Assembly (NCBI GenBank): GCA_943333505.2
Contig: CALQTN020000011.1
Span: 1 to 64,000, forward strand
Length of the DNA: 64,000 bases
From: Asaia bogorensis
Lineage (GTDB): Bacteria; Pseudomonadota; Alphaproteobacteria; Acetobacterales; Acetobacteraceae
Direction: 5' to 3'
This document shows positions 1 to 64,000 of this stretch, piece after piece. A program made the translations under genes and the position numbers. The first letter of the stretch is position 1. Each line of letters opens with the position of its first letter. The notes beneath the pieces were generated by a model. It was not told the DNA's origin, did no database searches, and was given only the letters and a program-made list of their open reading frames with translations.

Positions 1-147
1 GTGCGACGCCTTGGCCAGAATCGCCGACGGACACACCATCAACCGCATCGGCGAACTGGTCCCCTGGAAGATGAGCCAGGATGCCACGTCAGCGCAGTAG
101 ATAACCGCGTAGCAATCACACCGAAACGGTCCTGGCCGGACGCTTAC
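1..147 (+). mobile_element. Right end of an IS66-family insertion sequence (left part outside window)
   Basis: The first 100 bases encode the C-terminal tail of an IS66-type transposase. About 47 bases after its stop comes CGCTTAC (141-147), the inverse of the GTAAGCG start typical of IS66 terminal repeats, which I take as the outer end. IS66 elements are known to make 8-bp target duplications, but the left junction lies outside the window, so this cannot be checked here. The plus-strand frame resumes right after base 147 with a membrane-protein tail, which suggests insertion into a gene. Confidence 0.6.
2..100 (+). CDS. IS66-family transposase, C-terminal fragment
   Basis: Open from the window edge to TAG at 98-100, giving 32 residues. 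The stretch ARIADGHTINRIGELVPW has the form of the conserved IS66 C-terminal signature (leucine, then R-I-A-D, then N/T-R-I-x-E-L-x-P-W), which closes the DDE transposase of this family. Only the last few percent of the roughly 500-residue protein is visible, so activity cannot be judged. The stop lies 47 bases before the presumed terminal inverted repeat, a normal distance for this family. Confidence 0.6.
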   Translation, partial: CDALARIADGHTINRIGELVPWKMSQDATSAQ

Positions 148-148
148 G

Positions 149-247
149 TTCAAGGAGACCCAATACGGCTTCATCGGCGCCTGCGCGATCATGGCGTTGT
201 CAGTCGTGGTGATGCTGTGGGTGTTGCGGCGGGTTAAGTTGATTTAA
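149..247 (+). pseudogene. C-terminal fragment of a CorA-like divalent-cation transporter, cut by the IS66 element
   Basis: Reading on from the insertion-sequence end gives 32 codons to TAA at 245-247. The peptide has the motif Y-G-F, a roughly 20-residue hydrophobic helix and a basic tail (LRRVKLI). This matches the last membrane helix of CorA/MIT magnesium or cobalt channels, which ends in a Y/W-G-Y/F motif, helix and KKKKWL-like tail. No start codon or upstream part of the gene is present on this side of the element. I infer that the insertion separated this tail from the rest of the gene. The assignment rests on a short helix and could be another membrane protein. Confidence 0.4.
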
Positions 248-256
248 CGCGGGGCG

Positions 257-298
257 TTAGAGCGTGATGACCGTAGGTGGAATCACACGAAGGTCTGG
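257..298. repeat. Half copy of dispersed repeat family A (AGAGCGTGATGACCG type)
   Basis: TTAGAGCGTGATGACCG begins here and is followed by a GTGGAATCA block. The same head recurs with one change at 319-336 (AGAGCATGATGACCG) and again near 5437-5476. No matching right arm follows, so this copy cannot form the hairpin seen at 319-362. It lies in the gap after the CorA-like remnant. Confidence 0.5.
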
Positions 299-318
299 CC
301 ACGCGAGCAAACAAAGAG

Positions 319-362
319 TTAGAGCATGATGACCGCGTCTATCAGCGGTCATCATGCTCTAA
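319..362. terminator. Perfect 18-bp hairpin, dispersed repeat family A, between converging genes
   Basis: The arm TTAGAGCATGATGACCGC (319-336) is the exact inverse of 345-362, with an 8-base loop (337-344). It sits between the plus-strand CorA-like remnant and the end of the minus-strand acetyltransferase, whose stop lies inside the right arm. The stem could end transcription from both sides, but it lacks a clear U-run. Because the arm recurs elsewhere in the window, it is better seen as a dispersed palindromic repeat that may also serve as terminator. Confidence 0.55.
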
Positions 363-922
363 AGCACCAATGCAGGCGGAATCATAAGGCCCAAACGAAC
401 CGGCACATGCCATTCCTCCGGCGTTGCCCGCAGCACCCGGAACCCCGCGCGCAAATAATTCGGCAAAGCGCGCGGGTGATCGGCGGTGCAGGTGTTGACC
501 GTCATCGCACCCACACCCTCGCGCCATGCCGTATCAACCGCGTGGCGCAAAAACGCCGGGCCCAGGCCCTGCCCGATCGCCCCTGGCATCAAGCCGAAAT
601 AGGCCAAATTGGTCACCAAACGATAACTGCGATCGAGTTCGTAAAACCCCAAAACCTCGTCCCCGCGATACAACACGTGGATCGTCACCCGCGGATCGCG
701 CAAAATCGCCGCCAACTGCAAGTCCGGCATTACCCGGCGTAACCACCACAGATAATCCGCACCAACAGTGTCGTACAGGAACCGGTAAAACGGCACCGCG
801 CAATGCGATGCCACCCGAACCTCAACCCCGTCCGGCAATAAAGGCGCAGCCTCAACCGGGACCCGATCCATCCGCAAAAACGTCACCACAACACCCACGC
901 GGGTAACGGCATCGGCCGTCAT
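359..922 (-). CDS. GNAT-family N-acetyltransferase
   Basis: A 187-residue protein of ordinary GNAT length. The acetyl-CoA binding loop is visible as IGQGLGPAF (about residues 118-126), which fits the Q/R-x-x-G-x-G/A pattern of motif A. It is followed by [19 protein letters not shown], the strand-plus-helix of motif B with the usual N-Y-x-R-x-G-F ending. The substrate cannot be read from sequence. The gene lies downstream of rpoD on the same strand, separated by a GC hairpin, so it probably has its own promoter or depends on read-through. Its stop lies inside a long hairpin. Confidence 0.8.
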
Positions 923-934
923 ACGGAGGGTCCG

Positions 935-949
935 GGGGGCAGCGCCCCC
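935..949 (-). terminator. GC-rich hairpin downstream of rpoD
   Basis: GGGGGC (935-940), loop AGC and GCCCCC (944-949) form a 6-bp stem made only of G-C pairs, 40 bases beyond the rpoD stop and 13 bases before the acetyltransferase start. It is a plausible end for the yqeY-dnaG-rpoD transcript, although no T-run follows on the minus strand. Confidence 0.4.
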
Positions 950-988
950 AGGCCTTGCTTCCTTGCTTTCACGCCCGTCTCCTCCGCA

Positions 989-2959
<1,971 letters not shown>

Positions 2960-3022
2960 CGATGTTCAATCTCCAATGTCATGCGGGGGCGGCCGTCGCC
3001 GTTCCCGGTCGTATTTCAATCG

Positions 3023-3074
3023 GCCGATCCGGTCACGGATCGAGTTCTGTTTGCCGATCCGGTCACGGATCGAG
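3023..3074. repeat. Tandem 22-bp repeat, each unit a 7-bp stem hairpin, at the dnaG-rpoD junction
   Basis: GCCGATCCGGTCACGGATCGAG occurs at 3023-3044 and again, identical, at 3053-3074. Within each unit CGATCCG-GTCA-CGGATCG can fold into a 7-bp stem with a 4-base loop. The second unit overlaps the last codons and stop of dnaG; the first lies in the gap before rpoD. Such hairpins could stabilise, process or partly terminate the transcript between primase and sigma factor. Confidence 0.7.
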
Positions 3075-4859
3075 ACTATCTTCACCGCTGTCGACGGCGC
3101 GCATTATTGCGGTCATGCGGCCAAACTGCCGTTCGCTATCGGTGTCCTGATCGCGAGCGAAGCGCTGACCTGCAGCCAATTGCTGTTCCTTTAGGATTGG
3201 TCGGTTCAAAAGCTTGAACGACTCCCACCACAACTCGGCCGCATCCTTGGGCATGGCATCGCGCGATACCCAAGATGGGAGGTCGGTGGCAACCAAAGTA
3301 CGGACATATTCCACCTCACCCGTTAGCTGCAAGTGATGCAGGTGGGACATGAGAGCCTCAGTGTCAAGGACTTCGGCCGCATGGAACCAATCCAAAACCG
3401 CCATTTGCAGCCGTGCCATTGGTTCTGGGAGCGCGACGCTGGCAAAAGCTTCGTCCACCGACGGCAACAGGCCGGGGTTGTGCAGCAGGATCATGACCAG
3501 CATTCCGGCCTGGCGGGCAATGGATGCGCTTGTGTCGGGGGGCTGGCGCGCGAACTTCACGGCGGCGGTGAATTTGCCGCCGATGCGGCCGCGACTGAAC
3601 GCGGCGTCGCGCAGGCGACGGATCTGGTCGAAGAAGGCGCCCCGGATTTCTCCCGCCAGCGCTTTGTCAGTGATCAGATCGGTGGTCGCCATCAGGCGCT
3701 TGCGGAAGGCGGCTTTGGCTTCCGCCGTGGTACCGACGCCTTCATGCAGCATGTCGAACAAGGCGACAGAGAACGGGCGGGCGCTGGCCAGCACCGCCTG
3801 GAACCGCGCCGGCCCATGCTGGCGCACCAGACTGTCCGGGTCATCACCGCCGTCAAGCCGGACAAAATTGAGGCTGCGCTCGGCGGAAATCAGTGGCAAT
3901 GCCAGTTCGGCGGTCCGCATGGCCGCGCGCGCGCCGGCGGCGTCACCGTCAAAACACAGGACCGGACTAGGTGACAGGCGCCAGAGTTCATCCAATTGCT
4001 CGGCGGTGAGCGCGGTGCCGAGCGGGGCGACGGCGCCGCCAAACCCCGCCTGATGCAACGCAATCACGTCCATATAGCCTTCGACCACGATAACGGGCTG
4101 CCCGGCGCGGGCGGCGGCGCGGGCGAAATCGAGGCCGTACAGCATCCGGCGCTTGGAAAACACCGGGGTTTCCGGGCCGTTGACGTATTTTGGTTGGCCA
4201 TCGCCGAGGATGCGGCCACCGAAACTGACCACCTGGCCGCGCCGGTCACGGATCGGGAACATTACCCGGTTGTAGAATTGTTCGCGGGCCGGGCGGCCGT
4301 CTTCGGCTTCGCGCATCAGCCCGGCTTCAATCAGCATGTCAGGCTTCACGTCGTGGCGAGCGAGTTCGGCGGTCAATGCGCCACGGCCATCGCCAGACCA
4401 GCCGAGGCCAAAGCGCGCAATCGTGTCATCGGTCAGACCGCGATTGCGCAGATAGGTGAGGCCACCTGCCCCTTCCGGCGCAAACAGCAACTTGCGGAAG
4501 AACTCGGCGGCCGCCGCCAGCACGTCCGACAATTCCATCCGCTCGCGTTCGGCCGCCGCGGCAGCAGGCGTCGGCTTGGGAACCTCCATCCCGGCTTCGC
4601 TGGCCAGGGTTTGCACCGCTTCGGGGAAACTGGCGCCCGAGGTTTGCATGACGTAGCTGATCGCATCGCCATGCACGCCGCAGCCGAAGCAGTGATAGGC
4701 GTCTTCATAGACATAGAAGCTTGGCGTTTTCTCGTTATGGAACGGGCAGCAGCCCTTCCAGTTGCGGCCGGATTTGGTGAGCTTCACCCGCCGCCCGACC
4801 AGCCCTTGCAGGCTGGTACGGGCGCGGAGCTCGGCGAGAAATCCGTCCGGCAGGGCCAA
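3063..4859 (-). CDS. dnaG: DNA primase
   Basis: A 598-residue DnaG that makes RNA primers at the replication fork and interacts with DnaB helicase. The N-terminal CHC2 zinc finger is complete: C38, H41, C57 and C60 in CPFH and YHCFGCG. The catalytic TOPRIM core follows, with the EGYMD acidic motif and the later D-G-D motif (LCFDGDAAGARAA). The C-terminal part should contain the helicase-binding domain. The start codon is TTG (rc of 4857-4859), supported by the canonical beginning ALPDGFLAELRARTSL. The ribosome site GGAGG overlaps the yqeY stop, so the two genes are only 2 bases apart and probably translationally coupled. Confidence 0.97.
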   Translation of the reverse strand: MALPDGFLAELRARTSLQGLVGRRVKLTKSGRNWKGCCPFHNEKTPSFYVYEDAYHCFGCGVHGDAISYVMQTSGASFPEAVQTLASEAGMEVPKPTPAAAAAERERMELSDVLAAAAEFFRKLLFAPEGAGGLTYLRNRGLTDDTIARFGLGWSGDGRGALTAELARHDVKPDMLIEAGLMREAEDGRPAREQFYNRVMFPIRDRRGQVVSFGGRILGDGQPKYVNGPETPVFSKRRMLYGLDFARAAARAGQPVIVVEGYMDVIALHQAGFGGAVAPLGTALTAEQLDELWRLSPSPVLCFDGDAAGARAAMRTAELALPLISAERSLNFVRLDGGDDPDSLVRQHGPARFQAVLASARPFSVALFDMLHEGVGTTAEAKAAFRKRLMATTDLITDKALAGEIRGAFFDQIRRLRDAAFSRGRIGGKFTAAVKFARQPPDTSASIARQAGMLVMILLHNPGLLPSVDEAFASVALPEPMARLQMAVLDWFHAAEVLDTEALMSHLHHLQLTGEVEYVRTLVATDLPSWVSRDAMPKDAAELWWESFKLLNRPILKEQQLAAGQRFARDQDTDSERQFGRMTAIMRAVDSGEDSLDP

Positions 4860-4861
4860 AT

Positions 4862-5320
4862 CTAGCCTCCAAGTTGGGCTTTGACGATCGGGCCGATCTT
4901 ACCCATGTCGAGGCTGGCGGCATATTTCGCCTTTAGCACCGCCATGACCTTGCCCATTTCCTTGGGTGCGGTGGCGCCGGATTCGGCGATCGCGGCAGCG
5001 ACAGCCGCTTCCATCGCGGCAGCATCCATCTGTTGCGGCAGGAAGGTTTCGATCACCACGATCTCGGCTTCTTCCTTGGCGGCGAGTTCCTCGCGATTGC
5101 CCTGGCGATACATCTCGACCGATTCGCGGCGCGATTTCACCATGCCGCGCAGCATGGCGACGATCTCGTCATCGGAGATTTTGTCGACGCCCTTGGGGCG
5201 GGCGGCAATGTCGAAGTCTTTCAGTTTCGCGGTGATGCTGCGCAGGCTGAGCACCAAGGGCGCGTTCTTGGCGATCATGGCGGCTTTGAGCTGGGCGGTG
5301 AAGTCGTCGCGTAGGGCCAA
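4862..5320 (-). CDS. yqeY: GatB/YqeY domain protein
   Basis: A 152-residue YqeY protein, the usual length. It is almost all helical, with the family features LRDDF near the start, DDEIVAMLRGMVKSRRES in the middle and the C-terminal MGKVMAVLKAKY segment. YqeY proteins resemble the tail domain of the GatB subunit of amidotransferase and are thought to bind tRNA, but no firm reaction is known. The start is TTG with AGGAGG 5 bases upstream, and the second codon is GCC as in the following dnaG. It is the first gene of the yqeY-dnaG-rpoD operon. The usual rpsU is not next to it. Confidence 0.93.
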   Translation of the reverse strand: MALRDDFTAQLKAAMIAKNAPLVLSLRSITAKLKDFDIAARPKGVDKISDDEIVAMLRGMVKSRRESVEMYRQGNREELAAKEEAEIVVIETFLPQQMDAAAMEAAVAAAIAESGATAPKEMGKVMAVLKAKYAASLDMGKIGPIVKAQLGG

Positions 5321-5436
5321 TGGGGCCTCCTGATGGGGAAATGGGGTCTATCTATAGCGCGAGCCGGGCTTTAGATCATCATGCGTTCAATCGGCTCCGA
5401 TTGGACGGATAAAGATGATTGTGAAAACAAGACTCT

Positions 5437-5476
5437 AGAGCGTGTCTGCTGATTCACCTTCAACCGATCACGCTCT
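5437..5476. repeat. Dispersed repeat family A, imperfect hairpin
   Basis: AGAGCGTG (5437-5444) and CACGCTCT (5469-5476) form an 8-bp stem around a 24-base loop. Read on the minus strand the right arm gives AGAGCGTGATCGG, close to the copies at 257 and 319. The copy lies in the 167-base gap between vapC and yqeY, and may end the vapBC transcript. The rest of that gap contains yqeY leader sequence, with the SD next to the TTG start. Confidence 0.5.
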
Positions 5477-5487
5477 CGTCCGCGCAA

Positions 5488-5895
5488 CTATCGGTCGGCT
5501 AGAAACGGATTGGCGATCCGCAGCTTGTCGCCCAGCGCCATACCGTGCTGCATATCCTCTGACCAAAGTATGTCGCAATCAGCATGCAGCGCAGAGGCGG
5601 CAATCATCGCATCATAGGTTGAAAGCATGTAGCGCTCGGCGAGGGCAAGTCCGGTTTCGTGGGTTTCGACGGTGATCGGCTGGACGGTCAGCAAACCGCG
5701 CAACGTGGATAGAAACGCATGTGTGTCCTGCCAGTTCATCCGCATTTTGCGACGAGCGACGTTGGTCAGTTCGTTCAACACCTGCACGCTGATCACCCCA
5801 CCAGTGCGCAGAATTGCTTCGGCGCGATCGGCCTTCAAATGATCGCTGGATGCAAGGTAAACAAGGACGTTGGTGTCGATGAAGTTACCTGGCAT
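5488..5895 (-). CDS. vapC: VapC-type PIN-domain toxin
   Basis: A 135-residue PIN-domain ribonuclease. The four acidic residues expected for metal binding are all visible: the first Asp in FIDTNVLVY near the start, the Glu in LNELTNVARRK, the Asp in STYDAMIAASA and the Asp in LWSEDMQHG. PIN toxins cut RNA, often tRNA, and are held inactive by a partner antitoxin. The start overlaps the upstream antitoxin gene by 11 bases, the usual coupled arrangement. The pair sits between two essential operons (carA and yqeY), a typical landing place for acquired toxin-antitoxin genes. Confidence 0.9.
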   Translation of the reverse strand: MPGNFIDTNVLVYLASSDHLKADRAEAILRTGGVISVQVLNELTNVARRKMRMNWQDTHAFLSTLRGLLTVQPITVETHETGLALAERYMLSTYDAMIAASALHADCDILWSEDMQHGMALGDKLRIANPFLADR

Positions 5896-6127
5896 TCACC
5901 TCGTCCCGGTCGAACTTGAAATCGGCGGGCAATCGGCCGCGGAAGGCGCGCAGACGGTTGAAAAATTCGTCGCGGCCGGGTTTGCGGGCAATCGCGATTT
6001 GCCGTGAGTCGGCAATGTGGATTTCAATTTCGTCGCCGGCAGAGAGTTCGAGCGCTTCTACAACGGCGGCGGGGATGCGGACGGCCAGGCTATTGCCCCA
6101 TTTCGCGACTTGCATGGTAAAATCCAT
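5885..6127 (-). CDS. vapB: AbrB/MazE-family antitoxin
   Basis: An 80-residue protein with a swapped-hairpin AbrB DNA-binding domain at its N-terminus (VAKWGNSLAVRIPAAVVEAL, then LSAGDEIEIHI). The C-terminal tail (FFNRLRAFRGRLPADFKFDRDEV) has the aromatic/arginine character of segments that plug the active site of a PIN toxin. It precedes and overlaps vapC. It probably represses its own promoter in the 132-base gap shared with carA. The first ATG gives MDFTMQ; an internal ATG at 6113-6115 would remove four residues, and neither has a strong ribosome site. Confidence 0.88.
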   Translation of the reverse strand: MDFTMQVAKWGNSLAVRIPAAVVEALELSAGDEIEIHIADSRQIAIARKPGRDEFFNRLRAFRGRLPADFKFDRDEVNAR

Positions 6128-6190
6128 TTGCTTGATAGACGTTGAGAGGAATGTATATCTTCATGGAAGCCGCATCAAGGCCGGTGTAAC

Positions 6191-6247
6191 GATTGGGAAA
6201 TTCTTTCCCGATTGCGCTGAATGATTGCGTTGGGAAGAAAATTCCCA
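6191..6247. promoter_or_regulatory. Two matching palindromes (TTGGGAA-N5-TTCCC) upstream of carA, candidate operators
   Basis: TTGGGAA-ATTCT-TTCCC (GGGAA 6195-6199, TTCCC 6205-6209) and TTGGGAA-GAAAA-TTCCC (6232-6236, 6242-6246) share the same arms, spacing and flanking bases, with centres 37 bp apart (about 6202 and 6239). The second ends 13 bases before the first carA start codon. The downstream protein begins with a helix-turn-helix, so self-regulation is possible. Binding by the divergent VapBC pair is an alternative. Confidence 0.55.
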
Positions 6248-6259
6248 TAAAAGGCCGCT

Positions 6260-7630
6260 ATGGCCATCACCGTAGAAACCATCATTCAACGCCTCGGCGG
6301 CCCCGATGCGGCGGCTTCCCAGCTTGGCGTCGGCACCGAAGCCTTACGCAAATGGCGCCAAGCGCAGGCAATCCCGACCCGGCACTGGCCGGCGGTGATC
6401 GCGGCCACCGGCCTAACCCTTGGCGATATGCCGCAATCCACCCCAACCCTGAAAGGGGTCGCCATGTCCGATCCGTCCGCGGTTCCCCACGGCGCCACCG
6501 CCGCCCTCGTGCTCGCCGATGGCAGCGTGTTCTGGGGGCGCGGCTTTGGCGCCCATGTGGCGGCGAGCCTGCCCTCCGAAATCTGCTTCAACACCGCCAT
6601 GACCGGTTATCAGGAAACCCTGACCGACCCGTCCTATGCCGGGCAAATCATCACCTTCACCTTCCCCCATATCGGCAATGTCGGCGCCAACCCGGAAGAC
6701 CTCGAAGCGGCGGGCATCGCCGCGCGCGGCCTGGTGGTCAAGCTCGATGTCACCGAACCCGGTAACTGGCGCGCGACCCAGGGGCTGGATGCATGGCTGC
6801 GCGGCCAGGGCGTACCAGGAATTGCCGGCATCGACACCCGCGCGCTGACGTTACGCATCCGCGACCTTGGCGCGCCCCACGGGGTGATCGCCTACCCGGC
6901 CGATGGCAAATTCGATCTCGCCGCGCTGACAGCCCTTGCTGCGGGCTGGGCCGGGCTGGAAGGGCTCGACCTCGCCAAGACTGTGACCTGCACGCAAAGC
7001 TATGAGTGGGACGAAACCGAGTGGGCATGGCCCACTGGTTATGGACGGCAAACCGCACCGACCCGGCATGTGGTCGCGGTCGATTACGGCGCCAAGCGCA
7101 ACATCCTGCGCTGCCTCGCGGCGGCTGGGTTCAAGGTGACTGTGGTGCCGGCGACCGCCAGCGCCGAAGATATCCTGCGGCACAAACCGGATGGCGTGTT
7201 CCTGTCCAACGGCCCCGGCGATCCGGCGGCAACCGGGGCATATGCAGTGCCGGCAATCCAGGGCGTGCTGGCATCCGGTACCCCGATCTTTGGCATCTGC
7301 CTCGGGCACCAGCTGCTGGCGCTGGCACTCGGCGCCAAGACCTACAAGCTGACGCGCGGCCATCGCGGCGCCAATCAACCGGTGCAGGATCTGGCGACCG
7401 GTAAGGTCGAGATCACCAGTCAGAATCACGGTTTTGCGGTTGATGCGACATCGCTGCCGGATGGGGTGCAGGTGACCCATACCAGCCTGTTCGATGGCAG
7501 CAACGAAGGCATTGCCTGTCCCGGCAAGCGGGCCTTTAGCGTGCAGTATCATCCGGAGGCGAGCCCAGGGCCGACGGATAGCCACTATCTGTTCGGACGA
7601 TTTGCTGAGGCTATCGAAGCATCTAAGTAA
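6260..7630 (+). CDS. carA: Carbamoyl-phosphate synthase small subunit with N-terminal helix-turn-helix extension
   Basis: CarA releases ammonia from glutamine for carbamoyl phosphate (arginine and pyrimidine synthesis). The amidotransferase part is complete: SNGPGDP, the nucleophile C347 in GICLGHQ, and the H431/E433 pair in QYHPEAS. Unusually, the 456-residue frame opens with about 60 residues that read as a Cro-like helix-turn-helix (AAASQLGVGTEALRKW). A conventional CarA start lies in frame at 6464 (MSDPSAVPHG) with AAAGGGG just upstream. Either a fusion protein or two products from two starts is possible. I recall similar HTH extensions before carA in related bacteria, but could not check this. 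carB follows after 146 bases. Confidence 0.93.
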   Translation: MAITVETIIQRLGGPDAAASQLGVGTEALRKWRQAQAIPTRHWPAVIAATGLTLGDMPQSTPTLKGVAMSDPSAVPHGATAALVLADGSVFWGRGFGAHVAASLPSEICFNTAMTGYQETLTDPSYAGQIITFTFPHIGNVGANPEDLEAAGIAARGLVVKLDVTEPGNWRATQGLDAWLRGQGVPGIAGIDTRALTLRIRDLGAPHGVIAYPADGKFDLAALTALAAGWAGLEGLDLAKTVTCTQSYEWDETEWAWPTGYGRQTAPTRHVVAVDYGAKRNILRCLAAAGFKVTVVPATASAEDILRHKPDGVFLSNGPGDPAATGAYAVPAIQGVLASGTPIFGICLGHQLLALALGAKTYKLTRGHRGANQPVQDLATGKVEITSQNHGFAVDATSLPDGVQVTHTSLFDGSNEGIACPGKRAFSVQYHPEASPGPTDSHYLFGRFAEAIEASK

Positions 7631-7753
7631 GTGTGTTCTTTGTTTGAAAACAAAGAAGCAAAAAAATTTCCCACTTTGGTTCCGCGTTCGCACGAACAGC
7701 GTTGCGCCATGGATAGAAAGTTTTTTTGGTTCTTTTTGTTCACAAAAAGAACA
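7628..7753. repeat. Dispersed repeat family B, copy 1, filling the carA-carB gap
   Basis: The carA stop sits in AAGTAAG at the left edge. The left hairpin is TTCTTTGTTT-GA-AAACAAAGAA (7636-7657). The right hairpin is GTTCTTTTTGT-TC-ACAAAAAGAAC (7729-7752). The two arms are roughly inverse copies of one another around a GC-rich middle (7660-7718). This is one of the two most complete copies. It separates the two subunit genes of one enzyme, so it either permits read-through or sets the subunit ratio. Confidence 0.75.
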
Positions 7754-7776
7754 CCTTGCCCAAAAGGACCCTGAAA

Positions 7777-11019
<3,243 letters not shown>

Positions 11020-11103
11020 CGCGGCTGGGCATGCGTGCCCGTCCGCGGCGGAGCCGTTTCTACCCACCCGGTTCCCCGTTCCTTTTCGCCTGAGGTTTGC
11101 CAC

Positions 11104-11577
11104 GTGCAGAAGTTCCCTATGACTTTGCCAGGCCTGCAACGCCTGGAGGAAGAACACCGCCTGCTGAAAGGCACCGAACGTTTCGCCGTCATTCGCGCAA
11201 TTGCCGAAGCGCGCAGCCATGGTGACCTCAGCGAGAACGCCGAATATCATGCGGCCCGGGAACGACAATCCTTTATCGAAGGCCGTATCCAGGAACTCGA
11301 AGAAATCATCGGTGCGGTCGAAATCATCGATCCGGCCTCCATCACTGGTGCCCATATCAAGTTTGGCGCAACGGTCGAACTGGTCGATGAAGAAACCGAC
11401 AAGCAATCGGTTTACCAGATCGTCGGCGTGCATGAGGCTGACATCAAGCAGCGCCGGCTGTCGGTTTCGGCGCCGCTCGCCAAGGCGTTGATCGGCAAAA
11501 CCGTCGGCGATACGGTTGCCGTGCCGACGCCGGGCGGCGATCGCAGCTACGAGATCATCTCGGTGAAATTTATCTAA
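11104..11577 (+). CDS. greA: Transcription elongation factor GreA
   Basis: A 157-residue GreA, the usual size. It enters the secondary channel of stalled RNA polymerase and stimulates transcript cleavage. The N-terminal coiled coil carries the acidic tip loop (HGDLSENAEYHAARERQ), and the C-terminal FKBP-like domain follows (KFGATVELVDEE to the final strand). The start is GTG at 11104, giving QKFPMTLPGLQRLEEE like other alphaproteobacterial GreA, with TGAGG 8 bases upstream. The frame is open further upstream without family similarity. It follows carB closely and probably shares its transcript. Confidence 0.95.
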   Translation: MQKFPMTLPGLQRLEEEHRLLKGTERFAVIRAIAEARSHGDLSENAEYHAARERQSFIEGRIQELEEIIGAVEIIDPASITGAHIKFGATVELVDEETDKQSVYQIVGVHEADIKQRRLSVSAPLAKALIGKTVGDTVAVPTPGGDRSYEIISVKFI

Positions 11578-11598
11578 ACCTGCCAGGAACCTTCGTTC

Positions 11599-12801
11599 AT
11601 GCCGATGATCACGATTGCCGACGTGCGCGCGGCGGCGGCGCGGATCGCTGGCCAGGTGGTGCGCACGCCGGCTTTGCGCAGCGATGTGATTTCGCGCGTG
11701 GTTGGCGCCGACGTCACCCTCAAGCTCGAAAACCTGCAGGCGACCGGCGCGTTCAAGGAGCGCGGGGCTGCCAACCGGCTGGCGTTGCTGACGGCGGAGG
11801 AACGCAAAGCCGGGGTGATTGCGATGTCGGCCGGCAATCATGCCCAGGCCGTGGCGCGCCATGCGATGCTGTCACAGACCTCGGCCGTGATCGTGATGCC
11901 CAAGCATACCCCGGCCACCAAAGTCACCCGCACCGCATCCTGGGGCGCGCGGGTGGTGCTGCATGGCGATACCCTGGCCGAAGCCGCCGCCCATGCGGTG
12001 GAACTGGCGGCGCGCGAGGGCCTGGTGTTCGTCCATCCCTATGATGATCCGGCGGTGATGGCCGGCCAGGGCACGCTGGCGCTGGAATTACTGGAAGATG
12101 CGCCCGATCTCGACATGCTGGTCATCCCGGTCGGCGGTGGCGGGTTGATCGCCGGCTGCGCGGTGGCGGCGGCCGGGGTCAAGCCCGGCATTGAGGTAAT
12201 CGGGGTCGAAGTTGCCGCTTATGCGGCACTGGCCCAGCGCCTCGCCGGGCAGCCAGTGTCAGTCGGTGGTGCGACCATCGCCGAGGGCATTGCGGTGCGC
12301 GATATCGGTGAAACGCCGCTGAAGGTCATCCGGGCCTATGTCGCCGACGTGGTGGTGATCCCCGAACGCGCCGTCGAGGAAGCCATCGCGCTGCTGGCTG
12401 AGGGTGCCAAGATTGTTGCCGAAGGCGCCGGGGCGGCGGGTGTTGCCGCGTTACTGGCCTTCCCCGACCGCTTTGCCGGGCGCCGCATCGGCGTGCCGAT
12501 CTGCGGCGGCAATATTGATCCGCGCATTCTCGCCAACGTGCTGCTGCGCAATCTGCTGCGCGACGGGCGCCTGGTGCGGCTGGTGCTGGAAATCCCCGAC
12601 CGGCCCGGCGTGCTCGCCGAAATTGCCGGGCGGATTGGCAATGCCGGCGGCAATATCATCGATGTCTCGCATCACCGGCTGTTCGCGTCGCCCAGCGTGC
12701 AGACCGCCGAGTTGGAGGTCATGTTCGAGGCGCGGGACCCGACGCATGGGGCGGAGATTACCCGGAATTTGGAGCAGACATTTACGCTGCGGCGGATTTA
12801 G
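11599..12801 (+). CDS. ilvA: Threonine ammonia-lyase (threonine dehydratase), PLP-dependent
   Basis: A 400-residue fold-type II PLP enzyme that deaminates threonine or serine to the 2-oxo acid. The PLP lysine is K53 in TGAFKERGA, the phosphate-binding glycines are in IPVGGGGLIAG, and the substrate asparagine loop is SAGNHAQ. The last 75 residues form one ACT domain (LVLEIPDRPGVLAEIAGRIG). This single-ACT form is the shorter, catabolic-like type found in many alphaproteobacteria, rather than the two-ACT biosynthetic IlvA, so isoleucine synthesis is possible but not proven. It lies 21 bases after greA. Confidence 0.9.
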   Translation: MPMITIADVRAAAARIAGQVVRTPALRSDVISRVVGADVTLKLENLQATGAFKERGAANRLALLTAEERKAGVIAMSAGNHAQAVARHAMLSQTSAVIVMPKHTPATKVTRTASWGARVVLHGDTLAEAAAHAVELAAREGLVFVHPYDDPAVMAGQGTLALELLEDAPDLDMLVIPVGGGGLIAGCAVAAAGVKPGIEVIGVEVAAYAALAQRLAGQPVSVGGATIAEGIAVRDIGETPLKVIRAYVADVVVIPERAVEEAIALLAEGAKIVAEGAGAAGVAALLAFPDRFAGRRIGVPICGGNIDPRILANVLLRNLLRDGRLVRLVLEIPDRPGVLAEIAGRIGNAGGNIIDVSHHRLFASPSVQTAELEVMFEARDPTHGAEITRNLEQTFTLRRI

Positions 12802-12820
12802 GCAATCACCCCGCCGCCGC

Positions 12821-13678
12821 TTAACCGCGTTCCCCAAACGGCGCCAATGGCGTCACCCAACGTCGCCCGGCGGTCGCAGTATCGAGCCTGACCGCGAACG
12901 GATCGCGCCCGAACACGTCGAGCACGATGCGTGTATCGAGTTCGAGCAAACCCCACGCTGCGGTCGGCTCTGGGTGGCAGGTAAAGCTTTCGGTCAGGGA
13001 CTGCATTGTGATGTGCGGAATGCCGTCGACCACAGTTAGCGTGTTCCAGTGCACATGCCCGGCGATGCAGGCGACCGGCACCTTGGCCGCACGCAACACC
13101 GCCCGGGCGCGGTCGGCGCCGGGATAGGTCGAAAGCTGGGGGTTTCGTTCGAAGTAATAATTGCTGATCTGCGAGTGCCCGGATAGCGGCACATGGCTCA
13201 CCACCAGCAGCGGCCGATCAGCCTGGCGCACCACGCCCGCGAGCCACAGCAGATCGGCTTCATCGAGGTGAAAGCCGATCGGGCCATTGGCGCCGCGCCG
13301 GATCCGACTATCGGCGCGCCACAGCACCACCCGCCAGTCACCAAGATCGATCGTTGCATGCCCGAGCGACTGGCCGAGAGTTTCCTCGTTCTGGGCGACG
13401 CTGAGATGGTCGCGGTCATGGTTGCCACAGACATGAAACAAAGGCGCGATATTGTGGATCGGACGGAACGCCTCGGCGATTTCAGCCTGCAAACGCAGAT
13501 CGGTTGCGGTATCGACATCGCTGATACGGTCGCCGAGATCGAGCACCGCATCAACCTTTGCATCCGCGACGAAGCGGGTGAACTCGGCGAGCAGCGGCAG
13601 CGCGGTTTCGCCGAGCTTGGTCAGGCTGTTGGCGCCGTGGTGGATATCCGCCACCACGGCGAGACGAAGGGCGGCCAC
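12821..13678 (-). CDS. Calcineurin-like metallophosphoesterase
   Basis: A 285-residue two-metal phosphoesterase. The five family blocks are in order: D11-x-H13, GD49-50, GNHD (85-88), H162 in SHVP and GHVH (207-210). The general layout resembles cyclic-nucleotide phosphodiesterase or phosphatase members, but the substrate is not readable. The start is GTG, overlapping the stop of the upstream solute-binding protein gene (TAGTG), so it is translationally coupled to an ABC importer. A role in freeing or breaking down an imported phosphorylated compound is an inference. It converges with the threonine dehydratase gene, leaving 19 bases between. Confidence 0.85.
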   Translation of the reverse strand: MAALRLAVVADIHHGANSLTKLGETALPLLAEFTRFVADAKVDAVLDLGDRISDVDTATDLRLQAEIAEAFRPIHNIAPLFHVCGNHDRDHLSVAQNEETLGQSLGHATIDLGDWRVVLWRADSRIRRGANGPIGFHLDEADLLWLAGVVRQADRPLLVVSHVPLSGHSQISNYYFERNPQLSTYPGADRARAVLRAAKVPVACIAGHVHWNTLTVVDGIPHITMQSLTESFTCHPEPTAAWGLLELDTRIVLDVFGRDPFAVRLDTATAGRRWVTPLAPFGERG

Positions 13679-15225
13679 TAGCGTGCAGCCTGCGAAATCC
13701 GACCAGCGCGGAAGTCGAGCACATAGGGAATATGGCCCGGCAGTGGCTTCCAGGCGATCGCACGGCGCATCGCGAACGATTCGTAAGGCTGGTAGAGCGG
13801 CAGCACGGGTGGGTCATTGCGGATCCAGCCCATCAGCTCGGTATAGGCCTGCTTGCGCGCGGCAAGCTCGGTTGAATAGCGAAAGCGTTCCCACATCTCG
13901 ACATATTTCGCGTCCGGCTTGAAGCGGCCTTCAGTGGCGGAATTGCCGGTCGGCGCCCACATGATGCCAAAGCTGCCGGTCGGGTCGGGGAAATACATTG
14001 GGTTCGACCAGTTGCGCGCCATCATGTCGGGCTTGTTGCCGGTCCAGGCGTCATCGACCTTGAGTTCTGACTTCACGCCGACAGCGGCCCACATTTCCTG
14101 GATCGCCTGGGCGGCCAGCAGCCCGTTGGTGTAATAAGCCGCCGCAGTATCGAAGCGGATCACCATGCCGTTATAACCGGCTTCCTTGAGCAGTCGTTTG
14201 GCTTCTTCCGGGTTATATTCGAACGTATTGAGTTCCGGCATGTAAAGCGCGCCGAACTGGGAATAGGTGTGGGTGGTCGGCACCACCGCCTTGCCTTGCC
14301 ACAACGCCTCGTTCAGCGTCTTGCGATCAATGGCGAGCGACAGCGCCCGGCGCAGACGGGGGTCGGCCATTTGCGGGTTCTGGGTGTTAAAAATCACCAC
14401 ATGGAATAGCGGTGTCACCATGCCTTCGACACGCAGCGCCTTGTCGCTGTCGAGCACGCTGAGCTGGTCGGGCGGGACGTTGGTGATCAGATCGACTTCG
14501 CCGTTTTTCAGCGCGGTGATGCGGCCGGACAATTCGGGAATGCGGGTCACGGTGACTTTGGCGAACGGCGCCTTCTCGCCCCAATAGCCGTCGAAACGTT
14601 CCCACACCAGGCGCTGGTTGGGGACAAATTCGGTGACCTTGTAGGGGCCGGTGCCCATTGGTTTGAGCGCGAAAGCCTCGTAATCGCTGTCTTCCAGCAC
14701 ATCCGGCTTGCCGGTCAGGCCCATGATATAGCGTTTTGACACAATCATGGTCTGCTGGGTGTTCATCAGGGTTTCGAATAACGGCTCGGGCTTGGACGCG
14801 ATCACCCGGATCGTGGTGGCATCGACGATCTCGACCGCACGAAGATTGGGCAACGTGTCGCGCTGGCGGATGGTGTAGGGCGGGAAGGTCGCGTGGATGA
14901 TGCGGTCGAGCGAAAACGCGACATCGTCGGCGGTCACCGGATCACCGTTCTGGAACTTCACGCCGGGGCGCAGTTTCAGCTCCATCACCGTCGGCGAAAT
15001 GATCGTCCAGCCGGTGGCGAGGCCGGGCTGCCAGACGGAGGCCGCACTGGTGTGATCCTTGCCGACCAAGGGTTCAAAGCTGTTGATATAGAATTGCGAG
15101 CCGACATTGGAGAAATCGCGGCCGGGATCGAGCCAGGGGGCCATGTTCTGGACGCCGACTTTGAGGTCCTGGGCTTGGGCGGCGGTGGCGAAGACCAGCG
15201 CGATGGTGGCGAGAGGTAGGCGCAT
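13678..15225 (-). CDS. Peptide/nickel-type ABC transporter solute-binding protein
   Basis: A 515-residue family-5 periplasmic binding protein. A short signal peptide (about residues 1-19, ending AQA before QDL) directs it to the periplasm. Features of the DppA/OppA fold are visible: LKLRPGVKFQNGDPVTADDV, then the TGPYKV block and the DPRLRRALSLAIDR block. The two permease genes precede it on the same strand and a metallophosphoesterase follows with overlapping codons. No ATPase gene is in the cluster. A dispersed repeat lies between it and the upstream permease gene, possibly changing the ratio of binding protein to membrane parts. Confidence 0.9.
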   Translation of the reverse strand: MRLPLATIALVFATAAQAQDLKVGVQNMAPWLDPGRDFSNVGSQFYINSFEPLVGKDHTSAASVWQPGLATGWTIISPTVMELKLRPGVKFQNGDPVTADDVAFSLDRIIHATFPPYTIRQRDTLPNLRAVEIVDATTIRVIASKPEPLFETLMNTQQTMIVSKRYIMGLTGKPDVLEDSDYEAFALKPMGTGPYKVTEFVPNQRLVWERFDGYWGEKAPFAKVTVTRIPELSGRITALKNGEVDLITNVPPDQLSVLDSDKALRVEGMVTPLFHVVIFNTQNPQMADPRLRRALSLAIDRKTLNEALWQGKAVVPTTHTYSQFGALYMPELNTFEYNPEEAKRLLKEAGYNGMVIRFDTAAAYYTNGLLAAQAIQEMWAAVGVKSELKVDDAWTGNKPDMMARNWSNPMYFPDPTGSFGIMWAPTGNSATEGRFKPDAKYVEMWERFRYSTELAARKQAYTELMGWIRNDPPVLPLYQPYESFAMRRAIAWKPLPGHIPYVLDFRAGRISQAAR

Positions 15226-15255
15226 TTTGGGTTCTCCAGTCAGTAAAAAAATCTA

Positions 15256-15363
15256 GGAAGGTCTTCTTTGTTTGAAAAAAAAGAAGCAAAAAAACTTTCT
15301 ACTTGGGTTCCGGGGGCACACTGGCAGCATTGCTGCCGGTATCAAAAAGAACTGCTTGCCTTA
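15256..15363. repeat. Dispersed repeat family B, copy 2, inside the ABC transporter operon
   Basis: The left arm GGAAGGTCTTCTTTG and a poly-A hairpin lie at 15256-15295. The right end ATCAAAAAGAACTGCTTGCC runs into TTA at 15361-15363, which is the stop codon of the permease gene on the minus strand (read AGG TAA GGC). The central part contains GGCAGCATTGCTGCC, a near-perfect palindrome. The 135-base gap between permease and binding-protein genes is almost entirely this element. Confidence 0.65.
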
Positions 15364-16254
15364 CCTTTCACGCAACCGCGCATCCATCCGGTCGCGCAGC
15401 GCATCCCCCAGCAGCATCACCACCAGTGACACCAGAACGATCAGCAGCGCCGGGGCCGCCACAATCCATGGCGCCGACGCCATATAATCGCGCCCCTGGC
15501 CGACCATGCTGCCGAGCGTGGCGGTGGGCGGTTGAACGCCAATGCCGATGAAGGACAGCGCAGATTCGAGCAGGATCACGTTGGAAAATGTCAGCGTCGC
15601 CATCACCACCACCGGACCGACCAGATTTGGCAGCATGTGGCAAAGTGCCACGCGGAACGGGGTGGCGCCGACCGCGCGGGCGGCCTCGACGTACGGGAGT
15701 TCGCGCAGGGTCAGCAGTTGCCCGCGTACCAGCCGGGCAAACTGCGCCCAGTAAGCCAGGCCAAGCACTGCGATCAGCACCGAAATACTGGCGCCGGCGA
15801 GCGCAATCACCAGCAGCGCCACCAGGGTAAACGGCATCGACAGTTTGATGTCGGCGATCGCCATCAGCACCGCATCGACAATCCCGCCGGACAGCCCCGC
15901 GACCAGCCCGATGCTAACGCCGATCAGCAGGCCGAGTACAGTCCCGAACACCGCAAGCGCCAATGACAAACGCAGGCCGAACAGGCAGCGCGACAGCAGA
16001 TCGCGGCCGAGTTGATCGGTGCCGAGCCAGTAGCGCGGATCGGCGCGATCGAAGCCGACCGGCGGGCGCAAGCGCGCGAGCAGTTTCTGCGCGTTGGGAT
16101 CGACCGGGGCGAGCAAAGGCGCCAGCACCGCGCAGGCGATCAGGACGATGGCGATAATCGCTGCCAGCATCAGTAACAGGTTTATATTGGGACGCCAGCG
16201 CGTGAAGCTGATGCGCGGCATGCTCAGCGGGGCCGGACCGGCAATGTCGCTCAT
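15361..16254 (-). CDS. ABC transporter permease, DppC/OppC type
   Basis: A 297-residue inner-membrane permease with an N-terminal membrane helix (about 25-48), the LGTDQLGRDLLSR segment that marks DppC-type permeases and five further helices. The EAA loop that docks the ATPase is readable as AARAVGATPFRVALCHMLPNL. It overlaps the upstream DppB-type gene by ATGA. It would import oligopeptides or a similar solute with the adjacent binding protein. The TAA stop is inside the end of a dispersed repeat. Confidence 0.9.
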   Translation of the reverse strand: MSDIAGPAPLSMPRISFTRWRPNINLLLMLAAIIAIVLIACAVLAPLLAPVDPNAQKLLARLRPPVGFDRADPRYWLGTDQLGRDLLSRCLFGLRLSLALAVFGTVLGLLIGVSIGLVAGLSGGIVDAVLMAIADIKLSMPFTLVALLVIALAGASISVLIAVLGLAYWAQFARLVRGQLLTLRELPYVEAARAVGATPFRVALCHMLPNLVGPVVVMATLTFSNVILLESALSFIGIGVQPPTATLGSMVGQGRDYMASAPWIVAAPALLIVLVSLVVMLLGDALRDRMDARLRER

Positions 16255-17168
16255 GCCAGGCGCACCCGCGGGTCGAGCGCGGCATAGGCGAAATCAACCA
16301 ACATGTTGATCACCACCACCGCGCTGGCGACCAGCAACACGCCGAATTGCAGCAACGGATAATCGCGCCGCAACGTCGCGCCAACCAGCAGATCGCCGAC
16401 CCCGTTCCAGGCGAACACGGTTTCAACCACGACCGAGCCGGAAACCAAGGTCGCGACCTGTAGGCCGAGCACGGTTACCACCGGGATCATCGCGTTGCGC
16501 AGCCCGTGGCGGATCAACACCACTGACGGCGCCAGGCCCTTGGCGTGGGCGGTGCGCATGAAATCCTGCCCGAGCACATCGAGCATGGCGTTGCGGGTGT
16601 AGCGCACCAGGGACGCAATGAAATAGGCCGACAAGGTCGCAGTCGGCATGATGTAGTGGAGCCAGGTGGTGGCCCCCGCGCTCGGCAGCCAGTGCAGGCT
16701 GAAGGAGAAGACTAGCAGCAGCAGGATCGCCAGGACGAAATTCGGGATGGCGTAACCCAGGAACGCCACCAGCAGCAGCCAGGTGCCGAGGACGCGCTGA
16801 CGCCAAACTGCGGCCAACACCCCGAGCGGCACACCCACGGCGATGGTGACCAGCATGGTGAGGCTGAGCAGCGCCAGGCTGCGGCCGACGCGCTCGCCAA
16901 AAATCACCGCGACCGGGCGGCGTTCCATCAGGCCGAGGCCGAACTCGCCTTGGAACAGCGAGGTCCAGAAGGCGAGATATTGCTCCCAGATGCCGCGATC
17001 GAGGCCCCAATAGGCGATCATGGTGGCGCGCCCGGCGGCGTCCATGCCTTCCGGCATCAGATAGTCGACGGGGTTGCCGGTGAGCCTTATCGCCAGGAAC
17101 ACCGCTGAGGCGATGACCCAGATGGTGCCGATCAGGCGCAGCGCGCGGCGGGCGATGAAATAGGGCAT
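16251..17168 (-). CDS. ABC transporter permease, DppB/OppB type
   Basis: A 305-residue permease with the N-terminal helix and conserved GNPVDYLMPEG segment of the DppB family, six predicted membrane helices and the EAA loop (RTAHAKGLAPSVVLIRHGLRNAMIP). It is the first gene of the minus-strand operon dppB-dppC-binding protein-metallophosphoesterase. Its promoter must lie in the AT-rich gap 17169-17570. There are no ATPase genes before it, so the permease pair must borrow ATPases encoded elsewhere, for example the pair at 49108-51011 or ones outside the window. Confidence 0.9.
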   Translation of the reverse strand: MPYFIARRALRLIGTIWVIASAVFLAIRLTGNPVDYLMPEGMDAAGRATMIAYWGLDRGIWEQYLAFWTSLFQGEFGLGLMERRPVAVIFGERVGRSLALLSLTMLVTIAVGVPLGVLAAVWRQRVLGTWLLLVAFLGYAIPNFVLAILLLLVFSFSLHWLPSAGATTWLHYIMPTATLSAYFIASLVRYTRNAMLDVLGQDFMRTAHAKGLAPSVVLIRHGLRNAMIPVVTVLGLQVATLVSGSVVVETVFAWNGVGDLLVGATLRRDYPLLQFGVLLVASAVVVINMLVDFAYAALDPRVRLA

Positions 17169-17570
17169 GACGCTCCGGTTATGGCGGAGTGTCTGGCTAG
17201 ACTGTGTTCAAGACCGGGCGATGGCAGTTATGCGTCAGTCCGGTGAAATCGATCTGTATGTGTTGCGAAAACGGTCGAGATTGGTATAGATTTTTGTGGA
17301 AGTAGCGACACTCATCATTCAAAAGATTCAGACATTTTTTAAACCGACCTGATTTCAAATTGCTAGATTTTCCGAAAGATATGACCGCAAGCGATTTGCG
17401 ATTCTCAGAAAAGTGACCGGATGTTGAGGAGTGCGGTGAATGTGGCGGGGTATTGGGCGGTGGACGGTTGGGAACAGGTACCCTCACCCTGCCCGCTCCC
17501 GCCAGCCGTAGTTGAGGAGCATATTAGGTATTTATTTTGACATTTCAGATTAATTCTGTTAATAAAATCC
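17169..17570. other. AT-rich divergent intergenic region
   Basis: A 402-base gap between the minus-strand permease operon and the plus-strand gene at 17571. Bases 17270-17420 and 17521-17570 are clearly richer in A and T than the rest of the window. Small minus-strand open frames here show no family resemblance and no GC3 bias, so I do not call them. It should hold promoters for both sides; only the plus-strand one is readable. Confidence 0.6.
17537..17565 (+). promoter_or_regulatory. Candidate sigma-70 promoter giving a leaderless transcript
   Basis: TTGACA (17537-17542), 17 bases, then TAATAA (17560-17565). Transcription would start about 7 bases later, at or next to the ATG at 17571. There is no purine-rich ribosome site before that ATG. 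The -35 box is perfect, the -10 box is weak. Confidence 0.45.
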
Positions 17571-18089
17571 ATGAACCCATTTTCACTCCTCCTCACCCGT
17601 CTGCAGGCCGCGATCGCGGCGCGGGCGGCGCGTGAGCGGGCGTTGACGGTGCTGCTGGTGGCGTTGTGGGGGCGGATTGCGCGGATGGGGGCGCGGCTGG
17701 AGCGGCTGGTGCGCTTGTGGCGGGCCGGGACGCTGCCTGCGACACGGGCAGGTCGGGACGTTGTGGCGCGGGACCGGGTTTCTGTGCGTTCGGCGCGGAT
17801 CAGCTTTCCGACTGCGCCTGGATGGTTGCTGCGCAGGCTGGGTTATGAGGTGGCGGCGTATGGGTCCCAGTTGCAGCATCTGCTGACCGAGGATGAGTGC
17901 GTGGCGTTTCTGGCGGCGGTGCCGCAGGCTGGGCGGATTTTGCGGCCGTTGTTGCGGATGTTGACGGTTGATCCGCTGCCGGAAATTGTGCGGCGGGTGA
18001 AGCGGATTGTTCCAGTGGCTGTGGTGGAGGCGTTAGCGAACGGGACTGCGGTGACGGTTGTGCCGGTGATTCAATTTTCAAGAGCGTGA
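17571..18089 (+). CDS. Uncharacterised 172-residue protein
   Basis: No function recognised. The protein is rich in Leu, Ala and Arg. It has an N-terminal amphipathic segment, a helix-forming part with V-L-L-V-A-L-W-G-R-I-A (about 28-38) that is hydrophobic but followed by basic residues, and a middle AYGSQLQHLL motif (about 96-105). The end is rich in Val and Pro. Its strong GC3 bias supports real coding. From memory, proteins with the same W-G-R-x-x-R-M...R-L-E-R layout and AYGSQLQHLL motif occur in several copies in Acetobacteraceae, so it may be clade-specific; this is unchecked. It appears leaderless. Confidence 0.65.
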   Translation: MNPFSLLLTRLQAAIAARAARERALTVLLVALWGRIARMGARLERLVRLWRAGTLPATRAGRDVVARDRVSVRSARISFPTAPGWLLRRLGYEVAAYGSQLQHLLTEDECVAFLAAVPQAGRILRPLLRMLTVDPLPEIVRRVKRIVPVAVVEALANGTAVTVVPVIQFSRA

Positions 18090-18206
18090 GTGGGTAGGTC
18101 TTTTTGCGCGTTATTTGTTTCGATATCGTAACTATCTTCATTGGCCGTGCGCCTGCCCGAAGATGGATTGCTTCGCAAGGGCTCGCGACGACGACGGGGG
18201 ATAGTG

Positions 18207-18276
18207 CGCCAACGGCTAGGAATTGTTAAAAAGTTTTTTTGGTTCTTTTTGTTCACAAAAAAAACACGCTTGCTTA
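18207..18276. repeat. Dispersed repeat family B, copy 3 (right half)
   Basis: GCGCCAACGGCTAGG (18207-18220) matches the inner part of the copy at 43283. AAGTTTTTTTGGTTCTTTTTGTTCACAAAA follows as the right hairpin (about 18231-18260). The right end GCTTGCTTA contains the stop codon (rc 18274-18276) of a relic reading frame on the minus strand. A weak left end (GTAGGTCTTTTTG) lies just after the stop of the gene ending at 18089. Confidence 0.6.
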
Positions 18277-18378
18277 AGGCGCCTTCGTCGCTGGCAGTAA
18301 GTCCTCATCCAGTTCAACCCCCATCCCCGGCGCGTCGGAGAGGTTGATCCAGCCCTCGGCGTCGCTATCGCAGTGCGA
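18274..18378 (-). pseudogene. C-terminal relic of an enolase-superfamily (mandelate racemase-like) gene
   Basis: About 34 sense codons lie between an upstream TAA (18379-18381) and TAA at 18274-18276. The last 26 residues contain NLSDAPGMGVELDEDLL, close to the P-G-L-G-I/V-E-L-D-E-D ending of mandelate racemase/muconate cycloisomerase proteins. Nothing upstream continues the family, so this is a decayed 3-prime end. The stop lies at the edge of a dispersed repeat, as in intact genes nearby. Confidence 0.5.
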
Positions 18379-18407
18379 TTATCGGGGGATCGAAGGGGAA
18401 TTCCAGA

Positions 18408-18455
18408 TTAGACGCCGAGGCGTTCGCGTTCGCGGGCGATGGCGTCTTTCAGGGT
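18408..18455 (-). pseudogene. Short relic of an unidentified gene 3-prime end
   Basis: Fifteen sense codons (LKDAIARERERLGV at the end) run to TAA at 18408-18410 and are preceded directly by TGA. Composition and charge pattern look like a typical protein C-terminus, but no family can be named. The next 100 bases up to the MFS start show nothing I recognise. Together with the enolase-like relic this suggests a decayed region. Confidence 0.25.
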
Positions 18456-18560
18456 TCAGGGCGCGTGGGTATCGGCGGGCAGCCGCCAAGCGCGGTCATC
18501 ACGCTCAATTGTCGTGCTGGTGGGCTAGGCTTGGCGCGCTGGGATCGGCATCATGGGGCG

Positions 18561-19742
18561 ATGCCCCGTTCACCGGTTCCTCCACTGCTGATCAGCCTGT
18601 TCATCGCCTATGTGGCGCTGGGCATTATTGGGCCGGTCACGCCGCTGTTATTGTTGGACGTTGGTGCAAGCGCGTCGGAAATCGGGTTGGTGGCCTCGGC
18701 CCATTCGGTCGGGTTCATCGCCGGCACGCTGGGTCTGGGGCGGTTGATTGCGGTGCTTGGCCATCGCCGGGCTTTGGCGGTGGTGACCATCATTGCCGGC
18801 AGCGTCACGATCGGGATGGCGATGGTCGATACTGCGATATTGTGGGCGCTGCTGCGGGTGGGCTTGGGGGTGGCGCATGCCGGGATATGCCTGGTGGCGG
18901 AAAGCTGGCTCAACGCGCACGCCACCAACGCCACGCGCGGCCGGGTGTTCAGCGCCTACATGCTGACGACCTGGGGCGGCAACGTGCTTGGGCCGCTCAC
19001 CATCAGTTTCGTCCCCGCCTCGGCGATGCTGATGGCGATTGCGGGGATTGTGATGCTGGGCGCGGGCGCGCCGGTGGCGCTCGGCCAAGCGCCGGTGCCG
19101 CAAGCCCCGGCGCGCCAACGGGTCATGCTGATGGGGCTGGTGCGGGTATCGCCGGTCGGGCTGGTATGCTGTCTGGCGGCCGGGCTGTCGAACTCGGCGT
19201 TCTACGCGATGACCCCGGTGGCGCTGGATGCACAAGGCTATAGCCAGGCCGAGATCGCGATGTTTCTGGTCGCCATCAATCTGGCCGGGATGGTGGCGCA
19301 GATGCCGATCGGGCTGCTGTCAGATCGGATCGGGCGGCGGCCGGTGGCGGTTGGCGTGCTGCTGATCGGCGCCGTGCTGGGCGTGGCATTATACAGCGCC
19401 GCATCGGCGACGGTTCCGGTCGTGGTGGCGCTCGGCGCTGGCTTTTCGGTGATGACGTCGGGGCTGTACGGCCTCGGGTCGAGCCAGACCAGCGACCGGC
19501 TGGCCAGCGGGGATATGGTGGCGGCGAGCAGCGGGTTGCTGCTGGTTTGGGCGTGCGGTGCCGCGATCGGGCCAGCCTTGGCGGGCTGGATGATGGCGGC
19601 AAGCCAGCCCTGGACATTGTTTCTCTATCTGCCGGCCATCCTGGCCAGCGCGGCGATTTTTACCGTTGTGCGAATGGTGCTACGAAGCGACGGGCCGCGC
19701 GTTGAACGTGTGGTTGCAGTCGCCGCCAAAGGTCCGGGGTAA
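18561..19742 (+). CDS. Major facilitator superfamily transporter (YcaD-like)
   Basis: About 393 residues from ATG 18561, with twelve predicted membrane helices. The first loop has the MFS signature in the form GLGRLIAVLGHRRAL, and the same pattern recurs in the second half as GLLSDRIGRRPVAVGVLL. The AESWLNAHATNATRGR segment is characteristic of the YcaD subgroup. A longer frame starts at 18465, but its extra 32 residues are not membrane-like. The gene ends 3 bases before soxB, so it belongs to the sarcosine oxidase operon and may carry a methylated glycine derivative. That substrate is inferred from position only. Confidence 0.85.
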   Translation: MPRSPVPPLLISLFIAYVALGIIGPVTPLLLLDVGASASEIGLVASAHSVGFIAGTLGLGRLIAVLGHRRALAVVTIIAGSVTIGMAMVDTAILWALLRVGLGVAHAGICLVAESWLNAHATNATRGRVFSAYMLTTWGGNVLGPLTISFVPASAMLMAIAGIVMLGAGAPVALGQAPVPQAPARQRVMLMGLVRVSPVGLVCCLAAGLSNSAFYAMTPVALDAQGYSQAEIAMFLVAINLAGMVAQMPIGLLSDRIGRRPVAVGVLLIGAVLGVALYSAASATVPVVVALGAGFSVMTSGLYGLGSSQTSDRLASGDMVAASSGLLLVWACGAAIGPALAGWMMAASQPWTLFLYLPAILASAAIFTVVRMVLRSDGPRVERVVAVAAKGPG

Positions 19743-19745
19743 GCA

Positions 19746-21014
19746 GTGAGCCAGACGCCGTTCCGCACGAGATATTCTGCCGCCAGCCTGCTGCGCCAGG
19801 GCCTCGCCGGACAAACCGGCTGGGGTGAGGCGTGGCGCGCGCCCAGCCCCAAGCCGCGCTATGATTTCATCATTATCGGCGGCGGCGGGCACGGGCTGGC
19901 GACCGCCTATTACCTGGCCAAGCTCCACGGCGCGAACCGGGTGGCGGTGCTGGAAAAAGGCTGGATCGGCGGTGGCAATACCGGGCGCAACACCACCATC
20001 GTGCGATCGAATTATTTCTTTCCCGAAAGTGCCGCGCTCTATGACCACGCGCTGCGGCTATATGAGGGGCTGAGCCACGACCTCAACTACAACATCATGC
20101 TGTCGCAGCGCGGCGTGGTCACCATCGCCCACAGCCATCACGAGATGGAATTGATGGCGCGCAGCGTGAACGCGATGCTGATCAACGGCATCGATGTCGA
20201 ATTGCTCGATGCCGAAGGCACGCATCGCGAAATCAAGATCGCCAATCGCGCCCCCGATGCGCGCTTCCCGATCCATGGCGGTTTCGTGCAGCGCCGCGGT
20301 GGGATTGCCCGCCATGACGCGGTGGCGTGGGGCTATGCCCGTGCCGCCGACGCGCTCGGGGTCGACATCATCCAGAATTGCGAGGTCACCGGGTTCCGCT
20401 TCGATGGCAGCCGGGTGGTGGGTGTGGACACCACTCTCGGGCCGATCGCTGCTGGCCGGGTCGGCATGGCGGTGGCCGGCCATTCCGGGGCGCTCGCAGC
20501 CAGGGCCGGCTTCAAATTACCAATCCAGAGCTACGCGTTGCAGGCGATGGTGTCAGAACCAGTCAAGCCGGTGCTCGACACGGTGATCCTGTCGGGCAGC
20601 ACCGGGATCTATTGCAGCCAGTCCGACAAGGGCGAGATGGTGTTTGGCGCCGGGCTGGATTTGTATCCGTCCTATGCCCAGCGCGGCAATCTCCCGGTCG
20701 GACAGACCATCATCGCGGCGTTGCTGGATATGTTTCCGCGCTTTCGAAGCTTGAAACTGCTGCGCCAATGGGCCGGGATTGTCGATGTGTGCTGGGATTA
20801 CTCGCCACTGATCGGGCCGTCGCCGGTTGCGGGACTTTACCTGAACTGCGGCTGGGGCACTGGCGGTTTCAAGGCTATTCCGGCGGGGGGATGGCTGCTC
20901 GCCCATATCCTCGCGACCGGGCGGCACCACCCGATCTCGGCACCGTTCGACCTCGATCGTTTCACCTCCGGCCGGCTGATCGACGAAGCCGCCGGCGCCG
21001 GGATTGCGCATTAA
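19746..21014 (+). CDS. soxB: Sarcosine oxidase beta subunit
   Basis: The 422-residue FAD/FMN-binding subunit of heterotetrameric sarcosine oxidase, which oxidises sarcosine to glycine with transfer of the methyl carbon to tetrahydrofolate. The dinucleotide motif GGGGHG is at 45-50. RRGGIARHDAVAWGY contains H190, equivalent to the histidine known to bind FMN covalently in corynebacterial SoxB. The C-terminal CGWGTGGFKAIP segment closes the FAD site. The start codon is GTG. It overlaps soxD by one base (TAATG). Length and order soxB-soxD-soxA-soxG match the family. Confidence 0.95.
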   Translation: MSQTPFRTRYSAASLLRQGLAGQTGWGEAWRAPSPKPRYDFIIIGGGGHGLATAYYLAKLHGANRVAVLEKGWIGGGNTGRNTTIVRSNYFFPESAALYDHALRLYEGLSHDLNYNIMLSQRGVVTIAHSHHEMELMARSVNAMLINGIDVELLDAEGTHREIKIANRAPDARFPIHGGFVQRRGGIARHDAVAWGYARAADALGVDIIQNCEVTGFRFDGSRVVGVDTTLGPIAAGRVGMAVAGHSGALAARAGFKLPIQSYALQAMVSEPVKPVLDTVILSGSTGIYCSQSDKGEMVFGAGLDLYPSYAQRGNLPVGQTIIAALLDMFPRFRSLKLLRQWAGIVDVCWDYSPLIGPSPVAGLYLNCGWGTGGFKAIPAGGWLLAHILATGRHHPISAPFDLDRFTSGRLIDEAAGAGIAH

Positions 21015-21247
21015 TGCTGGCTTTACCCTGCCCCCATTGCGGCACCCGTGACGAGGCCGAATTCCAGTTCGGCGGCGAACCGGCGATCCGCCCGCCATCG
21101 ACGGTGTCCGACCCGGTATGGGCGGATTATCTTTATATGCGCAGCAACGAAAAAGGCCCGCACCGTGAATTATGGTGCCATGCCGGCGGTTGCGGGCAAT
21201 GGTTCGTGCTGACCCGCGATACCGCAACCCATGCGGTGCTGCCATGA
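21014..21247 (+). CDS. soxD: Sarcosine oxidase delta subunit
   Basis: A 77-residue zinc-binding subunit. C6 and C9 (CPHC) at the N-terminus and C55/H56/C60 (LWCHAGGC) near the C-terminus provide the zinc ligands. The middle has the conserved WADYLYMRSNEKGPHRE block of SoxD. It overlaps both neighbours (TAATG with soxB, ATGA with soxA), so the three subunits should be made in step. Confidence 0.95.
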   Translation: MLALPCPHCGTRDEAEFQFGGEPAIRPPSTVSDPVWADYLYMRSNEKGPHRELWCHAGGCGQWFVLTRDTATHAVLP

Positions 21248-24123
21248 GGCTCCCATCCGGCGGCCGGATCGACCGCACCAAGACGCTGTCCTTTACCTGG
21301 AACGGTCGGGCGCTGACCGGGTTCGCCGGTGATACGATCGCCTCGGCCTTGTTAGCCAATGGCGTGAAGATCGTCGCCCGCAGCTTCAAGTATCATCGCC
21401 CGCGCGGGGTGTTCGCCGCCTGGGTGGATGAACCCAATGCGGTGGTTGATGTGCGCTGCGGCGACCAGCACGATCCCAATGCGCGGGCAACCCTGGTGGC
21501 GCTGCGGGACGGGATGGTTGTTGCTGGGGTGAATGGGTATCCGTCGGTCGAGCATGACGCGGCCGGCGCGCTCGATCTGCTGCAGCGTTTCCTGCCTGCC
21601 GGGTTTTACTACAAGACCTTCATGACGCCGGGTTGGCAGTCCTACGAGCCGCGTATCCGCGCCATGGCCGGGTTGGGCCAGGTTGGCGATGCGATTGAAA
21701 CCCGCGCCTTTGAAACCCGCAACGCGCGCTGCGACGTGCTGGTCATCGGCGGCGGGCCCGCCGGGCTGGCCGCAGCACGGGCCGCGCAGGCGGCGGGGGC
21801 ATCGGTGATCCTTGCCGATGACCGACCCGAGCCAGGCGGGAGTTTGCTCTGGGATAGAGCAACAATCGACGACATCCCTGCCCTCGACTGGGTTGCCGCA
21901 ACGGTCGCCGGACTGCGGGTTCTGTCGCGCACAACAGTGTTCGGCGCCTATGACCATGGCAGTTTCGCCCTGCTTGAAGATCGTGCCAGCGCGCCCGCGG
22001 GCTGGGCCGGGCCTCGGCTATGGGTCATTCGGGCAAACCAGGTGGTGTTTGCCACTGGCGCGATCGAACGCCCGCTGGTGTTTCCCGATAATGACAGGCC
22101 AGGGATCATGTCGGCCAATGCCGTCCTCGCCTATCTTCGCCAGCACGCAGTCTTGCCAGGGCGGCGAGTGGTCGTGGCGACCAATAATGACAGCGCCTAT
22201 GCGACCGCGATCGCGTTGCGCGATGCCGGGGCGGCGGTCGAGATCGCCGATGCGCGGCCCGATGCGCCTGATGTCGATGGCATAAGGGTGCGATCGGGCA
22301 CCGTGCCGCTGGCAACGGGCGGGCGCGGCGGCTTGGCCTGGGTTGATCTCGGGCCGCTCGACGGGTCGCACCGCGAGCGGGTACCGGTCGATCTGCTGGC
22401 AGTTTCGGGCGGGTGGTCGCCGACAGTTCATCTGTTCAGCCAGGCCGGTGGCACATTGCGCTGGGACGAGACGCTGGCCGCGTTCTTGCCGGTTCTGGCC
22501 GGGCAGCATGTTGCCGGCAGCGCGACGGGGGCATGGGATCTGGCGGCCTGCCTGGCGCAAGGCCATCAGGCCGGTTTAGACGCGGCCGGGCATGCGAGCG
22601 CGCTTGCTGCACCGCGGGCGCCCGCCAGTGCGGTGCCACGGCCAATCCTGCCAATTTGGGGCCTCGACCTGCCGGGCACACGCCAATGGGTGGACTACCA
22701 GAGCGATGTGACGGCCAAGGATGTGCGCTTGGCCGCGTCCGAAGGGTATCGCTCGGTCGAGCATCTGAAGCGCTACACCACGCTCGGCATGGCGACAGAT
22801 CAGGGCAAGACAAGTAATGTCAATGGATTGGCAATTCTTGCTGATGCAACCGGACAAGCCATCCAAGATGTTGGCACCACGAAGTTCCGCCCGCCATTCA
22901 CCCCAGTTCCACTCGCCGCGATCGCTGGGCTGCGCGCCGGTGGCCTGTTCGCGCCGTTGCGGCAGTTGCCGGTGCATGACGATCATGTCGCACTCGGGGC
23001 GGAAATGCGCGACTATGGCGGCTGGGCGCGGCCGGCGTGCTATCGTGGCATTGGCGAAACGACGGAAGCTGCCATCAAGCGCGAGGCGGCCAATGCGCGC
23101 TTTCGGGTTGGTCTGTTCGATGGGTCGAGTCTTGGTAAGATCGAGGTTCAAGGGGCTGATGCAGCGGCATTTTTGAATTTGATGTACTATAACGAGGTCG
23201 CCAATCTGCGGCCTGGCCGGCTGCGCTATTGCCTGCTGCTGCGCGAAACCGGGGTGGTGTACGATGATGGCGTGGTGGCGCGGCTGGCACCGGATCGGTA
23301 TTTGCTGTCCCCGTCATCAAGCCACACTGCCGGCGTGCTGGCGATGCTGGAATTATGGCATCAGACCGAATACCCGACTATGCAGGTGGCGTTTCACGAC
23401 GTAACGGCGGCCTGGGCGACCTTCGCGGTCAGTGGGCCGAAATCACGCGAGATCGTGGCGGCACTGGGCACCAGCGCCGACCTGTCCGAGCAGTCGCTGC
23501 CACATATGGCAATGACCGAGACGATTCTTGGGGCAGTGCGGTGCAGGATCGCTAGGGTTAGTTTCACCGGGGAGCGCAGCTACGAGGTCTCGGTGCCATC
23601 GGGCTACGCGCATGCGCTGTGGCGCCGGCTGCTCGATCTTGGCGAAAATTCCGGGATCATGCCGTACGGGATCGAATCGCTGTCGGTGCTGCGGGCCGAG
23701 AAGGGCTATATTCTGCTTGGCACCGATACTGATGGCATGACCTTGCCGGTGGATCTTGGGCTTGAAGGCCCGTTGCAGGCCAAAAAGCTCGATTTCGTCG
23801 GGAAACGATCTTTGCTGACCCCGGATGCGACGCGGCCCGACCGGCGGCAACTGGTCGGGCTGCTGCCGGCCAATCCGGCGATTATTCCGGTGCCAGGAAC
23901 CCATGCGGTGCTGCGCGACGGAGCGGACCAGCGCTCGCTCGGCTGGATCACCACCGCGTGTCAGTCACCGGTACTGCAACGGTCGGTGGCACTGGCGATG
24001 ATCGAGGGTGGGCGGTCGAAAATCGGCGAGGCGATCGACCTGTTCCATCTCGGGCAATTCAGCCGCGCTACCATCGTCGCACCCTGTTTCTACGACCCGG
24101 CCGGGGAGAGATTGCATGGCTGA
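21244..24123 (+). CDS. soxA: Sarcosine oxidase alpha subunit
   Basis: A 959-residue subunit from ATG 21244, which overlaps the soxD stop. Domains in order: an N-terminal ferredoxin-like segment (SFTWNGRALTGFAGDTIASAL), an NAD-binding FAD-type fold (VLVIGGGPAGLAAARAAQAAG near residue 160), then a GcvT-like aminomethyltransferase half that binds tetrahydrofolate (starting near residue 600 and ending with the glycine-cleavage C-terminal barrel). Family length is about 960-1000. An earlier frame start at 21172 only reads through soxD. Confidence 0.95.
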   Translation: MRLPSGGRIDRTKTLSFTWNGRALTGFAGDTIASALLANGVKIVARSFKYHRPRGVFAAWVDEPNAVVDVRCGDQHDPNARATLVALRDGMVVAGVNGYPSVEHDAAGALDLLQRFLPAGFYYKTFMTPGWQSYEPRIRAMAGLGQVGDAIETRAFETRNARCDVLVIGGGPAGLAAARAAQAAGASVILADDRPEPGGSLLWDRATIDDIPALDWVAATVAGLRVLSRTTVFGAYDHGSFALLEDRASAPAGWAGPRLWVIRANQVVFATGAIERPLVFPDNDRPGIMSANAVLAYLRQHAVLPGRRVVVATNNDSAYATAIALRDAGAAVEIADARPDAPDVDGIRVRSGTVPLATGGRGGLAWVDLGPLDGSHRERVPVDLLAVSGGWSPTVHLFSQAGGTLRWDETLAAFLPVLAGQHVAGSATGAWDLAACLAQGHQAGLDAAGHASALAAPRAPASAVPRPILPIWGLDLPGTRQWVDYQSDVTAKDVRLAASEGYRSVEHLKRYTTLGMATDQGKTSNVNGLAILADATGQAIQDVGTTKFRPPFTPVPLAAIAGLRAGGLFAPLRQLPVHDDHVALGAEMRDYGGWARPACYRGIGETTEAAIKREAANARFRVGLFDGSSLGKIEVQGADAAAFLNLMYYNEVANLRPGRLRYCLLLRETGVVYDDGVVARLAPDRYLLSPSSSHTAGVLAMLELWHQTEYPTMQVAFHDVTAAWATFAVSGPKSREIVAALGTSADLSEQSLPHMAMTETILGAVRCRIARVSFTGERSYEVSVPSGYAHALWRRLLDLGENSGIMPYGIESLSVLRAEKGYILLGTDTDGMTLPVDLGLEGPLQAKKLDFVGKRSLLTPDATRPDRRQLVGLLPANPAIIPVPGTHAVLRDGADQRSLGWITTACQSPVLQRSVALAMIEGGRSKIGEAIDLFHLGQFSRATIVAPCFYDPAGERLHG

Positions 24124-24565
24124 GGACTGGCTGCATCACGCAGCGATTTCCCACACGGCTGTGATAACGCCTGCGTCGATCCATCTTGTTTCGGGCGGCG
24201 ATCAGGCCGCCAACACCGTAACCGGCGACGACCCGGCACGGCTGTGGCTGGCTCCTGGCCGGGCGCTGGTGGTGGGGTTTGGGCGGGCGGTGGCGCCAGA
24301 TGGAAGCTTCGTGTCCGATATCACCGATGGGCAGGCCGTCTTCGCGCTCACCAATGCGGATGATATCATTGCCATGGCCACCACCCTCGACCCCGCCCTG
24401 CTGGCGCCCGGATTATGTGCGCAAACCATTTTCGCAGGCGTGAAGGGTCTGCTGTGGCGGCGCGGCGACGTGATCCTGCTGCATGTCGATCGCCCACTAG
24501 GGACCTACATTGCCGCTTGGCTTGCCCAGGCCGGAACAGCGCTTAAAGGAAATCCGCAGCCATGA
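24116..24565 (+). CDS. soxG: Sarcosine oxidase gamma subunit
   Basis: A 149-residue SoxG, which packs against the alpha subunit. It has the family pattern of a weak N-terminus, a GDDPARLWLAPGRALVV strand, VSDITDGQAVFALTNAD and an AQTIFAGVKGLLWRRG segment near the end. It overlaps soxA by 8 bases and the next gene by ATGA. Sequence conservation of SoxG is low in general, so position is a large part of the evidence. Confidence 0.9.
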   Translation: MAEDWLHHAAISHTAVITPASIHLVSGGDQAANTVTGDDPARLWLAPGRALVVGFGRAVAPDGSFVSDITDGQAVFALTNADDIIAMATTLDPALLAPGLCAQTIFAGVKGLLWRRGDVILLHVDRPLGTYIAAWLAQAGTALKGNPQP

Positions 24566-26973
24566 AATCCCATGTCCGCGTCGCCGTGATCGGCGGCGGC
24601 GTTGTTGGCGCGAGCGTGCTGTATCACCTGACCAAGCTCGGCTGGCGCGATGTGGTATTGCTGGAACGCGCGGAACTGACAGCAGGCAGCACCTGGCACG
24701 CGGCGGGCGGGATGCATACGCTGAACGGCGACCCAAATGTTGCCAAGCTGCAGAAATATACCATCGAGCTCTATAAGGAGATCGAGGCGATATCAGGCCA
24801 ATCCTGCGGGCTGCACATGCCGGGCGGCTTGATGCTGGCCGGCACAACCGACCGCATGGACTGGCTGAAAATGGCAGTGGCGCGCGGCGATTATCTCGGC
24901 ATGGAAGCGCAGCTGATCAGCGTGGATGAAGCCGCAAAACTGCTGCCGCTGATCGATAAAACGCAATTTGTTGGCGCGATGTGGGACCCACTGGATGGCT
25001 ATGTCGATCCCTCTGGCGTCACCAACGCCTATGCCAAAGCGGCAACGATGCAGGGTGCGGAAGTCTATCGCCACACCCGGGTGGAGGATTTGCAGCAAAA
25101 CCCCGACGGGACATGGAATGTCATCACCGCGTCCGGAGTTATCATTGCCGAACACGTGGTCAACGCCGGCGGGCTGTGGGCGCGCGAGGTTGGGCGGATG
25201 GTCGGGCTTGAACTGCCGATCCTGGCGATGGAGCATCAGTACCTGATTACCGACGATATGCCGGAATTGGCGGGGATGCCGGAACTGCCGCACACGATTG
25301 ATTTCGAGGGCGAGATTTATCTGCGCCAGGAACGCCAGGGCGTGCTGCTCGGCACCTACGAACATCATGGCACGCCGTGGTCGGCCAAGACCACGCCATG
25401 GGATTTCCCGGCTGAATTGCTGCCGCCCAATCTCGACCGCATCGCCAGTAATCTTGAGGTTGGCTTCAAGCATTTTCCGGCGCTGGAAAATGTCGGTATC
25501 AAGCGGGTGATCAACGGACCGTTCACCTTCTCGCCCGACGGCAATCCGCTGGTCGGGCCAGTGCGCGGGTTCAAGAATTTCTGGGTGGCATGCGGGGTGA
25601 TGGCGGGTTTCAGCCAGGGCGGCGGGGTTGGGCTGGCGTTGGCGGGCTGGATGATCAACGGCGATCCCGGCTTCGACATATGGGCAATGGACGTAGCGCG
25701 CTACGGCGACTGGGCGACGCGGGGTTATACCTCGGCCAAGGTCGTGGAAAATTACGGTCGGCGCTTTCGGGTGAGCTTCCCGAACGAGGAATTGCCGGCG
25801 GGCCGCCCGTTGCGGACCTCACCGATCCATGAGCGGCAAAAGGCGGCTGGTGCGGTATTTGGTGCGGCGTGGGGGCTGGAATATCCGCTGTGGTATGCCG
25901 CCAAGGGCACCGAGGCGGTTGAGCATGTTTCGTTTCACCGCACCAATGCGCACGGACCGATAGGTGCGGAGTGTGCGGCGGTGCGCGGCGCGGTTGGGCT
26001 GATCGAAACCTCGGGCTACGCGAAATACGCAGTGTTTGGTCCGCAGGCGGAAGATTTTCTGTCGCGGATGCTGACCAACCGGATGCCGGCGGTTGGCAAG
26101 ATCGTGCTGGCACCGATGTTGAACAAGAACGGCAAACTGATTGGCGATTTTACGGTCGCGCGGGTGTCCGATGATCGGTTCCACGTCTTCGGAACCGGTG
26201 GGGCAGAAGACTACCACATGCGCTGGTGGCAGGCGCATCTGCCGGAACGCGGAGTTTCGCTGCGGTCATTGCGGTCGGAGCTGGTTGGCATGTCGATCGC
26301 CGGGCCGCAGTCACGCGCGTTGCTGGCACGGGTGAGCGGGGAGGATGTATCGAACGCTGCCTTCCCGTTCATGCAGTACCGGCGGATGGATCTCGGGATG
26401 ATCCCGGCGCGGGTTGGGCGGCTGACGTTTACCGGCGATCTGGGCTACGAAATCTGGGTAACGCCGGATTATCACGCGGCGTTGTATGATCTGTTGCTGG
26501 CCGGGGGCGCTGATCTGGGGATTGCCCATGTCGGCATCCGGGCGATGAATGCGCTGCGGTTGGAGAAGGATTGGGGCACCTGGGCACGGGAGTATCGCCC
26601 GATCTATGGGCCATACGAAGCCGGGCTGGGGCGGTTCGTGGCGGCGAAGAAGCCCGATTTTATCGGCCGCGATGCGGCTTTGCGCGAACGCGACGCGGGG
26701 CCGGCGCTGAAGTTGGTAAAGCTGGTGGTTGATGCGGCCGATGCCGATGCGCTGGGGGATGAACCGGTCAGGTTGGACGGCAAGGCGATGGGCTGGGTGA
26801 CATCGGGCGGTTACGCGCATCATGTCGGGAAATCGCTGGCGCTGGCTTATGTGCCGGCTGGGTTTGCGGTCGATGGGGCACGGTTCACGGTGGATATTCT
26901 GGGGCAAGCGCGGGGGGCGGAATTGCTTGCCACTCCGTTGTTTGATCCGGATGGGGTGAAAATGCGCGGGTAG
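24562..26973 (+). CDS. FAD-dependent dimethylglycine/sarcosine dehydrogenase-like protein with GcvT domains
   Basis: An 803-residue enzyme with the four-part layout of dimethylglycine dehydrogenase: an N-terminal FAD-binding DAO fold (VIGGGVVGASVLYHL), a small FAO_M domain near the middle, a GcvT aminomethyltransferase domain (from about residue 430) and its C-terminal barrel. H46 in GSTWHAAGG corresponds to the histidine that holds FAD covalently in the mammalian enzyme. It would demethylate dimethylglycine (or sarcosine) with tetrahydrofolate as one-carbon acceptor, so it supplies the step before SoxBDAG. It overlaps soxG by ATGA. The exact substrate is inferred. Confidence 0.88.
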   Translation: MKSHVRVAVIGGGVVGASVLYHLTKLGWRDVVLLERAELTAGSTWHAAGGMHTLNGDPNVAKLQKYTIELYKEIEAISGQSCGLHMPGGLMLAGTTDRMDWLKMAVARGDYLGMEAQLISVDEAAKLLPLIDKTQFVGAMWDPLDGYVDPSGVTNAYAKAATMQGAEVYRHTRVEDLQQNPDGTWNVITASGVIIAEHVVNAGGLWAREVGRMVGLELPILAMEHQYLITDDMPELAGMPELPHTIDFEGEIYLRQERQGVLLGTYEHHGTPWSAKTTPWDFPAELLPPNLDRIASNLEVGFKHFPALENVGIKRVINGPFTFSPDGNPLVGPVRGFKNFWVACGVMAGFSQGGGVGLALAGWMINGDPGFDIWAMDVARYGDWATRGYTSAKVVENYGRRFRVSFPNEELPAGRPLRTSPIHERQKAAGAVFGAAWGLEYPLWYAAKGTEAVEHVSFHRTNAHGPIGAECAAVRGAVGLIETSGYAKYAVFGPQAEDFLSRMLTNRMPAVGKIVLAPMLNKNGKLIGDFTVARVSDDRFHVFGTGGAEDYHMRWWQAHLPERGVSLRSLRSELVGMSIAGPQSRALLARVSGEDVSNAAFPFMQYRRMDLGMIPARVGRLTFTGDLGYEIWVTPDYHAALYDLLLAGGADLGIAHVGIRAMNALRLEKDWGTWAREYRPIYGPYEAGLGRFVAAKKPDFIGRDAALRERDAGPALKLVKLVVDAADADALGDEPVRLDGKAMGWVTSGGYAHHVGKSLALAYVPAGFAVDGARFTVDILGQARGAELLATPLFDPDGVKMRG

Positions 26974-26975
26974 GA

Positions 26976-28115
26976 TCAGACAATATTGCGTTCGACCAGC
27001 GGCCTGTTGTCAATCACCCGCCCGAAGCCCAGCACCGACATATTCAGCGTCGTAAACCCGCCATCAATGACCAGTTCCGCCACCCCGCGCCCGGTTGCTG
27101 GCGAATGCTGGATGCCGTGGCCGGAAAAGCCGTTGGCGAAAATCAGGTTGTTACATTCAGGGTGCGGCCCGATGATGCCGTTCTGGTCGAAAGTATTGTA
27201 CTCGTAATAGCCGGCCCACGAGGATTGCAGCCGCAAAGCCTCGAAGGCGGGCACGCGGTTGGCGAGCGCCGGCCAGACCTGGTCGTGGAACATCGCTTCT
27301 TCGACCTCCAAAGCTGGCTCGTCAGGGTCGGCTTCGCCTTCGCCGGGGGAGCGGCCGGACAGGAAGAACGCGCCTTCGGGGCGGAAGAAAATCCCCGACG
27401 GATCAATCACCAGCGGGCAATCTTGCAGCGTGGCACGGCAGCCAACGACATAGATCATGCGTTTGCGTGCCCGCACCGGCAGATCGATCCCGGCCCAGCC
27501 GGCGATGCGGGCGGCCCAGGGTCCGCCGGCGTTGACGACGATGTCGGCAGCGATTTCCTGGCCATCGGCGAGCTTGACCGCGGTGATCCGCGCGCCGTGC
27601 TGGAGAAGGCCGGTGGCATCCTGGGCGACATAGGTGACACCGAGTGCGCGGGCACGGCGACGAAGTTCGGCGAGCAGGCCAGGTCCGTCAAACCACCCCT
27701 CCCCGCTTTCACCAACAGCGCCCAGAGCAATATCGCCCGTGTTCATCCAGGGGAAGCGCTTCTGCAAAGCCGCAGGCCCAAGCAGGGAAATATCGGCGCC
27801 GGCTTCGCGTTGGACCGCTTGGTTTTCACGCAGAATGTCAGCGCCGGCCGCGGTCGCCAGGAACAGATAGGCGCGCTGTTTGAGCCCGGCTTGCGGCATG
27901 TCGCGCAGAAATTCCCAGCCATATTGCGACATCGCAATGCAGACCGGGGTGGAGAATTGCTGGCGGATCGAGCTTGCTGACAGCGATGAGGACGCGATGC
28001 GGTAGGTAGGGTCACGCTCAACGACAGTGATCGTGCCCTTGAAATCCGGGCGTCTGGCGAGATGATAGGCCGTGGAGCTGCCAACCGCTCCGCCGCCAAC
28101 AATAACAACCCGCAT
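26976..28115 (-). CDS. FAD-dependent amine/amino-acid oxidoreductase (DAO family)
   Basis: A 379-residue flavoprotein with an N-terminal GGGAVGSSTAYHL dinucleotide motif and the DAO C-terminal segment FANGFSGHGIQHSPATGRGVAELV, which closes over the FAD. The layout resembles FOXRED1-like or sarcosine-oxidase-like proteins. It faces the previous operon tail to tail with 2 bases between stops. It overlaps the upstream acyl-CoA dehydrogenase gene by one base, so these two are co-transcribed. Substrate unknown; a secondary amine or N-methyl amino acid is likely from family and context. Confidence 0.88.
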   Translation of the reverse strand: MRVVIVGGGAVGSSTAYHLARRPDFKGTITVVERDPTYRIASSSLSASSIRQQFSTPVCIAMSQYGWEFLRDMPQAGLKQRAYLFLATAAGADILRENQAVQREAGADISLLGPAALQKRFPWMNTGDIALGAVGESGEGWFDGPGLLAELRRRARALGVTYVAQDATGLLQHGARITAVKLADGQEIAADIVVNAGGPWAARIAGWAGIDLPVRARKRMIYVVGCRATLQDCPLVIDPSGIFFRPEGAFFLSGRSPGEGEADPDEPALEVEEAMFHDQVWPALANRVPAFEALRLQSSWAGYYEYNTFDQNGIIGPHPECNNLIFANGFSGHGIQHSPATGRGVAELVIDGGFTTLNMSVLGFGRVIDNRPLVERNIV

Positions 28116-29281
28116 CAGTAGCTTTTCGGCAGGCCCAACACCCGCTCAGCGATATAACACAACACCAACTCCCGGCTGATCGGCGCAATGCGTGGAATGA
28201 TGCTTTCGCGCATATACCGCTCAACGTGATATTCCTTGGCGTAGCCCATGCCGCCATGGGTCATCACCGCCTGGGTGCAGGCTTTGAAGCCGGCTTCGGC
28301 GGCAAGATATTTGGCGGAATTGGCCAGCGCGCCAGCCTCGCGCCCGGTGTCGTAGGCCCAGGCGGCGTTCATCGTCATCAGGCGGGCGGCTTCGAGTTCC
28401 ATCCACGATTCCGCCAGCGGGTGCTGGATCGCCTGGTTCTGGCCGATCGGGCGACCAAAAACCCGGCGCTCGGTCGCATAGGCGCGGGCGCGATCGAGGG
28501 CGCACAGGCCCAAACCCACGGCCTCGGCGGCGATCAGGATGCGTTCGGGGTTCATGCCGTGCAGGATGTTGCGGAAGCCCGCGCCTTCCTCGCCGATGCG
28601 GTCCTCAACCGGGATTTCGAGGCCGTCGAAGAAGACCTGGTTCGAATCGACCGCCTTGCGGCCCATTTTGTCGATCTGGCGGACTTCGACCTTGCTGCGG
28701 TCAAGCGTGGTGTAGAACAGGCTCAGCCCTTCGGTCTTCTTCTTCACCTGGTCGACGGCGGTGGTGCGGGCGAGCAGCAGGATCTTGTCGGCGACCTGGG
28801 CAGTTGAGGTCCAGATTTTCTGGCCGTGGACGATGTAGCGGTCGCCCTTTCGCTCGGCGCGGGTTTTAATCGCGGTGGTGTCGAGGCCGGCATCGGGTTC
28901 GGTGACGCCGAAGCAGGATTTTTCCACGCCCGCGATCAGCGGCGGCAGCATGCGGCGCTTTTGCTCCTCAGTGCCGAAGACCACCACTGGGTTAAGCCCG
29001 AAGATGTTCATGTGGATGGCCGATGCGCCCGACAGCCCGGCGCCGGACTGGGCGATGGCCTGCATCATGATAGCGGCCTCGGTGATGCCAAGCCCGGCGC
29101 CGCCATACTCAGCCGGCATGCAGATACCGAGCCAGCCACCATCGGCCAGCGCCTTGTGCAATTCATGCGGGAAGCGGCCATCCTGGTCGCGTTCGCGCCA
29201 GAACGCATCATCAAAGCCGGCAGCAATCCGGGTGATCGCGTCACGAACGGCAATCTGGTCATCGGTCAGGGCAAAATCCAT
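28115..29281 (-). CDS. Acyl-CoA dehydrogenase
   Basis: A 388-residue member. FAD and substrate motifs are visible: CFGVTEPDAGLD in the middle domain, HGQKIWTSTAQVAD, and the C-terminal helical region with QAVMTHGGMGYAKEYHVERYMRE and the end SRELVLCYIAERVLGLPKSY. I placed the start at 29281 (MDFALTDDQIAVRDA), where family similarity begins. The open frame upstream to 29482 runs antisense through the next gene. It reduces an electron-transfer flavoprotein while making a 2,3-double bond; the acyl chain is unknown. It is co-oriented with the DAO-type gene and divergent from the ornithine-cyclodeaminase-like gene. Confidence 0.9.
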   Translation of the reverse strand: MDFALTDDQIAVRDAITRIAAGFDDAFWRERDQDGRFPHELHKALADGGWLGICMPAEYGGAGLGITEAAIMMQAIAQSGAGLSGASAIHMNIFGLNPVVVFGTEEQKRRMLPPLIAGVEKSCFGVTEPDAGLDTTAIKTRAERKGDRYIVHGQKIWTSTAQVADKILLLARTTAVDQVKKKTEGLSLFYTTLDRSKVEVRQIDKMGRKAVDSNQVFFDGLEIPVEDRIGEEGAGFRNILHGMNPERILIAAEAVGLGLCALDRARAYATERRVFGRPIGQNQAIQHPLAESWMELEAARLMTMNAAWAYDTGREAGALANSAKYLAAEAGFKACTQAVMTHGGMGYAKEYHVERYMRESIIPRIAPISRELVLCYIAERVLGLPKSY

Positions 29282-29359
29282 GTCGCGCTCTCGCCTCCTG
29301 GGCAAACCTGCGCCATCTTGCCGTGCCGCCGCTGGGTGGGCAAATCGAACGGAGCCGCG

Positions 29360-30283
29360 ATGCACGTCCCTGCCATTATCGACCAGGCCGAAACCGCACG
29401 CCGCCTGCCCTTCCCCGCGCTGATCGCGGCGTTGCGGGCGGGTTTCATCGCCGGGGCGAACGCCCCATTGCGACATCGCCATGACCTTGCCGAGGCGGGT
29501 GGCACCTTGCTGCTGATGCCGGCCTGGCGTGGGGGCGCGACGATGGGGGTGAAAATCGTTACCGTGTTTCCCGAGAACGGCAAACGCGGGTTGAACGCGG
29601 TGTCGTCAACCTATCTGCTGTGCGACGGGCAGACCGGGCAGCATCTGGCGGTGATCGACGGCAACGAATTGACCGCTCGCCGGACGGCGGCGGCATCGGC
29701 GCTGGCGGGGGACTATCTGGCACGCCACGATGCGCGGCATTTGCTGGTGGTCGGATCAGGGCATGTCGCGTCCATGCTGCCGGGCGCGTGGGCGGCTGTG
29801 CGGCCGATTGATACCGTCACGATTTGGAACATCCGGCCAGAAGGCGCCGAGCGGCTGGCCGCATCCCTGCGCGGACAAGGCTTCAACGCCATGGCTGCGA
29901 CCGATCTGCAGGCCGGCGTCGGGGTGGCCGATATCGTTTCCTGTGCGACACTCGCCGCCGAACCCTTGATCGCTGGTCAGTGGTTACGGCCCGGCATGCA
30001 TCTCGACCTGATCGGCGCCTATCGGCCCGATATGCGTGAGGCCGATACGGACGCCATTCGGCGCGGGCGGGTCTTCATCGATACCGATGCAGCCTTGGCC
30101 GAAGCCGGCGACCTGACCCAGGCCGCGCCGATCCAGGTCCAGGGGTCACTCTTCACCCTGTGCCGGGGCGAAAATCCGGGGCGGCAAAACGCCGACGAGA
30201 TCACGGTGTTCAAATCGGTCGGCAGCGCAATCGAGGATCTCGCGGCGGCTGGCGTGGTTTACCAGCCGCCTGCCCAGCCCTGA
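29360..30283 (+). CDS. Ornithine cyclodeaminase / mu-crystallin family protein
   Basis: A 307-residue protein beginning at ATG 29360. It has the family core MGVKIVTVFPENGKRGLNAVSS, then LLCDGQTGQHLAVIDGNELTARRTAAASALA, and a Rossmann NAD(P) motif VVGSGHVASMLPG. Members either turn ornithine into proline or reduce cyclic imines such as pyrroline-2-carboxylate; sequence alone does not separate these. A much longer upstream frame is antisense to the acyl-CoA dehydrogenase gene and is rejected. It converges with the DUF2459 gene. Confidence 0.85.
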   Translation: MHVPAIIDQAETARRLPFPALIAALRAGFIAGANAPLRHRHDLAEAGGTLLLMPAWRGGATMGVKIVTVFPENGKRGLNAVSSTYLLCDGQTGQHLAVIDGNELTARRTAAASALAGDYLARHDARHLLVVGSGHVASMLPGAWAAVRPIDTVTIWNIRPEGAERLAASLRGQGFNAMAATDLQAGVGVADIVSCATLAAEPLIAGQWLRPGMHLDLIGAYRPDMREADTDAIRRGRVFIDTDAALAEAGDLTQAAPIQVQGSLFTLCRGENPGRQNADEITVFKSVGSAIEDLAAAGVVYQPPAQP

Positions 30284-30329
30284 CCGGCGGTGCAAGCAAC
30301 CCGTCTGATCCGCCGATCGCCCGTTGCAG

Positions 30330-30986
30330 TCAGTTTTCCAGCGTCTGCGCCTGAGCGATCCTCAGGACCTGCGTCATTGCCTGATCGGCGAATAATATGC
30401 CGAACGGCGCGGTTGGCAGCCCGGCCGCACGCAGCGCGTCCAGCGTCCAGGTGTTGCAGGTATAAGTCGCATCATAGGACGCATTCGATGCATAAACCCG
30501 CATGTTCCATTCCGGGGCGTCGCGCAGCATCTCGACCCCAGCATAGGCGCCAGGGGTGAAATCGCGCGACAGGAATTCCTGCAACCGATCAAGGCCGGCC
30601 CGGCTGATCTTCAGTCTGGTCGCGCGCAACACGGCATCGCCATCGGCCATGGTCGCGCGATGGCCGATCACCATCACGATGCCGGGCCCGGGTAGCAGCG
30701 CGATCAGCTTGTCGAACGCGTCGGTCTTGGTCTGAAGCTCGTAGCGCCGGTCGCCAAAACTGAAACTAATCCAGGGATTGGCCGGAAACACCCCACGAAA
30801 CTGGGCCAGCTTTTCGTCGAGGCTGGACGCCGGCAAGGCGATTTCGGTGTGCCAGCCGTCATCGAGCACCAGAATGGTTTCGCTCAGCGGCTCCGGCGAC
30901 AATGGCGCGACGGCGTCGAATACCCTGGTGGTGGCACAGCCGGCGAGCTGAGCCACCACCAGGATCAGAAATGCCCAGCGTGTCAC
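30330..30986 (-). CDS. DUF2459-type lipoprotein
   Basis: A 218-residue protein with a lipoprotein signal (hydrophobic helix, then LAGC lipobox with Cys near residue 17), so it is probably tethered to a membrane. The body carries the DUF2459 pattern: VLDDGWHTEIALP, WISFSFGDRRYELQTK and the C-terminal TYTCNTWTLDALRAAGLP, with conserved His and Cys-Asn reminiscent of a cysteine hydrolase site. No function is known to me. It is downstream of serA with a gap of only 3 bases and likely on the same transcript. Confidence 0.75.
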   Translation of the reverse strand: MTRWAFLILVVAQLAGCATTRVFDAVAPLSPEPLSETILVLDDGWHTEIALPASSLDEKLAQFRGVFPANPWISFSFGDRRYELQTKTDAFDKLIALLPGPGIVMVIGHRATMADGDAVLRATRLKISRAGLDRLQEFLSRDFTPGAYAGVEMLRDAPEWNMRVYASNASYDATYTCNTWTLDALRAAGLPTAPFGILFADQAMTQVLRIAQAQTLEN

Positions 30987-30989
30987 TGG

Positions 30990-32579
30990 TTAGAAGCTAA
31001 GCGAGGTTGCCTGCACCACCAGCGGCAGGGTGCGCACCATGGCCAGGACATCATCCGGAACCGCTTCATCGACCGAGACCAGGCAGATCGCATCGCCGCC
31101 GGCCTCGGCGCGGCCGAGATGGAAGGTGGCGATGTTGATGCCTGCGCCGGCTAAGGTTGCACCGAAACGGCCGATGAAGCCGGGCTTGTCGAGATTGGTG
31201 ACGTAGAGCATGTGGCGGCCAAAATCGGCTTCGATCTTGATGTCCTTGATTTCGACGATGCGCGGCCGCGATCCTGCGAACAAGGTTCCGGCCACCGACC
31301 GGCGGTTCTGGTCGGTGGTAACGGTGATGCGCACCAGGGTCTGGTATTCGCTCGGCCGGTCATGGGCGATGTCGGCGACATCAATCCCGCGTTCACGCGC
31401 CAGCACCGGGGCGTTGACCATGTTGACCCCGGCCATCACCGGGGCAAGCAGACCAGCCAAAGCGGCGGCGGTCAGCGGACGATGGTTGAGATGGGCGGCA
31501 TTGCCCTCGTATTCAATTTCAACCTTCTTGATAATCCCGTCGCGCGCCTGGGTCATCTGGCCGGCGAAGGCGCCAAGCAGGCGGCACAATTCCATGTAGG
31601 GCTTGAGGCGCGGGGCGTCCTCGGCGGAAACCGAGGGCATGTTGATCGCGTTGGTGACTGCCCCGGTCAACAGAAAATCGCTCATCTGTTCGGCGACCTG
31701 GAGGGCGACATTTTCCTGCGCTTCCGCAGTCGCAGCCCCGAGATGCGGGGTGCAGACGACGTTGTCCAGGCCGAACAAGGGGCTGTCGGTCGCCGGCTCG
31801 GTTTCGAACACATCGAGCGCGGCCCCTGCGATGTGCCCGGATTTCAGCGCGTCGGCGAGGGCTGCTTCATCGACCAGACCACCACGGGCGCAGTTGATGA
31901 TGCGGGCGCCTTTTCGCAGTTTGGCGATGTTATCGCGCGACAGAATATTCTTCGTTGCCTCGGTCAAGGGCGTGTGCAGGGTGACGATGTCGGCACGGGC
32001 CAGCAAATCGTCGAGCTCAACCTTTTCCACCCCCAATGCCAGCGCACGTTTGTCAGTCAGATACGGATCGTAGGCAATGACGCGCATTTTCAACCCCTGG
32101 GCGCGATCTGCAACGATCGAGCCGATATTGCCGCAGCCAATCAGGCCGAGCACCTTGGCGGTGAGCTCGACGCCCATGAAACGGTTCTTTTCCCACTTGC
32201 CGGCGCGGGTGGACGCGCTGGCTTCGGGGATCTGCCGGGCGAGCGCGAACATCATGGCGATGGCGTGCTCGGCGGTGGTGATGGCATTGCCGTTCGGGGT
32301 GTTCATCACCACCACGCCGCGGGCGGTGGCCGATTTGACATCGACATTATCAACGCCGATGCCGGCACGGCCAACCACTTTCAGGTTGGGCGCTGCCTCG
32401 AGCAATTCGCGGGTCACCTTGGACGCCGAACGGATGGCGAGGCCATCATAATCGCCAATAATGGCACGCAGTTCGGCGGGCGACAGGCCAGGCTTGAGAT
32501 CGACCTCAATGCCACGGCTGCGAAAGATATCGACAGCGGCGGGTGATAATTTGTCGCTGATCAGGACCTTGACCATCAT
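30990..32579 (-). CDS. serA: D-3-phosphoglycerate dehydrogenase
   Basis: About 528 residues, the long form. It oxidises 3-phosphoglycerate to phosphohydroxypyruvate, the first step of serine synthesis. Visible parts: the substrate domain, NAD motif GLIGCGNIGSIVADRAQG (about 145-162), NCARGGLVDEAAL, the catalytic Glu/His region (DVFETEP, TPHLGAAT), an allosteric substrate-binding domain and a C-terminal ACT domain (TNLDKPGFIGRFGATLA) for serine feedback. Two adjacent ATG codons offer starts; the first overlaps the serC stop by one base. Serine synthesis next to glycine-demethylating enzymes fits a one-carbon theme. Confidence 0.96.
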   Translation of the reverse strand: MMVKVLISDKLSPAAVDIFRSRGIEVDLKPGLSPAELRAIIGDYDGLAIRSASKVTRELLEAAPNLKVVGRAGIGVDNVDVKSATARGVVVMNTPNGNAITTAEHAIAMMFALARQIPEASASTRAGKWEKNRFMGVELTAKVLGLIGCGNIGSIVADRAQGLKMRVIAYDPYLTDKRALALGVEKVELDDLLARADIVTLHTPLTEATKNILSRDNIAKLRKGARIINCARGGLVDEAALADALKSGHIAGAALDVFETEPATDSPLFGLDNVVCTPHLGAATAEAQENVALQVAEQMSDFLLTGAVTNAINMPSVSAEDAPRLKPYMELCRLLGAFAGQMTQARDGIIKKVEIEYEGNAAHLNHRPLTAAALAGLLAPVMAGVNMVNAPVLARERGIDVADIAHDRPSEYQTLVRITVTTDQNRRSVAGTLFAGSRPRIVEIKDIKIEADFGRHMLYVTNLDKPGFIGRFGATLAGAGINIATFHLGRAEAGGDAICLVSVDEAVPDDVLAMVRTLPLVVQATSLSF

Positions 32580-33757
32580 TATACTCCCTGCGCCGGGGCA
32601 ATTTGGGCATAGGCCCAGTCGAGCCAGGGCAATAATGCGGCGATATTGTCGGGATCGACGGTGGCGCCGGCCCAGATCCGCAAGCCGGGCGGGGCATCGC
32701 GATAGGCGCCGATGTCGTAGGCGACACCCTCCTTGTCGAGGAGCGCGGCAATTTTCTTGGCGACCGTGGCGCGATCATTCTCGTCGAGATCGAGGAACCA
32801 CGGCGCCTTGATGACAAGGCAGATCGAGGTGCAGGACCGTGTCGCCGGATCAATGGCGAGGAAATCCGCCCAGACGCTGGCGGCAACCCATTTGGCGATG
32901 TGGGCGAGGCTGGCTTCGCTGCGCCCGATCAGTGCCGGCAGGCCGCCGATGCTTTCCGCCCAACGCAGCCCATCGAGCGCGTCTTCGGCGCAAAGCAGGC
33001 TCGGGGTGTTGATGGTTTCACCCTTGAAGATGCCTTCGACCAGCTTGCCGCCCGACATCAGGCGGAAAATCTTTGGCAGCGGCCAGGGCGGGGTGTAAGA
33101 CAACAGGCGTTCGACGGCGCGCGGCGACAAAGCGAGCATGCCGTGGGCGGCTTCCCCGCCCAGTGCTTTCTGCCAGGACCAGGTGACGACATCGCATTTG
33201 TCCCATGGCAAATCCATGGCGAAAGCAGCGGAAGTTGCATCGCAGATCACCAGACCTGCACGGTCAGCGGCGATGAAATCGGCGTTCGGGAAGCGCACAC
33301 CGGATGTGGTGCCGTTCCAAGCCAGCACCAGATCATGCGCCGGATTGACCTGCGACAGATCGGGCAAGGCGCCATAGGCCGCAGTGAGGATCCGGGCATC
33401 CTTCAGCTTTAACTGCTTGACGATGTCGGAGGCCCAGGTTTCGGAAAAGCTCTCATGTGCCAGGACATCAACCGGGCGGGCACCCAGCAGCGACCACAGC
33501 GCCAGTTCAACCGCGCCAGTATCCGACGCCGGCACGATGCCGAGGCGCCAGTCAGCGGGCATGCCAAGCATATCGCGGGATCTGGTGATGACCTCGGCGA
33601 GGCGGCCCTTGGGCACTGGGGTGCGATGCGACCGGCCGAGCGCGTCGGTCGGGAGTGCCGCCAGCGAATAGCCGGGACGCTTGGCACATGGGCCAGAGGA
33701 GAAATTGGGGTTCGCGGGTCGGACAGACGGACGCGCGGCGATGTCGGCAAGTGACAT
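32579..33757 (-). CDS. serC: Phosphoserine aminotransferase
   Basis: A 392-residue PLP enzyme making phosphoserine from phosphohydroxypyruvate and glutamate. It starts [15 protein letters not shown] in the manner of the alphaproteobacterial SerC subtype. The PLP lysine is in [16 protein letters not shown], and the aspartate stacking the cofactor precedes it in [13 protein letters not shown]. It overlaps serA (TAATG type), so the two are coupled. A purine-rich site GAGGGAGAG lies just before the ATG. The leader upstream is described separately. Confidence 0.95.
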
Positions 33758-34010
33758 TGTAACTCTCCCTCACAGAAGAAATGCACTCCGGTGGGGGAGC
33801 GTGGCCCACAGCCACCTTAGCCGGACTTTTGCTGCAGTGCAACAGGACGCTTTCTGCGCCCGCTGTTGCGGATGCTGGGGGTTAAGCCCCCAGCCGAGGC
33901 GATCCGAAAACCAGCGCCGATGATCGCGGCATTCCCAAGCCGATATCGTTACATCATACCAATACTACCAACTCATCCAAGCTGCCGTCAGCGTGTAACA
34001 TCAAGCAGTC
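33758..34010 (-). other. serC leader / intergenic region with a stable hairpin
   Basis: About 250 bases between serC and the repeat beside the NIPSNAP gene. GCTGGGGG (33874-33881), loop TTAAG, CCCCCAGC (33887-33894) gives an 8-bp GC-rich stem about 115 bases before the serC start. Closer to the gene, GTGGC-TGTGG-GCCAC (read on the minus strand) can form a smaller one. I recognise no riboswitch consensus. The outer hairpin may instead end the NIPSNAP gene transcript, which reads towards it. Confidence 0.4.
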
Positions 34011-34055
34011 CCACGCCAACGGCAACAGAGTCACAAAAAGAACAAGCGTGCCTTA
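34011..34055. repeat. Dispersed repeat family B, copy 4 (right end)
   Basis: CCACGCCAACGGCAACAGAG matches the inner part of other copies. TCACAAAAAGAACAAGCGTGCCTTACTT is the typical right end. The TTA at 34053-34055 is the stop codon (AAG TAA GGC on the minus strand) of the NIPSNAP gene. The left half is missing. Confidence 0.55.
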
Positions 34056-34379
34056 CTTAACGCTGGAAAACGCCGTCGGCACCAGCAACTGATTGCTGAC
34101 ATTGGCATTGATCGGCCCATCGGCTTCGCTCTCGGCGCGCGCCTTCAGCCATTCCGGATCGGTGGCGAAACCGGCCCATTTGGCTTCGCGTTCGGCGAGC
34201 GATTCCCAAACCAGCATATAAGTCAGGTCGGAAGCCGACTCGCCGACCAGCGTTGTCCAGAAGCCGGCCTGACGGATGCCGTGGCGTTCCCAGATGCGCA
34301 GAGTGTGGTCCTGAAAGCGCTGCAGCAGATTGGGCAGGCGGCCGGGCAGGGTGCGATAGATGCGCAGTTCGTAGATCAT
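34053..34379 (-). CDS. NIPSNAP-family protein
   Basis: A 108-residue ferredoxin-like alpha/beta protein. It begins MIYELRIYRTLPGRLPNLLQ and ends with the EREAKWAGFATDPEW block typical of NIPSNAP/dimeric barrel proteins. The function of the family is unsettled; members often accompany catabolic enzymes. The start at 34379 has GGGAG just upstream; the frame is open further but antisense to the next gene. It is divergent from the D-amino-acid dehydrogenase-like gene with an 82-base shared promoter gap. Confidence 0.85.
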   Translation of the reverse strand: MIYELRIYRTLPGRLPNLLQRFQDHTLRIWERHGIRQAGFWTTLVGESASDLTYMLVWESLAEREAKWAGFATDPEWLKARAESEADGPINANVSNQLLVPTAFSSVK

Positions 34380-34461
34380 TGACGTCTCCCTTGATGGTGC
34401 GGGGTTCCAAATCCCCCGTGCCGGACTATCGTGCCCGACAAGTTGGATTGGGAAAAGTGCC

Positions 34462-35718
34462 ATGCATGTGGTGGTGATCGGTGCGGGAATTGTGGGCGCA
34501 GCGACGGCGCTGGAATTGCTGCGCGACGGGCAAACTGTGACGATCATCGAACCTGGGCCGCCGGGCGGGGAGCAGGCGGCGAGCTACGGCAATGGCTGCT
34601 GGCTCAGCCCGAGTTCGGTGCTGCCAATGTCGGCGCCGGGGCTTTGGAAGAAAGTACCAGGGTTTCTGCGAGATCCACTTGGGCCGCTGGCGATGCGCTG
34701 GCGCTATTTGCCCAAGGCCTGGCCATGGCTGTGGCGGTTTCTGGCGGCGGGGTCGACGCCGGCCAGATTGCGGACGATCGCAAGCGCCTTGCGGCCGTTG
34801 GTTGAAGGCTGCCCTGCCCTGCACAAGCGCCTGGCCGAGGAAGCAGGCGTTGGACATCTGATCCACATGAGCGGGTTATTGTATGCGTTCCCGAGCCGCG
34901 CGGCGTTCGAGGATGAAAAGCTCGCCTGGACCATTCGCGGCGAACAGGGGGTACGCTGGACGGAACTTGATGGCGATGAGTTGCGGCAGATGGAGCCGGC
35001 GCTCGACCGGCGTTACCAGTTCGGGGCCTTTGTCCCAGATGGAGGGCATTGCAGCGATCCGGGTGCGTATGTTGCAGCCCTGGTCGCCCATGCCCAGGCG
35101 CAAGGGGCAAAACTGGTATCGGCGCGTGCCACCGGATTCACGATGACGGGCGGACGGCTGCGGGCGGTGACCAGTTCGGCTGGCGCAATTATGTGTGATC
35201 GCGCGGTGATCGCGGCGGGCGCGCATTCCAAGACGCTCGCCGCAATGGTTGGCGACACCGTGCCGCTGGAGACCGAACGCGGCTATCACGCCGAGATATC
35301 CAATCCCGAAAGCGCGCCGCGCATCCCGATCATGCCGTCCGACAGCAAGGCTGCCACCACGACGACCGCCAACGGTCTGCGGATTGCCGGGCAAGTTGAG
35401 ATTGCCGGTCTCGAGGCCGCGCCGAACTGGCGGCGGGCGGAAATTCTTCGGGATTTTGTCCGCAAGGTGATCCCCGGATTGCCAGCAGATCTGCCGGCCG
35501 ATCGGGTGAAACTCTGGATGGGGCATCGGCCGTCAACACCCGATGGCTTGCCGTGCATTGGCCCCGCGAGCGGTTGCGCCGAGGTGGTGCATGCCTTCGG
35601 GCATGGCCATGTCGGGCTGGCGGCGGGCGCGATTTCGGGGCGGTTGGTCGCCGATCTGGTGGGCGGCACCGCGCCGGTGATTGATCCGGCGCCGTATGCG
35701 GCGACGCGGTTTCGCTGA
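34462..35718 (+). CDS. D-amino-acid dehydrogenase-like FAD oxidoreductase (DadA type)
   Basis: A 418-residue DAO-family flavoprotein. The N-terminal VVVIGAGIVGAATALELLRDG binds FAD. The family segment AASYGNGCWLSPSSVLP and the C-terminal GHRPSTPDGLPCIGPAS followed by HAFGHGHVGLAAGAISGRLVADL match DadA-type dehydrogenases that feed electrons from D-amino acids to the respiratory chain. The substrate may be another D- or N-substituted amino acid. It stands alone on the plus strand, followed after 73 bases by a secreted phosphoesterase gene. Confidence 0.88.
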   Translation: MHVVVIGAGIVGAATALELLRDGQTVTIIEPGPPGGEQAASYGNGCWLSPSSVLPMSAPGLWKKVPGFLRDPLGPLAMRWRYLPKAWPWLWRFLAAGSTPARLRTIASALRPLVEGCPALHKRLAEEAGVGHLIHMSGLLYAFPSRAAFEDEKLAWTIRGEQGVRWTELDGDELRQMEPALDRRYQFGAFVPDGGHCSDPGAYVAALVAHAQAQGAKLVSARATGFTMTGGRLRAVTSSAGAIMCDRAVIAAGAHSKTLAAMVGDTVPLETERGYHAEISNPESAPRIPIMPSDSKAATTTTANGLRIAGQVEIAGLEAAPNWRRAEILRDFVRKVIPGLPADLPADRVKLWMGHRPSTPDGLPCIGPASGCAEVVHAFGHGHVGLAAGAISGRLVADLVGGTAPVIDPAPYAATRFR

Positions 35719-35791
35719 AGTGTCATGCAAAGCGCGGTGACCGCCGGCAGAGGATTTCGAGCGATTCAGCCTGCATTTGGGGGACTGGACA

Positions 35792-37135
35792 ATGATACGG
35801 ATGGGCGTTCTGGCGACGATGCTGCTCCTGGGTGGTGTGGCGGGGTCCCATGCCGAAATTCCGCCTGCCCTGCAGAAGGTCAATCACATCCTGGTGATTT
35901 TTGAGGAAAACCGCAGCTTCGACACTTTGTACGGCACTTTCCCCGGCGCAGACGGGATTGCCAATGCCGGACCGGCGGCACTCCAGCTTGATCGGCAGGG
36001 CGTGCCATATGTCAGCCTGCCGCAGCCAACCGACAGCAACCTCCACCCGGCGGGCCCCGACCCGCGCTTCCCGGCCAGTTTGCCCAATCGGCCCTTTGCG
36101 ATGGAGGCCTATGTCGGCAAGGACGGAAAAACCGGCGATATGGTGCACCGGTTCTATCAGGAACAGGCGCAGATCAATGGCGGCCGGATGGACCGGTTTG
36201 TTGCCCATTCGACTGCAGGCGGGCTGGTGATGGGGTATTTCGACGGGGCTGGCACCGAGGGTTGGAAACTCGCGCAGGAATTCGCGCTTGGGGACAGGAT
36301 GTTCCATTCGGCCTTTGGCGGATCGTTCCTCAACCACGCCTATCTGGTGTGCAGCTGCGCGTTCCGCTGGCCAGACGCCCCCCCTGCCCTGGTTGCCCAG
36401 ATCGGGCCGGATGGCGCGATGATCCGGGACGGCCAGGTGACGCCGGATGGCTACGCGGTCAATACCAGCCGATCAGTCTATCTCCATGCGCCAGTTGATA
36501 CCGATGCAAGCCGTTTGGTGCCGCCGCAAACCATGCCGCATATTGGCACCCGGCTTGACGCCAAGAACATCGACTGGGCGTGGTATGCCGGTGGCTACAA
36601 CGACGCGATGGCGGGCAAACCGCATCGGCGGTTTCAATTCCATCACCAGCCCCTGGCCTATTTCAAGGATTTGGCGCCGGGGAGCGCCGCGCAGAAGGCG
36701 CATCTGAAGGACGCCAAGGATTTACTGGCCGCGATTGATGCGGGAACCCTGCCGCCGGTTGCGTTCTACAAGCCGATCGGCTTGCTCAATCAACATCCGG
36801 GCTACGCCAATATCAGCGATGGCGATGCCCATCTCGGCGAGATTATTGCGCGGTTGCGCAAAAGCCCGAACTGGGCCGACACGCTGGTGATCGTGACCTA
36901 TGATGAGCATGGCGGGTCGTGGGATCATGTCGCGCCACCCAAGCGTGATGCCTGGGGGCCGGGAACGCGGGTGCCGCTGCTGGCGATCGGGCCGATGGTG
37001 AAAAAGGGTTTCATCGACCACAGCGTTTACGATTTCGGGTCGATCCTGCGCACCATCACCCTGCGGTTTGGCGCCGAGCCAGTGAACCAGCTTGATGGCA
37101 CCGCGACGCCGATGGTCAATCTGCTGGAACCGTAG
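35792..37135 (+). CDS. Secreted phosphoesterase of the phospholipase C / acid phosphatase family
   Basis: A 447-residue protein with a signal peptide (MGVLATMLLLGGVAGSHA), so it is exported. The family-defining start HILVIFEENRSFDTLYGTFP carries the metal-binding Glu-Asn and Ser/Thr region. VIVTYDEHGGSWDHVAPP near the C-terminus gives the second metal cluster (Asp, Glu, His, Asp). The family releases phosphate from phospholipids or other esters. I use ATG 35792 with the GGGGGA site before it; a TTG start 15 bases earlier is less likely. Its stop overlaps the minus-strand CoA-transferase gene by 20 bases. Confidence 0.88.
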   Translation: MIRMGVLATMLLLGGVAGSHAEIPPALQKVNHILVIFEENRSFDTLYGTFPGADGIANAGPAALQLDRQGVPYVSLPQPTDSNLHPAGPDPRFPASLPNRPFAMEAYVGKDGKTGDMVHRFYQEQAQINGGRMDRFVAHSTAGGLVMGYFDGAGTEGWKLAQEFALGDRMFHSAFGGSFLNHAYLVCSCAFRWPDAPPALVAQIGPDGAMIRDGQVTPDGYAVNTSRSVYLHAPVDTDASRLVPPQTMPHIGTRLDAKNIDWAWYAGGYNDAMAGKPHRRFQFHHQPLAYFKDLAPGSAAQKAHLKDAKDLLAAIDAGTLPPVAFYKPIGLLNQHPGYANISDGDAHLGEIIARLRKSPNWADTLVIVTYDEHGGSWDHVAPPKRDAWGPGTRVPLLAIGPMVKKGFIDHSVYDFGSILRTITLRFGAEPVNQLDGTATPMVNLLEP

Positions 37136-38354
37136 GCTCGGCGGCGACGGCGCCACTGGCGAGCAGCGCCGCGACCGCTGGCGCATCACGGCCCAGCATA
37201 TGCAGGATTTCCCGCGTGTGCTGGCCCAAACGCGGGGCCGGGGTGCGGATTGCACCGGGGGTTGCCGACAGGCGCGGCACGACGTTGTGCATCATCACCT
37301 GGCCGAGATCGTCATCGGGTAAATCGACCAGGATTTCGCGCTCTATCACATGCGGATCGGCGATGAGTTGGTCGATGTCATAGACTGGGGCCGCGGTGAT
37401 GCCGGCCTTGTCGAAGATCGCCAGCACGTCATCGCAGTCGCGGGCGGCAATGAAGGCAGCGATCGGCGCCTCGCAGGCCTCGGCGTTGGCGACGCGGCCG
37501 GTGTTGGTGGCAAAGCGCGGGTCGGTGAGCATGTCCTCGCGCCCGATCAGCCTCAGCAGGCGTTCGGCCATTGCCTGGATCGAGGCGGATATCGCGATGT
37601 AGCGGCCATCGCGGGTCTGGAAGACGTTGCGCGGGCTGGTGGTGTTGGACCGGCTGCCGGTGCGTTCCGGCAACTGGCCTGAGGTCCGCCAGATTTCGGC
37701 TTGCGGCCCGAGGATCGAAACCAGCGGATCGAGCAATGGCAGATCGATCACCTGGCCGGGCTGGCCACGCTCCACCTCGCGCCGCGCAATCATCACCGCA
37801 TAGGCGCCATACAGCCCGGCAATCATGTCGGCGAGCGCCAGCGGCGGCAGCACCGGCGGGCGATCGGCAAAACCGTTCATCGCGGCAAATCCGGACATGC
37901 CTTCGACGAGGGTGCCGAAGCCGGGCCGTGTGCGGTAGGGGCCATCCTGGCCGAAGCCCGAAATGCGGACGATAATCAGGCGCGGATTGCGGGCATGAAG
38001 CGTGGTGGGCGCCAGTCCCATGGTTTCCAATGTGCCGGGGCGGAAATTTTCGATCAGGACATCGGCGCGGGCAATCAGGTCGGCGAGCAAGGCCAGGCCG
38101 TCCGGGTTACGAAGATCGAGCGCCAGGCTCTTCTTATTGCGGGCATAAACCTTCCAATGCAGCGAATGCCCCGCGGTGCGCCACGCGCGCAGCGGATCAC
38201 CAGTGGTGGGGTCCTCGATCTTGATCACCTCGGCGCCGTGATCGGCGAGTTGCAGGCTGACCATGTTGCCGGCGACCAGGCGCGACAGGTCGACCACCAG
38301 GAGATCGGCGAGCGGTGGTGTGGCAGCGGTATCGAATGCGCGTTGTTTGACCAT
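37116..38354 (-). CDS. CaiB/BaiF-family CoA transferase
   Basis: A 412-residue class III CoA transferase. The N-terminal LLVVDLSRLVAGNMVSLQLADHGAEVIKIE and the central NKKSLALDLRNPDG and ENFRPGTLETMG blocks are typical. The catalytic aspartate should lie in the VIDLPLLDPLVS area or the nearby LADMIAGLYGA segment. These enzymes move CoA between carboxylic acids, as in carnitine or aromatic acid breakdown. The start at 38354 has GGGGAC upstream; an in-frame longer version to 38420 lacks family similarity. It is divergent from an enoyl-CoA hydratase gene, which suggests a shared acyl-CoA pathway. Confidence 0.9.
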   Translation of the reverse strand: MVKQRAFDTAATPPLADLLVVDLSRLVAGNMVSLQLADHGAEVIKIEDPTTGDPLRAWRTAGHSLHWKVYARNKKSLALDLRNPDGLALLADLIARADVLIENFRPGTLETMGLAPTTLHARNPRLIIVRISGFGQDGPYRTRPGFGTLVEGMSGFAAMNGFADRPPVLPPLALADMIAGLYGAYAVMIARREVERGQPGQVIDLPLLDPLVSILGPQAEIWRTSGQLPERTGSRSNTTSPRNVFQTRDGRYIAISASIQAMAERLLRLIGREDMLTDPRFATNTGRVANAEACEAPIAAFIAARDCDDVLAIFDKAGITAAPVYDIDQLIADPHVIEREILVDLPDDDLGQVMMHNVVPRLSATPGAIRTPAPRLGQHTREILHMLGRDAPAVAALLASGAVAAEPTVPAD

Positions 38355-38424
38355 GCGACGTCCCCGGTTTAGGCGTTTCCTAGGCTGACAGACGGCTGCC
38401 AGCAACCGGATCAGGAGCAAGCCT

Positions 38425-39219
38425 ATGCCCGCGACCTATGAAACCCTGCTGCTGAGCGAACCGGCCGAGCATGTCCTGCAGGTGACCTTGAACCGGCCGG
38501 TTGTCATGAATGCCATGAATACCCAGATGGGGTTAGATATGCTGTCGGTGTTCGGCGGGTTGTGTGCCGACCCCGGCGCCTATCGCTGCATCATTCTGAC
38601 CGGGGCGGGCGACCGCGCGTTTTGTGCTGGCGGCGACCTCAAGCAGCGCCAGGGCATGACCGACGCGCAATGGCAGGCGCAGCATCTGATCTTCGAGCGC
38701 CAGGTGCGCGCGATGATCGCCTGCCCGATCCCGGTGATCGGGGCGATCAATGGCGCGGCCTATGGCGGTGGCTGCGAGATGACGTTGTGTTGCGATTTCG
38801 CCTATGCGTCCGAGACTGCCCGCTTTGCACTGACCGAAGTCACACTCGGGATCATGCCCGGCGCTGGTGGCACCCAGAATATGCCGCGCGCCACCGGGAT
38901 ACGTCGGGCCAAGGAAATTCTGCTGACCGGCCGCGCGTTTACTGCGGTGCAGGCGTTGGAATGGGGCGTGGTGAATGACGTTTGCACACCTGACGGATTG
39001 CTGCCGGCGGTGCTCGACACGGCCGTGCGGATTGCCGGCAACGCGCCGTTATCGGTTCGCCAGATCAAGCAATCGGTCAATGTCGGGATGCAAACCGACC
39101 TTGCCAGCGGATTGATGTTCGAGATCGAGGCCTATAACCGCCTGCCACCAACCGATGACCGGCGCGAAGGTGTTTCGGCGTTCAACGAGAAGCGGAGACC
39201 GGTGTTTCGGGGGCGCTGA
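38425..39219 (+). CDS. Enoyl-CoA hydratase/isomerase family protein
   Basis: A 264-residue crotonase-fold protein. The first oxyanion-hole segment is DRAFCAGGDLKQRQG; the second is NGAAYGGGCEMTLCCDFAYA. The Glu in FALTEVTLGIMPGAGGTQ matches the second catalytic glutamate of hydratases, while the first catalytic position (in GGCEMTL) also holds Glu, so water addition is plausible. AGGAGC precedes the ATG. It shares a 70-base divergent promoter gap with the CoA transferase gene. Confidence 0.9.
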   Translation: MPATYETLLLSEPAEHVLQVTLNRPVVMNAMNTQMGLDMLSVFGGLCADPGAYRCIILTGAGDRAFCAGGDLKQRQGMTDAQWQAQHLIFERQVRAMIACPIPVIGAINGAAYGGGCEMTLCCDFAYASETARFALTEVTLGIMPGAGGTQNMPRATGIRRAKEILLTGRAFTAVQALEWGVVNDVCTPDGLLPAVLDTAVRIAGNAPLSVRQIKQSVNVGMQTDLASGLMFEIEAYNRLPPTDDRREGVSAFNEKRRPVFRGR

Positions 39220-39362
39220 TTTGCGGGTTTGAGTCTACCAGGTCCCGCATATCGTCAAGATACAAATCATTAACATTCAGATGCAATCGGGGACAATTCA
39301 ACCTTTACGACGTCTTGCGATCTCGCTAAAACGAAATTATCACAGGAATAACGGAATTCAGG

Positions 39363-39545
39363 ATGACAAAAGCCCGGGTATTTGCCGATATGGCCCGCAG
39401 CATTGGCCTGCATAACGGGGTGTTGAGGATTGCGTTCGCGCAACTCGACGCGGAAGGTAAGTCAGAAGACGTGCTGGACCTGATGCTACCGCAATCTGAG
39501 ATCAAGAATCTCGTGGAAGCGCTTCGCAAACTTACCGCGCGCTAG
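39363..39545 (+). CDS. Small conserved-looking protein, 60 residues
   Basis: No function recognised. A compact alpha/beta pattern: helix MTKARVFADMARSIG, then strands GVLRIAFAQLDAEGK and VLDLMLPQ, then helix IKNLVEALRKL. I recall uncharacterised proteins of this layout (HNGV-x-R-I-x-F-x-Q-L) elsewhere in proteobacteria but cannot confirm. GGAA lies 8 bases before the ATG. The 143-base gap upstream is AT-richer and could carry its promoter; no clear boxes were seen. The next gene begins 78 bases later. Confidence 0.6.
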   Translation: MTKARVFADMARSIGLHNGVLRIAFAQLDAEGKSEDVLDLMLPQSEIKNLVEALRKLTAR

Positions 39546-39622
39546 GCACTTCAGCCGCTCGCGTGCGGATAAGTATAAATCCGGCTTTGCACCCGCCTGA
39601 CTGATCAGGCAAGGATGCGGCG

Positions 39623-41245
39623 ATGAAACTTCCCGCCGCCATCGCTCCGCTGCGACATAAGCTTTTTCGCCTGCTGTGGACCACCAATCTGGTGGTCTCG
39701 GTGGGCGTATGGCTGCAGAATACCGGGGCGGGCTGGTTGATGACCACGCTGGCCCCGGATGCCTTGACGGTCAGCATGGTGCAGATGGCCACCATCCTGC
39801 CGATGTTGCTGTTGGCGCTCCCGGCTGGCGCACTCGCTGATATCGTCGATCGTCGGCTGTTCATCATGATCACCCAAGGATGGATGCTCGCCGCCGCTGG
39901 CGGTTTGGCGCTGCTGACCTATGCCGGGATGACGGATGCGAGCCTGCTGCTCGCCTTCACCTTTGCCATCGGGCTTGGTCAGGCGATGAACAACCCGGCC
40001 TGGGGCTCGGTCATGGCCGAGTCGGTGCCGCGCAACGATCTGGTCCAGGCGATCACCCTCAACGGCATTGGCTTCAATCTGGCGCGCGCCGTGGGCCCGG
40101 CATTGGCCGGGGTGCTGGTGCTGATGGGCGGGCCGGCGCTGGCCTTTGGGTTGAATGCGCTGAGCTACCTTGCGGTTATCATAGCATTGATGACGTGGCA
40201 TCGCCGGCCGCGCAGTCCCAGCCTGCCGCGCGAACATCTGGTGGCCGCGATGCGGGCCGGGGTGCGCTTTGTGCGCCATACCCCGGTGATGCAGGCGGCG
40301 ATGATCCGGACCGGGTGTTTTTTCTTTGCCGCCGCTGCGCCCTGGGCTGTGCTGCCGCTGATCGTCAAACAGCAATTACGTATGGAAGCGGGCACCTACG
40401 GCCTGTTGCTTGGCCTGATGGGCGCCGGCGGCGTAACGGCTGGTCTGCTGCTGCCGCAAATCCGCCACCGGTTCTCGCGCGGCAACACAGTGTTCGGCTC
40501 GGGCCTTGTCAGCTGCCTGGGCATGGCGCTGGTCGGCATTGCCCAGCATTGGCTGCTGGCAGCCCTCGGAATGGTGTTGTTCGGCATCGGCTGGGTGGCG
40601 GCGTCGTCGGTGGCACAAGGGGCGGCACAGTTGGCTGCCCCTCCCTGGGTGCGGTCGCGCGCACTGGCGATCTATCAGCTCGGCTTCAATTTCGCGATGA
40701 TTGCCGGCACGTTATTCTGGGGGTGGCTGGGGACCGAGATCGGCCTGTCCGATGCCATGCTGGCTGCGGCGGCCACCGGGGTGGGGCTGTCAGTGCTGGC
40801 CCGCGGTGCCAATATCGACACCGAGCCCACCACACTCTCCCCTATCCCGCTCGACGCGGCCCCTGCCCCCGAAGCGGTTGATCCCGAACTCATCGGGTTG
40901 GTCAGCGAGGCGCGCAACCGGGTGATGGAATGGCAGCGCTATCGGATTGCCAGCGACAACGCCGACGCGTTCCTGGCTGCGATGGCCGAGGTTCGCGACG
41001 TTCGCAGCCGCGCCGGCGCGGTTGGCTGGCAGCTTTACGAGGACATCGCCCATGCCGATGGCTGGGTCGAGGTCTGGACGGTGGAGAACTGGACTGACCA
41101 TCTGCGCGAGGCCACACGCCTCAGCGGCGCAGATCGCGCGGTGCTGGCGCAGGCCATGGCGTTGCATATCGGCACGCCAATCGTGCCAAGCCGCTTCATC
41201 GCGGTTGCCCCGCATCGGCTGCCGGATAGGCCGCGCCTCAACTAG
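39623..41245 (+). CDS. MFS transporter of the transmembrane secretion effector type, with C-terminal soluble domain
   Basis: A 540-residue protein. The first about 405 residues form ten to twelve membrane helices of the MFS_3 group (LRHKLFRLLWTTNLVVSVGVW at the start, then the ADIVDRRLF loop). After a linker rich in Pro and Ala (about 405-425) a soluble part of roughly 110 residues follows. It contains AFLAAMAEVRDVRSRAGAVGWQLYED and VEVWTVENWTDHLREATRLS, which looks like a ferredoxin-like monooxygenase-type barrel. This arrangement is known for the family. Exported compound unknown. Confidence 0.85.
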   Translation: MKLPAAIAPLRHKLFRLLWTTNLVVSVGVWLQNTGAGWLMTTLAPDALTVSMVQMATILPMLLLALPAGALADIVDRRLFIMITQGWMLAAAGGLALLTYAGMTDASLLLAFTFAIGLGQAMNNPAWGSVMAESVPRNDLVQAITLNGIGFNLARAVGPALAGVLVLMGGPALAFGLNALSYLAVIIALMTWHRRPRSPSLPREHLVAAMRAGVRFVRHTPVMQAAMIRTGCFFFAAAAPWAVLPLIVKQQLRMEAGTYGLLLGLMGAGGVTAGLLLPQIRHRFSRGNTVFGSGLVSCLGMALVGIAQHWLLAALGMVLFGIGWVAASSVAQGAAQLAAPPWVRSRALAIYQLGFNFAMIAGTLFWGWLGTEIGLSDAMLAAAATGVGLSVLARGANIDTEPTTLSPIPLDAAPAPEAVDPELIGLVSEARNRVMEWQRYRIASDNADAFLAAMAEVRDVRSRAGAVGWQLYEDIAHADGWVEVWTVENWTDHLREATRLSGADRAVLAQAMALHIGTPIVPSRFIAVAPHRLPDRPRLN

Positions 41246-41299
41246 GTTGCAGCGAAGGGGTCGCTTTGGCTAAAGTCCCCCCCAGAACGGGAACACAGC

Positions 41300-43273
41300 A
41301 TGAACGATCTTTTCGGCGGCGCCAAAGCCGAGACCACGGGCAACGACTATACGGCCAAGGATATTGAGGTTCTTGAGGGCCTCGAACCCGTGCGCCGCCG
41401 GCCCGGCATGTATATTGGCGGCACTGATGAAGCGGCGCTGCATCACCTCGCCGCCGAAGTGCTTGATAACGCGATGGACGAGGCCGTTGCTGGCCATGCC
41501 AGCACGATCGAGATGTCGCTTGAAGCCGGCAATTGGCTCACCGTGCGCGACAATGGCCGTGGCATCCCGGTTGACCCGCATCCAAAATTCAAAAACCTCA
41601 GTGCATTAGAGGTTATTCTCACCACCTTGCATTCAGGCGGCAAGTTCAGCGGGAAGGCTTATGACACATCAGGCGGCTTGCACGGCGTTGGGTCGTCGGT
41701 GGTCAATGCGCTGTCCGATGTGATGGAGGTGGAGGTCGCGCGCGACCGGGTGCTGTGGAAACAAAGTTATGCGCGCGGCAAACCGACCACCAAACTGATC
41801 AATGCGGGCGCGGTGCAGAACCGGCGCGGCACGCAAATCCGCTTTCATCCGGATGAGCAGATTTTCGCCAAGCTGCAATTTATCGCCTCGCGCCTCTACC
41901 GGCTCTGCCGATCGAAGGCTTATCTGTTTCGTGGGGTGCAAATCCGCTGGTCCTGCGCGCCAGAGCTGATCAGGGACGACACCCCCGCCCAGGCGGTTTT
42001 GCATTTCCCCGGCGGCCTGCGCGACTCGCTTGAAGCCGATATTGGCGGCGCGGCATTGGTCGCCACGCCGTGGTCCGGCGACGGCGATCTGGCGGCGGCG
42101 GCAGATGGCCGCCCGGCCGGACGGCTGGAATGGGCGGTCGCCTGGCTCGAACAAGGCGATGGGTTTCTGCACAGCTACGCCAACACCGTGCCGACCGCGC
42201 AAGGCGGCACCCATGAAACCGGGTTTCGCAACGCCTTGTTGCGCGGACTGCGCGGCTGGGGCGAACATCGCGGCAACAAGCGCGCCGCCGCAGTGGTCGC
42301 CGATGACGTCGCCACCGGGTTGGTCGCCAAGTTATCGGTGTTTCTGCGCGATCCGCAATTCCAGGGCCAGACCAAGGAAAAGCTCACCTCCCCCGAGGCG
42401 ACCAAGTTGGTCGAACAGGCATTGCGTGACCGGTTCGACCATTTTCTCGCCGGCGACCCAACGCTTGCCGATAACCTCCTGAGCTTTGTGATCGAACGCG
42501 CCGAGGAACGCATTCGCCGCAAGGAATTGAAGGACACCCCACGCAAAACCGCGACGCGGCGCCTGCGCCTGCCCGGTAAACTCGCTGATTGCTCCGTCGA
42601 GGACGCGTCTCGCACCGAGTTATTCCTGGTCGAGGGCGACAGCGCCGGCGGGTCGGCCAAGCAGGCACGCGACCGGGCGACCCAGGCGGTGCTGCCGTTG
42701 CGCGGTAAAATCCTCAATGTCGCAAGTGCATCCACCGAAAAGCTGCGGCAAAATCAGGAACTCAAGGACCTGGTCGAAGCGCTCGGCTGTGGCGTCGGCG
42801 ATCGCTTTGACCGCACCAGGCTGCGCTATGGCCGCATCATCGTGATGACGGATGCCGACGTCGATGGCGCCCATATCGCAAGCCTGCTGATGACGTTCTT
42901 CTACCGCGAATTGCCGGAACTGGTGCGCGGCGGGCATCTCTATCTGGCGCAGCCGCCGCTCTATCGATTGGTTCAAGGCGCGAAGTCGGTTTACGCGATG
43001 GACGATGACGATCTGGTGAAAAAGCGGGCTTTGTTCAAACCCAACGCCAAGATCGATGTCAGCCGGTTCAAAGGACTCGGCGAAATGCCGGCCGCGGTGC
43101 TGAAGGAAACCACGATGGACCCGAAAAAACGCACGCTGTTGAAGATGATGACACCGTCGGATGAGCGGGCGCGGACCAATGATCTGGTGGAAAGCCTGAT
43201 GGGACGGCGGCCGGAGTTGCGGTTTCAGTTTATTCAGGAGAACGCTAAATTGGTGGCGGAAGTGGATATTTAG
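41300..43273 (+). CDS. parE: DNA topoisomerase IV subunit B
   Basis: A 657-residue ATPase subunit of topoisomerase IV, which unlinks daughter chromosomes. The GHKL ATP site is clear: EVLDNAMDEA, DNGRGIPV, TLHSGGKFSG and GLHGVGSSVVNALS. The TOPRIM metal site follows: LVEGDSAGGSAKQARDRATQ, and DADVDGAHI. At 657 residues without the long GyrB insert, and with the TQAVLPLRGKILNV motif, ParE is preferred over GyrB. The gene stands alone with a dispersed repeat right after its stop. Confidence 0.93.
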   Translation: MNDLFGGAKAETTGNDYTAKDIEVLEGLEPVRRRPGMYIGGTDEAALHHLAAEVLDNAMDEAVAGHASTIEMSLEAGNWLTVRDNGRGIPVDPHPKFKNLSALEVILTTLHSGGKFSGKAYDTSGGLHGVGSSVVNALSDVMEVEVARDRVLWKQSYARGKPTTKLINAGAVQNRRGTQIRFHPDEQIFAKLQFIASRLYRLCRSKAYLFRGVQIRWSCAPELIRDDTPAQAVLHFPGGLRDSLEADIGGAALVATPWSGDGDLAAAADGRPAGRLEWAVAWLEQGDGFLHSYANTVPTAQGGTHETGFRNALLRGLRGWGEHRGNKRAAAVVADDVATGLVAKLSVFLRDPQFQGQTKEKLTSPEATKLVEQALRDRFDHFLAGDPTLADNLLSFVIERAEERIRRKELKDTPRKTATRRLRLPGKLADCSVEDASRTELFLVEGDSAGGSAKQARDRATQAVLPLRGKILNVASASTEKLRQNQELKDLVEALGCGVGDRFDRTRLRYGRIIVMTDADVDGAHIASLLMTFFYRELPELVRGGHLYLAQPPLYRLVQGAKSVYAMDDDDLVKKRALFKPNAKIDVSRFKGLGEMPAAVLKETTMDPKKRTLLKMMTPSDERARTNDLVESLMGRRPELRFQFIQENAKLVAEVDI

Positions 43274-43282
43274 GCAAAGCAC

Positions 43283-43399
43283 GGAAGGTCTTCTTTTTGT
43301 GAACAAAAAAAGCAAAAAAACTTCATCCATTGTTGCCGTTGGCGTGGGACCGCAGAGGATTCCCTAGCCAGCGGCAACAAATCATAAAAAAACTGCTTA
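43283..43399. repeat. Dispersed repeat family B, copy 5 (near complete)
   Basis: Left end GGAAGGTCTTCTTTTTGTGAACAAAAA (from 43283, 10 bases after the parE stop) folds into a hairpin. The inner arms TGTTGCCGTTGGC and GCCAGCGGCAACA are inverse copies with one mismatch. The right end AAAAAACTGCTTA brings in TTA (43397-43399), the stop of the minus-strand binding-protein gene (AAG TAA GCA). It fills the gap between two converging genes. Confidence 0.7.
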
Positions 43400-44614
43400 C
43401 TTCATCAAATAACACCCAGCCTCAGCCGGTGTCCGCCATACCTGCTCGTGCGGCACAGTCGCCACAATTTTGTAAACGTCGTACGGCTCCTTCGATTCTG
43501 CCGGCGTCTTGACTTCGACCAGGTACATCGGCCGTAACGTGGTGCCATCGGCGCGGATCTGGACGTTCTTCATTTCGAAGCTGTTGATCGGGGTGGCCTT
43601 CATCTTCGCCATCACCTGTTCGCCTTCAACAGTGCCAGTCGCCTTCACCGCCTGCAGGTAATGGCTGACCGCGCTATAGGCGCCCGATTGCAGGAAGGTT
43701 GGCGCGCGGCCATTGAAGCGGGCCATAAATTTACGGCTCCAGGCGCGGGTTTCCGCGTCCTTGTCCCAGTAGAACGGCACAGTGAACTGCATGCCCTTCG
43801 CCGCCGGCAGGCCAATGGCGACGATGGTGTTGATGGTGGTGCCGGTCGATGCCAGGACCTGGCCCCTGCCGGTGATGTTGAACTCGGCCGCCTGCTTCAC
43901 CGCATTGGTGAAATCGGCGCCGGCATTGGCTAACGCGATAACCTTGGCGCCGCTGGCCTGGGCCTGGATCAACTGGGCAGAGTAATCGGTGGTGCCGAGC
44001 GGGTGTTTCACCGTCCCGAGCACGCGACCGCCAGCCTCCTTGATGAACTGGGTGGCGCCGGCTTCCATCGCGGCACCGAAAGCATAGTCGACGGTAATGA
44101 AATACCAGGTGTCCTTGCCCGCTGCGACCAGCGCCTTGGTCACAGCTTTCGGCGTCGCGTAGGTGTCGTATTCAAAATTGATCGACATCGGCGTGCAGGC
44201 CTTGCCGGTCAGATCGGCCGAACCGCTCCCTGCAATCAGAAATGGTTTTTTTGCCTCCGCCATCAGTGGCGCCACCCCTAGCGCAATCGGGGAGATGGAA
44301 AACGTCAGAATGGTATCGACCTTCTCGACCGCGAGCCATTGCCTTACCATCGACACCCCGACATCCGGCTTGTTCTGATCATCGCCGATCACCAGCTCAA
44401 TCGGCCGGCCAAGCACGCTGCCGCCGAAATCCTCGATCGCCATGCGGGCCGCGAGCACCGAGCCCGGACCACCATTATCGGCATACGGGCCGGACTGATC
44501 GCCGATGATGCCGATTTTGAGCGGCTGTGCGACGACCGGCGTCGCAGCCAGTCCAAGACAAATGGCGCTCGCGAGCAGACGCTGGCGCGGTGTAACGGTA
44601 AAACTGACAAACAT
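43397..44614 (-). CDS. Branched-chain amino acid-type ABC transporter substrate-binding protein
   Basis: A 405-residue Leu/Ile/Val-type periplasmic binding protein. The signal peptide ends near residue 29 (VVAQ), then PLKIGIIGDQSGPYADNGGPGSVLAARMAIEDFGG opens the first lobe as two short blocks. ITVDYAFGAAMEAGATQFI and GTTDYSAQLIQAQASGA are typical of the second lobe. No permease or ATPase genes adjoin it, so it is an orphan receptor for an importer encoded elsewhere. Aromatic or short carboxylic acids are also common ligands of this group. Confidence 0.88.
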   Translation of the reverse strand: MFVSFTVTPRQRLLASAICLGLAATPVVAQPLKIGIIGDQSGPYADNGGPGSVLAARMAIEDFGGSVLGRPIELVIGDDQNKPDVGVSMVRQWLAVEKVDTILTFSISPIALGVAPLMAEAKKPFLIAGSGSADLTGKACTPMSINFEYDTYATPKAVTKALVAAGKDTWYFITVDYAFGAAMEAGATQFIKEAGGRVLGTVKHPLGTTDYSAQLIQAQASGAKVIALANAGADFTNAVKQAAEFNITGRGQVLASTGTTINTIVAIGLPAAKGMQFTVPFYWDKDAETRAWSRKFMARFNGRAPTFLQSGAYSAVSHYLQAVKATGTVEGEQVMAKMKATPINSFEMKNVQIRADGTTLRPMYLVEVKTPAESKEPYDVYKIVATVPHEQVWRTPAEAGCYLMK

Positions 44615-44745
44615 GATCGTGTTTCCCCTGGAGCCTGTTATTTTCCCTCATCGATCATGCCATGAAGCGCCGCATCGGGCCAAATCGACGGCATGGCGCA
44701 GGGCGATTTCACTGACATGAAATTTTTCACCCCAGCCCGCAGGCT

Positions 44746-44774
44746 TTGACATCCCTGCTCTATCTGCCATCACT
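44746..44774 (+). promoter_or_regulatory. Possible promoter for the luciferase-like monooxygenase gene
   Basis: A perfect TTGACA box lies at 44746-44751, 54 bases before the ATG at 44806. The -10 position after 17 bases (ATCACT) is poor, so only the -35 box supports the call. It lies in a 191-base divergent gap shared with the binding-protein gene. Confidence 0.3.
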
Positions 44775-44805
44775 ACAGCAAGAACATGTGGCGGAGGGCC
44801 GGAAA

Positions 44806-46110
44806 ATGAAATTTGGGGTATTCTACGAATTGCAGCTTCCGCGTCCGTGGACGCAAGATTCCGAATACAATATCGTCCAGCAGGCCCTCGATCAGATCGA
44901 ACTTGCCGACAAACTCGGTTTTGATTGCGTCTGGGAGGTCGAGCATCACTTCCTTGAAGAATATTCGCATTCCTCCGCCCCCGAAGTGTTCCTCGCCGCC
45001 TGCACCCAGCGCACCAAACAAATCCGTATTGGCCACGGCATCAACCTGACGGCGCCGAAATACAACCAGCCGCAGCGCGTCGCGGAACGGGTCGCGATGC
45101 TCGATCTGCTGTCGAACGGGCGGGTCGAATGGGGCAGCGGCGAATCGGGATCGCTGATGGAAATGGATGGCTTCGGCATCGATCCCAAGGACAAGGGGGC
45201 GATGTGGCGCGAAGGCACCGAGCAGGCCGCCAACATGATGGCGATGACGCCCTATCCCGGCTTTCAGGGCGTGCATTTCTCCATGCCCGCACGCAACGTG
45301 ATCCCCAAGCCACGGCAAAACCCGCATCCGCCAATGTGGCTGGCCTGTTCGCGCCGCGACAGCATTCTGCGCGCAGCCCGCAACGGCATGGGCGCGTTGG
45401 TGTTCGGCTTTGTCACCCCCGATCAGGCCGCCGAGTGGATAAAAGAGTATTACGCGATCATCAAATCCGATGAATGCGTGCCGCTGGGCCACAGCGTGAA
45501 CGCCAATTTTGCCTGCCTCGCCGGCATGTCGGTGCACCCCGACGCCGACGAAGCCGCGCGCCGGGGCACAGATGGGTTTCGCTTCTTCGGCTATTCGCTC
45601 GCCCATTACGGCATCTTCGGCACCCATCAACCGGGTGTCACCAATGTCTGGGATCGTTTCGAGGAAGTCCGCGACCAGATGCCAGCGACACCTGGCGAAT
45701 GCGCGATCGGCACGCCGCAAGCGGTAAAAGCCAATCTCAAGGCATTTGCCGATGCCGGGGTCGACCAGATGATTTTCATCCAGCAATGCGGCAAGAACCA
45801 GCACGGCCACATCATGGAGGCGATGGAGTTGTTCGCGTCCGAGGTCATGCCCGACTTCAAGGCCGCTGAACCCGCCCGCGAAGCCGCCAAGCAGGCGGAA
45901 CTGGCGCCCTATTTCGCGGCTGCTCTGGCGCGCAAGCCGCGAATGGCGCCGCTCGAAACCGTGCCCGAAGTCATGGCGCTGGGCCGCAAACTGCAGGTTG
46001 AAACCGGGCTGGATTACTCCAACGCCGGCGGGGTCTATTCCGACAAGACCCGCGGTGGCTCCATTCCGGTGCCAATGTCCGATCCAGCGCTCCTGAAAGC
46101 CAAAGGATAA
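44806..46110 (+). CDS. Luciferase-like (bacterial luciferase family) flavin-dependent monooxygenase
   Basis: A 434-residue TIM-barrel oxidoreductase using F420 or FMNH2. MKFGVFYELQLPRPW and VWEVEHHFLEEYSHSSAPEV match the barrel start and its conserved EHH segment, followed by IRIGHGINLTAPKYNQP and VEWGSGESGS. The start at 44806 begins at the family motif and is preceded by GGAGGG. A 20-residue upstream extension is unlikely. The C-terminal about 80 residues extend beyond the usual barrel. It is followed after 6 bases by a CMD-family gene, forming an operon. Substrate unknown. Confidence 0.88.
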   Translation: MKFGVFYELQLPRPWTQDSEYNIVQQALDQIELADKLGFDCVWEVEHHFLEEYSHSSAPEVFLAACTQRTKQIRIGHGINLTAPKYNQPQRVAERVAMLDLLSNGRVEWGSGESGSLMEMDGFGIDPKDKGAMWREGTEQAANMMAMTPYPGFQGVHFSMPARNVIPKPRQNPHPPMWLACSRRDSILRAARNGMGALVFGFVTPDQAAEWIKEYYAIIKSDECVPLGHSVNANFACLAGMSVHPDADEAARRGTDGFRFFGYSLAHYGIFGTHQPGVTNVWDRFEEVRDQMPATPGECAIGTPQAVKANLKAFADAGVDQMIFIQQCGKNQHGHIMEAMELFASEVMPDFKAAEPAREAAKQAELAPYFAAALARKPRMAPLETVPEVMALGRKLQVETGLDYSNAGGVYSDKTRGGSIPVPMSDPALLKAKG

Positions 46111-46116
46111 CCCGCT

Positions 46117-46875
46117 ATGGAACTCACCGAAGCCCAACAGAAATTCAAGGAAGACTATATCAAGGCGCGCGGCTACTGGGTCGCGTTCAATGATGGCCTG
46201 CTGAAATACAGCCAGGATTTTCTAGAAACCTATCTCCGCTACGCCGCTCTGCCAGCGCGAACCGGCCCGCTGAGCGAGCGCATGTGCGAACTGATCTATG
46301 TCGCGGTCGATGCGTCGTCGACCCATTTATTCGCCGAAGGCTTGAAGGTCCATGTCCGCCGCGCGCTCGCCATGGGTGCCAGCGTGCATGACGTGATCGA
46401 GACCTTGCAGCTTGCCACCGCCCAGGGCCTTGAAGGCGTCACCATGGGCGTCGAAATCCTGGTCGAGGAATTGCAGGCGGCCGGTCAGGATACCGGGTTC
46501 CTCGGTGGCGCACTGACCGCCGAGCAGGAAACACTGCGCGTCGCCTATACCGCGCGCTTCGGAGACTGGCCGGCATTCGCAGACCAACTGCTGCGCCTGT
46601 CGCCGGCTTATTTCGAGGTGATGACCGAGCTTCTCGCCGCGCCGTCAGTGACCGGCGCTTTGTCCTACGCCGAACAATGCCTGATCAATGTGGCACTCAA
46701 TGCCTGCCTCACCCATCAGAATCCGGCCGGCACCAGGTTGCATATCGCCCGCGCCATTCGTGCGGGTGCGACCAAGGAGGAAATCCTCGAGGCGATCCAG
46801 TTGACCGCCCATCTCGGCGTTCATGCCTGTGTGCTGGGTGTGCCGATGCTGGTCAGCGCCGCTGAGCGAAAATGA
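46117..46875 (+). CDS. Carboxymuconolactone decarboxylase-family protein, two-domain
   Basis: A 252-residue protein with two tandem CMD-like helical domains (about residues 50-120 and 175-245). The first reads ELIYVAVDASSTHLFAEGLKVHVRRALAMGAS, given here only as a pattern of Glu, Ser and His; the second has LNACLTHQNPAGTRLHIARA. Neither has the Cys-x-x-Cys of AhpD peroxidases, so redox activity is unlikely and a lyase or binding role is more plausible. It is coupled to the luciferase-like gene before it. Six bases separate its stop from that of the next, opposite gene. Confidence 0.85.
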   Translation: MELTEAQQKFKEDYIKARGYWVAFNDGLLKYSQDFLETYLRYAALPARTGPLSERMCELIYVAVDASSTHLFAEGLKVHVRRALAMGASVHDVIETLQLATAQGLEGVTMGVEILVEELQAAGQDTGFLGGALTAEQETLRVAYTARFGDWPAFADQLLRLSPAYFEVMTELLAAPSVTGALSYAEQCLINVALNACLTHQNPAGTRLHIARAIRAGATKEEILEAIQLTAHLGVHACVLGVPMLVSAAERK

Positions 46876-46881
46876 TGTCGC

Positions 46882-47448
46882 TTATCTCGGTTCTCCCAAC
46901 GACAGCATCAGGCGGTTCGCCCAGTTAAAAAAAGCCGCGCCATGGATCGCGTCGGCAATCGCCAGATCATCCAACCCGACCGCGCGCAAGGCGGCGATAT
47001 CGGCGCCCCCGAAGCCGGTCGGGGTTTCGGTCAGCGCCACCGAGGCTGCCACCACCGCGTTCCAGCGCGGATCGAGATCGACCTCCACGCCATCAGCCAG
47101 CATCCGGTCCACATCGGCGCCTCGCTTGGAGAAATGGCTGGCGAAACGGGCATGGACCGATGCGCAATAGATGCAGCCATTCAGCCGCGAGGTCGCCGCT
47201 GCCGCCAGTTCGCGCTCAGCGCGCGGCAAGCCGGCATTTGGGTTGTAGAAGATGTCCTTGTCGGTACGGGTGCGGGCACCAAGAATATCCGGATCGCGCG
47301 CCAGAAGCATGAAATAGGCCGATTTGGCACGGGCCGGATCGACCAGACCATCCCAATGGCGGGGGGTAAGCTCTTCGGCCGGCAAGGGCGGCAACCAGGG
47401 CAGCCAGTCAAGTTGGGCCTGGGTGAAAATTGTCGGGTGGGTGGACAT
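46882..47448 (-). CDS. AhpD-like alkylhydroperoxidase domain protein (Avi_7169-like)
   Basis: A 188-residue protein with the complete AhpD active-site pattern C92-x-x-C95-x-x-x-H99 (GCIYCASVHARF) preceded by ERELAAAATSRLN. Such proteins reduce peroxides with electrons from a thioredoxin- or lipoamide-type partner. From memory it resembles the group named after Agrobacterium Avi_7169. It overlaps the upstream CMD gene (TGATG), so it is the last gene of an operon with that gene, a luciferase-like monooxygenase and a complete ABC importer. I set the start at 47448; the longer frame runs into the neighbour. Confidence 0.85.
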   Translation of the reverse strand: MSTHPTIFTQAQLDWLPWLPPLPAEELTPRHWDGLVDPARAKSAYFMLLARDPDILGARTRTDKDIFYNPNAGLPRAERELAAAATSRLNGCIYCASVHARFASHFSKRGADVDRMLADGVEVDLDPRWNAVVAASVALTETPTGFGGADIAALRAVGLDDLAIADAIHGAAFFNWANRLMLSLGEPR

Positions 47449-48023
47449 CAGCGGGCCTCCGCCAGGGCGCGTAGCCCGATGATGACGCGGATCTGAAAGG
47501 TCAGAAACGCCACGAGTTGCGACAAGGTGACAATGCCGGTAGCCGACCAACCCGCCGCTTCAAGCTTGCGCAATGCGGCGGCCGAGGCGTCGCGCGGGTG
47601 AAACACCAGCATGTGGGTGTGGGCGAGCGCCGCCGCGAGGCGTGGCCCAACATCGGTGATCGCGGTGAAGACCGGGCCGTCTTTGTCTTCCGAGCTTAAC
47701 GGGCCGGCTGGAAAATGCCCGTACGGGCCGGCCGTGGCGCCGCGCACGATTTCGGCGTTGAGCATCAGGCGCAGATCCGGTGCGGCCGCCAGGCCTTCGC
47801 GATAAAATGCCGCGATAGCCGGCTGGCGATGAAGGCCGGCCACGAAAACCGCAACGGCGTGGCGTTCCACCAGGCTGATATCGACCGGCTCAGCGGGATG
47901 AAACAATGCGAGATAGCTCTTCTGGGCATTATCGCGCGCCTGCATCCGCTCGGCACGCAGCCTGTCGAGATGGGACCCCGGGGTAATGCCAACCAGCAGG
48001 TCAACGATATCTGGATGGCTCAT
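47448..48023 (-). CDS. CMD-domain protein (Avi_7170-like)
   Basis: A 191-residue all-helical protein with weak similarity to the CMD fold (VERHAVAVFVAGLHRQPAIAAFY near residue 55, then ALAHTHMLVFHPRDASAAAL). It lacks the Cys-x-x-Cys pair found in its downstream neighbour, so the two probably form a functional pair in which only the neighbour is redox active. It overlaps the luciferase-like gene upstream by 4 bases and the AhpD-like gene downstream by one. From memory it corresponds to the Avi_7170-type family; the biochemical role is unknown to me. Confidence 0.75.
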   Translation of the reverse strand: MSHPDIVDLLVGITPGSHLDRLRAERMQARDNAQKSYLALFHPAEPVDISLVERHAVAVFVAGLHRQPAIAAFYREGLAAAPDLRLMLNAEIVRGATAGPYGHFPAGPLSSEDKDGPVFTAITDVGPRLAAALAHTHMLVFHPRDASAAALRKLEAAGWSATGIVTLSQLVAFLTFQIRVIIGLRALAEAR

Positions 48024-49045
48024 TGGGCTGCCTCCAACTGGCGGAGCGGGGTTCGATGCCAGCCCAAGGCGGGGGCGACCTCGGTTGCGATGAGCTCGAG
48101 CGAGCGCAGGATCAGTTCATGCGGTGGGTCGATGGAATGGACCTGGAAGACCAGATCGGTGACCCGATCGAGCGTGCGGTCGCCGCGTAAGGCGGTCAGC
48201 ACCTCGTCAACGGTACCGATATAGCTGTCGGTCGAGGCGATCAATTCATCGAGGGTTTCAGCGCTTAGGCCACGGCCCAGGCTCTTCATCCGTGCCTCGT
48301 GTCGGCGTAGGCCTGCATCGGCGTAGCGCCGGGCTTCCGCGCGGCTGTCGGCGACGAACAAAGTGCGCGAGCCGGTGATGCGCGGGGTACGCCCGGCTGG
48401 CAGGTTGGCGAGATAGGCATCGATGATCGGGTCTTGCATATCGGTCAGGCTCGCGCCGGGGTGGTCGGCCGGGCGTGGCTGGGTGCGCGACAGCATCAGC
48501 CCGTCGCCATCCATCCCGGCCCGTCTGCCGCCCTCGACCGAGAACGTCGCCTGCCAGATACGATCGAGCAGTTGCGGGCCGGCGGGGTAAAGCTGCGCGG
48601 CTCCCCCCAGGCTATCACCGCGCAAGGCGGCCCGCATCGCAATCATGTTCTGCACATAGACCGGGGTGCGACCGGCATTGTCCAATCCGAAGGGTGGGAA
48701 AGCCTGTGGATTGCCACCTGAGCCGACCCCGAGTTCAAGCCGGCCGCCCGACAGCAGATCGAACACCGCCGCGTCTTCCGCCACCCGCAACGGGTTTTCG
48801 AGCGCCAGCGTGATGATCCCAGTGCCGAGCCGGATGGTCGAGGTGTGGGCGGCAATATGGCTGAGCAGCACGAAGGGCGACGGCAGCCCGCCTTCATCCT
48901 CGAAAAAATGGTGCTGCGCGACCCAAGCGCTGTCGAAGCCGAGCCGTTCGGCATGGACAAATTGTTCGGTCGCCAGACGGTAACGGCTGGCGGCGTCGGT
49001 CTGATCAAGCAGACGGGAAAAGAAGCCCAATCGTTTCGCGGTCAT
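48020..49045 (-). CDS. Luciferase-like FMN-dependent monooxygenase (KPN_01858-like)
   Basis: A 341-residue TIM-barrel enzyme. It begins KRLGFFSRLLDQTDAASRYR, has AWVAQHHFFEDEGGLPSPF (the His pair of the family), IRLGTGIITLALENPLRVAEDAA and LELGVGSGGNPQAFPPFG. The start at 49045 has AGGAGGG 11 bases upstream; the frame continues but without similarity. It lies between the ABC-transporter genes and the two CMD/AhpD genes. From memory this set (binding protein, permeases, ATPases, luciferase-like enzyme, CMD, AhpD) recurs as a cluster in Klebsiella and Agrobacterium. A role in oxidising an imported sulfur or peptide-like compound is a guess. Confidence 0.86.
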   Translation of the reverse strand: MTAKRLGFFSRLLDQTDAASRYRLATEQFVHAERLGFDSAWVAQHHFFEDEGGLPSPFVLLSHIAAHTSTIRLGTGIITLALENPLRVAEDAAVFDLLSGGRLELGVGSGGNPQAFPPFGLDNAGRTPVYVQNMIAMRAALRGDSLGGAAQLYPAGPQLLDRIWQATFSVEGGRRAGMDGDGLMLSRTQPRPADHPGASLTDMQDPIIDAYLANLPAGRTPRITGSRTLFVADSRAEARRYADAGLRRHEARMKSLGRGLSAETLDELIASTDSYIGTVDEVLTALRGDRTLDRVTDLVFQVHSIDPPHELILRSLELIATEVAPALGWHRTPLRQLEAAQ

Positions 49046-49107
49046 ACGTGAAGACCCTCCTGAGGGCTGAGCATAGGCCGGCCCGCGCCTGGGGGGAATG
49101 GCGTCGA

Positions 49108-50052
49108 TCAGCCGCCGACCGGCAGATGGCACGCTGTCGCATGCGGGGCGCCGACCAGGACCGGGGCGGTTACCCGACAGACATCCATCACATAAGGGCA
49201 GCGCGGGTGGAAACGGCAGCCGGCGGGCGGGTTCATCGCGCTGGCAATTTCGCCCATCGCGGCCGCCTCGCTCAGCACATGATCGGGGTCAGGCAGCGGC
49301 ACTGCGGCCAGCAGGGCTTTGGTATAAGGATGGCGTGGGGCGGCGAACACCTGCTCGGTCGGGCCGGCCTCGGACACGCAGCCGAGATAGATCACCCCGA
49401 CATCGCTGCTGAAATGTTCGACCAGCGCGAGGTCATGGGCAATAATCAGATAGGTCAACCCGAACTCGGTCTGGATATCGGCAAGCAGATTGAGGATCTG
49501 GGCACGGATCGAGACATCGAGCGCCGATACCGGTTCATCGAGCACCATCAACCGGGGCCGCAGCGCAAGCGCACGCGCAATGGCAATGCGCTGGCGCTGG
49601 CCGCCGGAAAACTCATGCGGGTAAAGCCGCGCCGCACTGGCCGGCATGCCAACGACATCAAGCACTTCGGCGACGATTTTGTCGAGTTCGGCGCGGGATT
49701 TCTTTTCATGCGCCAGCACCGGCTCTGCGATAATCGTGCCGACCCGCAGGCGCGGATTGAGCGAGGAATAGGGGTCCTGGAACACTGCCATCACCTGGCG
49801 GCGATAGGCCCGGAGAGACGCCCGATCCATCGCGGCAATATCCCGGCCCTCAAAGCGGATCGTACCCGATGTTGGCTGTTCCAATTGCAGGATCATCTTG
49901 GCGATCGTGGTCTTGCCACAGCCCGACTCGCCAACCAGCGCCATCGTGGTGCGCGGTTCGACCCGCAGCGACACACGCTCCACCGCCCGCACCAGCCCAT
50001 GCTTGGTGGGATAATGCTTGGTGATATCAGTAAGCTCCAGCATGGCGTCCAT
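49108..50052 (-). CDS. ABC transporter ATPase, DppF/OppF type
   Basis: A 314-residue ATPase. Walker A is GESGCGKTT, the Q-loop is VFQDPYSSLNPR, the signature is FSGGQRQRIAIARAL, Walker B is LMVLDEPVSALD, and the switch His is in IIAHDLALV. The C-terminal CRFHPRCPYVMDVC block with clustered Cys is the oligopeptide-transporter extension (four Cys, possibly iron-sulfur or zinc). The start at 50052 overlaps the DppD-type stop (TGATG). Two further in-frame Met codons nearby are alternatives. It is the fifth gene of the minus-strand importer operon. Confidence 0.93.
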   Translation of the reverse strand: MDAMLELTDITKHYPTKHGLVRAVERVSLRVEPRTTMALVGESGCGKTTIAKMILQLEQPTSGTIRFEGRDIAAMDRASLRAYRRQVMAVFQDPYSSLNPRLRVGTIIAEPVLAHEKKSRAELDKIVAEVLDVVGMPASAARLYPHEFSGGQRQRIAIARALALRPRLMVLDEPVSALDVSIRAQILNLLADIQTEFGLTYLIIAHDLALVEHFSSDVGVIYLGCVSEAGPTEQVFAAPRHPYTKALLAAVPLPDPDHVLSEAAAMGEIASAMNPPAGCRFHPRCPYVMDVCRVTAPVLVGAPHATACHLPVGG

Positions 50053-51011
50053 CAGACCAGCTTCCAGCAGGCGGCGCTGTGGCCATCCGACAGCGTCACA
50101 TTCGGCGGCGCCTCGGCGCATTTATCCATCCGCATCGGACAGCGCGCGGCAAAACGGCAGCCGCTGGGCGGATCGATCAGGCTCGGCGGCTGGCCGGCAA
50201 TCGCGGTAAGCCTGCCGCGCTTAGCGCCAAGGCGCGGGATCGCGGCCAGCAAGGCCTGTGTATAAGGGTGCGAAGGGGTGCGGTAGATCGCCCGCACCGG
50301 CCCGGTTTCAATGATCTGCCCGGCATACATCACCGCGATGCGCCGGCACAGGCTCGCCGCCACGCCGAGATCATGGGTAATCAGGATGATGCCGGCGCCG
50401 GTATCGGCCTGGATATTGCGCAACAGGTTGATGATCTGCACCTGGATGGTGACGTCGAGCGCAGTGGTCGGCTCATCGGCGACCAACAGCCGCGGGGTGC
50501 AGCCGATCGCCATGGCGGCAACAATGCGCTGGCGCTGGCCACCGGAAAACTGGTGGGGATAATCGCCAAGCCGATCCGCCGGCGACGGCAGCCGCACCCT
50601 TTGCAAGACATCGATAACGGCCGAGCGTAAGGCGGCGCCGCGCGCGATATCGTGGTTGCGCAAGGGCGATCCAACCTGATCGCCGATTGAAAACACCGGG
50701 TTCAGCGACGTCATCGGGTCCTGCATGATCATCGCGATCTTGCGGCCGCGAATGTCGCGCGCCAATGCCGCTTCGGAAAGTGTGGTCAGTTCCTGGCCAT
50801 CGAGCTTGATCGAGCCGCTGACGATCCGCCCTGAGCCTTTCGGCAACAACCGCAGCAACGACAATCCGGTAAGGGTTTTGCCCGACCCGGACTCGCCGAC
50901 CAGCCCCAGGGTTTCACCCTCGGCGACATCGAGGCTCACGCCATCGACCGCGCGCAGCACACCGCGTTTGAGGTGGAGATGGGTTTGCAGGTTCCTGACT
51001 GACAGTAGCAT
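50052..51011 (-). CDS. ABC transporter ATPase, DppD/OppD type
   Basis: A 319-residue ATPase with Walker A GESGSGKT, Q-loop MIMQDPMTSLNP, signature FSGGQRQRIVAAMAI, Walker B LLVADEPTTALD and H-loop ITHDLGVAA. The C-terminal CRFAARCPMRMDKC extension matches its DppF-type partner and marks the pair as an oligopeptide/nickel-type set. It overlaps the permease gene upstream by TGATG. This pair could also power the ATPase-less permeases at 15361-17168. Confidence 0.93.
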   Translation of the reverse strand: MLLSVRNLQTHLHLKRGVLRAVDGVSLDVAEGETLGLVGESGSGKTLTGLSLLRLLPKGSGRIVSGSIKLDGQELTTLSEAALARDIRGRKIAMIMQDPMTSLNPVFSIGDQVGSPLRNHDIARGAALRSAVIDVLQRVRLPSPADRLGDYPHQFSGGQRQRIVAAMAIGCTPRLLVADEPTTALDVTIQVQIINLLRNIQADTGAGIILITHDLGVAASLCRRIAVMYAGQIIETGPVRAIYRTPSHPYTQALLAAIPRLGAKRGRLTAIAGQPPSLIDPPSGCRFAARCPMRMDKCAEAPPNVTLSDGHSAACWKLV

Positions 51012-51850
51012 CAGAGTTGCCGCAACTGCGGGTCAAGCCGGTCTCGCAACCAGTCCCCAAAGATATTCGATGACAGACAGGTCAACATGATCGCAATCCC
51101 CGGCATGGTGATCGCCCACCAGGCGTTGGTGATGTATTGCCGCGCGTCCGACAGCATCAGGCCCCAGGAAATATCAGGCTGCTGAATGCCGAGCCCAAGG
51201 AAGGACAAGGATGCCTCGAACAGGATCACCTGCCCGACCTGCAAAGTTGCCAGCACCACCAGCGTATTGAAGATATTGGGCAGCAAATGGCGGACAAATA
51301 TCGTCGGTGTGCCGACGCCGGCGACCCGTGCGAAGGCGATGTAGTCGCGGCCTTTCAATGCCATGATCTCGCCGCGGATGATACGCGCGTACCAGGCCCA
51401 GTAAGTCAGAACAATCACCACCACCACGGTGGACAGCCCCGGTTCCAAGGCCGCCGCCAGGATCAGTGCCAGCGCGATCGATGGGACGGATTGCTGGATT
51501 TCGATAAAACGCATCAGCAGCGTATCAACCCAGCCGCCGAAATACCCGGCGATCATGCCGATAACCGCGCCGATGCCCCCGGAAAACAGGATGGCGTAAA
51601 AGGCCACGATCACCGAAACCCGCGATCCCGCCATGATCCGACTAAGAATATCGCGCCCGAGATTATCGGCACCCAGTGGGTTGGTCATGTCCCCACCTTC
51701 GAGCCAGAACGGTGGTTTGAAGGCCGCGCCGAGATCAAGCTCATTGGCATCGAACGGCAGCATTGCCTCGCCCCCGGCCGCGCAGATCCCAACTGCGGCG
51801 ATCACCAGAAGCGGCAGCCACGGCACGCCGCGAAACATGCTAGCGTCCAT
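51011..51850 (-). CDS. ABC transporter permease, DppC type
   Basis: A 279-residue permease with NPLGADNLGRDILSRIMAGSR near residue 60, the DppC hallmark, and the EAA loop AFARVAGVGTPTIFVRHLLPNI. It should have about six membrane helices. I chose ATG 51850 (MDASMFRG), which overlaps the DppB-type stop by 11 bases and has AAGGA 7 bases upstream. ATG 51838 would avoid the overlap but has a weaker site. The first helix region ends with AAGGEAMLPFDANELDL, facing the periplasm. Confidence 0.9.
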   Translation of the reverse strand: MDASMFRGVPWLPLLVIAAVGICAAGGEAMLPFDANELDLGAAFKPPFWLEGGDMTNPLGADNLGRDILSRIMAGSRVSVIVAFYAILFSGGIGAVIGMIAGYFGGWVDTLLMRFIEIQQSVPSIALALILAAALEPGLSTVVVVIVLTYWAWYARIIRGEIMALKGRDYIAFARVAGVGTPTIFVRHLLPNIFNTLVVLATLQVGQVILFEASLSFLGLGIQQPDISWGLMLSDARQYITNAWWAITMPGIAIMLTCLSSNIFGDWLRDRLDPQLRQL

Positions 51851-52760
51851 TGCGGATCCTTGGATCGACGAGGCCATAGGACAGGTCGACCAGCAAATTT
51901 GACATGACGAACAGGATCGAGGTGAACAGCACCCCGGCCTGCACCACCGGAAAATCGCGCGCGAACACCGCCTCGACCACGGTGCGACCGACACCCGGCC
52001 AAGCGAAAATCGTCTCCACCACGAAGGCCCCGCCCAACATCGCAGCGAAATAAACCCCAAGCATGGTCAGCAGCGGTACCGCTGCATTGCGCAGCGCGTA
52101 TTTCCAGATGATCAGGCGTTCTGGCGTGCCAAGCGCGCGCGACAGGCGGATATGGTCGCTGTCCAGCACATCGAGCATCGCCGATCGCACGATCCGGGTT
52201 TGTGCCGCCACCGGATACCAGCCGAGCGAAATCGCCGGCAGAACCATCTGGCTCAGACTGCCATGCCCAAATGCCGGCAACCAGTTGAGCTTGATGGCAA
52301 AGACCAGGATCAGCAGCAACCCGACCCAGAAGGCCGGCATCGCCTGCCCGAGCATGGCGAAGACCCGACCGATCCGATCAATCCAGCCGCCGCGATGCAC
52401 CGCCGACATCACCCCGACCGGCACTGCCACCGCCACGCTGAACAGCAGGCCGCACATGGCAAGTTCAATTGTTGCCGGCAGGCGGTCCATGATCAGCTTG
52501 ATCGCCGGCATTTTCCAGCGATAGGAATTGCCGAAATCACCCACCAGCGCGTTCTGGGCGAAGATCAGATATTGCACCCAGAGCGGCCGGTCGAGGCCGA
52601 GAGTGCGCCTTGTTTCCTCGATCATGCTGATAGGTGCGTCATTGGGCAGCAGCATCAGAATCGGATCGCCCGACAGGCGCGAGATCACGAAAATAATCAT
52701 GCTCGCGCCGATGATGCTGATCACGCCCTGCATCAGCCGGCGGATAAAGAACCCGGACAT
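51840..52760 (-). CDS. ABC transporter permease, DppB type
   Basis: A 306-residue permease starting MSGFFIRRLMQGVISIIGAS, with SRLSGDPILMLLPNDAP (DppB-type periplasmic segment), six helices and the EAA loop RLSRALGTPERLIIWKYALRNAAVP. The open frame extends 96 bases upstream without similarity and into the binding-protein gene, so the start at 52760 is used. It follows the binding-protein gene by 13 bases and precedes the DppC-type gene with overlap. Confidence 0.92.
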   Translation of the reverse strand: MSGFFIRRLMQGVISIIGASMIIFVISRLSGDPILMLLPNDAPISMIEETRRTLGLDRPLWVQYLIFAQNALVGDFGNSYRWKMPAIKLIMDRLPATIELAMCGLLFSVAVAVPVGVMSAVHRGGWIDRIGRVFAMLGQAMPAFWVGLLLILVFAIKLNWLPAFGHGSLSQMVLPAISLGWYPVAAQTRIVRSAMLDVLDSDHIRLSRALGTPERLIIWKYALRNAAVPLLTMLGVYFAAMLGGAFVVETIFAWPGVGRTVVEAVFARDFPVVQAGVLFTSILFVMSNLLVDLSYGLVDPRIRNGR

Positions 52761-52773
52761 AGTCGTCGCTTCG

Positions 52774-54339
52774 CTATTGCTTGAGACCGATCTCCTGCAT
52801 GCTGCGCCAGAACGCAATCGGCCACGGCTTGAACGCGACCTTGTCGCGCCAGGCAAAGGTCACCAACGGGCGGTAGGTCGACAGGCCACCGGCAACCCGA
52901 TCGCGTTTCAGGCGGGCGATCTTTTTGATCAAATCCGCGCGTTGCCCGACCTCCATGGTGCGTTTCAATTCCTCAACCATCGCGTCGATCTCGGGGTCGG
53001 CATAGAGCGAGGTTGCACCCCAGCCTTTGCCGGGGACGTAGCTGTGCAGATGTCCGGCCCAGGCAGTCCCAGGGTCGCCTGGCAGACCGTGGCCCCACAT
53101 GTTGCTGTAAAGCCCGTCAATATGGCCCTGGCGTTCGCGGCGTCCGAAGGTGATCCAGGTGCCGTATTCCATGCCCTGCACCTTGCAGCGAATGCCGACA
53201 GCGGTGGCATAGGCGAAATAGGCCTCGCCGACCTCCTTCTGATAGGGCTCGCGCGGGCTGGTCAGATTGTAGCAGGGCGTGTCAAAGCCGTTGGGGTAGC
53301 CCGCCTCGCGCAGCAATTCACGCGCCCGTTTCGGATCGTACGGGTAAGGCTTCAGGTCGGGATCATAGCCCAGTTCGCCAATGCCGACCTCGACATAGCG
53401 CTGCCCCTGGCCGAACAGCACGCTTTTGATGATCGCATCGACGTTGATCGCATGGGCGAGCGCCTGACGAACCCGGACATCGTAGAATTTGGAGTCAGCG
53501 GTGACCGAGTCGGTCGAGATATACATGTTATTCGGCGCGACCAGGCTGGTGGTGACCACGCCTGGCAGCTTCTTAAATTCCTCGATCATCGCCGGCGGAA
53601 CCGCGTCGATCCAGTCCACCGCGCCGGTCTTGAAGGCGGCCACCCGGGTCAGATCTTCCGGGATCACCTTGATGGTCAGGTTCTTGACCCCCGGGCGGTT
53701 CTGGGCGTTCCAGTAATTATCATACGCCTCGAAGCGGATTTCCTCCTTTACAGCACGTGACACGAAGCGCCACGGCCCGGTGCCAACCGGCGCGCGCTCG
53801 AAGGCTTCGTCACCAACCCGTTCCATGTAGCGCTTGGGCATCGCATACAAGGTCAGATCGCCCGAGATGTATGAGCCATCGCCTTCCTTGAAACGGATGC
53901 GGAAATGATGTGGATCGATGATTTCGAACGCCTCGACGGCCGCCTGGAGATGGGTCCAGATCGAGATTTTCTTGTCGCTCTGGCGGCGGAAGGAATATTC
54001 GAAATCCTCTGCCGTCAGCGGATCACCGTTATGGAAGGTTACGTTTTTGCGGAGGTGAATATCCAGATAGGGCTTGCCGCCTTCCTGCTTGACCTCCCAG
54101 CTTTCCGCCAGCCAGTTGACCTGCTTGAGCGAGGGATCGGTCCGGGTCAGCTGTTCGAACATCTGGCCGATATAATACTGGTCCACCCCGGCGGCGGACC
54201 TTGTCGGGTCGAGGACGGTAGCCTCGGCGCCGAAAGCCACGGTAAGGCTTCCCGTGGCAGGTTTGGGGGTCTGAGCATGGGTTGCAAGTGGGAGGGCAAG
54301 GATTGCGACGGTGGCCGCTTGTTGGAGCCATCTGGACAT
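52774..54339 (-). CDS. ABC transporter substrate-binding protein (KPN_01854-like)
   Basis: A 521-residue family-5 periplasmic binding protein. A signal peptide runs to about residue 22 (LALPLATHA before QTPK). The core shows LRKNVTFHNGDPLTAEDFEYSFRR as a split pattern, VGTGPWRFVSRAVKEEIRFE and DVRVRQALAHAINVDAII. It heads the operon binding protein-DppB-DppC-DppD-DppF-luciferase-like-CMD-AhpD. From memory this binding protein type is named after KPN_01854 and its ligand is unknown. It is divergent from a TauD-type dioxygenase gene across a 156-base gap with no clear boxes. Confidence 0.9.
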   Translation of the reverse strand: MSRWLQQAATVAILALPLATHAQTPKPATGSLTVAFGAEATVLDPTRSAAGVDQYYIGQMFEQLTRTDPSLKQVNWLAESWEVKQEGGKPYLDIHLRKNVTFHNGDPLTAEDFEYSFRRQSDKKISIWTHLQAAVEAFEIIDPHHFRIRFKEGDGSYISGDLTLYAMPKRYMERVGDEAFERAPVGTGPWRFVSRAVKEEIRFEAYDNYWNAQNRPGVKNLTIKVIPEDLTRVAAFKTGAVDWIDAVPPAMIEEFKKLPGVVTTSLVAPNNMYISTDSVTADSKFYDVRVRQALAHAINVDAIIKSVLFGQGQRYVEVGIGELGYDPDLKPYPYDPKRARELLREAGYPNGFDTPCYNLTSPREPYQKEVGEAYFAYATAVGIRCKVQGMEYGTWITFGRRERQGHIDGLYSNMWGHGLPGDPGTAWAGHLHSYVPGKGWGATSLYADPEIDAMVEELKRTMEVGQRADLIKKIARLKRDRVAGGLSTYRPLVTFAWRDKVAFKPWPIAFWRSMQEIGLKQ

Positions 54340-54495
54340 GGTTGTCTCTTCTCCGCACGGTCGTCTTTACGTAGCACGCGACACGTTTAGGCTATGCCAC
54401 CACTTCAATGCGGGACCGTCAAGGACATTTTGCAAATATCTAGGTTCGGCCAACAGTACCTCTGTCGAACAGCATCTTACATTGCGAGGCCCATC

Positions 54496-55407
54496 ATGAC
54501 CCTGGCCATCAAACCGCTCGCCGATACGTTCGCCGGCGAGGTCTCCGGCCTCGACTGCGCCCACCCACTAACCCCGGACGATGTCGCCGCATTCGAGGCT
54601 GGGATGGACCGGTTCGCGGTTCTGGTGATCCGCGATCAGCGTCTCAGCGATGCTGAACAGCTCGCCTTCACCCTGCATTTTGGCGAGATCGAAAAATCCG
54701 GCCACGGCAGTGCCAAGGGGCCGATCCATTTCCGCACCGTGCAACAGGCGCGCGATCTTGGCGCCGGGATCGGGGATTTCTCCAATGTCGACGGCAAAGG
54801 CGCGCCGCTGGCCGCGGATAGCCGGGCCTATCTGTTCAAGCTTGCCGACCGGCTATGGCATTCCGACAGTTCGTTCCGTGCGACGCCGGCGAAATACTCG
54901 CTGCTGTCCGGGCGCGCCATCCCGTCCTGGGGTGGCAACACCGAATTCGCCGACATGCGTGCGGCCTATGACGCGCTCGACGACCGCACCCGCGCGATGG
55001 CCGAAGATCTGGTGTGTGGCCATTCGCAAATGTATTCGCGGGAAAAAATCGGCTTCTCCGAAATGAGTGAGGCCGAACGCCTCGCCTTCACCCCGGTGCG
55101 CCAGCGCCTGGTCCGCACCCATCCAGTGACCGGCCGCAAGTCGCTGTTCCTGTCATCGCATGCCGGTACGATTGAGGGCTGGTCGCTGCCCGAGGCGCGG
55201 ATGTTCCTGCACGAACTGACCGAGTTCGCGACCGGACCACGTTTCGTTTATGCGCATCGATGGCGGCTCAACGACCTTGTTATCTGGGATAATCGCGCGA
55301 CCATGCATCGCGGCCGGCGCTTCGATCCGGCCGAGGCCCGCGATGTCCGCCAGACCCGATTGGCGGGAAGCGCGCCGACAATCGAACAGGCGATCATCAC
55401 GCCCTAG
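54496..55407 (+). CDS. TauD/TfdA-family 2-oxoglutarate-dependent dioxygenase
   Basis: A 303-residue Fe(II)/2-oxoglutarate oxygenase. The facial triad is H122-x-D124 (LWHSDSSF) and H271 (ATMHRGRRFD), with the nearby Arg that binds 2-oxoglutarate. The beginning IKPLADTFAGEVSGLD resembles 2,4-dichlorophenoxyacetate or taurine dioxygenase types. GAGG lies 6 bases before the ATG at 54496. Next to the importer with luciferase-like enzyme, a role in releasing sulfite from a sulfonate or opening an ether bond fits, but the substrate is unproven. Its TAG stop shares CTAG with the TAG of the opposite gene. Confidence 0.9.
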   Translation: MTLAIKPLADTFAGEVSGLDCAHPLTPDDVAAFEAGMDRFAVLVIRDQRLSDAEQLAFTLHFGEIEKSGHGSAKGPIHFRTVQQARDLGAGIGDFSNVDGKGAPLAADSRAYLFKLADRLWHSDSSFRATPAKYSLLSGRAIPSWGGNTEFADMRAAYDALDDRTRAMAEDLVCGHSQMYSREKIGFSEMSEAERLAFTPVRQRLVRTHPVTGRKSLFLSSHAGTIEGWSLPEARMFLHELTEFATGPRFVYAHRWRLNDLVIWDNRATMHRGRRFDPAEARDVRQTRLAGSAPTIEQAIITP

Positions 55408-56519
55408 GCAAGCAGCAGATCGGCAAGCTTGCGGCGATGATGGGCGGCGTCACCATGGGTATATTGCAGCCACATCGCGCGGCGCAGGAATAGCTGCGCA
55501 TCGCACTCCCAGGTAAACCCGAAGCCGCCGTGGAATTGCACCGCACGATCGCCCGCATAGGCGAAAACCTCGGTCGCCTCGGCCTTGGCCATACGCAGTG
55601 CGATTTCTGGCGCCTCGTTGCCCGCGCATAAGGTCGCGGCATGGTAGAGATGCGACCGGCTGCGTTCCAATCCAACGAGAATGTCGGCGCAGGCATGCTT
55701 CAGCGATTGGTAACTGCCGATCTTGCGGCCGAAGGTGGTGCGGGTATTGAGGTAGTCGACAGTCACATCGAGTACCCCGGCAATGCCGCCCGTCGCTTCC
55801 GCGCTGGCCAGCAATAGTGCCGCATCGCGGATCGCGCGCAAGGTTGCGCGGGCAGCCTGCCGGGTGATCAGCCGATCAGCGGCAATGGCAATCCCAGTAA
55901 GGTCGATACGCGCGCTCCGATGGGTTTCGTCAATGATGGTTTCGGGCAGCAAACATCCGATCGGCAATTCGGTGGCATCGAGGATCGCCAGTGCCGGGGC
56001 GCCGTCGACACGGATTGAGACCACGAAAATATCGGCAACCGCTGCGTCCAGCACCAGGGTTTTGATGCCATCAAGCCGCAGCGCATTGCCATTGGTGGCT
56101 ATCGCAGTGAGGTCCCAGTCCCCGCCAGCTTCAAACACGGCAGTGGTTGCAATGGCCCCTTGGGCGATACGCGGCAAAATCGCCGCCTGCTGGGCCGCGT
56201 TGCCGCCGGCGAGGATCGCCTGAACGGCGATCTGGGTGCTGACAAACGGGGTTGCGAGCAAATGCCGACCCATTGGTTCGGTGATGGTGGCAACCTCGGC
56301 GAGCGTCAGCCCGCTGCCGCCATGTTGTTCCGGGATCGCGATGCCGGACCAGCCGAGGGCGACCATCTCGTCCCAAACCGCCCGATCGAACCCGGTGTCA
56401 CTGCCAAGCAAATGACGCACCGCGCGGATCGGTGATTTCTCACGACAGAAGGCTGTGGCAGTTTCGAGCAGCATGGCCTGCTCGTCGGTAAACGCGATGC
56501 GTTGGGACAGGTTTGCCAT
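55404..56519 (-). CDS. Acyl-CoA dehydrogenase-like subunit (beta-type, possibly non-catalytic)
   Basis: A 371-residue member. The start MANLSQRIAFTDEQAMLLE and GWSGIAIPEQHGGSGLTLAEV fit the N-terminal helical domain. The C-terminus has AVQFHGGFGFTWECDAQLFLRRA. The middle domain lacks the usual TEPxxGSD FAD/substrate motif (FEAGGDWDLTAI stands there), which matches the accessory chain of two-gene acyl-CoA dehydrogenases described in actinobacterial steroid breakdown. It follows the next gene by 5 bases, so the two probably form a heteromer. It ends on a CTAG shared with the dioxygenase gene. Confidence 0.85.
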   Translation of the reverse strand: MANLSQRIAFTDEQAMLLETATAFCREKSPIRAVRHLLGSDTGFDRAVWDEMVALGWSGIAIPEQHGGSGLTLAEVATITEPMGRHLLATPFVSTQIAVQAILAGGNAAQQAAILPRIAQGAIATTAVFEAGGDWDLTAIATNGNALRLDGIKTLVLDAAVADIFVVSIRVDGAPALAILDATELPIGCLLPETIIDETHRSARIDLTGIAIAADRLITRQAARATLRAIRDAALLLASAEATGGIAGVLDVTVDYLNTRTTFGRKIGSYQSLKHACADILVGLERSRSHLYHAATLCAGNEAPEIALRMAKAEATEVFAYAGDRAVQFHGGFGFTWECDAQLFLRRAMWLQYTHGDAAHHRRKLADLLLA

Positions 56520-56524
56520 GGCGT

Positions 56525-57715
56525 TTAATCCTTGGGCAGGCCGAGCACGCGCTCGGCGACGATGTTGGCCTGGATCTGGCTGGTGCCGCCACCGATGGTG
56601 CTGGAGAAGGAATTGAGATAGGCGCGCTGCCACTTGCCGCCCTCAAAAGCGTTGGCGTCCCCAACCCAGCGCGCGGCATTCGCGCCTTGCAGTCCGATGG
56701 CAAACTGGGTCAGGCGATGGCGATGTTCGCTGGTACGGAGCTTTTGCGACAAGGGAATGGCGTGCGGCCGTTCATGGCACAAGGCCGGAATGGCACCCCG
56801 CGCGGCGCAGAGCCGATCACCCTGATCTTCGATCAGAAAACGGACCAGTTGGTCACGCATCAACGGGTCCTCGATCGCTGGCCGGCCATCGCGCCTGGTT
56901 GTGCGGGCAAGCTCGACCACATCGACGACCCCGGGGGCGAGCCGTGCCGTACCGCCCGCCTGACCACCGCTGGCGCCACGCTCGAAAGTGAGCGTCATCA
57001 TCGCGATCTTCCAGCCCTCGCCTTCCCGCCCCATCAGGCAGTCTGCCGGAATGCGCGCGTCGCGGAAGAAGGTCTGGGTGAAGCCGTATTCACCGGTAAG
57101 CTTGCGGATCGGTTGGGTTTCAATGCCTGGGGTCTGCATCGGGGCCAGGAAGAACGACAGCCCGCCATAGCGCAGCTCGGCCGGATTGGTCCGGGCAAGC
57201 AGGATCATATATTTCGCGTAACTGCCAAGGCTGGTCCAGATTTTCGCGCCATTGAGGACATAATGATCGCCATCACGGGTCGCGCGGGTTTGGCTGGCGG
57301 CGAGATCCGAGCCCTGATCGGGTTCGGAAAACCCCTGGCACCAGATGTCGTCGGCGTTGAGAATCCCCTTGATGTAGCGCTGCTTTTCCGCCTCGCTGCC
57401 AATCGCGAGGATCAACGGCCCAGCCCAGTTGAGCCCGATTGTGTTGGGCACGAACGGGACTTTCTGGCGCACCATCTCGGCATTGACGATGTCCTGATAG
57501 ATTTGCGCACGACCTCGGCCGCCATAGGCGACCGGCCATGCCATGCCGAGATAGCCGGCCTCGTAGATCTTCGCCTGCCAGGCGCGGAGATAGGCGAACT
57601 GGGCGTCGGTGCCGATTTCCATGAAGGATTCCGGCAACAGGAAATCTGGTTCCGGCGGGCGATTGTCGCGAAACCAGACGGCCACTTCGGTACGGAAATC
57701 ATCCAGATCGCTCAT
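56525..57715 (-). CDS. Acyl-CoA dehydrogenase (FadE alpha-type)
   Basis: A 396-residue member with the full middle-domain motif WCQGFSEPDQGSDLAASQT and LNGAKIWTSLGSYAKYM. Its C-terminus is SSTIGGGTSQIQANIVAERVLGLPKD, typical of long FadE-type enzymes. It has the FAD and substrate elements its partner at 55404 lacks. Start at 57715 with GGGAA upstream. The pair oxidises an acyl-CoA of unknown chain, with electrons going to ETF. The residues around 300-330 (GDRLCAARGAIPALCHERP) include two Cys in an otherwise standard helix, a minor oddity. Confidence 0.9.
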   Translation of the reverse strand: MSDLDDFRTEVAVWFRDNRPPEPDFLLPESFMEIGTDAQFAYLRAWQAKIYEAGYLGMAWPVAYGGRGRAQIYQDIVNAEMVRQKVPFVPNTIGLNWAGPLILAIGSEAEKQRYIKGILNADDIWCQGFSEPDQGSDLAASQTRATRDGDHYVLNGAKIWTSLGSYAKYMILLARTNPAELRYGGLSFFLAPMQTPGIETQPIRKLTGEYGFTQTFFRDARIPADCLMGREGEGWKIAMMTLTFERGASGGQAGGTARLAPGVVDVVELARTTRRDGRPAIEDPLMRDQLVRFLIEDQGDRLCAARGAIPALCHERPHAIPLSQKLRTSEHRHRLTQFAIGLQGANAARWVGDANAFEGGKWQRAYLNSFSSTIGGGTSQIQANIVAERVLGLPKD

Positions 57716-57856
57716 GATGGCGTTCCCTTTTTATTCAATCCGTTACGAGCTTTGTTGCGGAAACCCGGCGTCGCGTCAAATAGCGGAGGGACAAGCGAGG
57801 GTGCAAAGCCGCAATTTTAGATTTTTCTGCTTGGCGTACGGGGCATTTCGCAGGAC

Positions 57857-57976
57857 ATGCAGCCCAACATCCACGACGATTATCCCGCAGGCACGGACGG
57901 TTTCGTACGCGACGAAGCGGTGACGCTCAACCGGCTTTTAGACCGGTTGCGCACCGCCTCGGGATCGATCAGCTAA
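57857..57976 (+). CDS. Possible 39-residue protein
   Basis: ATG 57857 to TAA 57974-57976. The sequence (HDDYPAGTDGFVRDEAVTLN, then a short helix LLDRLRTASG) has strong GC3 bias and a helix-like end. It overlaps the end of the minus-strand amidohydrolase gene by 4 bases only, so it is not simply its shadow. AGGA is almost adjacent to the ATG, a poor distance. It fills most of the 257-base gap between amidohydrolase and acyl-CoA dehydrogenase genes. No family recognised. The rest of the gap (57716-57856) is the acyl-CoA dehydrogenase leader. Confidence 0.3.
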   Translation: MQPNIHDDYPAGTDGFVRDEAVTLNRLLDRLRTASGSIS

Positions 57977-59397
57977 AGACCCAACGCCATGTCCAGCGGC
58001 GGCGGCACATCGTCCGGGATCGGACAGACATAGGGCTGGCTGGCGATCCGGGCGGCGTGATCGGCCTTCGCCTGGGCAATAAGCGCGGGGTTGCGCAGCG
58101 TGTCGATCGCGGTGGCCGCCATTACCTTGGCGGCATGGATCATCCCTTTATGGGCGATGCCGGACTTGCCTTGCGCGGTCAGCTGCCAGCTATGGCCAGG
58201 CGTGCCGATCGCGTAAGTCGCGCCGCGGATTTGCGCCGTCGGCACCACCCAGCTCACATCGCCGACGTCGGTCGATCCCACGCCCTCGTTGCTGTTGTAA
58301 TGCAAAGGCACGATATCGGTGCAGAGCGGATCAACCAGGTTCGGTTTCATCCCGAAACGCCGATACGCGGCTTCGACATCACCGGGACGCAAGCTCGCCT
58401 GGATCTGGCGGGCGAATGCCCGATCCGCATCATCCCATTGTGGCGCGCCGAGGCGAAGCAGATTGTCATGCATTGCCTGTTCCAGCGGGGTGTTGGCCAG
58501 CAAATTCGACATCCCACTGATCGGCTGCGCTTCCATCCGCGTTTCGGTCATCAGCGCCGCCCCCTCGGCGATCTTGCGCACTCGGGCGGCAAGCGGGTGC
58601 AGATCGGCGAGTTCACGGGCACGCACAATATAGCGGGTCTTGGCGCGGGCCTGGACAACGTTGGGGGCAACCCCACCGCCGTCGAGCAGCGCGTAGTGAA
58701 TGCGCGCGTCGGACGGCATATGTTCGCGCAGGTAATTCACCCCGACATTCATCAGTTCCACTGCATCGAGCGCGGAACGGCCGAGATGCGGGGCAGCAGC
58801 GGCGTGGCTCGCACGGCCATGGAAGGTGAAATCGATCGTCACCATTGCCAGCGAGTTGGCGTTGTTGACCGCGCAAAACGGCGCCGGATGCCAGGATAGC
58901 GCGATATCGACGTCCTTGAACGCGCCGTCGCGCACCATGAACAATTTGCCGGCGCCACCTTCCTCCGCCGGGCAGCCATAGTAGCGCACCCGTCCCTTAA
59001 GACCGTTCGCCGTCAGGTAGTCTTTCACCGCCGTCGCTGCCAGCATCGCCGCCGAGCCCAGCAGATTATGCCCGCAGGCATGGCCGGCAGCCTCGCCCGG
59101 ACGCGGACTATGTGTCGCAACCCCAGCTTGCTGACTTAACCCCGGCAGGGCATCGAATTCGCCCAGGATCGCAATCACCGGTCCCTCGTCGCCAAATTCG
59201 CCGATCATCGCAGTCGGGATGCCAGCCACCCCTTCGGTGATCCTGAACCCCTGGTCCTGAAGCATCGCGACATGTTCCGCGGCCGAACGGGTTTCCTGAA
59301 AATTGAGCTCGGGCATTTCCCACACCCGGTCAGCGAGTGCGGTGAATTCAGCGGCGCGCGCATCGACATGGCGCCAGATTTCTTCGGTGTTCTGCAC
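57973..59397 (-). CDS. M20-family amidohydrolase (AbgB-like)
   Basis: A 474-residue metal hydrolase. The zinc site is visible in GHACGHNLLGSAAML (near residue 106) and PAEEGGAGK (near 146), with SWHPAPF and the final GTPGHSWQLTAQGKSGIAHKGM. The insert domain carries HGRASHAAAAPHLGRSALDA. The size and ends resemble the B subunit of p-aminobenzoyl-glutamate hydrolase, which cleaves an amide of glutamate. An A subunit is not adjacent. It is 27 bases after alaS on the same strand, probably co-transcribed. Other N-acyl amino acids are possible substrates. Confidence 0.9.
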   Translation of the reverse strand: MQNTEEIWRHVDARAAEFTALADRVWEMPELNFQETRSAAEHVAMLQDQGFRITEGVAGIPTAMIGEFGDEGPVIAILGEFDALPGLSQQAGVATHSPRPGEAAGHACGHNLLGSAAMLAATAVKDYLTANGLKGRVRYYGCPAEEGGAGKLFMVRDGAFKDVDIALSWHPAPFCAVNNANSLAMVTIDFTFHGRASHAAAAPHLGRSALDAVELMNVGVNYLREHMPSDARIHYALLDGGGVAPNVVQARAKTRYIVRARELADLHPLAARVRKIAEGAALMTETRMEAQPISGMSNLLANTPLEQAMHDNLLRLGAPQWDDADRAFARQIQASLRPGDVEAAYRRFGMKPNLVDPLCTDIVPLHYNSNEGVGSTDVGDVSWVVPTAQIRGATYAIGTPGHSWQLTAQGKSGIAHKGMIHAAKVMAATAIDTLRNPALIAQAKADHAARIASQPYVCPIPDDVPPPLDMALGL

Positions 59398-59424
59398 TGT
59401 CTGTCTCCGGTGGGATCGTCGATA

Positions 59425-62061
59425 TCAGCCGTTCAAGACTTGCCTGATTGCGTCAAGCGCCTGCGCCGCCTTGTCACCATCCGGCCCGCCGGCCTGCGCC
59501 ATATCAGGCCTTCCGCCGCCGCCTTTGCCACCCACGGCGCCGGCCGCCGCGCGCACCAGATCAACCGCGCTGTGCTTGCCAACAAGATCTGCGGACACCG
59601 CCACCACAATGCTGGCCTTGCCCTCGGCGCTGCTGACGAGCGCTGCAATCCCGCTGCCCAGGCTGGTAAGGATCGCCTCAGCAAGTCCTTTCAGTTCACG
59701 CGGCGCCACATCACCCAGATCGCGCGCGGCAAGCTTAACCCCGCCGATATCCTCGATGTCAGCCGCTGCCCCGCCGGTTGCCAGCTTCTTCTGCAGATCA
59801 GAAACCTGCCGTTCCAGCTTGCGACGATCTTCCATCAGCGCCGCAATCCGGTCGGGCAATTCGGCCGAGCTCGCCCGCAGCGCCCCCGCCGCCTCGCTCA
59901 GCCGGCGGTCGGTTTCGTTGACCAGTGCCAGCGCCGCCTCGGCACAAACCGCTTCGATCCGTCGGACCCCGGCGCTGACACCGGCTTCGGCAACAATACG
60001 CAGCAACCCAATATCGCCGGTACGCCGGACATGGGTGCCGCCACATAGTTCAATCGACCAGGCAGGCCGGCCTTCCTCGCCGACACCCATGCTGACCACC
60101 CGGACCTCATCGCCGTATTTTTCACCGAAAAGCGCCATCGCCCCTTCGGCCACCGCGGCATCCGGCGTCATCAACCGCGTCTGCACCTCGGTGTTCTCAC
60201 GAATGCGCGCATTGACCTCATGTTCGACCCAGGCAAGATCGTCCTTGCCGATCGGGGTTGGCTGCGACACGTCAAAGCGCAGACGATCCGGGCCGTTGAG
60301 GCTGCCCTTCTGCTGGACATGGGTGCCCAAGCGCCGCCGCAGCGCCTCGTGCAGCAGATGCGTCGCCGAATGATGCGCGCGGATCGCGGTTCGGCGCACC
60401 GGATCGACCGTCGCCACCGCTGGTTTGCCCAACTCCACCGCGCCGTCTGTTACCAGCCCGAGATGGACAAACAATTCGCCCAACTTCTTCTGCGTGTCGG
60501 TCACCTGGATACGGAAGCCCGGGCCACTAATCACCCCGTGATCGCCCAACTGCCCGCCAGACTCGGCATAAAACGGGGTCTGATTGAGCAGCAGCGCAAC
60601 TTCGCTTCCCGCCTCCGCCCGCGCCACCGGATGGCCGCCAACCACCAGCGCGGTCACTTCGCCCTCGGCGCTCTCGGTGCTGTAGCCGAGGAATTCGGAT
60701 GCGCCAAGCTTTTCGCGGATCTCGAACCACACCGTCTCGGTCGCAGCTTCGCCGCTGCCCGCCCACGCCGCCCGCGCGCGCCGGCGCTGATCATCCATCG
60801 CGGCATTAAAGCCATCGGTGTCGACCGTGCGGCCCTGTTCGCGTAGCGCGTCCTGGATCAGATCGAGCGGAAACCCGAATGTATCGTAGAGTTTGAACGC
60901 CACCGCGCCAGGCAGCGCCGCGCCCTCGGCCAACCGCCCGGTTTCGTCCGACAGCAGCCCCAGTCCACGATCAAGCATAGTCTTGAAGCGGGTTTCCTCC
61001 AGCTTCAGCGTATCGGTTACCAGCGTTTCGGCCCGCGCGATCTCGGGATAGGCCGCGCCCATCTGGCGGATCAGTGCCGGCACCAGCCGATACATCGCCG
61101 GGTCCCTGGCACCCATCATATGGATATGCCGCATCGCCCGCCGCATGATCCGGCGCAGGACATAGCCGCGCCCTTCGTTGGAGGGCAGCACGCCATCGGC
61201 CATCAGGAAGGTGCTGGCGCGCAAATGATCGGCGACCACCCGGTGGCTGGTCTTGTGGAACCCGTCCGGGTCCTGCCCGGTCACCTCGGCACTGGCCAAA
61301 ATCAGCGCACGGAACGTGTCGGTGTCATAGTTATCGTGCTTGCCCTGCAGGACTGCGGCAATCCGTTCCAGCCCCATCCCGGTATCGATAGACGGGCGCG
61401 GCAATGCGGTGCGCACCCCCGGCGGCCCTTCTTCGAACTGCATAAACACCAGGTTCCAGATCTCGATGAACCTGTCACCATCCTCATCCGGGCTACCGGG
61501 CGGACCGCCGGCGATATGGTCGCCATGGTCGTAGAAAATCTCCGAGCACGGCCCGCACGGCCCGGTGTCGCCCATCCGCCAGAAATTATCGCTGGTCGGA
61601 ATGCGGATGATCCGATCATCACCAATCCCGGCGATCTTGCGCCACAAGCCCGCGGCTTCCTCATCCTCGGAATAAACCGTGACCAGCAATTTGTCCTTCG
61701 CCAGCCCGAAATCGCGGGTCAGCAAATGCCACGCATGGTGGATGGCCTGATCCTTGAAATAATCGCCGAACGAAAAATTCCCCAGCATCTCGAAGAACGT
61801 ATGGTGCCGGGCGGTGTAGCCGACATTGTCGAGGTCGTTATGCTTGCCCCCTGCCCGCACCGATTTCTGTGCCGTCGTCGCCCTTGTGTAAGGACGCTTC
61901 TCCTGGCCGGTGAACACATTCTTGAACTGCACCATGCCCGAATTGGCGAACATCAGGGTTGGGTCATTGCGTGGCACAAGCGGTGAGCTATCCACCACAG
62001 TGTGGCCATTATCGGCGAAGTATTTCAGGAACGTCGCGCGGATATCGTTGCTGCTGGTCAT
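59425..62061 (-). CDS. alaS: Alanyl-tRNA synthetase
   Basis: An 878-residue AlaRS, the standard length. Class II motif 2 and 3 region: [20 protein letters not shown], and [15 protein letters not shown]. The editing domain is shown by [17 protein letters not shown] and [13 protein letters not shown]. The C-terminal C-Ala ends [15 protein letters not shown]. It charges tRNA-Ala in the cytoplasm. The start at 62061 gives [15 protein letters not shown] as in relatives; the longer frame to 62238 reads through a repeat. Divergent from the molybdenum hydroxylase operon. Confidence 0.97.
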
Positions 62062-62120
62062 GGCTTGGGCTTGGGCCTTGAATGCGGAAAAGGGTGCAAG
62101 ACGTAGCGCAGGGGGGGAAC

Positions 62121-62180
62121 GGAAGGAAGGTCTTCTTTTTGACAATAGACAGAAGCCGAGAAACCTCATCCGTTGGTCAA
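62121..62180. repeat. Dispersed repeat family B, copy 6 (degenerate left end)
   Basis: GGAAGGTCTTCTTTTTG (from 62125) matches the left end of copies 2 and 5. The following GACAATAGACAGAAGCCGAGAAACCTCATCC has drifted. No right arm or stop codon end is visible. It lies in the 268-base gap between alaS and the molybdenum hydroxylase genes; the rest of that gap shows nothing I recognise apart from a possible ribosome site before 62330. Confidence 0.5.
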
Positions 62181-62329
62181 CCGTGATTGTGCGAACGAAG
62201 ATCGCCCCCCCCTCTCGACCCCGTCGCAAAGATAGCATAGCCTTCCGCGTAAGCCTGAAGTTCCCCGGCTCCGCTTGCGGGGTGGGACCGGAACGGGCGG
62301 TCGCGAATACGCCAAATGCGGGAGCGAAT

Positions 62330-63196
62330 ATGTCAGGACTTTCTTATACGGCACCGAGCACAATCAGTGAGGCGGTGAGCCTGCTGGCCAATGCAGGCGG
62401 CCTCGCCAAAGTGCTATCGGGTGGCACTGATCTGCTGGTGCAGATGAAATCCGGCCGGGTGAAGCCCGATCTGATCATCGATACCAAAAAAATCCCCGGA
62501 ATGATCGGGATCCGCGAAGTTGGCGGCGCGTTTGTCATCGGGGCCGCGACATCGGGCGCAGCGCTGGGCGAACATGCCGGCCTGGTCGCCGCCTGGCCGG
62601 GCGTGGTGGAAGCCACCAACCTGATCGGCTCAACCCAGGTGCAAGGCCGCGCCTCGCTTGCAGGCAATCTTTGCAATGCATCACCTGGCGCCGACTCGGT
62701 GCCGGCGATGATTGCCGCTGGCGCGATTGCTGTGATCGCCGGCCCCGCTGGCATGCGCGAAGTGCCGGTCGAAGCAATTGTGACCGCGCCGGGCCGCACC
62801 AGCCTCGCCAAGGGGGAATTCATCACCGAGTTCCGTCTGCCGAAAAAGGCAGCCCGTTCGGGCGATGCATATCTGCGCTTTATTCCGCGCACCGAAATGG
62901 ACATCGCGGTCGTTGGTTGCGGTATTGCCGTGACGCTTGACGCCAATGGCGTATGCACCGCGGCCAAGGTTGCGTTGGGTGCTGTTGCCCCGACCCAGCT
63001 GGTGGTTGCCGGAGCCGCCGCCGCCCTGATCGGCAACAAGCTGACCGACGCCGTGTTGGCCAAGCTCGACGCCGAATGCCAGGCGGTGTGCAAGCCGATC
63101 AACGACAAGCGCGGCACCATCGAATATCGCACCAAGGTTGCCGGCGTGCTCGCGCGCCGTGTTGCCGCCATCGCCTTTCAGCGCGCGGGAGCCTGA
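62330..63196 (+). CDS. Molybdenum hydroxylase FAD-binding subunit (CoxM/CutM-like)
   Basis: A 288-residue FAD subunit of a xanthine dehydrogenase/CO dehydrogenase-family enzyme. It starts [19 protein letters not shown], then [15 protein letters not shown] gives the first FAD loop. [22 protein letters not shown] (split TIGGN-like loop) is the second. The C-terminal CO-dehydrogenase flavoprotein domain is complete. GGAG lies 6 bases before ATG 62330; a longer frame from 61910 is antisense to alaS. It is the first gene of a medium-small-large subunit operon. Confidence 0.92.
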
Positions 63197-63200
63197 GACC

Positions 63201-63677
63201 ATGAGCAAGACCCATGTCACCACCACAATCAATGGCGAACCGGCGGAATTCCTCGCCGAAGCTGGTCTGTCCCTGCTCGACGCGCTGCGCGACGAAGTTG
63301 GCCTGACCGGCACCAAGGAAGGCTGCGGCTCGGGCGATTGCGGCGCCTGTTCGGTCATCGTCGATGACCGGCTGGTCTGCGCCTGCCTCGTGCTCGCGGT
63401 TGAAGCCGAAGGCGCCACCATCCAGACCATCGAAGGCGTTGCGACTGGCGACACGCTGCACCCGCTGCAGCGCAAGTTCATCGAGCACGCCGCGTTGCAA
63501 TGCGGTTTCTGCACCCCGGGTTTCCTGGTGGCCGCAAAGTCGCTGCTGGAAAGAAATAACAACCCGACCGAGACCGAAGTTCGCTTCTGGTTGGCCGGCA
63601 ATCTTTGCCGCTGCACCGGGTATGACAAAATTGTCCGCGCCGTAATGGACGCTGCGGCCGAAATGCGAGGAGCTTGA
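63201..63677 (+). CDS. Molybdenum hydroxylase [2Fe-2S] subunit (CoxS-like)
   Basis: A 158-residue iron-sulfur subunit. The plant-type cluster motif is CGSGDCGACSV (about residues 42-52, with a further Cys in LVCACLVL), and the second cluster is C-x-x-C...C-x-C in CGFCTPGF and CRCTGYDKI. It carries electrons from the molybdenum site to the FAD subunit. It starts 4 bases after the previous gene and ends 3 bases before the large-subunit gene. Confidence 0.95.
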   Translation: MSKTHVTTTINGEPAEFLAEAGLSLLDALRDEVGLTGTKEGCGSGDCGACSVIVDDRLVCACLVLAVEAEGATIQTIEGVATGDTLHPLQRKFIEHAALQCGFCTPGFLVAAKSLLERNNNPTETEVRFWLAGNLCRCTGYDKIVRAVMDAAAEMRGA

Positions 63678-63680
63678 GCA

Positions 63681-64000
63681 ATGACATATATCGGCAATAA
63701 GTCTGATCTGCGCGTCGTCGGCACCCGCCCGGACCGCCCGGATGGCGTCGAAAAAGTCACCGGTCGTGCAGTTTATGGCGCGGATTTCCGTCTCGCTGGC
63801 CAGTTGGCCGGTCGCATCCTGCGCAGCCCCCACGCGCATGCCCGGATCATCAAGATCGATACCTCCAAGGCAAAGGCCCTCCCCGGCGTTAAGGCGGTGA
63901 TGACCGCCGACGACATGCCGAACATCACCTCGGAAGAAGCGTTCGTCGGCGAAGGCCCGACCAATTTCCGTGACCAGTCGCTCAACGTGATGGCGCGTGG
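63681..64000 (+). CDS. Molybdenum hydroxylase large (molybdopterin-binding) subunit, 5-prime part
   Basis: About 106 codons to the window edge. The opening pattern R-P-D-G-x-x-K-V-T-G-x-A-x-Y-x-A-D, followed by GRILRSPHAHARIIKID and TADDMPNITSEE, matches the aldehyde oxidase/xanthine dehydrogenase a/b hammerhead domain. The molybdenum-binding part is outside the window, so the substrate type (CO, xanthine, aldehyde, N-heterocycle) cannot be decided. Preceded by an AGGAGC ribosome site. Confidence 0.93.
   Translation, partial: MTYIGNKSDLRVVGTRPDRPDGVEKVTGRAVYGADFRLAGQLAGRILRSPHAHARIIKIDTSKAKALPGVKAVMTADDMPNITSEEAFVGEGPTNFRDQSLNVMAR

Follow-up and report, generated by a model that had tools for sequence, protein, structure and literature searches.

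Gene content and organization of the locus

We analyzed a 64,000-nucleotide stretch of an Asaia bogorensis contig (the window), in which two sets of genes for luciferase-like monooxygenases (LLMs) and CMD proteins meet tail to tail. On the plus strand, an LLM of 434 amino acids (44806 to 46110; PF00296, 138 bits) is followed by a two-domain, PcaC-like CMD protein of 252 amino acids (46117 to 46875). On the minus strand, an FMN-dependent LLM of the TIGR04027 (KPN_01858) type (341 amino acids; 48020 to 49045) is followed by a CMD protein without cysteines of the TIGR04029 (Avi_7170) type (191 amino acids; 47448 to 48023) and an AhpD-like protein of the TIGR04030 (Avi_7169) type (188 amino acids; 46882 to 47448). 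The plus-strand stop codon reaches to 46875 and that of the minus strand begins at 46882, leaving a junction of 6 bases (46876 to 46881). A sequence-only reading of this DNA had described the same five genes and the same spacing, and base reading together with profile matches confirmed both.

The minus-strand genes overlap, with ATGA serving as the LLM stop and CMD start and TGATG as the CMD stop and AhpD start; for the latter we preferred the ATG at 47448 over an upstream TTG in the open reading frame list. The trio is translationally coupled and lies downstream of a dipeptide-type ABC transporter on the same strand. The first gene of this importer encodes an SBP_bac_5 substrate-binding protein (52774 to 54339; PF00496, 234.7 bits) and is followed by two dipeptide/nickel-type permeases with uncertain starts (51011 to 52763; Opp2C, 264 bits, and Opp2B, 325 bits, both below cut-offs) and two ATPases of the OppD/OppF type (49108 to 51011; NCBIfam matches below cut-offs). 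Divergent from this operon is a TauD-type dioxygenase gene (54394 to 55407, plus strand; PF02668, 188 bits), which falls below the cut-off of the taurine dioxygenase model and has a possible link to sulfur. Divergent from the plus-strand module is a gene for a Peripla_BP_6 periplasmic binding protein (43397 to 44614, minus strand; PF13458, 341 bits).

The minus-strand trio is a catalogued gene set

All three minus-strand proteins exceeded curated cut-offs: the LLM scored 515.1 bits against 412.9 for TIGR04027, the cysteine-less CMD protein 214.6 against 100.75 for TIGR04029, with no Pfam match, and the AhpD-like protein 268.4 against 233.15 for TIGR04030. The trio is the three-gene set already catalogued in NCBIfam as LLM_KPN_01858, CMD_Avi_7170, and perox_Avi_7169, and its order is that of A. 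vitis S4, where the locus is annotated with these names. The importer is built differently from those of the A. vitis, Sinorhizobium, and Pantoea loci, having two separate ATPases and a binding protein (52777 to 54339) that is not of the TIGR04028 type, that model being absent from the six families it matched at an E value of 1e-20. In the congener G516, importer ATPases (94 to 97% identical) and permeases (95 to 97%) likewise adjoin the trio, and the substrate-binding protein has only a short match.

The AhpD-like protein retains an intact E-x(n)-CIYCASVH motif, and C-x-x-C-x-x-x-H is present in all 22 aligned AhpD sequences. This motif and a core sequence match are common to AhpD and AhpD-like peroxidase-related proteins (PDB 6k40, 3c1l, and 2oyo; weakly 1gu9); the window protein differs in its pairing with a CMD protein lacking a cysteine pair. 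Among 34 TIGR04029-type proteins, 28 have no cysteine, six have one to three, and none has CxxC. The composition that the sequence-only reading gave for the minus-strand set, down to the cysteine-less CMD protein and the full AhpD motif, was thus borne out. Judged from these sequences, peroxide or disulfide reduction is plausible for the AhpD-like protein only. The CMD fold of the TIGR04029 protein is not proven: its hhalign alignment to AhpD had an E value of 0.0007 but a probability of 26.5%, the AhpD profile also picked up the CMD part of four loci (L070, L075, L076, and L077) at 20 to 28 bits, and a single-sequence AlphaFold model was poor (mean pLDDT, 42.6).

CMD and AhpD form the constant unit of the trio

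In a class-level survey of 289 genomes, the trio was complete and in the same order in all four genomes with a TIGR04029 match over the cut-off. One further genome (G256) encodes a TIGR04027 LLM with neither CMD nor AhpD. In 34 loci chosen for a TIGR04029-type CMD, an AhpD-profile match lay just downstream of the CMD every time, although weakly (35.5 bits) in L079; the cysteine motif was found in 32, the exceptions being L079, which lacks it, and L135, which stops at a contig edge. A TIGR04027-type LLM was upstream of the CMD in 26 loci, and in the other eight CMD and AhpD occurred without it directly before them, including Sinorhizobium meliloti, where they adjoin an FAD/NADP oxidoreductase. 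The CMD and AhpD domains form one open reading frame in five of the 34 loci and a single coding sequence in all four of these with annotated records. The fusions were seen on enterobacterial plasmids and in one Variovorax. In the loci examined, the constant unit is CMD plus AhpD rather than LLM plus CMD, and the LLM is facultative.

These observations bear on an alternative hypothesis, close to that of the sequence-only reading, in which the CMD-type protein of both modules assists the monooxygenase by removing its peroxide by-product or recycling flavin. LLMs can leak peroxide, the AhpD of the minus module has an intact cysteine pair, and adjacency is conserved in close relatives, all of which favor this hypothesis. 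The eight loci with CMD and AhpD but no TIGR04027 LLM, and the solitary LLM of G256, argue against it, and they do not fit the idea that a CMD serves the LLM as such. Together with the plus-strand evidence below, they lead us to regard an auxiliary role in both modules as rather unlikely.

Neighborhood of the trio and its possible substrate

Several trio neighborhoods contain genes related to sulfur. In A. vitis S4 the neighbors are tauA, ABC genes, a 2OG-Fe oxygenase, and two genes with matches below cut-off, one an SsuD-like LLM and the other an SfnB-like acyl-CoA dehydrogenase. In Variovorax a CysB-family regulator and a sulfurtransferase are nearby, and elsewhere we found family 2A encapsulin/cysteine desulfurase, rhodanese-like proteins, and serine acetyltransferase. 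TauD-type genes lie near the trio in the window and in L058. Clear sulfur genes were present in only 3 of 13 annotated plasmid loci. One Acetobacteraceae genus has six trio loci, and none of the nine neighboring genes scanned at three of them (L130, L133, and L136) is a sulfur gene. E. coli YciW, a CysB-linked protein with AhpD-type domains, may be comparable in its link to sulfur; when E. coli genomes were searched at the DNA level with the Pantoea fusion gene, a single plasmid record matched, over 29% of the query. We propose, with moderate support, that the trio functions in organosulfur scavenging.

A competing hypothesis is that the minus-strand operon acts on a carbon compound, peptide-like or polymeric, by degrading or modifying it, and does not supply sulfur. 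The dipeptide-type importer is consistent with it, as are the genes of amidohydrolase or M20 type in the vicinity of some trios; such importers are not known to take up polymers, which weighs against it. The only studied TIGR04027-group enzyme that our literature search found, PCX02514 of Klebsiella sp. PCX (PDB 8k74), also lends it weight: the window LLM aligns with this protein over nearly its full length (E value, 2.1e-111) and, in the part of the description available and by eye on the alignment, keeps four of the five proposed active-site residues, the fifth, His253, being Met. PCX02514 is reported to cut poly(acrylic acid), an artificial polymer, with NADPH but not with FMN, and very slowly (kcat, 0.00214 per s), and the accessible portion of the paper, in which the LLM was assayed, names no partner proteins (PMC11354265). 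The slow rate, the artificial substrate, and the lack of named partners all count against extending this activity to the operon, and we consider a carbon compound an improbable target, though a less improbable one than an auxiliary role for both CMD-type proteins. Searches by name for Avi_7169, TIGR04027 to TIGR04030, or "CMD domain protein" found no paper in the literature collection searched, and the relevant passages of one S. aureus paper and one Gordonia paper had no bearing on LLM-CMD pairing.

The plus-strand pair is of a different kind

The best 25 of 28 NCBIfam matches of the plus-strand LLM were all below cut-off (top match, 89 bits against 166.95), and its nearest solved chain is 7bip_A (E value, 1.3e-22). 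Its partner clears the PF02627 cut-off (56.7 against 23 bits) in two stretches and contains four cysteines but no CxxC, in agreement with the earlier description of a two-domain protein without cysteine pairs. It matches 2q0t, a putative gamma-carboxymuconolactone decarboxylase (2q0t_A; E value, 5.6e-43): it has two domains as 2q0t does and, like 2q0t and PcaC, has a conserved domain 1 His and no CxxC. PcaC itself matches only weakly, the score for the PcaC model lying well below its cut-off (TIGR02425, 26.2 bits against 155.7). In domain 1, the residues E58, T69, H70, and H79 are kept in all 12 aligned sequences, the window included; a structure model built from five sequences was poor (mean pLDDT, 47.2).

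The pair was intact in all seven Acetobacteraceae-family genomes that carry an LLM at least 80% identical, among 338 genomes surveyed. The loci L033, L034, and L035 are contigs G480:C5, G560:C2, and G323:C50 and were each counted once; L036, L037, and L038/L039 correspond by match position to G499:C462, G531:C276, and G604:C230/C169 and were not counted a second time. The Peripla_BP_6 gene has DNA-level homology in L034 and L035 and survives in L033 as a remnant of 94 amino acids (84% identical). An acyl-CoA dehydrogenase pair follows the plus-strand pair in L034, L035, and L038. The window has acyl-CoA dehydrogenases of its own at 55 to 58 kb, which we rejected as partners of the pair because they are only 33 to 36% identical to those in L034 and L035.

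Relatives of the plus-strand CMD at 48 to 55% identity were found in nine loci, none of which has an LLM directly beside the CMD. Acyl-CoA dehydrogenases were matched clearly in six and partially, at the end of the stretch, in two more; L109 had no such match. An SDR precedes the CMD in each of the three loci in which the preceding gene was scanned. In L105 and L106, an LLM at about 61% adjoins an esterase, near a divergent didomain CMD. The plus-strand CMD thus occurs paired with an LLM and, in relatives, near CoA-thioester genes, not in a protocatechuate operon as PcaC does, and the pair resembles a segment of an ordinary catabolic pathway. In five of the nine loci, an LLM belonging to a different subfamily is 1.4 to 5.1 kb away, which leaves room for a looser link between LLMs and this kind of CMD and counts in favor of an auxiliary role; the missing CxxC, the likeness to PcaC, and the nine loci with no adjoining LLM speak against it. 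The sequence-only reading had treated both modules as one repeated LLM/CMD system, which is only partly supported: the minus-strand set is the catalogued trio with an AhpD, and the plus-strand CMD is a PcaC-type didomain protein (PDB 2q0t) and not an AhpD.

The junction coincides with a break in homology

DNA-level homology (blastn) with one congener extends only to 46868, and that with another sets in at 46883 (L033 and L132), marking the junction as a breakpoint between two blocks. No relative examined showed the tail-to-tail arrangement, and in the six other genomes with the plus-strand pair, which are drafts, the TIGR04029 match lies on a different contig. The two modules seem to have met by accident, through genome rearrangement. 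Stop codons only 6 bases apart might instead indicate that the arrangement was selected as a unit, the modules sharing a terminator or being linked by antisense control; the homology break at the junction and the separate contigs in the six genomes make this highly improbable, and a meaning of the arrangement as such is not supported.

Adjacency of LLM and CMD genes beyond the two modules

The genome encodes 37 LLM genes (38 matches, two of which we took as pieces of one gene), five PF02627 genes, and the TIGR04029 gene. By our arithmetic, chance alone would place about 0.15 CMD genes within 1 kb of an LLM, whereas two LLMs adjoin CMDs here in one place. None of the other 35 LLM genes is on a contig with any of the other three PF02627 genes. 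Across 57 genomes, the matches listed included at least five merged CMD genes that had an LLM within 1 kb, where 0.87 would be expected, and at least three when the window and the trio of G066 were left out, against the same expectation. In this survey, close CMD matches were merged, which made one entry of the two PF02627 genes in the window; entries for two CMD and three LLM genes were added from other searches, and the expectation was calculated from genome size. Generic LLM-CMD adjacency outside the plus-strand pair and the trio is weak. In close relatives, both modules kept CMD and LLM side by side (trio, four of four genomes; plus-strand pair, seven of seven), which supports the sequence-only reading in this respect.

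Proposed functions

The reading we favor, with some reservation, is that two different flavin-monooxygenase modules, an organosulfur trio operon and a pair from a CoA-thioester pathway, meet at a rearrangement breakpoint and have only broad family names in common. In the first, the importer would bring in a small organic compound, most likely one bearing sulfur, which the TIGR04027 monooxygenase would oxygenate with reduced flavin and O2, breaking a bond. The AhpD cysteine pair may then reduce a disulfide, persulfide, or peroxide formed en route. The cysteine-less CMD protein would be an obligate partner subunit of AhpD, and not of the monooxygenase as such; CMD and AhpD are one chain in some bacteria. 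In the second, the plus-strand LLM would oxygenate a probably cyclic intermediate of a CoA-thioester catabolic pathway, the CMD protein may perform acid-base C-C or lactone chemistry on the product, and the result would pass to acyl-CoA dehydrogenases and hydratases. More tentatively, we speculate that CMD and AhpD are an obligate two-subunit redox module, a catalytic protein with its degenerate paralogue, that has been joined to varied flavin oxygenases of organosulfur assimilation, with a sulfur or peroxide intermediate passed between them and the LLM as only its commonest client.

An LLM gene next to a CMD gene thus covers at least two unrelated situations. TIGR04029, a hypothetical equivalog named only by its domain, becomes a candidate AhpD subunit, and the trio becomes a candidate sulfur-source system.

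The minus-strand trio

The five genes between 44806 and 49045 are as the sequence-only reading described them. The minus-strand luciferase-like monooxygenase (LLM; 48020 to 49045), the Cys-less carboxymuconolactone-decarboxylase-type protein (CMD; 47448 to 48023), and the AhpD-like protein (46882 to 47448) score above the curated thresholds for TIGR04027, TIGR04029, and TIGR04030, respectively, and by these profile matches the module is an already catalogued trio. The LLM start lies 62 bases from the preceding dipeptide/nickel-type ABC importer, whose first gene, encoding the binding protein, starts at 54339 on the minus strand. Each of the next two genes, CMD and AhpD, begins within the stop codon of the one before it (overlaps ATGA and TGATG), and a TauD-type gene diverges from this operon.

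Among 289 genomes of the class, TIGR04029 exceeded its cut-off in four, all of which had TIGR04027 and TIGR04030 genes adjacent with the order kept. TIGR04027 exceeded its cut-off in five genomes; in the fifth, G256, neither partner was found at E 1e-10. This G256 LLM (locus L056, 8859 to 9905) belongs to a same-family genome of about 2.0 Mb, and CMD, AhpD, and importer matches were all absent from the surrounding 19.9 kb. Three genomes (G015, G080, and G195) encode a below-cut-off TIGR04029 protein directly before AhpD, without the TIGR04027 LLM.

Thirty-four loci were selected for holding a TIGR04029-type CMD: the window, 6 from the class survey, 17 drawn from 188 plasmid records, and 10 from family genomes. 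Many are related, with four (including the window) from one genus and six from another. An AhpD-profile match followed the CMD in all 34 loci chosen for that CMD, weakly in L079, and the AhpD Cys motif was present in 32 (L135 stops at a contig edge, and L079 lacks the motif). A TIGR04027-type LLM preceded the CMD by ≤300 bases in 26 of the 34. CMD and AhpD occupy a single open reading frame in five loci (L070, L076, L077, L078, and L082), four of them on enterobacterial plasmids and the fifth on a plasmid of Variovorax. Most of the CMD proteins contain no Cys (28 of 34); six contain one to three, and none has CxxC. In S. meliloti, an FAD/NADP oxidoreductase, not an LLM, precedes the CMD and AhpD pair. 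Because of this survey and the S. meliloti pair, we conclude that the constant element of the minus module is CMD plus AhpD.

Possible roles of the trio

The minus LLM closely resembles Klebsiella PCX02514 (PDB 8k74; E 2.1e-111), an enzyme reported to cleave poly(acrylic acid) with NADPH at a kcat of 0.00214 per s (PMC11354265). In an alignment judged by eye, the window enzyme keeps four of the five residues proposed as active in PCX02514 and has Met in place of His253.

Trio neighbors in other loci hint at sulfur. In A. vitis S4 they include a tauA-type importer and genes for three enzymes (SsuD-like LLM, 2OG-Fe oxygenase, and SfnB-like acyl-CoA dehydrogenase), and a Variovorax locus has a CysB-family regulator and a sulfurtransferase. 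In Variovorax sp. PBL-E5 (L074), where no LLM lies within 4 kb, the CMD and an AhpD stretch (5950 to 6828) adjoin a family 2A encapsulin, its cysteine desulfurase cargo, and genes for rhodanese and serine acetyltransferase. Counting against sulfur, 10 of 13 annotated plasmid loci showed no clear sulfur gene, and the nine neighbors scanned in three loci of the genus with six trio loci were mannosyltransferase-like, LysE, SDR, FAA hydrolase, dehydratase, and other genes.

The plus-strand pair

None of the best 25 of 28 model matches of the plus LLM (44806 to 46110) reached the cut-off of a named LLM family. Its partner (46117 to 46875) is a didomain CMD, like PDB 2q0t; E58, T69, H70, and H79 of domain 1 were kept in all 12 aligned rows, including the window, and one or both His of domain 2 were lost in some. 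The nearest relatives of this CMD come from metagenome-assembled genomes, which carry the labels Acetobacteraceae, Rhodospirillales, Alphaproteobacteria, or Asaia. LLMs ≥80% identical to the plus LLM occurred in 7 of 338 family genomes, in all seven with a CMD match 8 to 16 bases behind (the G604 CMD is divided between two contigs). An acyl-CoA dehydrogenase pair comes after the plus-type pair in three loci (L034, L035, and L038).

Nine genomes hold CMD relatives at 48 to 55% identity, and in none of the nine regions is an LLM directly beside the CMD. An SDR precedes the CMD in all three scanned loci; acyl-CoA dehydrogenase matches nearby were clear in six of the nine, partial in two more, and absent from L109. 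An LLM of another subfamily lies 1.4 to 5.1 kb away in five. Four further genomes have an LLM at ~61% near a divergent didomain CMD (38 to 40% to the window CMD), followed by an esterase in both of the two scanned; LLM plus esterase would fit Baeyer-Villiger chemistry. The plus module is a different thing from the minus trio and looks like an ordinary catabolic pair.

The source genome, a 4.52-Mb draft in 151 contigs, has 37 luciferase-like genes in 4.5 Mb, exceeding most of 57 class genomes among the matches listed; G027, G060, G066, and G067 have at least 32 each. In G067, an LLM of a different kind has a CMD protein ≤15 bases behind (L083, 1863 to 3259).

The junction

The window shares DNA homology with congener G480 (L033) over 44740 to 46868, with congener G516 (L132) over 46883 to 52899, and with G437 (L131) over 46883 to 49416, the end of the G437 contig. 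On these alignments, the meeting point of the two modules is a breakpoint. All six other genomes with the plus pair have a TIGR04029 match, always on a separate contig (in G531, two partial below-cut-off pieces). The plus-pair locus has been rearranged on both sides, since G480 retains only a 94-residue match (L033, 6312 to 6593) to the binding-protein gene that flanks the plus LLM, and this remnant lies next to a different importer cassette.

A short A/T-rich repeat with a ~40-base core, covered by no Rfam family, is dispersed over the window (43281 to 43346, 7718 to 7757, 15256 to 15297, and 18231 to 18261) and occurs elsewhere in the same genome (L051 and L052) and in relatives' loci (L033, L129, L132, L133, and L136). 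A serC leader (RF00517) scored above gathering at 33759 to 33811, just upstream of the gene at 32582 to 33757, which a phosphoglycerate dehydrogenase gene follows.

Implications

The sequence-only reading took the two modules as a repeated pairing, with the CMD as a working part of the monooxygenase system that perhaps handles a peroxide or flavin by-product. That interpretation is supported in part. LLM/CMD adjacency is indeed conserved for the trio (4/4) and the plus pair (7/7), but not for the more distant CMD relatives (0/9), and the idea of a shared LLM/CMD system fares less well, the LLM being the variable member of the trio and the modules differing in kind. A gene set of a known kind adjoins an apparently ordinary catabolic pair, and the CMD-AhpD pairing is the part of the finding worth following.
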